The translations under genes were made by a program, and so were the position numbers. From Artemia franciscana (lineage: Eukaryota; Arthropoda; Branchiopoda; Anostraca; Artemiidae), in the NCBI RefSeq assembly GCF_032884065.1, contig NC_088863.1, forward strand, positions 62,379,512 through 62,443,511: a stretch of 64,000 nucleotides of DNA, in the 5' to 3' direction. Within the stretch, counting starts at the first letter, position 1. The number at the start of each line of letters is the position of its first letter. The notes below the pieces were generated by a model. That model did no database searches. It was not told the origin of the DNA and saw nothing but the letters and a program-made list of their open reading frames with translations. Positions 1-64,000 of the stretch are shown piece after piece.

Positions 1-168
1 ATCTTTACCATGTGGCTAATTTTTAAGAAAATCCGCTCCATTAGAAACACAATTCAAAATAAATGGCGCTGCAACAACATTTCTCGAACCTCCGAAATTA
101 GTTGAAAATTTCTTTAAGTGTTTCTAGATAACTCTTTTGATATTTATTTAAAAGTTCATTATAATGAA

Positions 169-170
<2 letters not shown>
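1..170. other. Unassigned AT-rich flank
   Basis: No reading frame or repeat family is recognised here. The stretch is not seen elsewhere in the window, so it may be ordinary host intergenic DNA left of the first Helitron. Confidence 0.4.

Positions 171-206
<36 letters not shown>
171..206. repeat. (TA)n microsatellite
   Basis: An uninterrupted TA dinucleotide run lies just before a Helitron 3' terminus. The copy near 31.17 kb also has a TA run at this place, so the duplicated block starts in or near this tract. Confidence 0.9.
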
Positions 207-207
<1 letters not shown>

Positions 208-289
208 CACGCACTGGGGGCCTGGGGGGCGCATAGCGCCCCCACGAACTAGGTTATGGGGTGGCGCGAAGTGCCACCCCAACAGCTAG
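207..289 (+). mobile_element. Helitron 3' terminus (hairpin plus CTAG)
   Basis: The segment ends in a GC-rich hairpin at 258-280 (arms GGGGTGGC.. and ..GTGCCACCCC, loop near GAA) followed by AACAG and CTAG at 286-289, then T. Helitrons are known to end in CTRR a few bases after a short hairpin and to sit between A and T. The same terminus recurs at 12963, 19719, 31169 and 31279. Nothing 5' of 207 belongs visibly to the element, so only its end is present. Confidence 0.85.
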
Positions 290-503
290 TCTATATATAT
301 AAAAATAATTTGATAGTCTGTCTGTCGACTGACGTCATTATAAGGATTGAGCTGTATGTCGTCATAAAGTTAGTTGTCGTCATGTTTGTTATGACGATGC
401 TTAGTATATGACGTCATTATAAGTATTTAAGAAGATCGTTCAAAGAGAAAATTTGAATTGTAAGAAGGTCGTTCAAAGATAAATTTTTGATTGTAACAGC
501 TAG
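290..503 (+). mobile_element. Short non-autonomous Helitron-like segment
   Basis: It begins TCTATATATATAAAAATAA, the 5' end shared by the Helitrons starting at 8939, 18288 and 28172, and directly abuts the preceding CTAG. It ends in AACAGCTAG at 497-503. The interior has TGACGTCA motifs and two similar stretches around GTTCAAAGA. No coding sequence and no clear 3' hairpin is visible, so it may be a solo or degenerate end. Confidence 0.55.
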
Positions 504-892
504 TATATATATATACAAATGTAGTGTGTGTCCTTCTGTCGGTCTGTCCGTCCGTCTGTCTATCACAAAGAATGAAGTCAATATATAAAAGAAACTAAAC
601 AAAACTAAGAAAAGAAAACTAAAAAAAAGACAAAAAATAAAGAAAAGAAAAGATAAAAGGGGAATAAAAGAAAAAAAATAAAAAAATAGGTAAAAATTAA
701 AATGAAAAAAAAAAATAGAAAAAAGAAAAAAAATTAAAAAAAGGATCCATATATATATGAGAATCCATATATAGAAGCCTGCCACGTGTCATGCTGGGGC
801 CTGGTGGCGAAATTGTCGGGAGCCAGCACTGTCTGCGGTTAGAACACAAGGGACAATGAGAATCCATGTATAGAAGCGTGCCGCGTGTCATG
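504..892. repeat. Helitron-like head, A-rich tract and 35-bp direct repeats
   Basis: After CTAG comes another TA-rich head with TCTGTCNGTCTGTCCGTCC-type repeats, then an A-rich tract (about 590-745). Two 35-bp direct repeats at 759-793 and 858-892 share GAATCCAT.TATAGAAGC and CGTGTCATG and differ at a few positions. The block is repeated at 31495-31892. The predicted Phe/Lys-rich reading frames are low-complexity noise. Confidence 0.6.
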
Positions 893-2388
893 TTCACTAT
901 ATACATTCGTAGCTCGTATATGACCTGCAACGGCAGGAAATCATAAAGGTGCTCAAGGGCATCTTTTCTAGCACTAGTTTCCTGTTCTGCCACAGCTTCA
1001 CGGGGATCTGGAATTTGATACTTATTCAAAGTAAAAAAATGAGTTTCTCTCGAATAGCGGTATACGTATCACAAACTTCAAATATCTACAAAACACGGAC
1101 CTAACTTTAAGTCTCTCTGTTTCTGTGAACCATTCCCAAAGCAGGGAAAGGTAAAGGACATGTGGTAATGTCACTGCTCTATACATCCTCGCCAAAATTT
1201 GCCGATTGTAAGAATACTTTAGCGGGGCTAGTTTAGCATAGCTCACTCGCAGGTCAGACACAAAGGTATCAAGGCAAAGAGTTATTGTAGTTTTCTTATT
1301 TCGGCCGTATGAAAAACCTAAATATTTAAGCGAAGAAGACGGTGCGATAATAGCACCATCTACGGATACAGTTAGTTCTGGTGCCTCTTATTCCGCAGAG
1401 CTGAATACCAGAAATTCAGTTTTCTGGCCATTAACTTGTAGACAAATAGCACTATAACCAGATACAAGATTATCTAAATTATCCTGCAGTACACTTAATG
1501 AGAAGCTCAACATCTGTAAATCGTCAACATAACTTATTAAACTCAAATCACAAGTATCAAATCTTAGCCCGCCAGAAATTTGTTTTGTAACCGTAAATGT
1601 CTACGTGTTAAACAATATCGGACTTAAGACGGAACCTTGTCGAAGTCCTATCTTTAGTTTAACTGGCTCATTGAGTTTTACATGCCCAAGTTTCACTCTT
1701 ATATAATTATTACAGTACCAAAATGATAACATAGCTACTATATGGGCGTTCACACCGGCATTTAGAAACGTCTGGAAGACTGGATTACTGAATAAAATGT
1801 AGCGGAAATATAAACACTACATATATGTACGGATAAATCAAGTGAATCAGCCTTGGCAAGAATGCGCTTTAGAAGTCTATGGGTGAAAGCACAGCTGAGA
1901 TGCTTTCGAAACCCAAACTGCCGGTAGTCTATCACACATTTCGAAATAACTTCACGAAGGACCAATTTTTCCAGCACCTTGTTGAATGTAGTCGAGACAC
2001 TAATCGGCCTGTAGCTTCCACACTCATTTGCGTTTTTTCCTTTCTTCAGGATGTTTGTAACGACTCCGGTACAAAACGATTTGGGGACGGTGGCAGTATC
2101 TATACACATCTGAAAAAGTAGTTGCATATGCTGGATCAAAAGCGGTGAACCATTGCACAGATGATTACCATTGACACCATCAAGACCTGGAGCCTTGTTA
2201 ACCTTTAACTGGCGAACAGCCCTCATAACATCATTCACAGATATAAAAAAAATAATTTCTCTTTTTCAAAAGTAAATCAAGACGCGATTCATCATATTCC
2301 TTTTCCAAGGGAGTATCTTTAGACCCGAAAACCTTCGAATAATGTCTTAGCCACTGGTCCTCAGGTATCATGGCACATGGTTTGGACT

Positions 2389-2419
<31 letters not shown>

Positions 2420-3070
2420 CGTGTAAGCCGTTTATCAGCCCATTTTGTTATTTTAATAACAAAAATATTACCAACATAATTTAGTAGTCAACAGATGTAA
2501 AACTAAAAAAGCAACAAAATCGTTACTACCGGATTCGAGGTTGTCAAAATGAAGTTCACATCGTTATATTCCGTCATTTGGCCCCGGAGTGTTTTCGGAA
2601 AGTGCTCTTTTTCGCTTCGAATTTTCGGAAACACAACACAAATGAGTGCTCCTTTTCGCTACACGCATTTGCAGCAAAACGAAGTATGTTGAGTAAGGGT
2701 CATTTACATTAAGCTTTCATTCATAATTTAGGCTGTTTTAAACCACGAAATTTGAAATCAGCAGAGGAAATGAACTCTTCTCTGCTTTTAAAGGCTTTCA
2801 AAAAGTTATTTTAAATGGGGCTTCAGCTAATGCCATAGATCGCCCCATTAGTCTATTTTGGTTAAATATTGCCACTGTTTTTAGCTGAACTACATTTTCG
2901 TTTAAATTCTGAAAATTTGAGTGCGAAATTGTCAACACAGCTTTTAGGAGTTACCTTTGGCAGCACAATAATCATTGCACTATTAGAATCAATATAATTA
3001 TTATAATCAATAGCATTGAACATACAGCCCAAATAGGGGCAAGAATTTCGAAAAAGACCAATATTCAACG
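893..3070 (-). mobile_element. LINE (non-LTR retrotransposon) copy 1, truncated
   Basis: Minus-strand remnant of a LINE ORF2. From high to low coordinates it holds an EN-RT linker (2430-3070), the RT fingers/palm start (1762-2360) and the second half of RT with YVDD (about 1516-1530), then a thumb/C-terminal region ending near 1022. Alignment with the copy at 14967-17178 shows that its true 3' end (tetranucleotide tail) is missing at 893, which is unusual because LINEs normally lose the 5' end. Several stops and frameshifts break it. A homopolymer of about 29 T at 2391-2419 sits in the linker, where the other strand has an A-run of 8 in copy 2. CR1/Jockey-like is plausible but the clade is not settled. 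Confidence 0.85.
1762..2238 (-). pseudogene. LINE reverse transcriptase, N-terminal half
   Basis: The 158-codon frame has the LINE RT signature VNKAPGLDGVNGNHL followed by GSYRPISVSTTFNKVLEKL and the YRQFGFRKHLSC block, corresponding to RT motifs 1, 2 and 2a. The expected motif A aspartate region (about codons 140-150) reads SVYISATFYSVIQ. Copy 2 has SVDNPAVFDAVIQ at the same place, so both acidic positions are lost here. The frame ends soon after, and YVDD lies further along in another interrupted frame. Non-functional. Confidence 0.85.
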
Positions 3071-3242
3071 TTGGTATTTGCAGGCTTTACCGAGAGGTTG
3101 GCAGAGGGAATGTAAACTCGATGTGACCTTTTACCACACTCAAAGTCTTAAAAAAGGAACAGAGTATAAATAGATGGCACTATTAAAACAATAACTACTA
3201 GCAGCGTTTATAGAAGAAGGAAAAGAAAGGGAGAAACTTCAT
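3071..3242. other. Spacer between LINE and MAT pseudogene
   Basis: No gene is seen. The stretch follows the MAT stop codon on the minus strand and could be residual 3' UTR. No clear AATAAA or poly(A) run is visible, so a processed origin is not proved by the tail. It is repeated at 34067-34234 and inverted at 37268-37439. Confidence 0.4.
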
Positions 3243-3931
3243 TTACAGGATGAGGGGTTTGACTTGCTCCCAGCTGAAGACATCTCTGCCAAAATGACCA
3301 TAGGTGCTAGTCTTTTGGTAAATAGGGCTCTTCAGATCCAAGTCTTTAAGAATACGACCAGGTCTGAGGTCGAAATTCTTCTTTATAATGGTGACAAGTT
3401 CTTTCTGTGTTTTGTCACTGGAGCCATAGTCAAAGATTGTAGTTGATAAAGGTTCAGCAACATCAATAGCATAGGAGGCTTGAACTAAAAAACGCCAGCA
3501 TATTCCAGATTTGACCAATGATTGTGCCACCCCTATAGCGGCATAGGCTGCAGATCTATCAACTTTTGTAAAGTCTTTGCCACTGAATGCGCCACCGCCA
3601 TGTGCTCCCCAGCCACTGTTTGTGTCAGCAATGATTTTTCTCCCTGTTAAACCGGAATCACCCATTGGTCCACCGATGATAAAAGCCGCACAAATGTTAA
3701 TGTGAAACACCGTTCTCGAGTCTAAATATTCGTCTGGGATGACCATTTTTACGACGTGTTCCATAATGTCATTTTGGAGTTGTTCCAAACTGATTTTCTC
3801 TGAATGTTGAACTGATATGACAACAGTGCGAACTCGGATAGGAATGCAGGCTCCTTGATCAAAGTAATATTCACACCTGACCTGTGATTTGGTATCAGGC
3901 TTGTCCACCAGAATGTTCCATCTCTACTCAA
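3243..3931 (-). pseudogene. S-adenosylmethionine synthetase (MAT) C-terminal half, pseudogene
   Basis: About 230 codons match the second half of methionine adenosyltransferase, which makes S-adenosylmethionine from methionine and ATP in the cytosol. Visible family marks are RDGTFWW at the start, the GACIP loop, GGPMGDSGLTGRKII, GWGAHGGGAFSGKDF followed by TKVDRSAAYAA, the SYAI..AEPLS block, NFDLRPG and STYGHFGRD..SW near the end. Metazoan MATs are about 390-400 residues, so the N-terminal ~165 are absent. A one-base frameshift separates RDGTFWWT from the main frame near 3905. R-to-I (AAIGVAQSLVK where the family has AARWVAKSLVK) and Y-to-N (DTNSGWG) changes show decay. It is uninterrupted by introns over this span, which suggests a processed copy. 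The other copies are at 34235 and 36570. Confidence 0.9.
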
Positions 3932-3936
3932 CTCAG

Positions 3937-4074
3937 TTATCGTTGTAATCGTCTTCTTAAATTTTTGTCACTTTCTTGTAATTTATCAGTTATCATATTT
4001 GTATTTTTACCTTCTGCTTCCACGATTGAAGCACCCAACTTTTCAGCATAGTCACGAAATCCAGCTTGCTCAAA
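3937..4074 (-). pseudogene. Unidentified C-terminal coding scrap (46 codons)
   Basis: One open frame reads FEQAGFRDYAEKLG, then ASIVEAEGKNTNMIT, and ends LRRRLQR at a stop. It is charged and coding-like. I do not recognise it. It lies between the Polinton integrase fossil and the MAT piece on the same strand and partly overlaps the MAT 5' edge in another frame. It is repeated, inverted, at 36436-36573. Confidence 0.35.
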
Positions 4075-4174
4075 GTAACATTCTTAAACTACATTTCTTT
4101 GTGCTTCTCTACTTTTCACTATACTCGCTAACAATTTATTCAACTTTATAGGATACATTTATAGAATGAAAGTC

Positions 4175-5243
4175 TTATTGAATAGATTTCGAGCGTTCTT
4201 TTTCGTAAAAACCACCAATAATGAGTTCACCAGTTTTATCTGACAGTTCGTAAATTATAGCGGTTGAATGTTTCACTTGAGCTATTTGAAACATTTTAGT
4301 TGTATAATTTGGTAGGTAACCTTTATCGAAACCACCTTTACTTTTATTAATTATAACCAAATAGCCAACATTGAATTTGTTTATGGATGGTTTTTGAACT
4401 TCGACATAAGGAAATAAATTAGTGTAGACCTCTTTTTCATTTTCTTTTTTACTCGCTTCTATTGGTTCCATTTTAATGGATCGATGATAAGAATTTTTAT
4501 AATTGTCAACGGAAGAGGGTAATACATCTGTCCAACGTTTTGTGTTGTTGTGAGTAAAATATTCCCATAATTTCTCTTTGATTGTTCTATTAAACTGTTC
4601 AACAATATAAGCTTTCAATTCACTTTCAGATGAGAACCAAATGAATGTCATGACTCTTAAAAATAATTGAACGTTGTTCATAACAAATTCTTTGCCTTTA
4701 TCTGTTTCTAATTTTCTAGGTTTTCTATGTTTAAATAAACCCATAAAAGTATTAATAATTTCCTTACCCGTTTCATCCATTAAGGGAATGGACCGAGCAT
4801 ATTTATTGGAACAATCGATGACTGCAAGAATTTAATTAAAATTATTATTTTCACAATTATAATGCTGCATATCAACCAAATCTGCTTGCCACTAGTCGTC
4901 GATAATATGAATCTAAACGCGATTTCTTTTAAGTGTATGATAAGCTGGATATTGTAAAAAATAATTATTTTGATTTTTGCAACCCCTCTTTGATTTTAGA
5001 TTTTGATACAGTAAAACCATGTGCTTTTAGTTTTCTATGTAAATCATTAATTCCAGAGAGGTTCGAATAATAGAGTTCTAAGAGTTTGTTTAAGAAACAA
5101 ACCTTTCTTAAGAAACAATTTTTCTTGCAGCCACAACATGTGCAAATACCTTTAATCATTGACACTTTATTTCTTTTTGAAACTGTCCGAGTTAAGGACT
5201 CGGTTGCAGTAATCCTTTTACATTGCATACAATAAACCTCCAT
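4175..5243 (-). mobile_element. Polinton/Maverick integrase fossil with N-terminal zinc ribbon
   Basis: Minus-strand fossil of a Polinton-type element. Its upstream part (4965-5243) has a small zinc ribbon (CMQC.. and ..CTCCGCKKN, like DUF5679) running into the integrase N-terminal region (LYYSNLSGINDLHRKLK). Its downstream part (4175-4780) has the integrase core marks LETDKGKEFV and the NSYHRSIKMEP-type helix, with a chromodomain-like tail after it. The integrase inserts the element in the nucleus. Only this part of the 15-20 kb family genome is present. No capsid, ATPase, protease or polymerase gene was found. It carries a few breaks and is clearly old. Confidence 0.85.
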
Positions 5244-5592
5244 TTATTGCCGAATAAAGTTTTTAAACAAATTTAAGCTATTAAACATATCAATAAATGC
5301 TAACAGACTTCTACAATCTTAGGAAAGTCTCAAGAGTAGTAAATAACAAGCACTGAAATTCCTCAGGCTTGACTTTTTTTAGATTTGGAATTTGTTTACT
5401 AAAATCAGCTCCTAATGAATGGCTGACTTTGCAGAAGTGATTAAAAGTTGTTTACAGCGAAAATCCAAACTCGTCAAGATAAAAGATCAAATACCGCATT
5501 ATACAATTAATGAATTGCAATCGTTTGCCTAAAACCATAATTTATAGACTATTGGCAAAAAGATTAAAATACCTAATACCATCAATAATCAT
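5244..5592. other. Conserved spacer next to the Polinton fossil
   Basis: No gene is called. The stretch is repeated nearly unchanged at 47581-47934 and 59965-60319, always between the zinc-ribbon fossil and an R repeat, so it moved as part of a larger block. Confidence 0.5.
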
Positions 5593-7279
5593 ATGAAACA
5601 GTTCGTGGTAACGAACTGTAACAAGGAGCGACCTGGCTCAATAGTAACCGAAACTCTAAAAATTTTTTTAGAAATTTTCTGTAATTTTGATACCAACAGT
5701 TACATCAAAAGAATCGCATTTTAATGCTGATTTTAAATATATAAGCTTCATCGAGATCAGTTATACCCATCAAAAGTTACGAGCCTGAGAAAATTTGCCT
5801 CATTTTAGAAAATAGGGGAAAACATCCCTTAAAAGTCGTACAATCTTAACGAAAATCACACCATCAAATTCAACGTATCAAAGAACCCTACTGTAGAAGT
5901 TTCAAGCTCCTATCTACAAAAATGTGGAATTTCGCATTTTTTGCCAGAAGACAGATCACGGATGCGTGTTTATTTTATTTTTTTTTTTTTTTCAGTTGTT
6001 ATCGTATCGACTGAGTAGTCCTAGAATGTCGCAAAAGGGCTCATTATAACGGAAATTAAAAGTTCTAGTGCCCTTTTTGAGTGACCAAAATAATTGGAGG
6101 GCACCTAGGCCCCCTCCCACGCTCATTTTCCCCAAAAGTCAGCGGATCAAAATTCTGAGATAGCCATTTTATTCACCATAATCGAAAAACCTAATAACTA
6201 TGTCTTTAGGGACGACTTACTCCCCCGCAGTCCCCGTGGGAGGGGCTGCAAGTTACTGACTTTGACCTGTTTTTACATATAGTAATGGTTACTAGGAAGT
6301 GTAGAGACGTTTTCAGGTTTTTTTTTGTTTAGGGGTTGAGTTAGGGGGGGGGGTACGTGGGAGTATATTTCCAAGGAGAAACTTCCCATGGGGGAAGATA
6401 ATTTCAATTAAGGGGGCACAGGATTTTCTAGCATTATTTGAAAAAACAATGAAAAAATAAATATGAAAAGTTTTTTCTACTGAAAGTAAGGAGCAGCATT
6501 AAAAATTAAAACAAACAAAAATTATTACGCATATTAGGGGTTTACCTCCTCGTTATACCTCACTCTTTACGCTAAGGTAGTTTATTAATTTCAACTATTT
6601 ATTCTACGGCCTTTGTAAATCAGAGGTCATTCTTAAGGAATTGGGACAAAATCTAAGTTTTAGTGTAAAGAGCGAGGTATCGACGAGGGTTGAACCCCTT
6701 CATATACGCAATAAAAACATACGAATATAGAAGTTCGTTACGTAAGTTAATTCGTAAGTTACGTATATTTTTTACCACTGAAACCGTTTGTAAAAAATTA
6801 AAAGTTCTAGTTGCTTTTTTAAGTAGCCAAAAACTTGGAGAGCAACTAGGCCTCCTCCCTCGCTTCTTTTTTCTCAAAATATTCCGATTAATTGCTATTA
6901 ATTAATGTGCAAGTTTTGTTTTAATTATTTATGTGTAAAGAGCCAAGATCAAAACATGCATTAATTCAAAAACGCCCAGAAATTAAATAAAAAAAACAAA
7001 TTTTTTTAAATGAAAGTAAGGAGCAACATTAAAACTTAAAACGAACAAAAATTACTCCGTATATGAAAGGGGCTTTTCCTCCTCAACGCCCCACTCTTTA
7101 AATTAAAGGTTCTTACTGCTTTAAATACAGAGTTAAGAGAAAGGGTCAGACATTAGCGTAAAGAGCGGGGCATTGAGGAGGAAAAGCCCCTTTCATATAC
7201 GGAGTAATTTCTGTTCGTTTTATTTTTTAATGTTGCTTCTTACTTTCATTTGAAAAGACTTGTTTTTTTATATTTAATG
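5593..7279 (+). repeat. Dispersed R repeat, copy R1 (~1.7 kb)
   Basis: It begins with a perfect hairpin at 5598-5619 (ACAGTTCGT, loop GGTA, ACGAACTGT) followed by AAGGAGCGACC. The body includes a T-rich tract, the block GGAGGGCACCTAGGCCCCCT near 6097, and paired motifs ending at a large palindrome (7010-7258). No ORF resembling a transposase is present. Six further copies occur in the window. It is probably a non-autonomous mobile element with structured ends. The class is unknown. Confidence 0.7.
7010..7258. repeat. Terminal palindrome of R1
   Basis: The left arm runs GTAAGGAGCAACATTAAAAC to the CCCCACTCTTTA region. The right arm is its near-complement, from TTAGCGTAAAGAGCGGGGC to ATGTTGCTTCTTAC. 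The arms are about 100 bp with a loop of roughly 45 bp. Such a foldback could extrude as a cruciform. Confidence 0.85.
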
Positions 7280-7717
7280 TTATACAGAGTCAGCCAATGA
7301 TATATCTTTTATGAGTATATCACGTGCCTTTTAAGCTGTTCTTCCAGTTTATCACTAAATATTTGCACCGGCTTAGCACAACTATCGTGAGTTGCAATCT
7401 GATTTATCCTTTCTTTTTAATTAATCAAAAAAGTGTCATTTTATCGATTCCATAAATTATAGCTGTCTCCCACAATGTCATCGTCTTTGCTTTAGCAGTC
7501 TCATATGGTTTTTCAAATGACTATATCTATGTCTAGTCTCGATCTGTCTTCCTCTCGTGCGTTTGCCCTATAATCAAAATGGGCAATATAGAATCAATGT
7601 AAACAATATGCTGGTGCACATTGATAAACCATATCAATCTGCTCGCACCTATCATATCAACTTGTCCCAAGTGATTGTGTGTTGCTTAAACTAAATTAAC
7701 TCCAACACTATGCAATC
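7280..7717 (+). repeat. Segment shared with the start of the 10.8-kb tandem unit
   Basis: From AGAGTCAGCCAATGATATAT to CTCCAACACTATGCAA, this matches 38828-39270, 49620-50050 and 62015-62450, and is inverted at 34655-35080. No ORF is recognised. It ends exactly where a Helitron 5' end (TC) begins at 7718. Confidence 0.75.
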
Positions 7718-8310
7718 TATATATATATATATAAATAAGTTGTCTGTCCGTTACGCCAGATTATATCTTCTATATATATAAAAGAAAACAAACTAGAATA
7801 TAAAAACTGGAAATTGCATAAATATTTCGAAATATTTTGACAATAGATTAAAGTTATTCGAAAAAAGAAAAATGGTAAAAAACTAAAAAAAAAACTAAAA
7901 AAAAAAACTAAAAAAAAAAATTAAAAATAAAAAAAATTAAAAAAAGAAAAAACCTAAAAATAAAAAACGTAAAAAAATAAAAAAGATAAAAAGCTAAAAA
8001 AAAACTAAAAAAAGCTAAAAAACTAAAAAAAAGAAAAAACTAAAAAAAAACTGGGAATTGCACAAATATTTCAATATATTTTGACAATAGAGTAAAGTAA
8101 TTCGAAAACCTTAAAACAGATACCCCAAATTTTGAAGTTTAATATAAATTGTTGGAGCTTTAGCATGCTTGGCACGTAAAGATTTTTCCAAGTGTCAATG
8201 TTAGAATGAAAATTGACAAATTGAAGAAAACAAATCAATAAAAAGAAGAAACTAAAAAAAAAACTAAGAAAAGAAAAAACTACAAAAGAAAAAAAACTTA
8301 AAAAGAAACT
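7718..8310 (+). mobile_element. Helitron 5' end followed by (CTAAAAAA)n tract
   Basis: It starts TCTATATATATATATAAATA after ...TGCAA, matching the family 5' end. A-rich CTAAAAAA-type repeats fill 7855-8050 and 8235-8310. Between them a 60-bp block (7806-7865) recurs with changes at 8049-8108, giving a ~243-bp direct repeat. No gene is present. Confidence 0.65.
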
Positions 8311-8726
8311 GTATCTATATTATATAAATAAGTTGTATATATGCATGTTTGTTTGTTTATGGGTTTGCATTTGACGTCATTATAAGTGTATAAGGCTTTG
8401 TATATGCCATCATTACAAGATGACACTACAGACCGAACCACCGGGACTGAAATGACGACCGAGACACAGGGAATATAAATGACGACCGGGACACTCAAAG
8501 AGAAATTAGAGACCGGGACACAAATGAAAACCGGGACGCTGGGACAGAGTTAATATAAATGACGACCGGGACACTCAAAGAGAAATTACAGACTGGGATA
8601 CCGGGACACAAATGACGACCGGGACACAGGGTATATAAATGAGGACCAGCACACAGGGACACAACTAAAACGGGTACGCCAGGGGCACAGGGGTATATAT
8701 AAATAACGACGGGGACACAGAGAATG
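8311..8726 (+). repeat. Helitron 5' head plus GACGACCGGGACAC minisatellite
   Basis: A TCTATATT..AAATAAGTTG head (8311 on) is followed by TGACGTCA and then a minisatellite (about 8405-8725). Its units share ATAAATGACGACCGGGACAC and vary in filler (CAGGGAAT, TCAAAGAGAAATTACAGAC). Helicase-tail sequence follows, so the minisatellite lies inside a Helitron. Reverse-strand SRSSFIFPVSR frames are translation noise. Confidence 0.75.
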
Positions 8727-8895
8727 TTCGATTAGCAATCACCATCGACAAAGCTCAAGGGTCATTGTTAGAAAAATTTGGGATAAATCTGAATACGGAT
8801 TGTTCTCCCATGGACAATTATTATGTTGCATGTTCAAGAGTTGGTATACCTGACAATCTATTTATATGGACAAACAATGGGACAGCAAAGAATGT

Positions 8896-8900
<5 letters not shown>
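8727..8900 (+). pseudogene. Helitron helicase C-terminal remnant
   Basis: The translation includes AITIDKAQGSLLEKFGINL, DCSPMDNYYVACSRVG and NLFIWTNNGTAKNVVY, the last ~58 residues of the Pif1-like helicase (compare FAITINKAQGQSLEKCGIDL in 11196-12611). Everything upstream is replaced by the minisatellite. It ends in a (TA)n run. Confidence 0.85.

Positions 8901-8938
<38 letters not shown>
8896..8938. repeat. (TA)n microsatellite
   Basis: The TA run joins the 3' end of the helicase remnant to the 5' TC of the next Helitron at 8939. Confidence 0.9.
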
Positions 8939-8942
<4 letters not shown>

Positions 8943-8991
8943 ATATATATAAAAATAAGTTGTCTGTCTGTCTGTGGATCTGTGGATCAGG

Positions 8992-9072
8992 TGACGTCAT
9001 GTTTCGGCTGACGTCATGAAATTAGTTGCCGTCATTTTTGCTTTGAAGGTGACGTCATTCAAGTTATATAAG
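8992..9072 (+). promoter_or_regulatory. Triple CRE (TGACGTCA) plus TATA box, Helitron leader
   Basis: Perfect TGACGTCA palindromes occur at 8992-8999, 9009-9016 and 9050-9057, then TATATAAG at 9065-9072, about 27-49 bp before ATGs at 9099 and 9114. TGACGTCA is the known CREB/ATF site. Promoter function is inferred from this layout. The placement favours the second ATG (9114) if transcription starts about 30 bp after the TATA box. Confidence 0.55.
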
Positions 9073-9098
9073 ACATATGTTCGCGTAGAAATCTATTA

Positions 9099-9790
9099 AT
9101 GTTTAAGTTTACAATGACTGACGAAGATGCTCAAAGAGTCTATGCCAAAAAACTTGCTGCTGATAGAGAAAGTCAGAAAAGAAAGCGTGCCGAGGAACTA
9201 CCAGAGCAACGCGAAAGTAGACTTGCTGCTAAAAGAGAAAGTAAAAAAGAAGGCGTGCCGAGGAATCAAAAGACCAGCAGGGAAACAGGCTTGAGGCTGA
9301 TAGAGAAAGAAAGAACAGAAAGCATGCCGAGGAACTACCAGAGCAACGCAGAAGCAGACTTGCTGCTAAAAGAGAAAGTGAAAAAAGAAGGCGTGCCGAG
9401 GAATCAAAAGACCAGCAGGGAAACAGGCTTGAGGCTGATAGAGAAAGAAAGAACAGAAAGCATGCCGAGGAACTACCAGAGCAACGCAGAAGCAGACTTG
9501 CTGCTAAAAGAGAATTTGAAAAAAGAAGGCGTGCCGAGGAATTACAAGAACAGCAAGAAATCAGGCTTGCTGCTGAAAGAGAAAGTAAGAAAAGAAAGCG
9601 CGCCGAGGAATCACAAGAACAGCAAGAAATCAGGCTTGCTGCTGATAGAGAAAGTAAGAAAAAAAGCGTGCCGAGGAATTACAAGAACAGCAAGAAATCA
9701 GGCTTGCTGCTGATAGAGAAAGTAAGAAAAGAAAGCGTGCCGAGGAATCAGAGCAATCTGAAAGTTATCGCCTGGCATTCAGGTACAACC
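9099..9790 (+). pseudogene. Helitron Lys/Arg-rich repeat region (N-terminal extension)
   Basis: The frame starts MTDEDAQRVYAKKLAADRES and then runs through about nine copies of a ~23-residue (69-bp) unit of the type RLAADRESKKRKRAEELQEQ. It is highly charged and probably a coiled coil or nucleic-acid-binding extension of the Helitron protein. One-base deletions near 9243 and 9662 throw parts out of frame (reading EGVPRNQKTS and SVPRNYKNS). After the second shift the frame runs on into the zinc finger of the Rep region. Function unknown. Confidence 0.7.
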
Positions 9791-9807
9791 CAGTCGATGA
9801 TTATAGC

Positions 9808-11058
9808 TTGAGTAGATGTGTTCAAATCGGGACAATGTCTAAAATTTGTCCCTATTGCAAGGCCTTGAAATTCAATGGTGAAACAATGGGAATGTGTTGC
9901 GCCTCAGGAAAAGTTAAACTTCCTCTATTGGCTGCACCACCAGAGCCATTGAAGACTTTCCTTACTGGAACTACGTCAGAATCTAAGCGTTTTTTGTCAA
10001 AAATCAGAAAATATAACTCATGTTTCCAAATGACGTCGTTTGGAGCCCAAATCGAAAATCCAGATCAATTTATGTCTACTTTCAAAGTAAAAGGGCAAAT
10101 TTATCATAGAGCAGGGTCCCTTCTACCATTCTCAGGCGAGAATCATAAATTTTCACAATTGTACTTCATCAGTGATAGAAATTCTGAATTGAATGCACGT
10201 TGCGAAATTTCTCCCAACGCTGAAAGGACTATCGTTTCCCAATTGCAACATCTTTTCAACGAAAATAATAATTTAGTGCGTCTGTTCAAAACAGCCATCG
10301 ATTTGATGCCTACTGATACGCATAAAATTGTTATTTCCGCTGACAAAACGCCTCCTGGCCAACATGTGCGTAGATACAATGCTCCAACTATCGACGAAGT
10401 GGCAATCGTTATGGTCGGTGATCAGTTTTTACCTCGATATATTATTCTTCATAAGCAAAACGCTCAGTTGTTAAGAATTGCTAAAACTCATCGATGCTAC
10501 GATGCCCTACAATATCCTATCATTTTTTGGGATGGAGCCGACGGCTATCACTTTAATATTAAATTGATGAATCCAGCCACTAACAAAGAAATGAATAAGA
10601 AATGCAGTGCAATGCATTATTATTCCTATAGACTAATGATTCGGCAGGATGAAGAAAATTATATTTTAAAATGCCGTGAATTGTTTCACCAATTCGTCGT
10701 TGATATGTATGCTAAAATTGAATCAGAACGTTTGCTATATATCCGCCTGAATCAGACCAAGCTCCGCTCTGAACAATACATTCATTTGCGAGATGCAGTT
10801 ATAAATGACGGTAATATCACAAACGTTTGAAGATTAACAATTTTACCTTCGTCATATGCTGGCAGTAACCGTCATATGCATGAATATGCTCAAGATGCTA
10901 TTGCGTATGTTCGTCTCTATGGTCGTCCAGATTTATTTGTTACATTTACATGTAATCAATCCTGGGACGAGATACTGCAGCTTTTACTTCAAGGACAATC
11001 GGCGGTTCATAGACATATATCGGCGATTTTACATCAGAAATTTATAACTACACTTTAG
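9808..11058 (+). pseudogene. Helitron Rep: zinc finger and Helitron-like N domain
   Basis: The open frame extends upstream of 9808 without a stop (FRYNPVDDYSL), so 9808 is not a real start. It has the N-terminal finger CPYCKALKFNGETMGMCC, the N domain with LQYPIIFWDGADGYHFNI, and the conserved YIHLRDAVINDGN block. A single in-frame TGA at 10828-10830 (RLTILP follows) interrupts it. It then reads HMHEYAQDAIAYVRLYGRPD and LFVTFTCNQSWDE before the frame is lost near 11040. The HUH catalytic segment that should follow is deleted. Confidence 0.88.
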
Positions 11059-11195
11059 TTGTTATAGAAGATTTGTGCGTACGTATGGCAAACAAACCTC
11101 TTCAGGATTTGGGAATGCCTTCACCTAACCGTATCGTTGCTGTTTCGACATGTGTAGAATTGGATCGTGAACAAAGTTAAAGTACGAGTGATCTA

Positions 11196-12611
11196 TTGTC
11201 GTATGTACAAAATAACATTTCCAAGTTAACGTCGGAACAAAAAGACATTTATGATACGATAATGCATTGTGTCGATAACAACGTTGGTGAAATTTTCTTT
11301 TTGGATGCGCCAGGAGGTACTGGTAAAACGTTTGTGATAAAACTGATTCTGGCATCAATTCGATCAAAAAATGATATAGCGTTGGCAATTGCGTCGTCCG
11401 GAATAGCCGCAACATTGCTGCCTGGTGGAAGAACTGCTCATTCCGCTTTGAAATTGCCTCTGAACTTGCATTCTACAGAAACTCCCACGTGCAATATTTC
11501 CAAATCATCTGGGATGGGTAAAGTATTGCAGCAATGCAAACTTATTATTTGGGATGACTTATTATTGATGAGTGCACCATGGCACACAAAAAATCGCTCG
11601 AGGCTCTGGATCAATGCTTGAAAGATTTGCGAGGGAAGTCGAAACCCTTTGGCAGCACATTAATATTGCTTGCGGGAGATTTCAGGCAAACATTACCTAT
11701 AATACCTAGATCAACTCCTGCAGACGAAATGAATGCTTGCCTGAAAAATTCTAATTTATGGGCACACGTAAAAACATTTAAATTAACTACAAATATGCGT
11801 GTCCGATTGCAAAACGATGACTCTGGTCAAACATCTTCAGATCAATTGCTGGCAATGGGAAACGGAAAACTCCCAGTAGACTCAATTTCAGGACGTATAC
11901 AACTACCTGCTGATTTCTGTAATTTAGTGACGTCCAAAAATGAATTGATTGAAAAAGTATTTCCGAATATTCTAAAAAATTATAAAAATAATAAATGGCT
12001 AAGTGAAAGAGCGATTCTCGCACCCAAAAATATAGACGTCCACGAAATCAACAATACTGTTTTGACCAAGATTCGAGACTAGGCAGTCCTTTACAAGTCA
12101 GTCGACACAGTTTTGGAACCAAATGAAGCGGTTAATTATCCATCTGAATTTTTAAATTCCGTGGATCTTTCAGGGTTTCCACCACACGTGCTACAACTAA
12201 AAATAGGCGTACCAATAATACTTTTAAGAAATATCAACCCACCAAAGCTTTGCAATGGCACGCGACTTGCCGTAAAAAAAAACAATGGAAAACCTAATAG
12301 AGGCCACAATCTTGACAGGGCCTTTTGAGGGTGAGGCTGTTCTTATTCCTCGCATTCCCATGATTCCAACGGATCTGCCTTTTCAATTTAAAAGATTGCA
12401 ATTCCCAATTCGATTAGCATTTGCAATCACCATTAACAAAGCTCAAGGTCAATCATTAGAAAAATGTGGTATAGATCTCAATACTGATTGTTTTTCCCAT
12501 GGACAATTGTACGTTGCATGTTCGAGGGTCGGTAAACCTGACAATTTATTTATATGCAGCGACAATTGGACAGCGAAGAATGTTGTATATTCGCAAGTTT
12601 TACGCAGTTAA
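11196..12611 (+). pseudogene. Helitron Pif1-type helicase, interrupted
   Basis: SF1B helicase that unwinds DNA during rolling-circle transposition. Visible motifs are Walker A DAPGGTGKTFV (about 11308), IASSGIAATLLPGGRTAHSA, LLAGDFRQTLPIIPRST (motif III), TTNMRV, IGVPIILLRNINPPKLCNGT, FAITINKAQGQSLEKCGIDL and HGQLYVACSRVGKPDNLFI. Breaks are a 13-bp partial duplication in the Walker B region near 11560 (the expected WDECTMAHKK is split), an in-frame TAG at 12080-12082 where the copy at 30300 has CAG, and one extra A in the A-run near 12275. Coding resumes each time, so decay is recent. Confidence 0.9.
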
Positions 12612-12931
12612 TTTGTATTGTATCTATCTATCTATCTATCTATATAAAAACGAGTTGTGTGTATGCATGTTTGTTTGTTTGTAAAAAGAGCGTTTGCATA
12701 TGACGTCATTATTAGTACATACGGCTTTGTATATGGACAGACAATGGGAAAGCCAAGAATGTTGTATATTCGCAATTTTTACGTAGTTTGAAACACATAT
12801 ATAAATCTATCTGTATTCACAGGTGGGACACAGGGACACAACTACAATGGCGCGTAACTAATATGGCGCGTAACGACTTACGCGCGCGGGGGGGCTTGGG
12901 GGGGCGCGAAGCGCCCCACCAACTAGGTGTT

Positions 12932-12963
12932 GGGGTGGCGCGAAGCGCCACCCCAACAGCTAG
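12932..12963 (+). repeat. Helitron 3' hairpin and CTAG end
   Basis: GGGGTGGCGC and GCGCCACCCC pair around GAA (12932-12954), followed by AACAG and CTAG. A second GC-rich inverted pair (GGGGCGCGAAGCGCCCC) lies just upstream at about 12901-12917. The hairpin is the known termination signal for Helitron rolling-circle transfer. Confidence 0.9.
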
Positions 12964-13560
<597 letters not shown>

Positions 13561-14075
13561 AGACAGACAGACAGACACATCCACAGACAACTTATTTTTA
13601 TATATATAGATAGATATATATATGTTTTTAACTACGTAAAACTTACGACTATACACCATTCTTCGCTGTCCCATTGTCTGTACATATAAATAGATTGTCA
13701 GGTTTACCGACTCTTGAACATGCAACATATAATTGTCCATGTCGAAAACAATCTGTATTCAGATCTATACCTCATTATTCTAATGATTGCCCTTGAGCTT
13801 TGTTGATGGTGATTGCTAATCAAACATTCCCTGTGTCCCCATCGTCATTTATATATCCCCCCTGTGCCCCCCGGCTTCCCCTTTGTAGTTGTGTCCCTGT
13901 GTCCAAGTCGTCATTTATAGTCAATAAACATGACGTCAGTCGACACACAAACATAACGTCAGTCATGACACACATGTCCCAGTCGTCATTTGTGTCCCGG
14001 TGTCCCAGTCTGTAATTTCTCTCTGAGTGTCCCGGTCGTCATTTATATTCCTTGTGTCCCGGTCTGTATATACAT
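13561..14075 (-). mobile_element. Minus-strand Helitron: head, helicase tail, minisatellite
   Basis: Read on the minus strand from 14075: GACGACCGGGACAC-type minisatellite (13830-14075), helicase tail with LYVACSRVGKPDNLFI-like sequence (13630-13830), then ATAGATAGATAT and a new Helitron 5' head ending near 13561. This mirrors the plus-strand order at 8405-8990, so it is the same family inserted in the opposite direction. Confidence 0.75.
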
Positions 14076-14089
14076 TCGTTTTTGAATTG

Positions 14090-14611
14090 GAATATGATGA
14101 AATAAGTTTTTTGTTTTTTTCCTTTTTTCTTTTTAGTTTTTTTTTGTTTTTACCTTTTTTCTTTTTTAGTTTTTTTTTCTTTTTTCTTTTTAGTTTTTTT
14201 TTGTAGTTTTTACCATTTTTAGTTTTTTTTATTTTCATTTTTATTTTTTAGTTTTCTTTTTCTCCTTTATTTTTCAGTTTTTTAGTTTTTTAGTTTTTTT
14301 TATTAGTTTTTAGTTTTTTTCTTTTTAGTTTTCTTGTAGTTTTTACCTTTTTTATTTTTTTTCGTTTTTTTCTTTTTTACATAACGCTTTACCAACTCAG
14401 CTACTTCGGTTTGAATACATTTACCTTTTTTAGTTTTTTTTGATTTTTTTTTTACTTTTCTTTTTTGCCTTTATTTTTCAATTTTTTCCATTTTTTATTT
14501 TTTTTTCTTTTTCAGTTTTTAGTTTTTTTAGTTTTTTTGTAGTTTTACCTTTTTTTAGTTTTTTTAAGTTTTTTTCTTTTTTAGATTTTAGTTTTTTACC
14601 TTTTTTAAGAT
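14090..14611 (-). repeat. (TTTTTTAG)n tract, inverse of CTAAAAAA repeats
   Basis: A T-rich low-complexity tract with TTTTTAGTTTTT units, the complement of the A-rich tracts at 7855, 18400 and 28430. At 14378-14417 it contains a sequence whose complement reads GTAGCTGAGTTGGTAAAGCG, like a tRNA A-box and D arm without the rest of a tRNA. Confidence 0.8.
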
Positions 14612-14691
14612 ATATATATGTTTGATGGGGGTGCTTCGCGCCCCAACCAACTAGTTGTTGGGGTGGTGTGAAGCGAAGCCCCAACAGCTAG
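14612..14691 (+). mobile_element. Helitron 3' terminus, degenerate hairpin
   Basis: GGGGTGGTGTGAAGCGAAGCCCC-like pairing is imperfect, but the sequence still ends AACAGCTAG at 14691. A new TATATATAAATAAGTTG head follows at once. Confidence 0.75.
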
Positions 14692-14966
14692 TATATATAA
14701 ATAAGTTGTTTGTTTGGGTTCTGTCGACTGACGTCATGTTTGTGTGTCGATTGACTTCATGTTTGTCGACTGACGTCATTGTAAGGATTGAGCTCTATGT
14801 CGTCATGAAGTTGTTTGTCGACTGACATCATGTTTGTCAATTGACAAAATTACAGACGGGGACACGGGGACACAGATGACAACCGGGACACAGGAAATGT
14901 AAATGACGACCGGGACAGAGGGAATATAAATGACGACCGGGATACTCAAAGAGAAATTACAGACTG
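14692..14966 (+). mobile_element. Helitron 5' head and short minisatellite, cut by LINE
   Basis: An AAATAAGTTGTTTG head with several TCGACTGACGTCATG repeats, then GACGACCGGGACA units. The unit ends mid-repeat (AATTACAGACTGGG) where LINE copy 2 begins. Confidence 0.7.
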
Positions 14967-17178
14967 GGCAATGATTATTGTGCTGCCAAAGATAACTCCT
15001 AAAGGCTGTGTTGACAATTTCACACTCAGTTTTTATGAATTTAAACGAAAATGTAGTTCAGCTAAAAACAGTGGCACTATTAAACCAAAATAGGCTAATG
15101 GGGCCATCTATCGCATTAGCTGAAGCCCCATTTAAAGTTTCTTTTTGAAAGCCTTTAAAAGCAGGGAAGAGCTCATTTCCTCTGTTGCTTTCAATTGTCG
15201 CGGTTTAAAACAGCCTAAATTATGAATGAAAGCTGTATGTAAATAACCCTTACTCGACATACTGCGTTTTGCTGCAAATGCGTGTAGCGAAAAGGAGCAC
15301 TCATTTGTGTTGTGTTTCCGAAAATTCGAAGCGGAAAAGAACACTTTCCGAAAACACTCCAGGGCCGGATGACGGAATATAACGATGTGAACCTCATTTT
15401 GACAACTTCAAATCCGGTAGTTAAGATTTTGTTGCTTTTTTTTATTTTACATCTATTGACTATCAAATTATGTTGGTAACATTTTTGTTATTAAAACAAA
15501 AAAATGGGCTAATAAACGGTTTACACGTAAAAAAAATGCAGTCCAAGCCATGTTCTATGATACCTGCGGAACAGTGGTTAAGACATTATTCGAATGTCTT
15601 CGGGTCTAAGGATATTCCCTTGGAAAAGGAATATGGTGAATCGCTTAAATTGTGTATTGATTTACTGTTGAAAAGAGAAATTATTTTTCTTATAACTGCG
15701 AATGATGTTTTGGGGGCTGTTCGCCAGTTAAAGGTTAACAAGGCTCCAGTTCTTGATGGTGTCAGTGGTAATCATCTGCGCAATGGTTCACCGCTTTTGA
15801 TCCAGCATATGCAACTACTTTTTCAGATGTCTATAGATACTGCCACCGTCCCCAAATCGTTTTGTACCGGAGTTGTTACAAACATCCCGAAGAAATGAAA
15901 AACGCAAATGAGTTTGGAGGCTACAGGCCGAATACTGTTTCGAGTACATTCAACAAGGTGCTGGTAAATTGGTCCTTCGTGAATTTATATCGAAGCGTGT
16001 GATAGACTACAGGCAGTTTGGGTTTCGAAAGCATCTCAGCTGTGCCTTCGCCCATAGACTTTGAAAACACATTCTCGCCAAGGCTAATTCACTTGAGTTA
16101 TCCGTACATATATGTAGTGTTGACAATCCCGCTGTATTTGATGCAGTAATCCAGTCTGATGTGTTCCAGACCTTTCTAGATGCCGGTGTGAACGCCCATT
16201 GACTAGCTATATTATCATTGTGGCACTCTAATAATTATATAAGAGTGAAACGGGCTTGTAAAACTCAATGAGCCAGTTAAACTAAAGAGAAGACTTCGAC
16301 AAGGTTCTGTCTTAAGTCCGGTATTGTTTAACACGTTGACTTCTACGGTTACAAAACATATTTTTGCGGGCTAAGATTTGATACTTGTGTTTTGAGTTTA
16401 ATAAGCTATGTTGACGATTTACTTATGTTGAGCTTCTCATCAAGTGTACTGTAAGATAATTTAGATAATCTTGTATCTGGTTATAGTGCTGTTTGTCTAC
16501 AAGTTAATGGCCAAAAAACTGAATTTCTAGTTTAAGCTCTGCTGAACAAGAGGCACCAGCACCAACTGTATCCGTAGATGGTGCTATTATCGCACCGTCT
16601 TCTTCGATCAAATTAGTTAGGTCTTCCGTACGGCTGGGATAAGAAAACTAAAATAACTCTTTGCCTTGATACCATTGTGTCTTTCCTACGACTGGGCTAT
16701 GCTAAACTAGCCCCGCTGAAATATCCTTACAATCGGCAAATTTTGGCGAGGGTGTATAGAGCAGTGGCATTAACACATGTCCTTTACCTTTCCCCGCTTT
16801 AGGAATGGTTCACAGAAACAGAGAGACTAAAAGTTAGGTCCGCGTCTTGTAGATATTTGAAGTTTTCGATACGTATACCGCTATGCCCAGAGAAACTCAT
16901 CCCTTTTGAATAAGTATCAAATTTCAGATCCCCGTGAAACTGTGGCAGAACATGAAACTAGTGCTAGAAAAGGTGCCCTTGAGCACCTTTACAATTTCCT
17001 GCTGTTGTACGTTATATACGAGCTATGAATGTATATAGTGAATGTAATCTAATCGTTTAATCTTGAAGTATTATTTTTCACCTTTTTCTTTGTCCTTTTT
17101 ATTTTTTCTTTATACTCCGCCATGTTGTTGTTTTGATGGTGGGCTAATATTAAATATCTATCTATCTATCTATCTACA
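14967..17178 (+). mobile_element. LINE copy 2, with 3' tail, broken
   Basis: A 5'-truncated LINE that retains linker, RT and 3' UTR. It keeps motif A as SVDNPAVFDAVIQ (about 16118) and SYVDDLL (about 16406). After the coding part come an untranslated stretch and a (TATC)n tail at 17155-17177, the microsatellite-type 3' end known from several LINE clades. Frameshifts, for example after VVTNIPKK at 15895, make it dead. It is more diverged from the other three copies than they are from one another, so it is an independent insertion. Confidence 0.88.
15470..15898 (+). pseudogene. LINE reverse transcriptase, linker and N-terminal part
   Basis: The 142-codon frame has MIPAEQWLRHYSNVFGSKDI (linker), NDVLGAVRQLKVNKAPVLDG (RT motif 1) and FCTGVVTNIPKK. 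In the minus-strand copies the linker A-run is 26-29 long. Here it is 8, which keeps this frame open across it. The frame ends by a shift in AAGAAATGAAAA where other copies have AAGAAAGGAAAA. Confidence 0.85.
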
Positions 17179-18287
17179 ATAAATATCTTTGAAAAGACCT
17201 CAGAATTTAAGTAACTATGTATAACGAAACTAGACTCTTAAGGTCCAAACCGAAAGCGCTAAACTCCGTTTCTTTGCTCTCCGGCCAGGAACTGCGATTA
17301 AGAGTTGGGGGCCAGCCATCCTATGTTTTTTGCACAGACAAAAACGCACATGCATTTTATCTTGTTCTATAATACTTTTAAAAAGTTAAAACAGTTGGAA
17401 ATTTTACACAGTATTGAATAACCGTAATAAGTTTTGACGTCACTCATACAAATTTATTTTCAAAATCAAATATCTTGACGATTTTCATTTAAATTTACCA
17501 CTTATCTAGATATTTCTTTAGTTAGAAAATCAAAGAAGACCAAGTTTCCCAAAAAATATGGAGCGGTTACTGAGAAAAAAATATACATAATAATCTTTAT
17601 TTAAACAGATAGTATAATAATAGTAGTAATTAAAAAAAAAAAATTAAAATACATTAATTTGGTTCATAATACACTACCATTAAATTTGCAGTCTATTCAA
17701 AGATATTAATTATTGAAGAAATCTAATGAATAACTCCAATTTTTTGCTAAGCTTCAAAATTTCGGTTCTTTCTCTAACATCTTAGTTAAAATACATTCAG
17801 AGATTTTCGTCATTACCTGTTTTTTTCTCTTCACGCAACATTTCGCTGTTTTTTATTAAACCAATACAAATACTGAAGGAAAAGTTACTGAACAGCAAAA
17901 AGTTACTGAAGCCTAATAAGGATTTGAACCTGGGACCTTCATTCTACGGTGTGACAGCATCTCTCAGCGAGTGCCTGGCATATTCAGTTTGACATATCTG
18001 GCATATTCAGTTTGGTGTTTTAAATTCTATATTATGAACCAAATTAATGAGTTTTATACATTTTTTTAATCTTTATTATTACAATACTATCTGTTTAAAT
18101 AAAAATTATTATGTATATATTTTTTTCTCAGTAATAGCTCCATATTTTTCGGGAAACTTGGTTTTCTTTGATTTTCTAACTAAAGAAATATCTAGATAAG
18201 TGATAAATTTGAAAGAAAATCGTCAAGATATTTAATTTTGGAAAGAAATTCGTATGAGTGACGTCAAAACTTATTACGTTTATGCAA
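17178..18287 (+). repeat. Foldback unit with tRNA-like centre, first array member
   Basis: The left part (17178-17690) is the reverse complement of the array unit (GGTCCAAACC.., GACGTCACTCATAC.., CTCCATATTTTTCGG complement). From 17690 the sequence runs in direct orientation through a tRNA-like segment and the same arm to 18287. It is therefore an inverted-repeat element with arms of about 300-450 bp. Its right arm is interrupted by the Helitron at 18288 and resumes at 19720. Confidence 0.75.
17911..17979 (-). repeat. tRNA-like segment 1
   Basis: On the minus strand the T arm is intact (CCCAGGTTCAAATCCTTATT, loop TTCAAAT, B-box-like), while the A-box region GAGTGACT/CTCGCTGAGAGA is degenerate and the acceptor stem pairs poorly. 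It is a SINE-type or pseudo-tRNA remnant, not a working tRNA. Confidence 0.6.
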
Positions 18288-19719
18288 TCTATATATATAA
18301 AAATAAGTTGTCTGTGTGTGGATCTGTGGATCAGGTGACGTCATGTTTGTCCGCATATGACGTCTGAATTATTTCACACTAATACAAAAGAAGAAAAAAA
18401 CTAAAAAAGGTAAAAACTACAAAAACAAACTAAAAAGAAAAAAAAACTAAAAAAACTAAAAAACTAAAAACAACTAAAAAAAAGGTAAAAATCTAATAAC
18501 TAAAAAAAAACTGAAAAAAATAAAAAAAGGCAAAAACTACAAAAAAAAATAAAAACTAATAAAAAAAACTAAAAAAGCTAAAAAACTAAAAATACTAAAA
18601 AAAACTAAAAAAAGGTAAAAAACTAAAAAAAACTAAAAACTAAAAAAGAAAAAAACTAAAAAAAAGGAAAAAACTGAAAAATAAAAGAGAAAAAGAAAAC
18701 TAAAAAAATATGAATAAATATATATAAAAATAAGTTGTTTGTGGGTTATGTCTGTCTGTCTGTCTGTCGAGTGACGTCGTGTTTGTCTGCATATGACGTC
18801 TGAATTATTTCACACTAATACAAAAGAAGAAAAAAAACTAAAAAAGGTAAAAACTACAAAAAAAACTAAAAAGAAAAAAAACTAAAAAAGCTAAAAAACT
18901 AAAAAAAACTAAAAAAAGGTAAAAAACTAAAAACTAAAAAAAACTGAAAAAACTAAAAAAAGGCAAAAACTAAAAATACTAAAAAAACTAAAAAAAAGGT
19001 AAAAAACAAAAAAAAACTAAAAACTAAAAAAGAAAAAACTAAAAAAAAGGAAAAAACTGAAAAATAAGAGAAAAAGAAAACTAAAAAAATATTAATAAAT
19101 ATAAAAAATATAAATATAAATATAATATAAATTAGCAATCAACAAAGCACCGAGACACAAATGACGACCGGGACACAGGGAGTATAAATGACGACCAGGA
19201 CATAAGTAAAAAAAAAAAACTAAAAAAACTAAAAAAATGGTAAAAACTACAAAAAAACTAAAAACTAATAAAAAAACTAAAAAATCTAAAAATCTAAATA
19301 AACTAAAAAAGAAAAAAAAGAAAAAAGGAAAAAAATAAAGGAGAAAAACAAAACTAAAAAACGAATGTATATACAGACCGGGACACCGGGATACAAATGA
19401 CGACCGGGACACAGGGAATATAAATGACGACCGGGACACAGGGACACAACTACAATGGGGACGCCGGGGGGCACAGGGGGATATAAATGACGACCGGGAC
19501 ACCGGGACACAAGGAATATAAATGACGCCCGGGACGCTCAAAGAGAAATCACAGACTGGAACACCGGGACACAAATGACGACCGGGAGGGACACAACTAC
19601 AATGGCGCGTAACTAATATGGCGCGTAACGACTTACGCGCGCGGGGGGGCTTGGGGGGGCGCGAAGTGCCCCCACCAACTAGGTGTTGGGGTGGCGCGAA
19701 GCGCCACCCCAACAGCTAG
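18288..19719 (+). mobile_element. 1.43-kb non-autonomous Helitron with proven ends
   Basis: The insertion splits TATGCAA|TACTGT of the array unit. The same site is uninterrupted at about 20312, 20797, 24738 and 26013. The element starts TCTATATATATAAAAATAAG and ends hairpin-AACAG-CTAG (19716-19719), with no target duplication, exactly as Helitrons insert between A and T. Inside are two tandem 5' heads (18288-18715 and 18717-19090) each with CTAAAAAA tracts, then minisatellite (19150-19600) and the GC-rich 3' end. No protein is encoded. Confidence 0.92.
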
Positions 19720-21262
19720 TACTGTATAAAATTTACTAAGATAAAATATTGATTATTGGAGAAATCTAATGTATAACTCCAATTTTTTATTAAGCTTCAG
19801 AATTTCGGTTCTCTCTTTAAGGTTTTAGAATTGTTGCAATACCTTGTTAAAATATATACAAAGATTTTTGTAAATACCTGTTTTTTTTCTCTTTGCGCAA
19901 CATTTCGCTGGTTTTTATTAAACTAAAACAAATACCAACAAAAAGTTGCCGAAGCCTAACCAGGATTTGAACCTGGGACCTTCATTCTCCAGTCTGCCAG
20001 CCTCTCTCAGCGAGTGACTACTCCGTCATATTCAATTTGATGTTTTAAATGGTATATTATTAACCAAATTAATGTGTTTTACAAGTTTTTTTAATTATTA
20101 TTATTATTATACTTTCTGTTTAAATAAAGATTATTGTGTATATTTTTTCTCTGTAACAGCTCCATATTTTTCGGGAAACTTGGTTTTCTGTGGTTTTCAA
20201 ACTAAAGAAATATCTAGATAAGTGATAAATTTGAAAAAAAATCGTCAAGATTTTTAATTTTGGAAAGAAATTCGTACGAGTGACGTCAAAACTTATTACA
20301 TTTATGCAATGCTGTGTAAAATTTACAACTGTTTTAACTTTTTAAAAGAATTGTAGAACAAGATAAAATATATGTGCGTTTTCGTGTGTGCAAAAATATA
20401 GGATGACTGGCCCCAACTCTTGATCAAACTTCCTGCCTTGAGGGCCAAGAAACGGAGATTAGCACTTTTGGTTTGGACCTAAAGGATTTAGTTTACTCAG
20501 CGAGTGACTACGCCGGCATATTCAATTTGGTGTTTTAAATGGTTTATTATTAACCAAATTAATGTGTTTTATAATTTTTTTAATTATTATAATTATTGTA
20601 CTCTCTGTTTAAATAAAGATTATTGTGTATATTTTTTCTCAGTAATAGCTCCATATTTTTCGGGAAACTTGGTTTTCTGTTATTTTCTAACTAAAGAAAT
20701 ATCTAGATAAGTGATAAATTTGAAAAAAATCGTCAAGATTTATAATTTTGGAAAGAAATTCGTGTGAGTGACGTCAAAGCTTATTACGTTTATGCAATAC
20801 TGTGTAAAATCTACAACTCTTTTATCTTTTAAAAAAGAATTATAGAAACGGAGATAATTACCTGTTTTTTTTTCTATTTATGCAACATTTCGCTGGTTTT
20901 TATTAAACTAAAATAAATATCGTTTTGAGTGACGTCAAAACTTAATGCGTTTATGCAATGCTGTGTAAAATTTACAACTGTTTTAACTTTTTAAGAGAAT
21001 TGTAGAACAAGCTAAAATGTGTGTGCGTTTTCGTGTGTGCAAAAAAATAGGATGATCAAAACAATACGTTTATGCAAAACTGTGTAAAATTTACAACTCT
21101 TTTAACTTATGAAAAAGGATTATAGAAACGGAGATAATTACCTGTTTTTTTCTCTTTATGCAAAATTTCGCTGGTTTTCATTAAACTAAAATAAATACCA
21201 ACAAAAAGTTGCCGAAGCCTAACCAGGATTTGAACCTGGAACCTTCAGTCTCCAGTCTGACA
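19720..21262 (+). repeat. Array units, left block
   Basis: This continues the array after the Helitron. Units share TTCAATTTGGTGTTTTAAATG, AACAGCTCCATATTTTTCGG, TGACGTCAAAACTTATTAC and TTTATGCAAT.CTGTG. Starts occur near 20010, 20500 and 20870 with internal deletions. tRNA-like segments are at 19954-20027 and, cut by the transposon, at 21217-21262. Short ORFs such as the 68-codon frame at 20504 are repeat translations, not genes. Confidence 0.75.
19954..20027 (-). repeat. tRNA-like segment 2
   Basis: On the minus strand it carries the complete CCAGGTTCAAATCCTGG T arm, followed by TTAGGC at the 3' end. The 5' end is GACGGAG. The D and anticodon arms are not regular. Confidence 0.6.
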
Positions 21263-21384
21263 TACTCAGGGAGCCACTCAACGAAAATGTGTCGGGTAGG
21301 TGATCAGTGAGCAGCAGAAGGTTTGACAACCGAATACGGGGTAATCGATAGCGCTGATCACGAAAATGGGCGTTATATACTCGG
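21263..21384 (+). repeat. Left terminal inverted repeat of the TIR transposon
   Basis: The outer 15 bp TACTCAGGGAGCCAC pair with the right end except for one base. Two inner conserved blocks lie at about 21300-21328 and 21361-21384. Spacing between blocks differs slightly from the right end. Confidence 0.85.
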
Positions 21385-21824
21385 CCGGGGGGTGCTTGAC
21401 CCCGAAAATTGAAAATTTCGCGTTTTTTTTACTATTAAATCACCTTTCGGAAAAATTTCCACAATGATCGCCAAATCTTTCGTAACTGATGCCAGAAGTG
21501 ACGAGTACAGTAGGGACCATCGCGAATGACCTTGAAACTTGCAATTTTAATTTTTTTTATTCGCGCTGGAAAAGATTTCACGCCTAGATTCAGCTGGTAG
21601 TGGATAGTTTTATTATCTCAGACAGGAAGATTGCCACTATACTCAACAATGACCTTGATTACAACTCTCTTTCATTCCTAATCAGAATTATTAGTAAACT
21701 TGACAAGATTATTATTCAATAAGCTTGAATAAACAAAAAAAAGATTACTATACTAACACCTGCTACGGATTTCGTGAACAGCACTTGTTACTACAAAAGT
21801 TAAAAAGTAGCTCAGCATATCAAA

Positions 21825-23903
21825 TTATCCATCAAGCATATCAAACTCGTCCATAAAACACTTCCCACCACAGCCACAAAGTAAATCGCAAGGTCTATTT
21901 CCAGCACATGAACATTTTTTTGTACAGCGCTTGCACGAGCAGTACTGGGGGACCATACCTTCTGGAAATGCCTGAAGGGTAGACACAACTGGCCTAACCC
22001 CACCGTCTTGAAACATCCAGCCAAATTGCAGGGGATCCAAAAACTGTGGCTTTGCTCGATTTGCTTGCAAAAAAATGTCCAACTGTAGGTACACGCGCTT
22101 AGCATGACACTCAAAGGCAGCGTCAGATGGTGGCAAATACTTAAGCTCCCGCTTTCGAGGGTACAAATGCACTCTTAATTCATTAAGAGAGGTAAAGTGG
22201 TCTGGGTCTTTTCCGTATGAGGCAACAACGACCTTTTTGCAAATCACACTGAATTTTTCTAGAACCGCAGGGTCGAGCTTTGACTTCTGTATCTCTTGGA
22301 CAAGCAAAGCAATCGGTTTCTCCAATCCCCATTTCTCGACAGCCTTGGCCACCACTCGTTTTCCCTTAGAAAACATGAAACCCACGGTATCACACCCTGA
22401 AAGCGTATGAAGAAGGCAGATGGAGTGAACAAAATCGTTCGGTAAATTGCTGCAAAGCCGATGTATAGGCACTAAATAGCTGTGGAACCTGACATAAACT
22501 TTCCGATTTTCACAATTTGGGTGGTTCCCAAGGAATAACTTGTAGTGATATAGCAGGACGACAACTATGTCTGTGTCATTCGCATCGACCAAAACGACAT
22601 CGAAACCCCTCTCCAAACAGTCCAACATGTGTAACACAACTCTTGTATCGGCCTCTTCATGGGTACAGCTCAAACGCTCTTCAAAGTTTGTATCAGCATT
22701 TCCACTTCTGTTGAGCATCACCACTCTCATCCGGTCTCGAAAGCCTCCTGAGAGGTACACAGTGAACCCTGCTTGCAGCAGGTGAACTGAGTTTTCAAAC
22801 TCACCGAATAGAAGCTCAATCAGTCTTGCCTTTGTCTTGGAATTTGAGAGCAACGAGTTCCAGTCATCTAGGTTTGAGTGTCTACCTAGAGCTACCAGAG
22901 ACCTGTTTGAACATCCTCGCTGCTCATGGCAACCACCGCAGTCCTTTAGGCAGATCACCTTGCCTTCTTCGTCGGAATATCCAAAAATCCCATCATATCT
23001 ATCTGCAAGGACGTGCAGCTCCTTAACGTTGCTGTTGAAAGACACAAGCGTAGAAAATGTCCGTTTTCCATAGCTCTCAACGGTTTCCGATGGATTTGGT
23101 GGATGGCTTCTGAGGTAGGGCATCAAGTCTACCACCCTTGAGTGAGTCGACTCACTGCTAATCTCGAGGTTAACGGGCCACTCGCTCAAGCTGATTTTTG
23201 TTTTCAAATACTCCAGAAGAGCTGACTTTGTTCCTGTCGGAAGCACAACCATTCCAGATATGGCACTTCTCTAGAATATAGAAGGTGCATATGGAAGAAG
23301 CTCATGGGAAAGCAAATTCTTTAGATGGTGAAGTCCTCTTTCGCCTGTAAAGTCAACACTCACCAATACCCTTTTGACAGTTTGAAGTTCAACATTGGTA
23401 AGGCTATTGACAGCACTAGAAGTATTGGTTGCTTTTTTCTGTTTCGCCTTCTCATTATTCATGACCTTTACTTTGCTAAAGGCACCTTTTTCACCGTCCA
23501 AGTAGCGATCAACCGCTCTGCTTCCAACAGATCGCACACTGAGGAGACTGTCAGCTATCTCACTATCAACTGTCTCAAGCGTATAAATATTCAGCATATC
23601 TTCGTCAGTGGATCGAAAGGGATTGAGCCTGGCTTCCAGAACAGACTTCACTTTATCAACAGCCATGTGTTGCCGCAGAACGAAGGAAGGGTGATCTTTG
23701 TGGTGAGAGGAGTCAAACTCAGTCTGGGGAGCAATGCATAGCATCTCAGTGAATGTAGACGAGACTGAGGCACAGAATGGAAGAGTTAAAGTCCACTTCA
23801 CCAGTGCCAACTCATTCATGGTAATACCCGTCATTCTACCTTCCGTTTTTGAATCTAAATTAATGGTAGATTCTACAGCATGGTCTGGGGATATGCAGTT
23901 GGG
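21825..23903 (-). pseudogene. XPG/FEN-like nuclease with C-terminal Cys cluster (transposase candidate)
   Basis: About 690 codons on the minus strand, open except for one in-frame TAG at 23271-23273. The frame reads through PNCISPDHAVESTINLDSKT upstream of the first ATG (23834), so the N-terminus is cut by a stop/deletion near 23904. In the 475-codon C-terminal part, HEEADTR (residues 198-204), DANDTDIV (223-230) and SGCDTV (285-290) fall in the order and spacing of the FEN1/XPG acidic motifs (EAEA, DMD, GCDY). A Cys cluster of tesmin/CXC type (438-465: CSCKRCTKKCSC, then LCGCGGKC) closes the protein. I recall many uncharacterised animal proteins with HEEADTR and this Cys tail. They are usually ~1000 residues, so this copy is deleted. 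Catalysis and transposase role are inferred. Confidence 0.8.
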
Positions 23904-24293
23904 TCAATCCGCTTTTCTGTCAATAGTTCAAAAACGAGAAGAGTTAGAGAATTTCTGGATCAGTCATTTTGTAGGACAATAAATTTCCTACAGAAGCCAT
24001 TAAAAAAAAATACACCTCAGTCAGGCAAATTTTCAAGATGGATCAAGATTAATCCAAAAGAGAGATAAATTGTATTAACTTTTTCGTCGAAATTTTGTGA
24101 TTACAACTGAACGGCAAAAGATAAAAATGTTTTGAAAAGAGAATATGCTTCTTTATTTAATTACCTTCGATCTGAGGTATAGCTGAACAATTTTGGAGTA
24201 ACCTGTAATTTTTTATCGATTTTAATATAATTTTTGCCAGTTAAGATGGATATTTAGGGAATTTGAAGAAATGTGGATGTCGCACCCATTTGT

Positions 24294-24423
24294 CGACTAT
24301 ATAACGCCGATTTTCGTTTTCAGCATGGTCGATTGCATTAAATTGCACACTCAAACCTTCTGCTGCTTGCTGATCACCTCAATCCTTAAATATCAACATT
24401 TCTCTCGTGTGGCTCCCTGACTA
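24294..24423 (-). repeat. Right terminal inverted repeat of the TIR transposon
   Basis: The complement starts TAGTCAGGGAGCCACACGAG and includes GGTGATCAGCAAGCAGCAGA and the GGCGTTATATA block, matching the left end in order. ACA follows immediately at 24424-24426. Confidence 0.85.
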
Positions 24424-25171
24424 ACAGCCTCTCTCAGCGAGTGACTACTCCGGCATATTCAATTTGGTGTTTTAAATGGTATATTATTAACCAAATTAAT
24501 GTGTTTTACAAAATTTTCTTAATTATTATTATTATTATACTATCTGTTTAAATAAAGATTATTGTACATATTTTTTTTTCAGTAACAGCTCCATATTTTT
24601 CGGGAAACTTGGTTATCTGTGATTTTCTAACTAAATAAATATCTAGATAAGTGATAAATTTGAAAAAGAAATCGTCAAGATTTTTAATTTTGGAAAGAAA
24701 TTTGTATAAGTGACGTCAAAACTTATTACGTTTATGCAATACTGTGTAAAATTTACAACTGTTTTAACTTTTTAAAAAAATTGTAGAACAAGATAAAATG
24801 TGTTAGCGTTTTCGTGTGTGCAAAACATAGGATGACTGGGCCCCAACTCTTGATCACACTTCCTCACTGGAGGGCGAAAAAACGGAGACTACCACTTTTG
24901 GTTTGGACCTAAAGGATTTAGTTTCTTTAGTTTTACTTGCTAAAAATCTGCAGTCTTTTCAACGACATTGACTATTGAAGAAATTTAATGTATAACTCCA
25001 ATTTTTTATTAAGATTCAAAATTTCGATTCTCTCTTTAAGGTTTTAGAATTGTTGCAATACCTTGTTAAAATATATACAAATATTTTTGTAATTACCTGT
25101 TTTTTTCTCTTTGCACAACATTTCGCTGGTTTTTATTAAACTAAAACAAATACCAACAAAAAGTTGCCGAA

Positions 25172-25245
25172 GCCTAACCAGGATTTGAACCTGGGACCTT
25201 CATTCTCCAGTCTGCCAGCCTCTCTCAGCGAGTGACTACTCCGGC
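25172..25245 (-). repeat. tRNA-like segment 4
   Basis: The minus strand has an intact T arm (CCAGGTTCAAATCCTGG) and 5' end GCCGGAGTAGTCACTCGCTG. It lies between two array units. The interrupted segment 3 is split across 21217-21262 and 24424-24454. Confidence 0.6.
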
Positions 25246-26160
25246 ATATTTAATTTGGTGTTTTAAATGGTATATTATTAACCAAAATAATGTGTTTTAC
25301 AAGTTTTTTAATTATTATTATTATTATTATTATACTATCTGTTTAAATAAAGATTATTGTGTATATTATTTCTCTATAACAGCTCCATATTTTTCGGAAA
25401 ACTTGGTTTTCTGTGGTTTTCAAACTAAAGAAATATCTAGATAAGTGATAAATTTGAAAAAAAAATCCTCAAGATTTTTAATTTTGGAAAGAAATTCGTA
25501 TGAGTGAAGTCAAAACTTATTACGTTTATGCAATGCTGTGTAAAATTTACAACTTTTTTAACTTTTTAAAAGAATTGTAGAACAAGATAAAATATGTGTG
25601 CGTTTTCGTGTGTGCAAAAACATAGGATGACTGGCCCCAACTCTTGATCACACTTCCTGACTGGAGGGCCAAGAAACGGAGATTAGCACTTTTGGTTTGG
25701 ACCTAAAGGATTTAGTTCACTCAGCGAGTGACTACTCCGGCATATTCAGTTTGGTGTTTTAAATGGTATATTATTAACCAAATTAATGTGCTTTATAATT
25801 TTTTTGATTATCATTATTATTATACTTTCTGTTTAAATAAAGATTATTGTGTATATTTTTTCTCAGTAACAGCTCCATATTTTTCGGAAAACTTGGTTTT
25901 CTGTGATTTTCTAACTAAAGAAATATCTAGATAAGTGATAAATTTAAAAAAAATCGTCAAGATTTATAATTTTGGAAAGAAATTCGTATGAGTGACGTCA
26001 AAACTTATTACGTTTATGCAATACTGTGTAAAATTTACAACTCTTTTAAGTTTTTAAAATAATTTTAGAAACGGAGATAATTACCTGTTTTTTTTCTCTT
26101 TATGCAACATTTCGCTGGTTTTTATTAAACTAAAATAAATACCAACAAAAAGTGTCCGAA

Positions 26161-26234
26161 GCCTAACCAGGATTTGAACCTGGGACCTTCATTCTCCAGT
26201 CTGACAGCCTCTCTCAGCGAGTGACTACTCCGGC
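26161..26234 (-). repeat. tRNA-like segment 5
   Basis: Same structure as segment 4, with TGACAGCC in place of TGCCAGCC. The T arm is intact. Confidence 0.6.
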
Positions 26235-26950
26235 ATATTCAATTTGGTGTTTTAAATGGTATATTATTAACCAGATTAATGTGTTTTACAAATTTTCTTA
26301 ATTATTATTATTACTATACTATCTGTTTAAATAAAGATTATTGTGCATCTTTTTTCTCAGTTACAGCTCCATATTTTTTGGGAAACTTGGTTTTCTGTGA
26401 TTTTCTAACTAAAGAAATTTCTAGATAAGTGATAAATTTGAAAAAAAATCGTCAAGATTTTTAATTTTGGAAAGAAATTCGTATGAGTGACGTCAAAACT
26501 TGTTACGTTTATGCAATACTGTGTAAATTTTACAACTTTTTTAACTTTTTAAAAGAATTGTTGAGCAAGATAAAATGTGTTTGCGTTTTCTTGTGTGCAA
26601 AAACATAGAATGACTAGGCCCCAACTATTGATCACACTTCCTGACTGGAGGGCCAAGAAACGGAGACTAGCACTTTTGGTTTGGACCTAAAGGATTTAGT
26701 TTCGTTAGTTTTACTTGCTAAAAATCTGCAGTCTTTTCAACGATATTGACTATTGAAGAAATTTAATGTATAACTCCAACTTTTTACTAAGATTCAAAAT
26801 TTCGGTTCTCTGTTTAAGGTTTTAGAATTGTTGCAATACCTTGTTAAAATATATACACAGATTTTGTAATTACCTGTTTTTTTTTCTCTTTGCGCAACAT
26901 TTCCCTGGTTTTTATTAAACTAAAACAAATACCAACAAAAAGTTGCCGAA

Positions 26951-27024
26951 GCCCAACCAGGATTTCAACCTGGGACCTTCATTCTCCAGTCTGCCAGCCT
27001 CGTTCAGCAAATGACTACTCCGGC
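26951..27024 (-). repeat. tRNA-like segment 6
   Basis: Same structure, but the T-loop has a change (GGTTGAAATCC) and the A-box side reads TTTGCTGAACG, so it is the most decayed of the set. Confidence 0.55.
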
Positions 27025-27086
27025 ATGTTCAGTTTGGTGTTTTAAATGGTATATTATTAACCAAATTAATGTGTTTTATAAATTTT

Positions 27087-27860
27087 TTTAAAACACAAAA
27101 ATTTATTTCATCGTATACCAATTCAAAAACGAATGTATATACAGACCGGGACACCGGGACACAAATGACGACCTGGACACAGGGAATATAAATGACAACC
27201 GGGACACAGGGACACAACTACAACGGGGACGCCGGGGGGGGGGGGAAGGGGTATATATAAATGACGACGGGGACATATGGAATGTTTGATTAGCAATCAC
27301 CACCAACAAAGCTCAAGGGCAATCATTAGAATCATGAGGTATAACTAAAAAAAACTAAAACAAAAGGTAAAAACTAAAAACTAAAAAAAAGACCAATTCA
27401 AAAACGAATGTATATACAGACCGGGACACCGGGACACAGGGAATATAAATGACGACCGGGACACTCAAAGAGAAATTACAGACTGGGACATCGGGACACA
27501 AATGACGACCGGGACACAGGGAATATAAATGATGACCGGGACACAGGGACACAACTACAACGGTGACGCCGGGGGCACAGGGTTGATAAATAAATGACGA
27601 CCCGGACACAGGGAATGTTTGAAGAGAAATTACATGCCGGGACACCGGGACACAAATGACGACCGGGACATCTGGACACAGGGAATATAAATGATGACCG
27701 GGACACTCAAATAGAAATTATAGACTGGGACACCGGGACACAAATAACGACCGGGACACAGGGAATATAAATGACGACCGGGACACAGGGACACAACTAC
27801 AACGGGGACGCCGGAAGGGCACAGGGGGATATATAAATGACGACGGGGACACAGGGAATG
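27087..27860 (+). repeat. Helitron minisatellite block
   Basis: Units beginning GACGACCGGGACAC occur in at least three filler types: CAGGGAATATAAAT (27 bp unit), TCAAAGAGAAATTACAGAC (~53 bp) and CAGGGACACAACTACAACGG (~63 bp). At 27283-27345 a scrap of helicase tail (AATCACCACCAACAAAGCTC) joins an A-rich tract, and the minisatellite starts again. Reverse-frame CPGRHL and SRSSF reading frames are not genes. Confidence 0.8.
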
Positions 27861-28056
27861 TTCGATTAGCAAACACCATCAACAAAGCTCAAGGGCAATC
27901 ATTAGAATATTGAGGTATAGATCTGAATACGGATTGTTTTTCACATGGACAATTATATGTTGCATGTTCAAGAGTCAGTAAACCTGACAATCTATTTATA
28001 TGCAAAGACAATGGGACAGCGAAGAATGTTGTATATTCGCAAATTTTACGTAGTTA
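27861..28056 (+). pseudogene. Helitron helicase C-terminal remnant
   Basis: Reads NTINKAQGQSLEY, then GIDLNTDCFSHGQLYVACSR and [15 protein letters not shown] before a stop, equivalent to the last ~60 residues of the helicase. One TGA follows SLEY. The upstream part is replaced by minisatellite, as at 8727. Confidence 0.85.
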
Positions 28057-28057
28057 A

Positions 28058-28174
<117 letters not shown>

Positions 28175-28292
28175 ATATATATAAAAATAAGTTGTCTGTC
28201 TGTCTGTGGGTCTGTGGATCAGGTGACGTCATGTTTCGGCTGACGTCATGAAATTAGTTGCCGTCATTTTTGTTCAGACGATGCTTAGTATA

Positions 28293-28424
28293 TTGTAAAA
28301 CACATTAATTTGGTTAATAATATACCATTTAAAACACCAAAATGAACATGCTGGAGTAGTCACTCGGTGAGAGAGGGTGTCAGAACGGAGAATGAAGGTC
28401 CCAGGTTCAAATCCTGGTTAGGCT
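28293..28424 (+). repeat. Array-unit fragment with tRNA-like segment, inside Helitron
   Basis: 132 bp matching the complement of the 17-27 kb array (TGTAAAACACATTAATTTGG to CCTGGTTAGGCT), here on the plus strand. The tRNA-like part is 28350-28424 with intact T arm. It lies between a Helitron head and an A-rich tract, consistent with capture by, or insertion into, the Helitron. Confidence 0.75.
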
Positions 28425-28904
28425 AAAAAAGGTAAAAAACTAAAAACTAAAAAAAAAACTGAAAAAACTAAAAAAAGGCAAAAACTACAAAAAAACTAAA
28501 AACTAATAAAAAAATAAAAAAGCCGAAAAACTAAAAAAACTAAAGAAACTAAAAAAAGGAAAAAACTTAAAAAACTAAAAACTAAAAAAAACTAAAAAAA
28601 AGGAAAAATGAAAAATAGAAGAGAAAAAGAATACTAATAAAATTAAAAATAAAAATAAAAAAAAATAAAAAAGATAAAAAGCTAAAAAAAAGGTAAAAAC
28701 CAATAAAAACTAAAAAGAAAACAAGGTAAAAAACTAAAAAAAAATTCATCTAAAAAACTAAAAAAAAACTAAAAAACGTAAAAACTAAAAGAACTAAAAA
28801 AGTAAAAAAAAACTAAAAAAAGGAAAAAACTGAAAAATAAGCGGGATATAAAACAGGGGGATATAAATGACGACCGGGACACCGGGACATAAGGAATATA
28901 AATG
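28425..28904 (+). repeat. (CTAAAAAA)n tract and short minisatellite
   Basis: An A-rich tract with CTAAAAAA and GGTAAAAAC units, then GATATAAATGACGACCGGGA units from about 28858. No gene. Confidence 0.85.
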
Positions 28905-29791
28905 AATCAGAAAATACAACTCATGTTTCCAAATGACGTCGTTTGGAGCCCAAATTGAAAATCCAGATCAATTTATGTCTACTTTCAAAGTAAAAGGGCA
29001 AATTTATCATAGAGCAGGGTCTCTTCTACCATTCTCAGGCGAGAATCATAAATTTTTACAATTGTACTTCATCAGTGATAGAAATTCTGAATTGAATGCA
29101 CGTTGCGAAATTTCTCCCAACATTGAAAGGACAATCGTTTCCCAATTACAACATCTTTTCCACGAAAATAATAATTCAGTGCGTCTGTTCAAAACAGCCA
29201 TCGATTTGATGCCTACTTATACGCATAAAATTGTTATTTCCGCTGACAAAACGCCTCCTGGCCAACATGTGCGTAGATACAATGCTCCAACTATCGACGA
29301 AGTGGCCATCGTTATGGTCGGTGATCAGTTTTTACCTCGAGATATTATTCTCAGGGTTTCCACCACACGTGCTACAACTAAAAATAGGCCTACCAATAAT
29401 ACTTTTAAGAAATATAAACCCACCAAAGCTTTGCTATGGCACTCGACCTGCCGTAAAAAAAAACAATGGAAAACCTAATAGAGGCTACAATCTTGACAGG
29501 GCCTTTTGAGGGTGAGGCTGTTCTTATTCCTCGCATTCCCAAGATTCCAACGGATCTGCCTTTTCAATTTAAAAGATTGCAATTCCCAATTCGATTAGCA
29601 TTTGCAATCACCATTAACAAAGCTCAAGGTCAATCATTAGAAAAATGTGGTATAGATCTTAATACTGATTGTTTTTCCCATTGACAATTGTACGTTGCAT
29701 GTTCGAGGGTCGGTAAACCTGACAATCTATTTATATGCAGCGACAATTGGACAGCGAAGAATGTTGTATATTCGCAAGTTTTACGCAGTTA
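28905..29791 (+). pseudogene. Chimeric Helitron fragment: N domain joined to helicase tail
   Basis: 28933-29350 encodes MTSFGAQIENPDQFMSTFK to VMVGDQFLPRDIIL, the Helitron N domain. At about 29351 it jumps into GFPPHVLQLKIGLPIILLRN of the helicase in a different frame. The helicase tail runs on to 29684, where TGA replaces the GGA of HGQLYV. The ~2.7 kb between these points in the 8939-12963 element is deleted. Non-functional. Confidence 0.88.
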
Positions 29792-29989
29792 ATTTGTATT
29801 TTATCTATCTATCTATCTATCTATCTCTATAAAAACGAGTTGTATGTATGCATGTTTGTTTGTTTGTAAATGAGCGTTTGCATATGATGTCATTATTAGT
29901 ACATACGGCTTTGTATATGCAGAGACAATGGGAAAGCCAAGAATGTTGTATATTCGCAATTTTTACGTAGTTTAACTCCTGCAGACGAA

Positions 29990-30829
29990 ATGAATGCTTG
30001 CCTAAAAAATTCTAATTTATGGGCACACGTAAAAATATTAAAATTAACTACAAATATGCGTGTCCGATTGCAAAACGATGACTCTGGTCAAACAGTAGAC
30101 TCAATTTCAGGACGTATACAACTACCTGCTGATTTCTGTAATTTAGTGACGTCCAAAAATGAATTGATTGAAAAAGTATTTCCGAATATTCTAAAAAATT
30201 ATAAAAATAATAAATGGCTAAGTGAAAGAGCGATTTTCGCACCCAAAAATATAGACGTCCACGAAATCAACAATATTGTTTTGAACAAGATTCGAGACCA
30301 GGCAGTCCTTTACAAGTCAGTCGACACAGTTTTGGAACCAAATGAAGCGGTTAATTATCCATCTGAATTTTTAAATTCCATAGATCCTTCAGGGTTTCCA
30401 CCACACGTGCTACAACTAAAAATAGGTGTACCAATAATACTTTTAAGAAATATCAACCCACCAAAGCTTTGCAATGGCACGCGACTTGCCGTAAAAAAAA
30501 CAATGGAAAACATAATAGAGGCCACAATCTTGACAGGGCCTTATGAGGGTGAGGCTGTTCTTATTCCTCGCATTCCCATGATTCCAACGGATCTGCTTTT
30601 TCAATTTAAAAGATTACAATTCCCAATTCGATTAGTATTTGCAATCACCATTAACAAAGCTCAAGGTCAATCATTAGAAAAATGTGTTATAGATCTTAAT
30701 CCTGATTGTTTTTCCCATGGACAATTGTACGTTGCATGTTCGAGGGTCGGTAAACCTGACAATGTATTTATATGCAGCGACAATTGGACAGCGAAGAATG
30801 TTGTTTATTCGCAAGTTTTACGCAGTTAA
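29990..30829 (+). pseudogene. Helitron helicase C-terminal part, open frame
   Basis: 279 open codons from MNACLKNSNLWAHVKILKLT to NVVYSQVLRS. Compared with 11579-12611 it keeps CAG where that copy has TAG, and 8 rather than 9 As in the A-run, so it is unbroken over its length. A 45-bp in-frame deletion removes the SSDQLLAMGNGKLP segment. Walker A and B are absent, so it cannot hydrolyse ATP. It is a truncated but well-preserved fragment. Confidence 0.88.
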
Positions 30830-31169
30830 TATGTATTGTATCTATCTATATAAAAACGAGTTATGTGGATGCATGTTTGTTTGTTTGTAAAAAGAGCGTT
30901 TGTATATGACGTCATTATTAGTACATACGGCTTTGCATATGCACAGACAATGGGAAAGCCAAGAATGTTGTTTATTCGCAATTTTTGCGTAGTTTGAAAC
31001 ACATATATAAATCTATCTATATTCACAGGTGGGAGAGAGGGACACAACTACAATGGCGCATAACTAATATGGCGCGTAACGACTTACGCGCGCGGGGGGG
31101 CTTGGGGGGGCGCGAAGCGCCCCACCAACTAGGTTTTGGGGTGGCGCGAAGCGCCACCCCAACAGCTAG

Positions 31170-31892
31170 TATATATATATATATTACACGCACTGGGGGC
31201 CTGGGGGGGGCGAACTAGGTTATGAACTAGGTTACGAACTAGGTTATGGGGTGGCGCGAAGCGCCACCCCAACAGCTAGTCTATATATATAAAAATAATT
31301 TGTTTGTCTGTCTGTCGACTGACGTCATTATAAGGATTGAGCTGTATGTCATCATAAAGTTAGTTGTCGTCATGTTTGTTATGACGATGCTTAGTATATG
31401 ACGTCATTATAAGTATTTAAGAAGATTATTCAAAGAGAAAATTTTAATTGTAAGAAGGTCGTTCAAAGAGAAATTTTTAGTTGTAACAGCTAGTATATAT
31501 ATATACAAATGTAGTGTGTGTCCGTCTGTCGGTCTGTCCATCCGTCTGTCTATCACTAAGAGTGAAGTCAATATATAAAAGAAAACTAAAAAAAGACAAA
31601 AAATAAAGAAAAGAAAAGATCAAAGGGGAATAAAAGAAAAAAACTAAAAAATAAAAAAATTGGTAAAAATTAAAGTGAAAAAAACAAAAAAAAATAGAAA
31701 AAAGAAAAAAAATTAAAAAAAGGATCCATATATATATGAGAATCCATATATAGAAGCCTGCCACGTGTCATGCTGGGGCCTGGTGGCGAAATTGTCGGGA
31801 GCCAGCACTGTCTGCGGTTAGAACACAAGGGACAATGAGAATCCATGTATAGAAGCGTGCCGCGTGTCATGTTCACTATATACATTCACTAG
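31170..31892 (+). repeat. Second copy of the 205-892 Helitron-end block
   Basis: Repeats the opening block: TA run, GC-rich terminus ending CTAG at 31276-31279, abutting TCTATATATATAAAAATAAT, A-rich tract, 35-bp direct repeats. Differences include a GAACTAGGTTA triplication at about 31212-31245 and an extra CATTCACTAGTTCACTATATA near 31890. Confidence 0.85.
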
Positions 31893-34066
31893 TTCACTAT
31901 ATACATTCGTAGCTCGTATATGACCTGCAACGGCAGGAAATCATAAAGGTGCTCAAGGGCATCTTTTCTAGCAATAGTTTCCTGTTCTGCCACAGCTTCA
32001 CGGGGATCTGAAATTTGATACTTATTCAAAGTAAAAAAATGAGTTTCTCTCGAATAGCGGTATACGTATCACAAACTTCAAATATCTACAAAACGCGGAC
32101 CTAACTTTAAGTCTCTCTGTTTCTGTGAACCATTCCCAAAGCAGGGAAAGGTAAAGGACATGTGGTAATGTCACTGCTCTATACATCCTCGCCAAAATTT
32201 GCCGATTGTAAGAATACTTTAGCGGGGCTAGTTTAGCATAGCTCACTCGCAGGTCAGACACAAAGGTATCAAGGCAAAGAGTTCTTGTAGTTTTCTTATC
32301 TCGGCCGTATGAAAAACCTAAATATTTAAGCGAAGAAGACGGTGCGATAATAGCACCATCTGCGGATATAGTTAGTTCTGGTGCCTCTTGTTCCGCAGAG
32401 CTGAATACCAGAAATTCAGTTTTCTGGCCATTAACTTGTAGACAAATAGCGCTATAACCAGATACAAGATTATCTAAATTATCCTGCAGTACACTTAATG
32501 AGAAGCTCAACATCTGTAAATCGTCAACATAATTTATTAAACTCAAATCACAAGTATCAAATCTTAGCCCGCCAGAAATTTGTTTTGTAACCGTAAATGT
32601 CTACGTGTTAAACAATATCGGAATTAAGACGGAACCTTGTCGAAGTCCTATCTTTAGTTTAACTGGCTCATTGAGTTTTACATGCCCAAGTTTCACTCTT
32701 ATATAATTTTTACAGTACCAAAATGATAACATAGCTACTATATGGGCGTTCACACCGGCATTTAGAAAGGTCTGGAAGACTGGATTACTGAATAAAATGT
32801 AGCAGAAATGTAAACACTACACATATATACGGATAAATCAAGTGAATCAGCCTTGGCAAGAATGCGCTTTAGAAGTCTATGGGTGAAAGCACAGCTGAGA
32901 TGCTTTCGTAACCCAAACTGCCGGTAGTCTATCACACATTTCGAAATAACTTCACGAAGCACCAATTTTTCCAGCACCTTGTTGAATGTAGTCGAGACAC
33001 TAATCGGCCTGTAGCTTCCACACTCATTTGCGTTTTTTCCTTTCTTCAGGATGTTTGTAACGACTCCGGTACAAAACGATTTGGGGACGGTGGCAGTATC
33101 TATACACATCTGAAAAAGTAGTTGCATATGCTGGATCAAAAGCGGTGAACCATTGCACAGATGATTACCATTGACACCATCAAGACCTGGAGCCTTGTTA
33201 ACCTTTAACTGGCGAACAGCCCTCATAACATCATTCACAGATATAAAAAAATAATTTCTCTTTTTCAAAAGTAAATCAAGACGCGATTCATCATATTTCT
33301 TTTCCAAGGGAGTATCTTTAGACCCGAGAACCTTCGAATAATGTCTTAACCACTGGTCCTCAGGTATCATGGCACATGGTTTGGACTGCTTTTTTTTTTT
33401 TTTTTTTTTTTTTTTACGTGTAAGTCGTCTATCAGCCCATTTTGTTATTTTAATAACAAAAATATTACCAACATAATTTAGTAGTCAACAGATGTAAAAC
33501 TAAAAAAGCAACAAAATCGTTACTACCGGATTCGAGGTTGTCAAAATGAAGTTCACATCGTTATATTCCGTCATTTGGTCCGGAGTGTTTTCGGAAAGTG
33601 CTCTTTTTCGCTTCGAATTTTCGGAAACACAACACAAATGAGTGCTCCTTTTCGCTACACGCATTTGCAGCAAAACGAAGTATGTTGAGTAAGGGTCATT
33701 TACATTAAGCTTTCATTCATAATTTAGGCTGTTTTAAACCGCGAAATTTGAAATCAGCAGAGGAAATGAACTCTTCTCTGCTTTTAAAGGCTTTCAAAAA
33801 GTTATTTTAAATGGGGCTTCAGCTAATGCCATAGATCGCCCCATTAGTCTATTTTGGTTAAATATTGCCACTGTTTTTAGCTGAACTACATTTTCGTTTA
33901 AATTCTGAAAATTTGAGTGCGAAATTGTCAACACAGCTTTTAGGAGTTACCTTTGGCAGCACAATAATCATTGCACTATTAGAATCAATATAATTATTAT
34001 AATCAATAGCATTGAACATACAGCCCAAATAGGGGCAAGAATTTCGAAAAAGACCAATATTCAACG
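31893..34066 (-). mobile_element. LINE copy 3
   Basis: Nearly identical to copy 1 and co-duplicated with its flanks. It has longer open frames: 32762-33370 (202 codons, MIPEDQWLRHYSKVLGSKDT to VIQSS) and 32022-32546 (174 codons, beginning MSLINYVDDLQMLSF, with SSSLKYLGFSYGRDKK). Motif A is decayed as in copy 1 (SVYISATFYSVIQ). The T homopolymer at 33391-33416 is 26 long. Confidence 0.88.
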
Positions 34067-34234
34067 TTGGTATTTGCAGGCTTTACCGAGAGGTTGGCAG
34101 AGGGAATGTAAACTCGATGTGACCTTTTACCACACTCAAAGTCTTAAAAAAGGAACAGAGTATAAATAGATGGCACTATTAAAACAATAACTACTAGCAG
34201 CGTTTATAGAAGAAGGAAAAGAAAGGGAGAAACT

Positions 34235-34447
34235 TCATTTACAGGATGAGGGGTTTGACTTGCTCCCAGCTGAAAAATGACCATAGGTGCTAGTCTTTTG
34301 GTAAATAGGGCTCTTCAGATCCAAGTCTTTAAGAATACGACCAGGTCTGAGGTCGAAATTCTTCTTTATAATGGTGACAAGTTCTTTCTGTGTTTTGTCA
34401 CTGGAGCCATAGTCAAAGATTGTAGTTGATAAAGGTTCAGCAACATC
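34235..34447 (-). pseudogene. MAT pseudogene fragment, second copy
   Basis: The last ~70 codons of the MAT pseudogene (AEPLSTTIFDYGSSDKTQKE to STYGHF). A 13-bp deletion near 34270 removes the GRDVFSW region frame. The copy stops abruptly at CAACATCC (34447), where an inverted T-rich Helitron head begins. Confidence 0.88.
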
Positions 34448-34654
34448 CATTTTTTTTTTTTTTTAGTTTTTTTTTTAGTTTTTTACCGTTTTTCTTTTTT
34501 CGAATAACTTTAATCTATTGTCAAAATATTTCGAAATATTTATGCAATTTCCAGTTTTTATATTCTAGTTTGTTTTCTTTTATATATATAGAAGATATAA
34601 TCTGGCGTAACGGACAGACAACTTATTTATATATATATATATATAGATTGCATA
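34448..34654 (-). mobile_element. Inverted Helitron head (copy of 7718-7880)
   Basis: Complement of the 7718-7880 segment, including TTTCGAAATATTTATGCAAT and the ATATAATCTGGCGTAACGG block, ending at GATTGCATAGTGTTGGAG. It joins a poly(T)/TTTTTAG tract to the MAT fragment. Confidence 0.8.
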
Positions 34655-36405
34655 GTGTTGGAGTTAATTTAGTTTAAGCAACACACAATCACTTGGGACA
34701 AGTTGATATGATAGGTGCGAGCAGATTGATATGGTTTATCAATGTGCACCAGCATATTGTTTACATTGATTCTATATTGCCCATTTTGATTATAGGGCAA
34801 ACGCACGAGAGGAAGACAGATCGAGACTAGACATAGATATAGTCATTTGAAAAACCATATGAGACTGCTAAAGCAAAGACGATGACATTGTGGGAGACAG
34901 CTATAATTTATGGAATCGATAAAATGACACTTTTTTGATTAATTAAAAAGAAAGGATAAATCAGATTGCAACTCACGATAGTTGTGCTAAGCCGGTGCAA
35001 ATATTTAGTGATAAACTGGAAGAACAGCTTAAAAGGCACGTGATATACTCATAAAAGATATATCATTGGCTGACTCTGTATAACATTAAATATAAAAAAA
35101 CAAGTCTTTTCAAATGAAAGTAAGAAGCAACATTAAAAAATAAAACGAACAGAAATTACTCCGTATATGAAAGGGGCTTTTCCTCCTCAATGCCCCGCTC
35201 TTTACGCTAATGTCTGACCCTTTCTCTTAACTCTGTATTTAAAGCAGTAAGAACCTTTAATTTAAAGAGTGGGGCGTTGAGGAGGAAAAGCCCCTTTCAT
35301 ATACGGAGTAATTTTTGTTCGTTTTAAGTTTTAATGTTGCTCCTTACTTTCATTTAAAAAAATTTGTTTTTTTTATTTAATTTCTGGGCGTTTTTGAATT
35401 AATGCATGTTTTGATCTTGGCTCTTTACACATAAATAATTAAAACAAAACTTGCACATTAATTAATAGCAATTAATCGGAATATTTTGAGAAAAAAGAAG
35501 CGAGGGAGGAGGCCTAGTTGCTCTCCAAGTTTTTGGCTACTTAAAAAAGCAACTAGAACTTTTAATTTTTTACAAACGGTTTCAGTGGTAAAAAATATAC
35601 GTAACTTACGAATTAACTTACGTAACGAACTTCTATATTCGTATGTTTTTATTGCGTATATGAAGGGGTTCAACCCTCGTCGATACCTCGCTCTTTACAC
35701 TAAAACTTAGATTTTGTCCCAATTCCTTAAGAATGACCTCTGATTTACAAAGGCCGTAGAATAAATAGTTGAAATTAATAAACTACCTTAGCGTAAAGAG
35801 TGAGGTATAACGAGGAGGTAAACCCCTAATATGCGTAATAATTTTTGTTTGTTTTAATTTTTAATGCTGCTCCTTACTTTCAGTAGAAAAAACTTTTCAT
35901 ATTTATTTTTTCATTGTTTTTTCAAATAATGCTAGAAAATCCTGTGCCCCCTTAATTGAAATTATCTTCCCCCATGGGAAGTTTCTCCTTGGAAATATAC
36001 TCCCACGTACCCCCCCCCCCCCCCCTAACTCAACCCCTAAACAAAAAAAAACCTGAAAACGTCTCTACACTTCCTAGTAACCATTACTATATGTAAAAAC
36101 AGGTCAAAGTCAGTAACTTGCAGCCCCTCCCACGGGGACTGCGGGGGAGTAAGTCGTCCCTAAAGACATAGTTATTAGGTTTTTCGATTATGGTGAATAA
36201 AATGGCTATCTCAGAATTTTGATCCGCTGACTTTTGGGGAAAATGAGCGTGGGAGGGGGCCTAGGTGCCCTCCAATTATTTTGGTCACTCAAAAAGGGCA
36301 CTAGAACTTTTAATTTCCGTTATAATGAGCCCTTTTGCGACATTCTAGGACTACTCAGTCGATACGATAACAACTGAAAAAAAAAAAAAATAAAATAAAC
36401 ACGCA
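34655..36405 (-). repeat. Inverted copy of 5990-7717 (segment plus R2)
   Basis: 34655-35080 is the complement of 7280-7717. 35081-36405 is R copy 2 in minus orientation, with its terminal palindrome at 35110-35360 and 5'-truncated so that the R hairpin start is missing. At 36405 it jumps into the complement of ~4108, so ~1.9 kb holding the Polinton fossil is absent here. A (C)n run at 36010-36025 is longer than its partner. Confidence 0.85.
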
Positions 36406-36435
36406 TCACAAAGAAATGTAGTTTAAGAATGTTCC

Positions 36436-36573
36436 TTTGAGCAAGCTGGATTTCGTGACTATGCTGAAAAGTTGGGTGCTTCAATCGTGGAAGCAGAAGG
36501 TAAAAATACAAATATGATAACTGATAAATTACAAGAAAGTGACAAAAATTTAAGAAGACGATTACAACGATAA
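36436..36573 (+). pseudogene. Unidentified coding scrap, inverted copy
   Basis: Same 46-codon frame as 3937-4074, from FEQAGFRDYAEKLG to LRRRLQR and a stop. It is unchanged in sequence by eye, so both copies share a recent origin. Not identified. Confidence 0.35.
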
Positions 36574-37267
36574 CTGAGTTGAGTAGAGATGGAACATTCT
36601 GGTGGACAAGCCTGATACCAAATCACAGGTCAGGTGTGAATATTACTTTGATCAAGGAGCCTGCATTCCTATCCGAGTTCGCACTGTTGTCATATCAGTT
36701 CAACATTCAGAGAAAATCAGTTTGGAACAACTCCAAAATGACATTATGGAACACGTCGTAAAAATGGTCATCCCAGACGAATATTTAGACTCGAGAACGG
36801 TGTTTCACATTAACATTTGTGCGGCTTTTATCATCGGTGGACCAATGGGTGATTCCGGTTTAACAGGTAGAAAAATCATTGCTGACACAAACAGTGGCTG
36901 GGGAGCACATGGCGGTGGCGCATTCAGTGGCAAAGACTTTACAAAAGTTGATAGATCTGCAGCCTATGCCGCTATAGGGGTGGCACAATCATTGGTCAAA
37001 TCTGGAATATGCTGGCGTTTTTTAGTTCAAGCCTCCTATGCTATTGATGTTGCTGAACCTTTATCAACTACAATCTTTGACTATGGCTCCAGTGACAAAA
37101 CACAGAAAGAACTTGTCACCATTATAAAGAAGAATTTCGACCTCAGACCTGGTCGTATTCTTAAAGACTTGGATCTGAAGAGCCCTATTTACCAAAAGAC
37201 TAGCACCTATGGTCATTTTGGCAGAGATGTCTTCAGCTGGGAGCAAGTCAAACCCCTCATCCTGTAA
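36570..37267 (+). pseudogene. MAT C-terminal pseudogene, inverted copy
   Basis: Identical in translation to the copy at 3243-3931, from ITELSRDGTFWW to QVKPLIL, with the same one-base shift near 36607. The shared lesion shows that the gene was already dead when the block was duplicated. Confidence 0.9.
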
Positions 37268-37439
37268 ATGAAGTTTCTCCCTTTCTTTTCCTTCTTCTAT
37301 AAACGCTGCTAGTAGTTATTGTTTTAATAGTGCCATCTATTTATACTCTGTTCCTTTTTTAAGACTTTGAGTGTGGTAAAAGGTCACATCGAGTTTACAT
37401 TCCCTCTGCCAACCTCTCGGTAAAGCCTGCAAATACCAA

Positions 37440-38571
37440 CGTTGAATATTGGTCTTTTTCGAAATTCTTGCCCCTATTTGGGCTGTATGTTCAATGCTAT
37501 TGATTATAATAATTATATTGATTCTAATAGTGCAATGATTATTGTGCTGCCAAAGGTAACTCCTAAAAGCTGTGTTGACAATTTCGCACTCAAATTTTCA
37601 GAATTTAAACGAAAATGTAGTTCAGCTAAAAACAGTGGCAATATTTAACCAAAATAGACTAATGGGGCGATCTATGGCATTAGCTGAAGCCCCATTTAAA
37701 ATAACTTTTTGAAAGCCTTTAAAAGCAGAGAAGAGTTCATTTCCTCTGCTGATTTCAAATTTCGCGGTTTAAAACAGCCTAAATTATGAATGAAAGCTTA
37801 ATGTAAATGACCCTTACTCAACATACTTCGTTTTGCTGCAAATGCGTGTAGCGAAAAGGAGCACTCATTTGTGTTGTGTTTCCGGAAATTCGAAGCGAAA
37901 AAGAGCACTTTCCGAAAACACTCCGGGGCCAAATGACGGAATATAACGATGTGAACTTCATTTTGACAACCTCGAATCCGGTAGTAACGATTTTGTTGCT
38001 TTTTTAGTTTTACATCTGTTGACTACTAAATTATGTTGGTAATATTTTTGTTATTAAAATAACAAAATGGGCTGATAAACGGCTTACACGTAAAAAAAAA
38101 AAAAAAAAAAAAAAAAAAGCAGTCCAAACCATGTGCCATGATACCTGAGGACCAGTGGCTAAGACATTATTCGAAGGTTTTCGGGTCTAAAGATACTCCC
38201 TTGGAAAAGGAATATGATGAATCGCGTCTTGATTTACTTTTGAAAAAGAGAAATTATTTTTTTTATATCTGTGAATGATGTTATGAGGGCTGTTCGCCAG
38301 TTAAAGGTTAACAAGGCTCCAGGTCTTGATGGTGTCAATGGTAATCATCTGTGCAATGGTTCACCGCTTTTGATCCAGCATATGCAACTACTTTTTCAGA
38401 TGTGTATAGATACTGCCACCGTCCCCAAATCGTTTTGTACCGGAGTCGTTACAAACATCCTGAAGAAAGGAAAAAACGCAAATGAGTGTGGAAGCTACAG
38501 GCCGATTAGTGTCTCGACTACATTCAACAAGGTGCTGGAAAAATTGGTCCTTCGTGAAGTTATTTCGAAAT
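37440..38571 (+). mobile_element. LINE copy 4, truncated at the tandem array edge
   Basis: Complement of copy 1 from its linker to RT motif 2 (VNKAPGLDGVNGNHL to VLEKLVLREVISK). At 38571 the RT frame breaks off, where ATTTCGAAATG|TGTGATAG of other copies becomes ATTTCGAAATGGAGCAACAT, the R terminal palindrome. The linker A-run at 38092-38118 is about 27. Confidence 0.88.
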
Positions 38572-38812
38572 GGAGCAACATTAAAACTTAAAACGAACAG
38601 AAATTACTCCGTATGTGAAAGGGGCTTTTCCTCCTCAACGCCCCACTCTTTACGCTAAAGTTTCTTACTGTTTTAAAAATAGAGTTAAGAGAAAGAGTCA
38701 AACTTTAGCGTAAAGAGCGGGGCATTGAGGAGGAAAAGCCCCTTTCATATACGGAGTAATTTCTCTTCGTTTTAAATTGTAATGTTGCTCCTTACTGTCA
38801 TTTGAAAAAAAC
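38572..38812. repeat. R terminal palindrome at array start
   Basis: GGAGCAACATTAAAACTTAA to ATGTTGCTCCTTACTGTC, with arms of about 95 bp and loop TTCTTACTGTTTTAAAAATA. It matches the palindromes ending R4 and R6 in the same loop orientation. Confidence 0.85.
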
Positions 38813-39234
38813 TTGTTTTTTTTATTTAATGTTATAAAGAGTCAGCCAATGATATATCTTTTATGAGTATATCCCGTGCCTTTTAAGCCGTTCTTCCAGT
38901 TTATCACTAAATATTTGCACCGGCTTAGCACAACTATCGTGAGTTGCAATCTGATTTATACTTTCTTTTTAATTAATCAAAAAAGTGTCATTTTATCGAT
39001 TCAATAAATTATAGCTGGCTCCCTCAATGTCATTGTCTTTGCTTTAGCAGCCTCATATGGTTTTTCAAATGACTATATCTGTGTCTAGCCTCGATCTGTC
39101 TTCCTCTCGTGCGTTCGCCCTATAATCAAAATGGGCAATATAGAATCAATGTAAACAATATGCTGGTGTACATTGATAAACCATATCAATCTGCTCGCAC
39201 CTATCATATCAACTTGTCCCAAGTGATTGTGTGC

Positions 39235-39720
39235 TGCTTAAACTAAATTAACTCCAACACTATGCAACCTTATTTATAAAATTGAAATGATTTTTTCAAT
39301 AAGAAACACTGAGTGTAGTGAGATGGTAGCTGAGTGGTTTCGTTGAAAACTAGCAAAATTTTATTTTTACTCAATCACAAGATTAAAAAAATTTAGTTTT
39401 TGGTTTTATAATCATACTTTTATCATCATCTGCTGCATAACTCAGAAACTACCCATCAAATCAGCTTGTCTCAAGTGATTATGTGTTGTTTAAACTAATA
39501 TCACTCCTACACTATGCAACCTTCGTTAATCAAATTTAATTTTTTTTTTTTTAATAAGAAACACTGAGTGAAGCGAGATGGTAGCTGAGTTGCTTCGTCG
39601 AAAACTAGCAAAATTTTATTTTCACCCAAACACAAAATAAAAAAAAAACTTTTTGGTTATATAATCACACTTTTATCATCACTTGCTGCATAACTCAGAA
39701 ATTACCCATAAGGCTGCGCT
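39235..39720 (+). repeat. 255-bp diverged direct repeat
   Basis: CACTGAGTGTAGTGAGATGG at 39307 recurs as CACTGAGTGAAGCGAGATGG at 39562, and flanking ACTATGCAACCTT and CTGCATAACTCAGAAA match too. GGTAGCTGAGTGGTTTCG in each resembles a tRNA A-box, without a B-box. It is repeated at 50025 and 62430. Confidence 0.7.
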
Positions 39721-39904
39721 GTAAGAGGACTTGCTTTCAATCACTCCCTTGAGGCTGCGCATGCGTAATGGTTAGAAACAACCTTTGTATCAACCTATCC
39801 CTGTCTCTACTAACCCCACTCTCCCATAATATTACAAATTCCTGGAGCTCTTAGAAATTTTGATTTTTCAAAATTGTAATGATAAAATATATATATATAT
39901 AGAT

Positions 39905-39905
39905 A

Positions 39906-39958
<53 letters not shown>
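39905..39958. repeat. Poly(T) tract
   Basis: About 50 T after a short TA run. The same site in unit 2 (50681-50745) has about 65 T, showing slippage since duplication. Confidence 0.9.
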
Positions 39959-39960
<2 letters not shown>

Positions 39961-40208
39961 CAAAGTACAAATGGTTTACCGTTTGAACTTTGCAATGATC
40001 CTAAAGGCATAGTTTTTGGACCTTTTAACTATGCTGAATCAAATAGATTTATCAAATTTTGATCGGAAAAGTCTTTGGTGAAAAAGAAGAGTGTAAGTGG
40101 GGCCAGTTGCCCTTCAAACTTTTTTGTCGCTTTAAAGGGCCCTATTAAATTTTATTTGTGTTTGTGTGGGACCCCTCTTAATCTCCTAGGACCTTTTGTT
40201 TGATGCGA

Positions 40209-40676
40209 TCATTTCTTTAAAAAAGTAAAAAAAAAAACAAATAAACAGCACCCGTTATCTTTCCTCTGGCAGAAAAAAACGATATTCCAATTTTTATGTA
40301 GATGGTAGCTCCAAACCTCTACAGCAGGGTTCTCTGAAATGCTGAATCTGATGGCGTGATTACTGTCAACATACCATTTTTCGAAAATCATATGAATTTT
40401 GTCAGGCTTGTAGCTTTTGATAGGTAACATTAAATCAATAAATTTTTATATATTTGGAATCGTTTTAATTGTTATCAGAATTTCGTCTTTTGGAGTTTCG
40501 GTTACTATTGGGCCAAGTCGCTCAATACTTACCGCTCGCTTTAAAGAACTATTTGGTACCGTAGAGACGACATAATTTTTTGTGATTGTATTTAATTTGT
40601 CACTATTCATGTTGTTGAATGTTGAGACCCTTGCCCCTTTTATCAGAAAATAATCCTTTTTGAAAATTTTGCTCAA
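40209..40676 (-). pseudogene. Unidentified broken coding-like region
   Basis: Two closely spaced minus-strand frames, MSKIFKKDYFLIKGARVSTF onward (40446-40676) and MLPIKSYKPDKIHMIFEKWY onward (40209-40430). Composition and length look coding-like (hydrophobic and charged residues alternate, no low complexity), but I do not recognise any family. The copy in unit 2 (50965-51465) is the same. It could be a fossil of a mobile-element gene. Origin uncertain. Confidence 0.4.
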
Positions 40677-40794
40677 TTTTTCTTTAATTGTTATTCTTAA
40701 GCCATGGACCTAGCTGTTACTACGAGATGTCTTAACAACAATTCACTAATTAATCTAAGCCTGAAAATACAGATGAGCGATGATCCATATAGGT

Positions 40795-41330
40795 TAAATC
40801 TAGCCGAAATCTATAAAGAATACTGGATAGTTTCAATTTGATTCGGCCATTCACATCCAGAGGAGCTAGGCCCTTACCTCCACGTGATAATTAACCCGCG
40901 AGGTTTTGTGTATTGTGGAATTAATCTTGTGTCTGATCCGAGAGTTGAAAGTTGGGTTTTATATTTTTGTTTTCTTGGTTAGTCAAGGTAGAAACTAGGG
41001 TTAGTTGCCTAGAGAAAAGTTGACATTAGATTGATTTGGTATAGGAAGAGAATACTCTGCTAAGCAAGATATCTTTTCGGGAGAGAAATAAAGTGAACTG
41101 TTGGAGGTTGATGCTTGTAGCCTTTGAAATGGCGTCTTGGGCCAATTAGTGTGGGACTTTCCTACCGCAGGGGAAATATACTTGTCACGTTAGGGTAATA
41201 CACCTGAGAAATCCGTGTCGTGTTAGGGTCATCTCTGAACCCAGAGGTAATGCCAGGAATTTCTAGTGGCATTAGAGATCTCCAAATTGTGGCGGAGGCA
41301 GAATAGGGACCTCCTTCCCCTTTCCTTCAC
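40795..41330 (+). repeat. Segment paralogous to 45985-46570
   Basis: AATTTGATTCGGCCATTCAC.., GTTTTCTTGGTTAG and GTGGCATTAGAGAT..CCAAAT appear in the same order at 45985-46570, at clearly lower identity than the 10.8-kb copies. Segments A and B therefore share an older repeat. No ORF. Confidence 0.65.
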
Positions 41331-42174
41331 TGATGGTAGCGAGTAAAGGGGTTATCAGGAGCACTGATAGCAAAAAACACACGTTTCCGAAGATACGGTT
41401 GGATTTAGCCTACAGGTAGGAGGCTGTACAAATTTGTAGGGAAAGACAGATTTGAAGCATTGGGAATATAAAATTTGATGAGCTAGACTCTAGCTAGAAA
41501 TGATGCATTGCATAAGTGAGGTTACCTTTGAAGAATGGCTTAGTCCTTGCCCAAAAACATAAAAATTAGAGAAAAATACGCAAACTGACCATCTTTGCTG
41601 GAATAATGAGACAATTGTAAGATTTTGAGAATAAAGAGAAATAACATGGTGTTAATTGAGTTTTCGGTTTCCAGTGGGGGAATCTCTCCGTATTAGAAAG
41701 TTTAACAGGTTGTAAGAACGATTCAGAGAAAATGAAAGTTGGATTATTATTTGAGTGAATTTGCAGACTTTGAGATAACCTTCAGTAACGACTGTTATAA
41801 GATTATTCAAGACAGCAAATTAGGAAAATTTGTCAGTTTCGTTTGCACGTTTGACATGGAAAGTGACAGGCACCTATCCTGTTGAGTAATCAGCTTAAGT
41901 GGATATTACATTTAGAGCACCAGTATCCGGGATGGATACGAGATTTTTTCTGCAGGGTAGTTTCCCTGTATGATTTTTAGTACAGCTAATGCACTAGTGG
42001 AATATCCGTACGGTTGCTCAGTTTACTTCTTGTCTAACCCTTGCTATTTTGTTTGTCAGAAATAGATTCCAATCGTGGAAGATTTATTTGCGCCAAATTA
42101 AGTTGTTATTTGCCAATTAAGTTTAGGTATTCCGGCTATTTTAGAGATTGTTGAATATGCTTATGCAGTCCTAA
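41331..42174. other. Segment A remainder, nothing recognised
   Basis: No ORF above noise and no known repeat, apart from the copy in unit 2 (52123-52967). Confidence 0.5.
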
Positions 42175-43881
42175 TCAAACAGTTCGTGGTAACGAACTGT
42201 AGTAAGGAGCGACCCGGCTCAATAGTAACCAAAACTCTAAAAAATGGAATTTTGATACCAATACCTACATCAAAAGAATCGCATTTTAATGCTGATTTTA
42301 AATATATAAGTTTCATCAAGTTTAGTCTTACCCATCAAAAGTTACGAGCCTGAGAAAATTTGCGTTATTTTAGAAAATAGGGGGAAACGCCACCTAGAAG
42401 TCATAGAATCTTAACGAAAATCACACCATAAGATTCAGCGTATCAGAAAACCCTACTGTAGAAGTTTCAAGCTCCTATCTACAAAAATGTGGAATTTTGT
42501 ATTTTTTGCCAGAAGGCAGATCACGGATGCGTGTTTATTTGTTTTTTTGTTTTTTTTTTGTTTTTTTTCCCAGGGGTGATCGTATCGACCCAGTTGTCCT
42601 AGAATGTTGCAAGAGGGCTCATTCTAACGGAAATGAAAAGTTCTAGTGCCCTTTTTAAGTGACCAAAAAAATTGGAGGGCACCTAGGCCCCCTCCCACGC
42701 TAATTATTTTACCAAAGTCAACAGATCAAAATTCTGAGATAGTCATTTTATTCAGCGTAGTCGAAAAACCTTATAACTATGTCTTTGGGGACGACTTACT
42801 CCCCCACAGTCCCCATGGGAGGGGCAACAAGTTACAAACTTTGACCAATGCTTACATATAGTAATGGTTATTGGGAAGTATACAGGCGTTTTTAGGAGGA
42901 TTTTTTGGTTGGGGGAGGGGTTGAGAAGAGGGGGATATGCTGGGGGAACTTTCCATCGATAATTTGTCATGGGGGAAGAAAATCTCCATGAAGGGAGCGC
43001 AGGATTTACTAGCATTATTTAAAAACACAATGAAAAAAAAATATGAAAAAATCTTTCAGCTGGAAGTAAGGAACAGCATTAAAACTTGAAAAAAACGGAA
43101 ATTATTGCCCATTTGAAGGGCTCACCTCCTCCTACTACCTCGCTCTTTACGTTAAAGTATTTTTAGTAATTTCAACTATTTATTCTACGGCTTTTGTGAT
43201 TCTGGGGTCATTCCTAATGAATTGGGACAAAATTTAAGCTTTAGTGTAAAGAGCGAGGATCTGACAAGGGGGCGAACCCCCTCATATATGTAATAAAAAT
43301 ATGAGAATACAAAAGTTCTTTATGTAAGCTAATTTATAAGTTACGTAAATCTTTTACTAATAAAAATATTCGTAAAAAATTAAAAGTTCTAGTTGCCTTT
43401 TTAATTAACCAAAAAATCGGAGGGCAACTAGGCTTCCTCCCCCGCTCTTTTTTTCTCAAAATCATTCGATCAAAATTATGAGAAAGCCATTTAGCCAAAA
43501 AAAAAAATGTAAATTTTGTTTTAATTATTCCTCTGCGGAGAGCCAAAATCAAAACATGCATTGATTCAAAAACGTTCAGAAATTAAATAAAAAAAACAAG
43601 TTTTTTTAACTGAAAGTAAGGAGCGACATTAAAACTTAAAACGAACAGAAATTACTTCGTATATGAAAGAGGCTGCTTCCTCATCAACGCTCCGCTCTTT
43701 ACGCTAAAGTTTGACTCTGTCTCTCAATTCTTCTTTTTAAAACAGTTAAAAACTTTAGCGTAAAGAGCGGGGCGTTGACGAGGAAGCAGCCTCTTTCATA
43801 TACGAAGTAATTTCTGTTCGTTTTAAGTTTTAATGTCGCTCCTTACTTTCAGTTAAAAAAACTTGTTTTTTTTTATTTAAT
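42175..43881 (+). repeat. R repeat, copy R3
   Basis: Starts CAAACAGTTCGTGGTAACG (hairpin) and ends with the palindrome at 43593-43873. It has a TTTTTTTG-rich tract near 42540 and GGAGGGCACCTAGGCCCCCT near 42675. 70-90 codon frames such as 42646 and 42752 are shared by all R copies with no family resemblance and are left unannotated. Confidence 0.75.
43593..43873. repeat. R3 terminal palindrome
   Basis: Arms of about 115 bp pair from AACAAGTTTTTTTAACTGAAAG to its complement. The loop (43712-43750) reads TGACTCTGTCTCTCAATTCT. The partner in unit 2 has this loop reversed (see findings). Confidence 0.9.
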
Positions 43882-45984
43882 CATTCATAATAGTAATTGT
43901 GTATCATAGTTTTTGCATGCGGCAATTGTTGAGTTTGCCATGATTGAATGCTTAATTAAGGGGTATTCCCCACGAAGATCACGCGCATGTTCGTACTAGT
44001 TGAAAATTTGACTATATTTTAAAGAGAGAATATACAATTTGAGCAAGAAAATGTTGCAAAAAGGGCAAAAGTATAAGGGTGAGAGCCAGGGAGGACCTCG
44101 TTCCCCGGGATTTGTCCATTAGAATGTGTGGTAAGAAATTTACTTGGTATTTAATTAATTAATTAATTTAAGTCGTTCCCAAAGACATAGTTATTAGGTT
44201 CTTCGGGTTGGATTGGAATTGTGAGTTGGATTGAAAATCTGACTATATTTTTAGAGAGAGAAAATACCAATCGAACTAGAAAATATTCAATCCCGGACTC
44301 ACACAAACTTTCTAGCTCTAGGGGAAGTAGCTTCCACTCAAGTCGTAATAAACAAAACTCTACCGTTGAAAAGTTTATACAGATATGAAAAGAAAGAAAT
44401 GCCCGTAGGAAGGCAGATGAGAGAAACCCGTAGAGAGGTTGATAGGAACGAATGAAAAAAAGAAAAAATAGATCGAGAGATAGACGAAGAGAGAAATCGT
44501 CAATAGTTTAGAAACATACCCCACTGGGAAATTCCAGAAAGTGAGATTTTACGCAAATAACTTCTGAACTATAAGATGACCATAATAATTTTTGTAAAGA
44601 TCTATTGAAAGAGAAAGAAAATTATCCAACATTAAATGCTAAGACTGGAAAACATGCTACTTCGTTAACTTGGCGGGGAGCTAGACTAAAAACGAAATTC
44701 TTGATACTCCAGTTTGAAATGTTTATAATCCAAAAAATGGGATGTGGAAGTGGCTAGCCAATGTAATATTAAAAATAGAACGCGCGAAAATGATTTTTCG
44801 AAAGAATTTTTAGAAAATAACAAACTTCAAAAGACACTAACGAATACAAGACGTTGACAAGAACATACCAAGGTGAAGCAATCATTCTATCGGAGAAAAA
44901 TAAGAAAAAAGTTATCCGATGTGCTTTTCCTCGTAAGGATCGAGAATTTTTTACAATGGGGTCTAAGAAGAAGGACAATATGGACCAAACGGTTATTGAA
45001 GACGGTTTGTTTTGGATAATAAATAAATGATAGAAAAGTAAAAAAGAGACAAAAAGCACAAAGAGAAATATTACACACAAAATAAATTAGTTATAAAAGA
45101 GAGTAAAATTGTAGGAAAAATTACAAAAAACTACGGAAAGACTAAAAGCTTAGGAGGGAGAAGATCCATAGCCGATTGGACGAAACTACAGGTGATCATA
45201 AGATAGAGTTGGATAAGCTACAATGGGTCATGGAAAAGATTGGAGATACTGAATTTTGGGTTGGTTTGAAGAGGCTTGGGAAGGAATCTGAAACTGTTCC
45301 CATCAATTCAAAATAGGTTTTAGTTTCTTATGAGGGGGAGGAATCCCTTGGTGAGAATATCCTACGAGAATACATGAAATAGCTCCAGTCTTATGGGCCA
45401 GTTGTGATCCCTTTACCGAGGCCTTTCCTTTCCAGTCTTCAATTTCATCTTCAATTGACATCCCCATTTGTTCATCATGCAAATCTCTTAGGGGTGAGAT
45501 CCAGAAAAGTTGATTCGCGGTTTGCTCAGATTTTTACCTGATTCCCTGTACCCCATCGTTTTCGCAGAACTTTAAATTTTCGGCCGTGGATTATTTCAAA
45601 ATATTCCAAGAGGCAATTCATATTTCAAGTAAGATATTCACTTGTTTTTATCGCTGGAGATCAAAAGGCTATTTCAGCCAAATTTTCTTGATGGCTCGCT
45701 TCATCGAATATACCAGAACCTATTCTAAGCTTCTTTCAAATGTAAATTCGTGAGAGCGAGAAAATTTTGACTCAATCACGCTAAGTACGATTAGGTTCCA
45801 CAAATCGTTTGGATTTTCCTTCTTCGAAATTCCAAACTTGATGAAAAGGGCCAACAGACAATTGCTTTGATTGGTTGGACAGAGATACTGCATGGCAATG
45901 GAACTAAGCCAAGCGGATGTTATAGTTGCAGATCCATGAGCCAACGGGTAGCTTCAGTGGAGATGTACAAACGAAGAAGATCCA
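43882..45984 (+). other. Segment B, left part
   Basis: Mostly unassigned. A 56-codon open stretch at 45146-45316 (RLDETTGDHKIELDKLQWVM, then TEFWVGLKRLGKESETVPIN) resembles the EN-RT linker of LINEs, with in-frame continuation past a stop (SYEGEESLGENILREYMK), but no RT motif follows. The 103-codon minus frame at 44769 is low-complexity. An ATTA ladder (TTAATTAATTAATTAA) lies near 44155. Confidence 0.4.
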
Positions 45985-46755
45985 CAAAAGATACTTGGTG
46001 ATTTCAATTTAATTCGGCCATTCATAGCCAGAGGGTAGGAGCTAAGCACTTACCTCCGCGCAAAAATTTACCCGAGAGGTTTTGAGCAGTTGAATTAATC
46101 TTGTGTCTGATTCTGACTCGAGAGTGTAAAGTTGAGTTTGAAAGTAGTAGGCTTTTTTCACATTTTTCTCTTCTTGGTTAGCCTAGGCAGAAACTAGAGT
46201 CAGTAGCCTAGAGAAAGGCTGAGATTAAATGGGTTTGGTATTGGAAGAGATTCATGTACTAAGCAAGATGTCTTTCCGGGAGGGAAAGAAAGATAATGGT
46301 TCGAGTTTAATACATGTAGCCTTCGGCATGTTATCTTGAGCCAATTACTGTGGCACTTCTGTAAAGTGGGGGCAATATACTTGTCAGCACCCTGCCGGTT
46401 CTTGAAAACCGACAAGCGGGACGTGTAAAAATCTGTGACGGTGTAGGGTCACCCCTGACCCTACCTAAATAGACCTAACAGAATACAGAATAACCTAAAA
46501 GCTAGGTTATTCTGGTGGCATTAGAGATATCCAAATAGTACCTGAGGTGGAATAGGGATCTTCCCCTCCCCCACAGTGAACATCTGTTATATTGGACTTC
46601 ACAAGGATTTTAAATTTTTTCCTTTTGGGTTTTTATTTATTTTTTACTTTTCTTTATATGTTTAATTTAGTTTATTTTTTCCGTTAATAACAAAAGAGTC
46701 ACTTACTCAGAGAAAAAAAATACTTACTCACAGAGAGAAGGGCAAAAAGGAGGAG
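45985..46755 (+). repeat. Segment paralogous to 40795-41330, with a short inverted repeat
   Basis: Diverged copy of the segment A block. It includes AGAATAACCT..AGGTTATTCT (a 10-bp inverted repeat around 46487-46514), which could form a small hairpin. The 71-codon minus frame at 46200 is not recognisable. Confidence 0.6.
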
Positions 46756-46757
46756 AT

Positions 46758-46812
<55 letters not shown>
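46756..46812. repeat. (TA)n microsatellite
   Basis: TA run before a Helitron head. The partner in unit 2 is 59111-59176 and is longer. Confidence 0.9.
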
Positions 46813-46819
<7 letters not shown>

Positions 46820-47265
46820 GTTGTCTGTGTGTGTGTGTGTGTGTGTCGAGTAACCTCATGTTTGTATGTCGACTGACGTCATTATAAGGATTGAGCTGTA
46901 TGCGTCATGAAGTTGTTTGTCGACTGACGTCATGTTTGTCAACTGATGAAATTACATACCGGGACACATATGACGACCGGGACACAGGGAATATAAATGA
47001 GGACCAGGACACAGGGACAAAACTACAACGGGGACGCCGGGGGCACAGGCGGAATATATAAATGACGACCGGGACACAGGGATTGTTCGAATAGAAATTA
47101 CAGACCGGGACACCGGGACACAAATGACGACCGGGACACCGGGACACAGGGAATATAAATGACAACCGGGACACCGGGACACAGGGAATATAAATGACGA
47201 CCGGGACACTCAAAGAGAAATTACAAACTGGGACACCGGGACACAAATAACGACCGGGACAAAAA
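46813..47265 (+). mobile_element. Helitron head and minisatellite, no 3' end
   Basis: AAATAAGTTGTCTGTGTGTG head, repeated TCGACTGACGTCATG motifs, then GACGACCGGGACAC-type minisatellite to 47265. It runs straight into the Polinton fossil without hairpin or CTAG, so the element is truncated. Confidence 0.75.
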
Positions 47266-47580
47266 ATAAGTATTAAAAAAAATAACTATTTTGATTTTTG
47301 CAACCCCTCTTTGATTTTAGATTTTGATACAGTAAAACCGATTTTGATACAGTAAATGTTCTTTTAGTTTTCTATGTACATCATTAATCCCAGAGAGGTT
47401 CGAATAATAGAGTTCTAAGAATTTGTTTAAGAAACAAACCTTTCTTAAGAAACGATTTTTCTTGCAGCCACAACATGTGCAAATACCTTTAATCATTGAC
47501 ACTTTATTTCTTTTTGAAACTGTCCGAGTTAAGGACTCGGTTGCAGTAATCCTTTTACATTGCATACAATAAATCTCCAT
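47266..47580 (-). mobile_element. Polinton zinc-ribbon/integrase N-terminal fossil, copy 2
   Basis: Same fossil as the upstream part of 4175-5243: MEIYCMQCKRITATESLTRT, CTCCGCKKNRFL, LYYSNLSGINDVHRKLKEH. Only this end of the integrase gene is kept, because the core lies beyond the Helitron junction. Broken and old. Confidence 0.8.
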
Positions 47581-47934
47581 TTATTGCAGAATAAAGTTTT
47601 TAAACAAATTTAAACTATTAAACATATCAATAAATACTAACAGACTTCTACAATCTTAGGAAAGTCTCAAGAGTAGTAAATAACAAGCATTGAAATTCCT
47701 CAGGCTTGACTTTTTTTAGATTTGGAATTTGTTTACTAAAATCAGCTCCTAATGAATTGCTGACTTTGCAGAAGGGATTAAAAGTTGTTTACAACGAAAA
47801 TCCAAACTCGTCAAGATAAAAGATCAAATACCGCATTATACAATTAATGAATTGCAATCGTTGGCCGAAAACCATAATTTATAGACTATTGGCAAGAAGA
47901 TTAAAATACCCAATACCATCAATGATCATATCAA

Positions 47935-48305
47935 ACAGTTCGTGGTAACGAACTGTAGCAAGGAGCGACCCGGCTCAATAGTAAACGAAACTCTAAAAAT
48001 TTTTTTTAGAAATTTTCTGAAATTTTGATAACAATAGTTACATCAAAAGAATTGCATTTTAATGCTGATTTTAAATATATAAGTTTCATCGAGATCAGTT
48101 ATACCCATCAAAAGTTACGAGCCTGAGAAAATTTGCCTTTTTTTAGAAAATAGGGGAAAACATCCCCTAAAAGTCGTACAATCTTAACGAAAATCAAACC
48201 ATCAAATTCAGCGTATCAAAGAAACCTAATGTAGAAGTTTCAAGCTCCTATCTACAAAAATGTGGAATTTCGCATTTTTTGCCAGAAGACAGATCACGGA
48301 TGAGT

Positions 48306-48338
<33 letters not shown>

Positions 48339-49620
48339 CCAGTTGCTATCGTATCGACTGAGTAGTCCTAGAATGTCGCAATTGGGCTCATTCTAACGGA
48401 AATTAAAAGTTCTAGTGCCCTTTTTGAGTGACCAAAATAATTGGAGGGTACCTAGGCCCCCTCCCACGCTCATTTTCCCCAAAAGTCAGCGGATCAAAAT
48501 TCTGAGGTAGACATTCCCATAATTGAAAAACCTAATAACTATGTCCTTAGCGACGACTTACTCCCCCGTGGGAGGGGCTGCATGTTACAGACTTTGACCT
48601 TTGTTTACATATAGTAATGGTTACTAGGAAGCGTAGAGACGTTTTCAGTTTTTTTTTGTTTAGGGGAAGAGTTAAGGGGGGAGGGGTACGTGGGAGGATA
48701 TTTCCAAGGAGAAACTTCTCATGGGGAAAGATAATTTCAATGAAGGGGGCACAGGATTTTCTAGTATTATTTGAAAAAACAATGAAAAAATAAATATGAA
48801 AAGTTTTTTCTACTGAAAGTAAGGAGCAGCATTAAAACTTAAAACGAACAAAAATTATTATGCATATGAGGGGTTTACCTCCTCGTTGTACCTCACTCTT
48901 TACGCTAAGGTATTTTTAGTAATTTCAACTGTTTATTCTGCGGCCTTTGTAATTCAGAGGTCATTCTTAAGGAATTGGGACAAAATCTAAGCTTTAGTGT
49001 AAAGAGTGAGGTAACGAAGAGGGTTGAACCCCCTCATATACGCAATAAAAACATACGAATATAGAAGTTCGCTAAGTAAGTTAATTCGTAAGTTAAGTAT
49101 ATTTTTCACCAATGAAAGCGTTTGTAAAAAGTTAAAAGTTCTAGTTGCTTTTTTAAGTAACATAAAACTTGGAAAGCAACTAGGCCTCCTCCCTCGCTCC
49201 TTTTTTCTCAAAACCTTCCGATTAATTGCAATTAATTAATATGCAAATTTTGTTTTAATTATTTATGTGTGGAGAGCTAAGATCAAAACATGCATCAATT
49301 CAAAAATGTCCAGAAATTAAATAAAAAAAACAAGTTTTTTTTTTAAAAGAAAGTAAGGAGCAACATTAAAACTTAAAACGAACAGAAATTACTCCGTATG
49401 TGAAAGGGGCTTTTCCTCCTCAACGCCCCACTCTTTACGCTAAAGTTTCTTACTGTTTTAAAAATAGAGTTAAGAGAAAGAGTCAAACTTTAGCGTAAAG
49501 AGCGGGGCATTGAGGAGGAAAAGCCCCTTTCATATACGGAGTAATTTCTCTTCGTTTTAAATTGTAATGTTGCTCCTTACTGTCATTTGAAAAAAACTTG
49601 TTTTTTTTTATTTAATGTTA
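47935..49620 (+). repeat. R repeat, copy R4 (spans unit 1/unit 2 border)
   Basis: Hairpin start CAAACAGTTCGTGGTAACG, a T-run of about 31 at 48308-48338, and terminal palindrome at 49337-49600. It is closest to R1 and R6 in sequence and in its right flank (AAAGAGTCAGCCAATG). Confidence 0.75.
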
Positions 49621-50676
49621 TAAAGAGTCAGCCAATGATATATCTTTTATGAGTATATCCCGTGCCTTTTAAGCCGTTCTTCCAGTTTATCACTAAATAT
49701 TTGCACCGGCTTAGCACAACTATCGTGAGTTGCAATCTGATTTATCCTTTCTTTTTAATTAATCAAAAAAGTGTCATTTTGTCGATTCAATAAATTATAG
49801 CTGGCTCCCTCAATGTCATTGTCTTTGCTTTAGCAGCCTCATATGGTTTTTCAGATGACTGTATCGCTGTTTAGCCCCTATCTGTCTTCCTCTTGTTCAC
49901 CCCATGATCAAAATGGACAATATAAAATCAATTTAAAAAATAGTGCTGGTTCACGTTGATAAACCATATCAATCTGCTCTCAGCTATCATATCAACTTGT
50001 CCCGAGTGATTGTGTGCTGCTTAAACTAAATTAACTCCAACACTATGCAACCTTATTTATAAAATTGAAATGATTTTTTCAATAAGAAACACTGAGTGTA
50101 GTGAGATGGTAGCTGAGTGGTTTCGTTGAAAACTAGCAAAATTTATTTTTACTCAAACACAAGATTAAAAAAATTTAGGTTTTGGTTTTATAATCATACT
50201 TTTATCATCATCTGCTGCATAACTCAGAAACTACCCATCAAATCAGCTTGTCTCAAGTGATTATGTGTTGTTTAAACTAATATCACTCCTACACTATGCA
50301 ACCTTCGTTAATCAAATTTAATTTTTTTTTCAATAAGAAACACTGAGTGAAGCGAGATGGTAGCTGAGTTGCTTCGTCGAAAACTAGCAAAATTTTATTT
50401 TCACCCAAACACAAAATAAAAAAAAAACTTTTTGGTTATATAATCACACTTTTATCATCACTTGCTGCATAACTCAGAAATTACCCATAAGGCTGCGCTG
50501 TAAGAGGACTTGCTTTTAATCACTCCCTTTAGGCTGCGCATGCGTAATGGTTAGAAACAACCTTTGTATCAACCTATCCCTGTCTCTACTAACCCCACTC
50601 TCCCATAATATTACAAATTCCTGGAGCTCTTAGAAATTTTGATTTTTCAAAATTGTAATGATAAAATATATATATA

Positions 50677-50747
<71 letters not shown>

Positions 50748-50964
50748 CAAAGTACAAATGGTTTACCGTTTGAACTTTGCAATGATCCTAAAGGCATAGT
50801 TTTTGGACCTTTTAACTATGCTGAATCAAATAGATTTATCAAATTTTGATCGGAAAAGTCTTTGGTGAAAAAGAAGAGTGTAAGTGGGGCCAGTTGCCCT
50901 TCAAACTTTTTTGTCGCTTTAAAGGGCCCTATTAAATTTTATTTGTGTTTGTGTGGGACCCCTC

Positions 50965-51465
50965 TTAATCTCCTAGGACCTTTTGTTTGATGCGATCATT
51001 TCTGAAAAAAAGTAAAAAAAAACAAACAAATAAACAGCACCCGTTATCTTTCCTCTGGCAGAAAAAAACGATATTCCAATTTTTATGTAGATGGTAGCTC
51101 CAAACCTCTACAGCAGGGTTCTCTGAAATGCTGAATCTGATGGCGTGATTACTGTCAACATACCATTTTTCGAAAATCATATGAATTTTGTCAGGCTTGT
51201 AGCTTTTGATAGGTAACATTAAATCAATAAATTTTTATATATTTGGAATCGTTTTAATTGTTATCAGAATTTCGTCTTTTGGAGTTTCGGTTACTATTGG
51301 GCCAAGTCGCTCAATACTTACCGCTCGCTTTAAAGAACTATTTGGTACCGTAGAGACGACATAATTTTTTGTGATTGTATTTAATTTGTCACTATTCATG
51401 TTGTTGAATGTTGAGACCCTTGCCCCTTTTATCAGAAAATAATCCTTTTTGAAAATTTTGCTCAA
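50965..51465 (-). pseudogene. Unidentified broken coding-like region, unit 2 copy
   Basis: Same two frames as 40209-40676, unchanged apart from the distal end, where a small A-run change lengthens the second frame. The duplication adds no new information on identity. Confidence 0.4.
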
Positions 51466-52967
51466 TTTTTCTTTAATTGTTATTCTTAAGCCATGGACCT
51501 AGCTGTTACTACGAGATGTCTTAACAACAATTCACTAATTGATCTAAGCCTGAAAATACAGATGAGCGATGATCCATATAGGTTAAATCTAGCCGAAATC
51601 TATAAAGAATACTGGATAGTTTCAATTTGATTCGGCCATTCACATCCAGAGGAGCTAGGCCCTTACCTCCACGTGATAATTAACCCGCGAGGTTTTGTGT
51701 ATTGTGGAATTAATCTTGTGTCTGATCCGAGAGTTGAAAGTTGGGTTTTATATTTTTGTTTTCTTGGTTAGTCAAGGTAGAAACTAGGGTTAGTTGCCTA
51801 GAGAAAAGTTGACATTAGATTGATTTGGTATAGGAAGAGAATACTCTGCTAAGCAAGATATCTTTTCGGGAGAGAAATAAAGTGAACTGTTGGAGGTTGA
51901 TGCTTGTAGCCTTTGAAATGGCGTCTTGGGCCAATTAGTGTGGGACTTTCCTACCGCAGGGGAAATATACTTGACACGTTAGGGTAATACACCTGAGAAA
52001 TCCGTGTCGTGTTAGGGTCATCTCTGAACTCTGAGGTAATACCAGGAATTTCTAGTGGCATTAGAGATCTCCAAATAGTGGCGGAGGCAGAGTAGGGACC
52101 TCCTTCCCCTTTCCTTCACTGATGGTAGCGAGTAAAGGGGTTATCAGGAGCACTGATAGCAAAAAACACACGTTTCCGAAGATACGGTTGGATTTAGCCT
52201 ACAAGTAGGAGGCTGTACAAATTTGCAGGGAAAGACAGATTTGAAGCATTGGGAATGTAAAATTTGATGAGCTATACTCTAGGTAGAAATGATGCATTGC
52301 ATAAGTGAGGATAACTTTGAAGAATGGCTTAGTCCTTGCCCAAAAACTTAAAAATTAGAGAAAAATACGCAAACTGACCATCTTTGCTGGAATAATGAGA
52401 CAATTGTAAGATTTTGAGAATAAAGAGAAATAACATGGTGTTAATTGAGTTTTCGGTTTCCAGTGGGGGAATCTCTCCGTATTAGAAAGTTTAACAGGTT
52501 GTAAGAACGATTCAGAGAAAATGAAAGTTGGATTATTATTTGAGTGAATTTGCAGACTTTGAGATAACCTTCAGTAACGACTGTTATAAGATTATTCAAG
52601 ACAGCAAATTAGGAAAATTTGTCAGTTTCGTTTGCACGTTTGACATGGAAAGTGACAGGCACCTATCCTGTTGAGTAATCAGCTTAAGTGGATATTACAT
52701 TTAGAGCACCAGTATCCGGGATGGATACGAGATTTTTTCTGCAGGGTAGTTTCCCTGTATGATTTTTAGTACAGCTAATGCACTAGTGGAATATCCGTAC
52801 GGTTGCTCAGTTTACTTCTTGTCTAACCCTTGCTATTTTGTTTGTCAGAAATAGATTCCAATCGTGGAAGATTTATTTGCGCCAAATTAAGTTGTTATTT
52901 GCCAATTAAGTTTAGGTATTCCGGCTATTTTAGAGATTGTTGAATATGCTTATGCAGTCCTAATCAA

Positions 52968-54599
52968 ACAGTTCGTGGTAACGAACTGTAGTAAGGAGCG
53001 ACCCGGCTCAATAGTAACCAAAACTCTAAAAAATGGAATTTTGATACCAATACCTACATCAAAAGAATCGCATTTTAATGCTGATTTTAAATATATAAGT
53101 TTCATCAAGTTTAGTCTTACCCACCAAAAGTTACGAGCCTGAGAAAATTTGCGTTATTTTAGAAAATAGGGGGAAACGCCACCTAGAAGTCATAGAATCT
53201 TAACGAAAATCACACCATCAGATTCAGCGTATCAGAAAACCCTACTATAGAAGTTTCAAGCTCCTATCTACAAAAATGTGGAATTTTGTATTTTTTTGCC
53301 AGAAGGCAGATCACGGATGCGTGTTTATTTGTTTTTTTGTTTTTTTTTTTTGTTTTTTTTTCCCAGGGGTGATCGTATCGACCCAGTTTTCCTAGAATGT
53401 TGCAAGAGGGCTCATTCTAACGGAAATGAAAAGTTCTAGTGCCCTTTTTAAGTGACCAAAAAAATTGGAGGGCACCTAGGCCCCCTCCCACGCTAAATAT
53501 TTTACCAAAGTCAACAGATCAAAATTCTGAGATAGCCATTTTATTCAGCGTAGTCGAAAAACCTTATAACTATGTCTTTGGGGACGACTTACTCCCCCAC
53601 AGTCCCCATGGGAGGGGCAACAAGTTACAAACTTTGACCAATGCTTACATATAGTAATGGTTATTGCGAAGTATACAGGCGTTTTCAGGAGGATTTTTTT
53701 GGTTGGGGGAGGGGTTGAGAAGAGGGGGATATGCTGGGGGAACTTTCCATCGATAATTTGTCATGGGGGAAGAAAATCTCCATGAAGGGAGCGCAGGATT
53801 TACTAGCATTATTTAAAAACACAATGAAAAAAAAATATGAAAAAATCTTTCAGCTGGAAGTAAGGAACAGCATTAAAACTTAAAACAAACGGAAATTATT
53901 ACCCATTTGAAGGGCTCACCTCCTCCTACTACCTCGCTCTTTACGTTAAAGTATTTTTAGTAATTTCAACTATTTATTCTACGGCTTTTGTGATTCTGGG
54001 GTCATTCCTAATGAATTGGGACAAAATTTAAGCTTTAGTGTAAAGAGCGAGGATCTGACAAGGGGGCGAACCCCCTCATATATGTAATAAAAATATGAGA
54101 ATACAAAAGTTCTTTACGTAAGCTAATTTATAAGTTACGTAAATCTTTTACTAATAAAAATATTCGTAAAAAATTAAAAGTTTTAGTTGCCTTTTTAATT
54201 AACCAAAAAATCGGAGGGCAACTAGGCTTCCTCCCCCGCTCTTTTTTTCTCAAAATCATTCGATCAAAATTATGAGAAAGCCATTTAGCCAAAAAAAAAA
54301 AAATGTAAATTTCGTTTTAATTATTCCTCTGCGGAGAGCAAAAATCAAAACATGCATTGATTCAAAAACGTTCAGAAATTAAATTAAAAAAAACAAGTTT
54401 TTTTAACTGAAAGTAAGGAGCGACATTAAAACTTAAAACGAACAGAAATTACTTCGTATATGAAAGAGGCTGCTTCCTCGTCAACGCCCCGCTCTTTACG
54501 CTAAAGTTTTTTACTGTTTTAAAAAGAAGAATTGAGAGACAGAGTCAAACTTTAGCGTAAAGAGCGGGGCGTTGATGAGGAAGCAGCCTCTTTCATATA
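52968..54599 (+). repeat. R repeat, copy R5 (left part)
   Basis: Partner of R3 in unit 2, from the hairpin start to the middle of the right palindrome arm. The arm is broken at 54599 by an insertion and resumes with ACGAAGTAATTTCTG at 56119, ending near 56190. Confidence 0.8.
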
Positions 54600-55066
54600 T
54601 AATATGAAAAAAACTTCGTTTTCTTAAAGAGTTAAAGAGGCTGCGTCCCAATGTCAAACCTTAAAACGTACAGGAATTAGAAAAGGCAGTTGGGGGGCTG
54701 CCGCCCCCCAAACCCCCCGCTTTTAAAGACTCTTTTGTACAGGTTTTTTGTTTTTTTGCTAACCCCCCGCTCTTGGCTTCGGAAAGGCCCTCTTTTAATT
54801 AAAAAATAATTGAAATGAATGAATAATGGAATAACTTCGAAAAATGTTAAACACAAGAGGACAGGAGAACCATTGCGCCGAAACTAGAAATTAGTAACAA
54901 TGAAGTCCCCCCACAAAAAAAACCTGTCCAAAAGAGTCTTTAAAAGCGGGGGGTTTGGGGGGCGGCAGCCCCCCAACTGCCTTTTCTAATTCCTGTGCGT
55001 TTTAAGGTTCGACTTTGGGACGCAGCCTCTTTAACTCTTTAAGAAAACGAAGTTTTTTTCATATTA
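54600..55066. repeat. Foldback element with ~145-bp inverted arms
   Basis: The left arm begins TAATATGAAAAAAACTTCG and the right arm ends CGAAGTTTTTTTCATATTA. Both contain AGGCTGCGTCCCA, AAGGCAGTTGGGGGGCTGCC and CCCCCCGCTTTTAAAGACTC in mirror order. The centre (about 54750-54920) is unique and non-coding. A third GC-rich match (GGTGGCTGCCGCCCCCCAAC) lies at 55150-55190. Confidence 0.85.
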
Positions 55067-55323
55067 TTTCTGTATGTTTTTCTACAATCCATGGTGGATG
55101 TAATTTAATAATTCCTGTACTCCTCGTGGAGGAATTAGGAGAGGAAGTTGGGTGGCTGCCGCCCCCCAACCCCCCCGCTTTTAAATCATTGTATAAAATA
55201 GAAAAAAAATAGATAGAATGACCGAAATGTTTCTTTTGCTCATAAGAAGCTAATATTCTGTTATCTCTCAAATGATAAGCTGTCCAGGTGTTATCAAAAT
55301 TTTTTTGATGCTGTGAAAAAAAA

Positions 55324-55396
55324 CCTCCCGTAAGGGACTTGAAACCTTGACCCGAGGATTAAAAGTCTCACGCTCTACCAACTGAGCTAATAACTT
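55324..55396 (-). repeat. tRNA-Lys(UUU)-like pseudogene
   Basis: The minus strand reads TAGCTCAGTTGGTAGAGCG (canonical A-box/D arm), AGACTTTTAATC (anticodon loop with TTT) and GGTTTCAAGTCCC (B-box-like), as in eukaryotic tRNA-Lys. The 5' acceptor AAGTTAT does not pair with the 3' ACGGGAG, and the anticodon stem is mispaired, so it is decayed. Confidence 0.7.
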
Positions 55397-55483
55397 GCAT
55401 GTGTGTAAATATAACTTCTCAATAGCTTTTAAAAATTTCAAATTAACATGGGCTCTTATGGAGAGAAATCCGTTAATTAAATA

Positions 55484-56100
55484 GCTAATGGGTGGTTTCT
55501 GGAAAACAGGGAAGGAGTTATCGGATCAAGCTGAAATTTCGCGGATAAGCTCCTGGGCCGTAGGGGACCTTAACTTGTGAATTTCAGCCCGATCGGACAA
55601 CGTTAAAAGGGGTGGGGGGGGGGGGGGTTGGAGGGTCGAAACTTTCGGGGGGTTAAGATTTTCTTACGAAACTTTCATGGGCACTTACTCGGAGAATTCC
55701 GCATCGAATGAGTCTTCGTACACCCAGATCCGATGTCGGATGTGACCTGTAGGCGTCTAGGAAAAAAAAAGTAAATGAATTTTAAGTGGCTATGCGTGGT
55801 TTCTGGAAAACAGGGAAGGAGTTATCGGATCAAGCTGAAATTTTGCGGATAAGCTCCTGGGCCCTAGGGGACCTTAACTTGTGAATTTCAGCCCGATCGG
55901 ACAACGTTAAAGGGGGGCTTGGGTTGACAGGTCGAAACTTTCGGCCAGATTTTCCCCATGAAGAAAAAGTTGGAGGGGGATGAAATTTTGCACGTTTCTT
56001 AGTTGGAGCTCGGGCTACGAAATGCATCCCTCCCCATCCGTCTGCGACCACTGGAACCGAAGATCGCTTAACATTGTAGTGTGTCGCCTCTTTATAGAGG
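55484..56100 (+). repeat. ~304-bp direct repeat pair
   Basis: GGTTTCTGGAAAACAGGGAA at about 55493 and 55797, with the following ATCGGATCAAGCTGAAATTT and GACCTTAACTTGTGAATTTC nearly identical. Within each copy, AGCTGAAATT and AATTTCAGCC form an imperfect inverted pair. A long (G)n run at 55615-55628 differs between the copies. Confidence 0.75.
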
Positions 56101-56189
56101 CACGAGTGTGCCTCCTTGACGAAGTAATTTCTGTTCGTTTTAAGTTTTAATGTCGCTCCTTACTTTCAGTTAAAAAAACTTGTTTTTTT

Positions 56190-59107
56190 TTTATTTAATC
56201 ATTCATAATAGTAATTGTGTATCATAGTTTTTGCATGCGGCAATTGTTGAGTTTGCCATGATTGAATGCTTAATTAAGGGGTATTCCCCACGAAGATCAC
56301 GCGCATGTTCGTACTAGTTGAAAATTTGACTATATTTTAAAGAGAGAATATACAATTTGAGCAAGAAAATGTTGAATGCCGGACTCACACAGACTCTCTA
56401 GCTCTAGGGATGGTAGAGCAAAAAGGGCAGGCAAAAGTATAAGGGTGAGAGCCAGGGAGGACCTCGTTCCCCGGGATTTGTCCATTAGAATGTGTGGTAA
56501 GAAATTTACTTGGTATTTAATTAATTAATTAATTTAAGTCGTTCCCAAAGACATAGTTATTAGGTTCTTCGGGTTGGATTGGAATTGTGAGTTGGATTGA
56601 AAATCTGACTATATTTTTAGAGAGAGAAAATACCAATCGAACTAGAAAATATTCAATCCCGGACTCACACAAACTTTCTAGCTCTAGGGGTGGTAGCTTC
56701 CACTCAAGTCGTAATAAACAAAACTCTACCGTTGAAAAGTTTATACAGATATGAAAAGAAAGAAATGCCCGTAGGAAGGCAGATGAGAGAAACCCGTAGA
56801 GAGGTTGATAGGAACGAATGAAAAAAAGAAAAAATAGATCGAGAGATAGACGAAGAGAGAGCTCGTCAATAGTTTAGAAACATACCCCACTGGGAAATTC
56901 CAGAAAGTGAGATTTTACGCAAATAACTTCTGAACTATAAGATGACCATAATAATTTTTGTAAAGATCTATTGAAAGAGAAAGAAAATTATCCAACATTA
57001 AATGCTAAGACTGGAAAACATGCTACTTCGTTAACTTGGCGGGGAGCTAGACTAAAAACGAAATTCTTGATACTCCAGTTTGAAATGTTTATAATCCAAA
57101 AAATGGGATGTGGAAGTGGCTAGGCAATGTAATATTAAAAATAGAACGCACGAAAATGATTTTTCGAAAGAATTTTTAGAAAATAACAAACTTCAAAAGA
57201 CACTAACGAATACAAGACGTTGACAAGAACATACCAAGGTGAAGCAATCATTCTATCGGAGAAAAATAAGAAAAAAGTTATCCGATGTGCTTTTCCTCGT
57301 AAGGATCGAGAATTTTTTACAATGGGGTCTAAGAAGAAGGACAATATGGACCAAACGGTTATTGAAGACGGTTTGTTTTGGATAATAAATAAATGATAGA
57401 AAAGTAAAAAAGAGACAAAAAGCACAAAGAGAAATATTACACACAAAATAAATTAGTTATAAAAGAGAGTAAAATTGTAGGAAAAATCACAAAAAACTAC
57501 GGAAAGACTAAAAGCTTAGGAGGGAGAAGATCCATAGCCGATTGGACGAAACTACAGGTGATCATAAGATAGAGTTGGATAAGCTACAACGGGTCATGGA
57601 AAAGATTGGAGATACTGAATTTTGGGTTGGTTTGAAGAGGCTTGGGAAGGAATCTGAAACTGTTCCCATCAATTCAAAATAGGTTTTAGTTTTTTATGAG
57701 GGGGAGGAATCCCTTGGTGAGAATATCCTACGAGAATACATGAAATAGCTCCAGTCTTATGGGCCAGTTGTGATCCCTTTACCGAGGCCTTTCCTTTCCA
57801 GTCTTCAATTGACATCCCCATTTGTTCATCATGCAAATCTCTTAGGGGTGAGATCCAGAAAAGTTGATTCGCGGTTTGCTCAGATTTTTACCTGATTCCC
57901 TGTACCCCATTGTTTTCGCAGAACTTTAAATTTTCGGCCGTGGATTATTTCAAAAAATTCCAAGAGGCAATTCATATTTCAAGTAAGATATTCACTTGTT
58001 TTTATCGCTGGAGATCAAAAGGCTATTTCAGCCAAATTTTCTTGATGGCTCGCTTCATCAAATATACCAGAACCTATTCTAAGCTTCTTTCAAATGTAAA
58101 TTCGTGAGAGCGAGAAAATTTTGACTCAATCACGCTAAGTACGATTAGGTTCCACAAATCGTTTGGATTTTCCTTCTTCGAAATTCCAAACTTGATGAAA
58201 AGGGCCAACAGACAATTGCTTTGATTGGTTGGACAGAGATACTGCATGGCAATGGAACGAAGCCAAGCGGATGTTATAGTTGCAGATCCATGAGCCAACG
58301 GGTAGCTTCAGTGGAGATGTACAAACGAAGAAGATCCACAAAAGATACTTGGTGATTTCAATTTAATTCGGCCATTCATAGCCAGAGGGTAGGAGCTAAG
58401 CACTTACCTCCGCGCAAAAATTTACCCGAGAGGTTTTGAGCAGTTGAATTAATCTTGTGTCTGATTCTGACTCGAGAGTGTAAAGTTGAGTTTGAAAGTA
58501 GTAGGCTTTTTTCACATTTTTCTCTTCTTGGTTAGCCTAGGCAGAAACTAGAGTCAGTAGCCTAGAGAAAGGCTGAGATTAAATGGGTTTGGTATTGGAA
58601 GAGATTCATGTACTAAGCAAGATGTCTTTCCGGGAGGGAAAGAAAGATAATGGTTCGAGTTTAATACATGTAGCCTTCGGCATGTTATCTTGAGCCAATT
58701 ACTGTGGCACTTCTGTAAAGTGGGGGCAATATACTTGTCAGCACCCTGCCGGTTCTTGAAAACCGACAAGCGGGACGTGTAAAAATCTGTGACGGTGTAG
58801 GGTCACCCCTGACCCTACCTAAATAGACCTAACAGAATACAGAATAACCTAAAAGCTAGGTTATTCTGGTGGCATTAGAGATATCCAAATAGTACCTGAG
58901 GTGGAATAGGGATCCTCCCCTCCCCCACAGTGAACATCTGTTATATTGGACTTCACAAGGATTTTAAATTTTTTCCTTTTGGGTTTTTATTTATTTTTTA
59001 CTTTTCTTTATATGTTTAATTTAGTTTATTTTTTCTGTTAATAACAAAAGAGTCACTTACTCAGAGAAAAAAAATACTTACTCACAGAGAGAAGGGCAAA
59101 AAGGAGG

Positions 59108-59110
<3 letters not shown>
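56190..59110 (+). other. Segment B, unit 2 copy
   Basis: Copy of 43882-46755. One local difference is an extra block near 56372-56430 (CCGGACTCACACAGACTCTCT), which resembles the neighbouring CCGGACTCACACAAACTTTC at 56660. The LINE-linker-like stretch lies at about 57512-57680. No gene. Confidence 0.6.
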
Positions 59111-59183
<73 letters not shown>

Positions 59184-59645
59184 GTTGTCTGTGTGTGTGT
59201 GTGTGTGTGTCGAGTAACCTCATGTTTGTATGTCGACTGACGTCTTGTTTGTCGACTGACGTCATTATAAGGATTGAGCTGTATGCGTCATGAAGTTGTT
59301 TGTCGACTGACGTCATGTTTGTCAACTGATGAAATTACATACCGGGACACAAATGACGACCGGGACACAGGGAATATAAATGAGGACCAGGACACAGGGA
59401 CAAAACTACAACGGGGACGCCGGGGGCACAGGCGGAATATATAAATGACGACCGGGACACAGGGATTGTTCGAATAGAAATTACAGACCGGGACACCGGG
59501 ACACAAATGACGACCGGGACACCGGGACACAGGGAATATAAATGAAAACCGGGACACCGGGACACAGGGAATATAAATGACGACCGGGACACTCAAAGAG
59601 AAATTACAAACTGGGACACCGGGACACAAATAACGACCGGGACAA
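59111..59645 (+). mobile_element. (TA)n and Helitron head/minisatellite, unit 2 copy
   Basis: Copy of 46756-47265, with a longer TA run (59111-59176) and a duplicated TCGACTGACGTC motif. The minisatellite units are otherwise in the same order as in unit 1. Confidence 0.8.
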
Positions 59646-59964
59646 AAAATAAGTATTAAAAAAAAATAACTATTTTGATTTTTGCAACCCCTCTTTGATT
59701 TTAGATTTTGATACAGTAAAACCGATTTTGATACAGTAAATGTTCTTTTAGTTTTCTATGTAAATCATTAATCCCAGAGAGGTTCGAATAATAGAGTTCT
59801 AAGAATTTGTTTAAGAAACAAACCTTTCTTAAGAAACGATTTTTCTTGCAGCCACAACATGTGCCAATACCTTTAATCATTGACACTTTATTTCTTTTTG
59901 AAACTGTCCGAGTTAAGGACTCGGTTGCAGTAACCCTTTTACATTGCATACAATAAATCTCCAT
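59646..59964 (-). mobile_element. Polinton zinc-ribbon/integrase N-terminal fossil, copy 3
   Basis: Same fossil as 47266-47580, with small substitutions in the zinc-ribbon region. It was duplicated with unit 2 and is not an independent insertion. Confidence 0.8.
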
Positions 59965-60319
59965 TTATTGCAGAATAAAGTTTTTAAACAAATTTAAACT
60001 ATTAAACATATCAATAAATACTAACAGACTTCTACAATCTTAGGAAAGTCTCAAGAGTAGTAAATAACAAGCATTGAAATTCCTCAGGCTTGACTTTTTT
60101 TAGATTTGGAATTTGTTTACTAAAATCAGCTCCTAATGAATTGCTGACTTTGCAGAAGGGATTAAAATTTGTTTACAACGAAAATCCAAACTCGTCAAGA
60201 TAAAAGATCAAATACCGCATTATACAATTAATGAATTGCAATCGTTGGCCGAAAACCATAATTTATAGACTATTGGCAAGAAGATTAAAATACCCAATAC
60301 CATCAATGATCATATCAAA

Positions 60320-62015
60320 CAGTTCGTGGTAACGAACTGTAGCAAGGAGCGACCCGGCCCAATAGTAGCCGAAACTCTAAAAAATTTTTTTAGAAATTTT
60401 CTTTAATTTTGATAACAATAGTTACATCAAAAGAATTGCATTTTAATGCTGATTTTAAATATATAAGTTTCATCGAGATCAGTTATACCCATCAAAAGTT
60501 ATGAGCCTGAGAAAATTTGCCTTTTTTTAGAAAATAGGGGAAAACATCCCCTAAGAGTCGTACAATCTTAACGAAAATCAAACCATCAAATTCAGCGTAT
60601 CAAAGAAACCTACTGTAGAAGTTTCAAGCTCCTATCTACAAAAATGTGGAATTTCGCATTTTTTGCCAGAAGACAGATCACGGATGAGTGTTTATTTGTT
60701 TTTTGTTTTTTTTTTTGTTTTTTTTTTCCAGTTATTATCGTATCGACTGAGTAGTCCTAGAATGTCGCAATTGGGCTCATTCTAACGGAAATTAAAAGTT
60801 CTAGTGCCCTTTTTGAGTGACCAAAATAATTGGAGGGTACCTAGGCCCCCTCCCACGCTCATTTTCCCCAAAAGTCAGCGGATCAAAATTCTGAGGTAGA
60901 CATTCCCATAATTGAAAAACCTAATAACTATGTCCTTAGCGACGACTTACTCCCCCGCAGTCCCCGTGGGAGGGGCTGCATGTTACAGACTTTGAACTGT
61001 GTTTTCATATAGTAATGGTTACTAGGAAGCGTAGAGACGTTTTCAGTTTTTTTTTTGTTTAGGGGAAGAGTTAAGGGGGGAGGGGTACGTGGGAGGATAT
61101 TTCCAAGGAGAAACTTCTCATGGGGAAAGATAATTTCAATGAAGGGGGCACAGGATTTTCTAGTATTATTTGAAAAAACAATGAAAAAATAAATATGAAA
61201 AGTTTTTTCTACTGAAAGTAAGGAGCAGCATTAAAACTTAAAACGAACAAAAATTATTATGCATATGAGGGGTTTACCTCCTCGTTGTACCTCACTCTTT
61301 ACGCTAAGGTATTTTTAGTAATTTCAACTGTTTATTCTGCGGCCTTTGTAATTCAGAGGTCATTCTTAAGGAATTGGGACAAAATCTAAGCTTTAGTGTA
61401 AAGAGTGAGGTATCGAAGAGGGTTGAACCCCCTCATATACGCAATAAAAACATACGAATATAGAAGTTCGCTAAGTAAGTTAATTCGTAAGTTAAGTATA
61501 TTTTTCACCAATGAAAGCGTTTGTAAAAAGTTAAAAGTTCTAGTTGCTTTTTTAAGTAACATAAAACTTGGAAAGCAACTAGGCCTCCTCCCTCGCTCCT
61601 TTTTTCTCAAAACCTTCCGATTAATTGCAATTAATTAATATGCAAATTTTGTTTTAATTATTTATGTGTGGAGAGCTAAGATCAAAACATGCATCAATTC
61701 AAAAATGTCCAGAAATTAAATAAAAAAAACAAGTTTTTTTTTAAAAGAAAGTAAGGAGCAACATTAAAACTTAAAACGAACAGAAATTACTCCGTATGTG
61801 AAAGGGGCTTTTCCTCCTCAACGCCCCACTCTTTACGCTAAAGTTTCTTACTGTTTTAAAAATAGAGTTAAGAGAAAGAGTCAAACTTTAGCGTAAAGAG
61901 CGGGTTATTGAGGAGGAAAAGCCCCTTTCATATACGGAGTAATTTCTCTTCGTTTTAAATTGTAATGTTGCTCCTTACTGTCATTTGAAAAAAACTTGTT
62001 TTTTTTATTTAATGT
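60320..62015 (+). repeat. R repeat, copy R6 (spans unit 2/unit 3 border)
   Basis: Partner of R4. The poly(T) near 60705 is interrupted by G, unlike the pure T-run of R4. Terminal palindrome at about 61735-61995. Confidence 0.78.
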
Positions 62016-64000
62016 TATAAAGAGTCAGCCAATGATATATCTTTTATGAGTATATCCCGTGCCTTTTAAGCCGTTCTTCCAGTTTATCACTAAATATTTG
62101 CACCGGCTTAGCACAACTATCGTGAGTTGCAATCTGATTTATCCTTTCTTTTTAATTAATCAAAAAAGTGTCATTTTGTCGATTCAATAAATTATAGCTG
62201 GCTCCCTCAATGTCATTGTCTTTGCTTTAGCAGCCTCATATGGTTTTTCAAATGACTATATCTGTGTCTAGCCTCGATCTGTCTTCCTCTCGTGCGTTCG
62301 CCCTATAATCAAAATGGGCAATATAGAATCAATGTAAACAATATGCTGGTGTACATTGATAAACCATATCAATCTGCTCGCACCTATCATATCAACTTGT
62401 CCCAAGTGATTGTGTGCTGCTTAAACTAAATTAACTCCAACACTATGCAACCTTATTTATAAAATTGAAATGATTTTTTCAATAGGAAACACTGAGTGTA
62501 GTGAGATGGTAGCTGAGTGGTTTCGTTGAAAACTAGCAAAATTTTATTTTTACTCAAACACAAGATTAAAAAAATTTAGTTTTTGGTTTTATAATCATAC
62601 TTTTATCATCATCTGCTGCATAACTCAGAAACTACCCATCAAATCAGCTTGTCTCAAGTGATTATGTGTTGTTTAAACTAATATCACTCCTACACTATGC
62701 AACCTTCGTTAATCAAATTTAATTTTTTTTTTCAATAAGAAACACTGAGTGAAGCGAGATGGTAGCTGAGTTGCTTCGTCGAAAACTAGCAAAATTTTAT
62801 TTTCACCCAAACACAAAATAAAAAAAAAAACTTTTTGGTTATATAATCACACTTTTATCATCACTTGCTGCATAACTCAGAAATCAAACAGTTCGTGGTA
62901 ACGAACTGTAGTAAGGAGCGACCCGGCTCAATAGTAAACGAAACTCTAAAAAACGGAATTTCGATGCTAAAAGATATATCAAAAGAATCGGATTTTTATG
63001 CTGATTTCAAATATATAAGTTTTATCAAGTTTAATTATTGTCATCAAAAGTTACGAGCCTGAGAAAATTTGCCTTATTTTGGAAAATATGGGGTAACACC
63101 CCCTAAAAGTCATAGGATGACCTTTATAGGATAAAAATTACACCATCGCATTCAGCGTATCAGAGAACCCTATAGAAAAAATTTCAAGGTCCAATCTACA
63201 AAAATGTGGAATTTCGTATTTTTTGCCAGAAGACAAATCACGGGTGCGTGTTTATTTGTTTTTTTGTTTTTTGTTTTTTTTTTCCCCAGGGGTCATCGTA
63301 TCGACCAAGTGGTCCTAGAGTGTTGCAAGAGGGCTCATTCTAACGGAAATGAAAAGTTCTAGTGCCATTTTTAAGTGACCAAAAAAATTGGAGGGCACCT
63401 AGGCCCCCTCCCACGCTCATTTTTTTCCCAAAGTCAACGGATCAAAATTTTGAGATAGCCATTTTGTTCCGCAGAGTCGAAAACCATAATAACTATGTCT
63501 TTTGGCATGACTTACCCCCCACAGTGCCTGGGGGAGGGGCTGCAAGTTACAAACTTTGACCAATGTTTACATACAGTAATGGTTACTGGGAAGTGTACCG
63601 ACGTTATCAGGGGGATTTTTTTGGTTTGGGTGTGGGGTTCAGGGGAGGGGGCTATATGGGAGGATCTTTCCTTGGAGGAATATTTCATGGGAGAAGAGAA
63701 ATTCAATGAAAAGGGCGCAGGACTTTCTAGCATTACTATAAAAAAAAACAATGAAAATATAAACATGAAAAAGTTTTTTCAATTGAAAGTAAGGAGAAGC
63801 ACTAAAACTTAAAAAGGAACAGAGATTATTACGCATATGAGGGGTTCAAAAAATACTTTACCATAAAGAGCGAGGTATTTAGGAGGAGATAAACACTTCA
63901 CTCTTTATGCTAAAATTTTTTTAAATAATTTCAACTATTTATTCTACGGCCTTTCTGATTCAGGGGTCATTCTTAAAGAATTGGGACAAAACAAGATTTA
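61755..64000 (+). repeat. Tandem segmental duplication, unit 3 (runs off the window)
   Basis: It matches unit 1 from 38572 to about 39706. At 62884 (CAGAAAT|CAAACAG) it changes to an R element. The remainder, if any, is outside the window. Confidence 0.85.
62884..64000 (+). repeat. R repeat, copy R7, incomplete at window end
   Basis: Hairpin start CAAACAGTTCGTGGTAACG, then a body clearly more diverged from R3 and R5 than they are from each other (for example GGAATTTCGATGCTAAAAGA). It is likely a separate R insertion. Confidence 0.72.

Follow-up and report, generated by a model that had tools for sequence, protein, structure and literature searches.

A shortened copy of a recently active, probably AcademX-like DNA transposon in the genome of Artemia franciscana

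The window analysed here is a stretch of 64,000 nucleotides of the Artemia franciscana genome (contig NC_088863.1, positions 62,379,512 to 62,443,511), in which an element at positions 21263-24423 is bounded by imperfect inverted ends of ~130-150 bp. The inverted-repeat regions, delimited by block pairing and alignment and given on the plus strand, are located at 21263..21395, on the side of the gene 3' end, and at 24282..24423, on the side of the gene 5' end. Three blocks of the left region pair with the right region, at 21263-21290/24396-24423 (28 bp, 79% complementary), 21298-21326/24351-24379 (29 bp, 93% complementary) and 21343-21395/24282-24334 (53 bp, 75% complementary). The two 150-bp ends gave a gapped-alignment score of 49, with none of 2000 single-base shuffles exceeding 13, confirming the terminal inverted repeats and the two further matching inner blocks proposed in a previous reading made from the letters alone (the sequence-only reading). 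The element termini are TAGTCAGGG. As also proposed there, the trinucleotide ACA is present on both sides as a target-site duplication, its left copy at 21260..21262 being read directly from the sequence and its right copy at 24424..24426 being placed by comparison of the flanks.

The sequence flanking the element is certainly a repeat. The flanks joined without the element match two uninterrupted forms of this repeat at 96.7% over 120 bp, one at 25158..25277 (plus strand) and a second at 26147-26266, and the empty-site string GTCTGACAGCC occurs once within the window, at 26199. The empty form reported from the same array was thus recovered, but its description as tRNA-like was not: ARAGORN predicted 0 tRNAs in the window, and the Rfam search of positions 17000-29000 gave no tRNA at E<=1, its sole row being a sub-threshold match to another family. 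A tRNA-like target was therefore not supported, and the target is referred to as a repeat.

A single minus-strand gene had been described as filling the element. Such a gene is indeed present, but only as a remnant. Its C-terminal part, read from the translation and from the family copies, spans 21825..23270 and comprises 481 codons with XPG/PIN-like motifs and a Cys-rich tail. It is separated by an in-frame TAG at 23271..23273 (minus strand), translated as Q in copies L009, L011, L012, L016, L018, L024 and L028, from an upstream remnant of exon 2 of about 209 codons at 23274..23903 (minus strand), which was identified by translation and by tblastn against the L016 protein. The window copy matches the latter protein at 96.7% over 691 residues. 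An internal deletion junction is located at 23899..23901, where L016 gene-strand position 525 joins position 2082 with a 3-bp overlap; relative to L016 (4719 bp), the start of exon 2 is missing together with the sequence that precedes it. The window copy thus lacks exon 1, retains exon 2 only in part and carries a stop, and what had been taken for a one-gene element with inverted ends is not a whole one but a deletion derivative of an element of about 8.75 kb. It comes from a genuine cut-and-paste DNA transposon, active in recent times and now multiplied in the genome, but is itself shortened and broken.

The element was searched against the window's own assembly, and at least 98 matching pieces were found with 40 of the 379 first-look candidates scored. 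The copy sample consists of the 40 longest matches, i.e. the window copy (L001) and 39 others, one sampled copy carrying two labels (L021 and L048); it is biased, as the matches were ranked by likeness to the window copy, which retains the C-terminal half of the gene. Both ends were seen in 35 of the 40 copies and one end only in the other five (L022, L027, L028, L042 and L047). An exact 3-bp duplication flanks 33 of the 35 both-ended copies, the exceptions being L014 (TTG/ATG) and L046 (AAC/ACA), and a 4-bp duplication was found at none of the 35. A occupies the third position of the duplication in 22 of the 33 cases. The pattern of the gene-5' terminus (27 bases, <=2 mismatches) occurs at 94 genome sites, compared to 0 for the reversed control, and the 141-bp gene-5' end was found at 99-100% in all 40 scored of 239 first-look candidates. 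Two of the checks that the sequence-only reading had suggested, a genome search for shared ends and a comparison of flanking bases, therefore came out in its favour, and in this genome the protein belongs to a family of copies with common ends and 3-bp duplications and not to a single-copy host gene.

None of the 35 both-ended copies reaches 8.75 kb. Two longer copies, each showing one end only, measure 8745 bp (C13:37636680-37645424, L028) and 8746 bp (C17, L027) from their end coordinates. Exon 2 is uninterrupted to its normal end in two of the five one-end loci, L028 and L022 (the far end of L022 was not found), and contains one stop in L027. A further 600 bp at C13 revealed another exon upstream, 208 codons or more in length, which ends in AFDNLDFQ at a CAG/GTAAAT donor (L028+L167). 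An acceptor, TTTTATTTCAG/GAAGAG, is found 1,104 bp past the donor and joins the two exons in frame; it is also intact in L027 and L022, and L016 has CGG where L028, L027 and L022 have the acceptor CAG. These signals suggest that the gene is spliced, with a reading of 208 + 1,102 = 1,310 codons on the minus strand in the window orientation, and we propose a parent element of about 8.75 kb whose spliced product would be a protein of 1,310 residues or more. The reading of the 8745-bp copy at C13 stops 3,144 bp short of its gene-5' end; of this stretch the first ~1.09 kb can be guessed from other copies (L010) and ~2.05 kb is in no copy seen, so that this side may hold further genes.

The 35 both-ended copies fall into 14 junction classes. 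Four of these have several members, inserted at different sites, namely the 4.72-kb class (14 copies), 531/881 (6), x/920 (3) and x/1299 (2). The ten other classes are represented by single copies. As members of a shared class are found at different sites, the deleted forms must have transposed after the deletion. The 14 copies of the 4.72-kb class measure 4712-4725 bp, all 14 carry the TTA-to-TAA change, and they show 0 to 17 differences from L016, itself a member, over 2139 bases of the C-terminal half. This class represents a very recent burst of copies that are unable to make the full protein. Outside the 4.72-kb class, base 577 is followed in 12 of the 21 copies by a common stretch beginning CAGGGTTCACCCGG, in which one of the 12 shows a base change; this stretch is missing from the class of L016 and present in L042.

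Several junctions contain filler sequence. In L048 the filler is long and matches internal sequence of L027 and L028 at 96%, and short neighbouring stretches repeated as filler were recognized by eye at the junctions of L011/L031/L036, L018/L035, L024, L025 and L032. In other DNA transposons, such filler is left when gap repair following cut-and-paste excision is interrupted, and by analogy the templated filler found here may have arisen from aborted gap repair. The polymorphism of the sampled copies gave no sign of purifying selection in either half of the gene. In the C-terminal half, singletons amount to 173 N to 65 S and shared variants to 60 to 11, for a neutral ratio of 2.53; in the N-terminal half, the corresponding values are 231 N to 81 S and 116 to 44, for a neutral ratio of 2.58. 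This neutral-like pattern is as expected of dead copies moved by the protein of another copy, and it gives no support for function.

The N-terminal half of the protein resembles the Pfam family DUF6589 (PF20231) over one collinear stretch of ~285-325 residues, with E-values of 9.3e-4 and 8.8e-5, of 8.3e-5 for the spliced N-terminal half and of 6e-5 for the natural uninterrupted frame of L028 (query without the last 51 codons). The likeness is sub-threshold, the best score being 22.4 bits compared to the Pfam curated cut-off of 27, and the function of the family is unassigned. Exon 1 alone (200 codons, L167) gave no Pfam match, and the whole-genome search with the DUF6589 model gave nothing at E<=0.001, nor did its 14 controls. 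The name DUF6589 was not found in the literature searched, where PF20231 appeared only in an unrelated optics paper. The DUF6589-like region may represent an RNase H-like DDD/E transposase core, for which AFDNLDFQ (FDNLD) and VVTCDQA (TCDQA), both picked by eye, contain candidate core acids. The other Pfam rows (MC5, E 0.19; FRB_dom, E 0.016 to 0.15) look like chance matches.

In the C-terminal half, four acidic motifs are read on the minus strand, and three relatives elsewhere in the genome (L049, L050 and L051) were compared to them. RYDG (22989..23000) is retained as RYD in two of the three relatives, HEEADTR (22641..22661) in all three, NDTD (22569..22580) as DTD in all three, and GCDT (22386..22397) corresponds in them to GCDT, SCDT or GCNT. 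The Cys-rich tail (21858..21941, minus strand; CSCKRCTKKCSCAGNRPCDLLCGCGGKC) contains nine Cys in 28 residues by translation and is predicted to bind zinc. NCBIfam and PHROGs matched with 0 families, the PDB searched by sequence gave nothing relevant (best match VAMP2, E 0.044), no Academ protein came up in these three or in Pfam, the viral contigs scanned by protein and by pattern contained no relative, plasmids and phages searched by tblastn gave no match, and the string HEEADTR was not found in the literature searched. The AlphaFold models of the two halves were unusable (mean pLDDT 38.0 and 38.2), and Foldseek with the second of them (pLDDT ~38) returned no match at E<=0.001.

The sequence-only reading had called the element nuclease-bearing and had likened it to Academ-type transposons, which carry an XPG-type nuclease. 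In one archaeal FEN1 (Thermococcus), the order of motifs is EGEA, DYD and GTDYN with a basic GIG helix, and HEEAD, DTD and GCDT with the Lys/Arg-rich stretch that follows can be aligned with it by eye. On this reading the element would share with archaeal FEN1/XPG the order E-x-E-A / E-E-A-D, D-x-D, G-[CT]-D and the basic helix, but it has no significant profile similarity to it. With 101 archaeal FEN1 proteins, hhalign scored the element at 17.4, where 100 column shuffles reached up to 27.4, and at 12.5 with the relatives stitched in, compared to a maximum of 22.7 in 100 shuffles. Under the FEN1 core model in hmmsearch, 788 of 1449 scored shuffles were equal to or better than the element core, and 542 of 1436 were as good as L049; the N-terminal half, included as a control, took a better rank (30 of 872), and the C-terminal half was unscored. 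As the profiles built for the element are thin (Neff 1.3 and 1.8), these tests neither show nor exclude an XPG fold, and because they are negative, the term "XPG nuclease" is used here as a reading of motifs.

AcademX transposons carry a Cys-rich zinc finger, and to our knowledge no role has been assigned to the nuclease domain of the Academ superfamily. The available passages of PMC10045372 state that AcademX makes duplications of 3 or 4 bp and AcademH of 9 or 10 bp, and that this contrast seems linked to the nuclease of the one and the helicase of the other. Curated bivalve Academ elements have a mean length of 5565 bp according to the part available of PMC10294476, and Academ is listed in that of PMC6327564 among the superfamilies found in every species of one arthropod survey. 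The present family resembles AcademX in the 3-bp duplication, the inverted ends, the nuclease-like acidic motifs, a Cys-rich segment and a long element; it differs in that two copies measure ~8.75 kb by coordinates and in that the relation to XPG is unconfirmed by profile. AcademH belongs to the same superfamily by name, but its duplications of 9 or 10 bp, as the same passages of PMC10045372 give them, set it apart from an element with 3-bp duplications. AcademH also has a helicase, and none was matched here in the scanned parts of the gene, which lie outside the unread gene-5' stretch of 3,144 bp.

The window copy is thus, with good probability, non-autonomous and derived by deletion from a young family of cut-and-paste DNA transposons that is best filed as AcademX-like. 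This filing was made by description, on duplication, ends, motifs and tail; it is probable, not proven, and "probable AcademX-like" is the term we use. The Academ-like assignment of the sequence-only reading is therefore kept for the duplications, the XPG-like motif order and the Cys-rich tail, but draws nothing from the FEN1/XPG profiles. The element most resembles the known Academ group and is thus a good further example of a known sort of element, not a new one. A transposon with inverted ends from outside Academ, in which a DDD/E-type core and a PIN-like nuclease had been joined independently, is an unlikely origin: it would agree with the failure of the FEN1 profiles to match and with protein libraries that give only the sub-threshold DUF6589 and chance matches, and the likeness to Academ is one of description and not of sequence comparison, but the 3-bp duplication and nuclease-like motifs (as in the available passages of PMC10045372), together with the Cys tail, make up the AcademX combination.

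Another superfamily with duplications of 2-3 bp, such as PIF/Harbinger or EnSpm/CACTA, would be allowed by the length of the duplication alone and is very improbable. Harbinger duplicates TWA (TAA/TTA), but only 6 of the 33 duplications are TAA or TTA; EnSpm/CACTA termini are CACTR and not those found here; and no Pfam transposase of either superfamily was among the matches listed. Kolobok, whose target duplication is TTAA, was rejected in the same way, no 4-bp duplication having been found. A host gene, of which the repeat would be a processed or segmental duplicate, can practically be dismissed, since the abundance of proteins with such motifs in animals, put forward in the sequence-only reading, is outweighed, for this family in this genome, by the precise shared ends, the 3-bp duplications, the empty site and the number of copies.

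Under the AcademX-like reading, intact copies would supply a spliced protein consisting of the DUF6589-like core, the XPG/PIN-like region (RYDG, HEEADTR, NDTD, GCDT) and the Cys-rich tail, in this order. The transposase would bind the ~130-bp inverted ends and excise the element, and strand transfer with a 3-bp stagger would give rise to the 3-bp duplication. The nuclease-like domain might trim flaps or the non-transferred strand, and the Cys tail might bind zinc and DNA/nucleic acid or chromatin. Excision gaps would sometimes be filled incompletely, yielding internally deleted copies with templated filler, which could then move with protein from intact copies. The deletion series with its filler would thus be natural evidence of excision and gap repair, and this young multi-copy family offers ends and duplications that can be read, as well as copies whose exon-2 frames are uninterrupted.

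The set of motifs HEEADTR - DTD - GCDT with a Cys tail is here tied to a transposon gene, which should aid annotation. A more far-reaching reading, that the HEEADTR/Cys-tail proteins constitute a separate lineage of transposases, with an RNase H-like core fused to a PIN-like nuclease too remote from FEN1/XPG to be called XPG, seems doubtful; if true, many "uncharacterized" animal proteins with these motifs would be transposases and not host genes. The proposal that HEEADTR proteins belong to such elements was followed within this genome only, where 48 sites code for HEEADT[R/S] with an Ala codon that differs from the GCC of the family, compared to 0 for the reversed-pattern control. It stands for at least five of the 48 sites, which are located 2.0-3.3 kb from the gene-5' end of this family and are its own diverged copies. 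The three other sites that were read are L049, L050 and L051, for which no ends or duplications were seen; all three are relatives that retain most of the motifs, and all are degraded or partial. Their tblastn E-values are 8e-9, 1e-29 and 9e-19, respectively, in a database made of these three loci and without composition correction, and the weakest relative reaches 2e-8 with the correction.

The segments that fill two internally deleted genomic copies of the element's family, at positions 561-1095 of L010 and 546-1445 of L048 (element coordinates, gene strand), are stretches of the parent's interior. The L048 filler is ~96% identical to L027 and L028, two copies that span ~8.75 kb by their end coordinates, and the initial 230 bases of the L010 filler are 98% identical to L042, a copy showing one end only.

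The HEEADT[R/S] motif of the element's protein, searched with an Ala codon other than the family's GCC, was found at 48 places in the genome in about twenty codon variants, some of them multi-copy, which suggests several related transposon families beyond the element's own.

The element is inserted in a copy of its target repeat near a tandem array (25090-26573), whose 490-bp unit contains this repeat.

Helitron-like remnants lie at 9658-12082 (Pfam Helitron_like_N, E 8.7e-11, and PIF1, E 6.7e-27) and at 29900-30829 (Pif1_2B and a weak PIF1 match), and a remnant of a retroviral-type integrase core at 4175-4831 (Pfam rve, E 3.5e-4, under the cut-off). The window also holds large, near-identical inverted duplications: 1937-4103 (99.8% identity, 2167 bp aligned) and 5961-7907 (99.5% identity, 1955 bp aligned) both pair with 34454-38572. 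They contain an intronless S-adenosylmethionine synthetase fragment, detected by Pfam in the first copy (3243-3923, minus strand) and present with identical translation at 36587-37267 (plus strand). A direct segmental duplication of 6.47 kb, at 98.0% identity, links 44064-50481 and 56430-62884.
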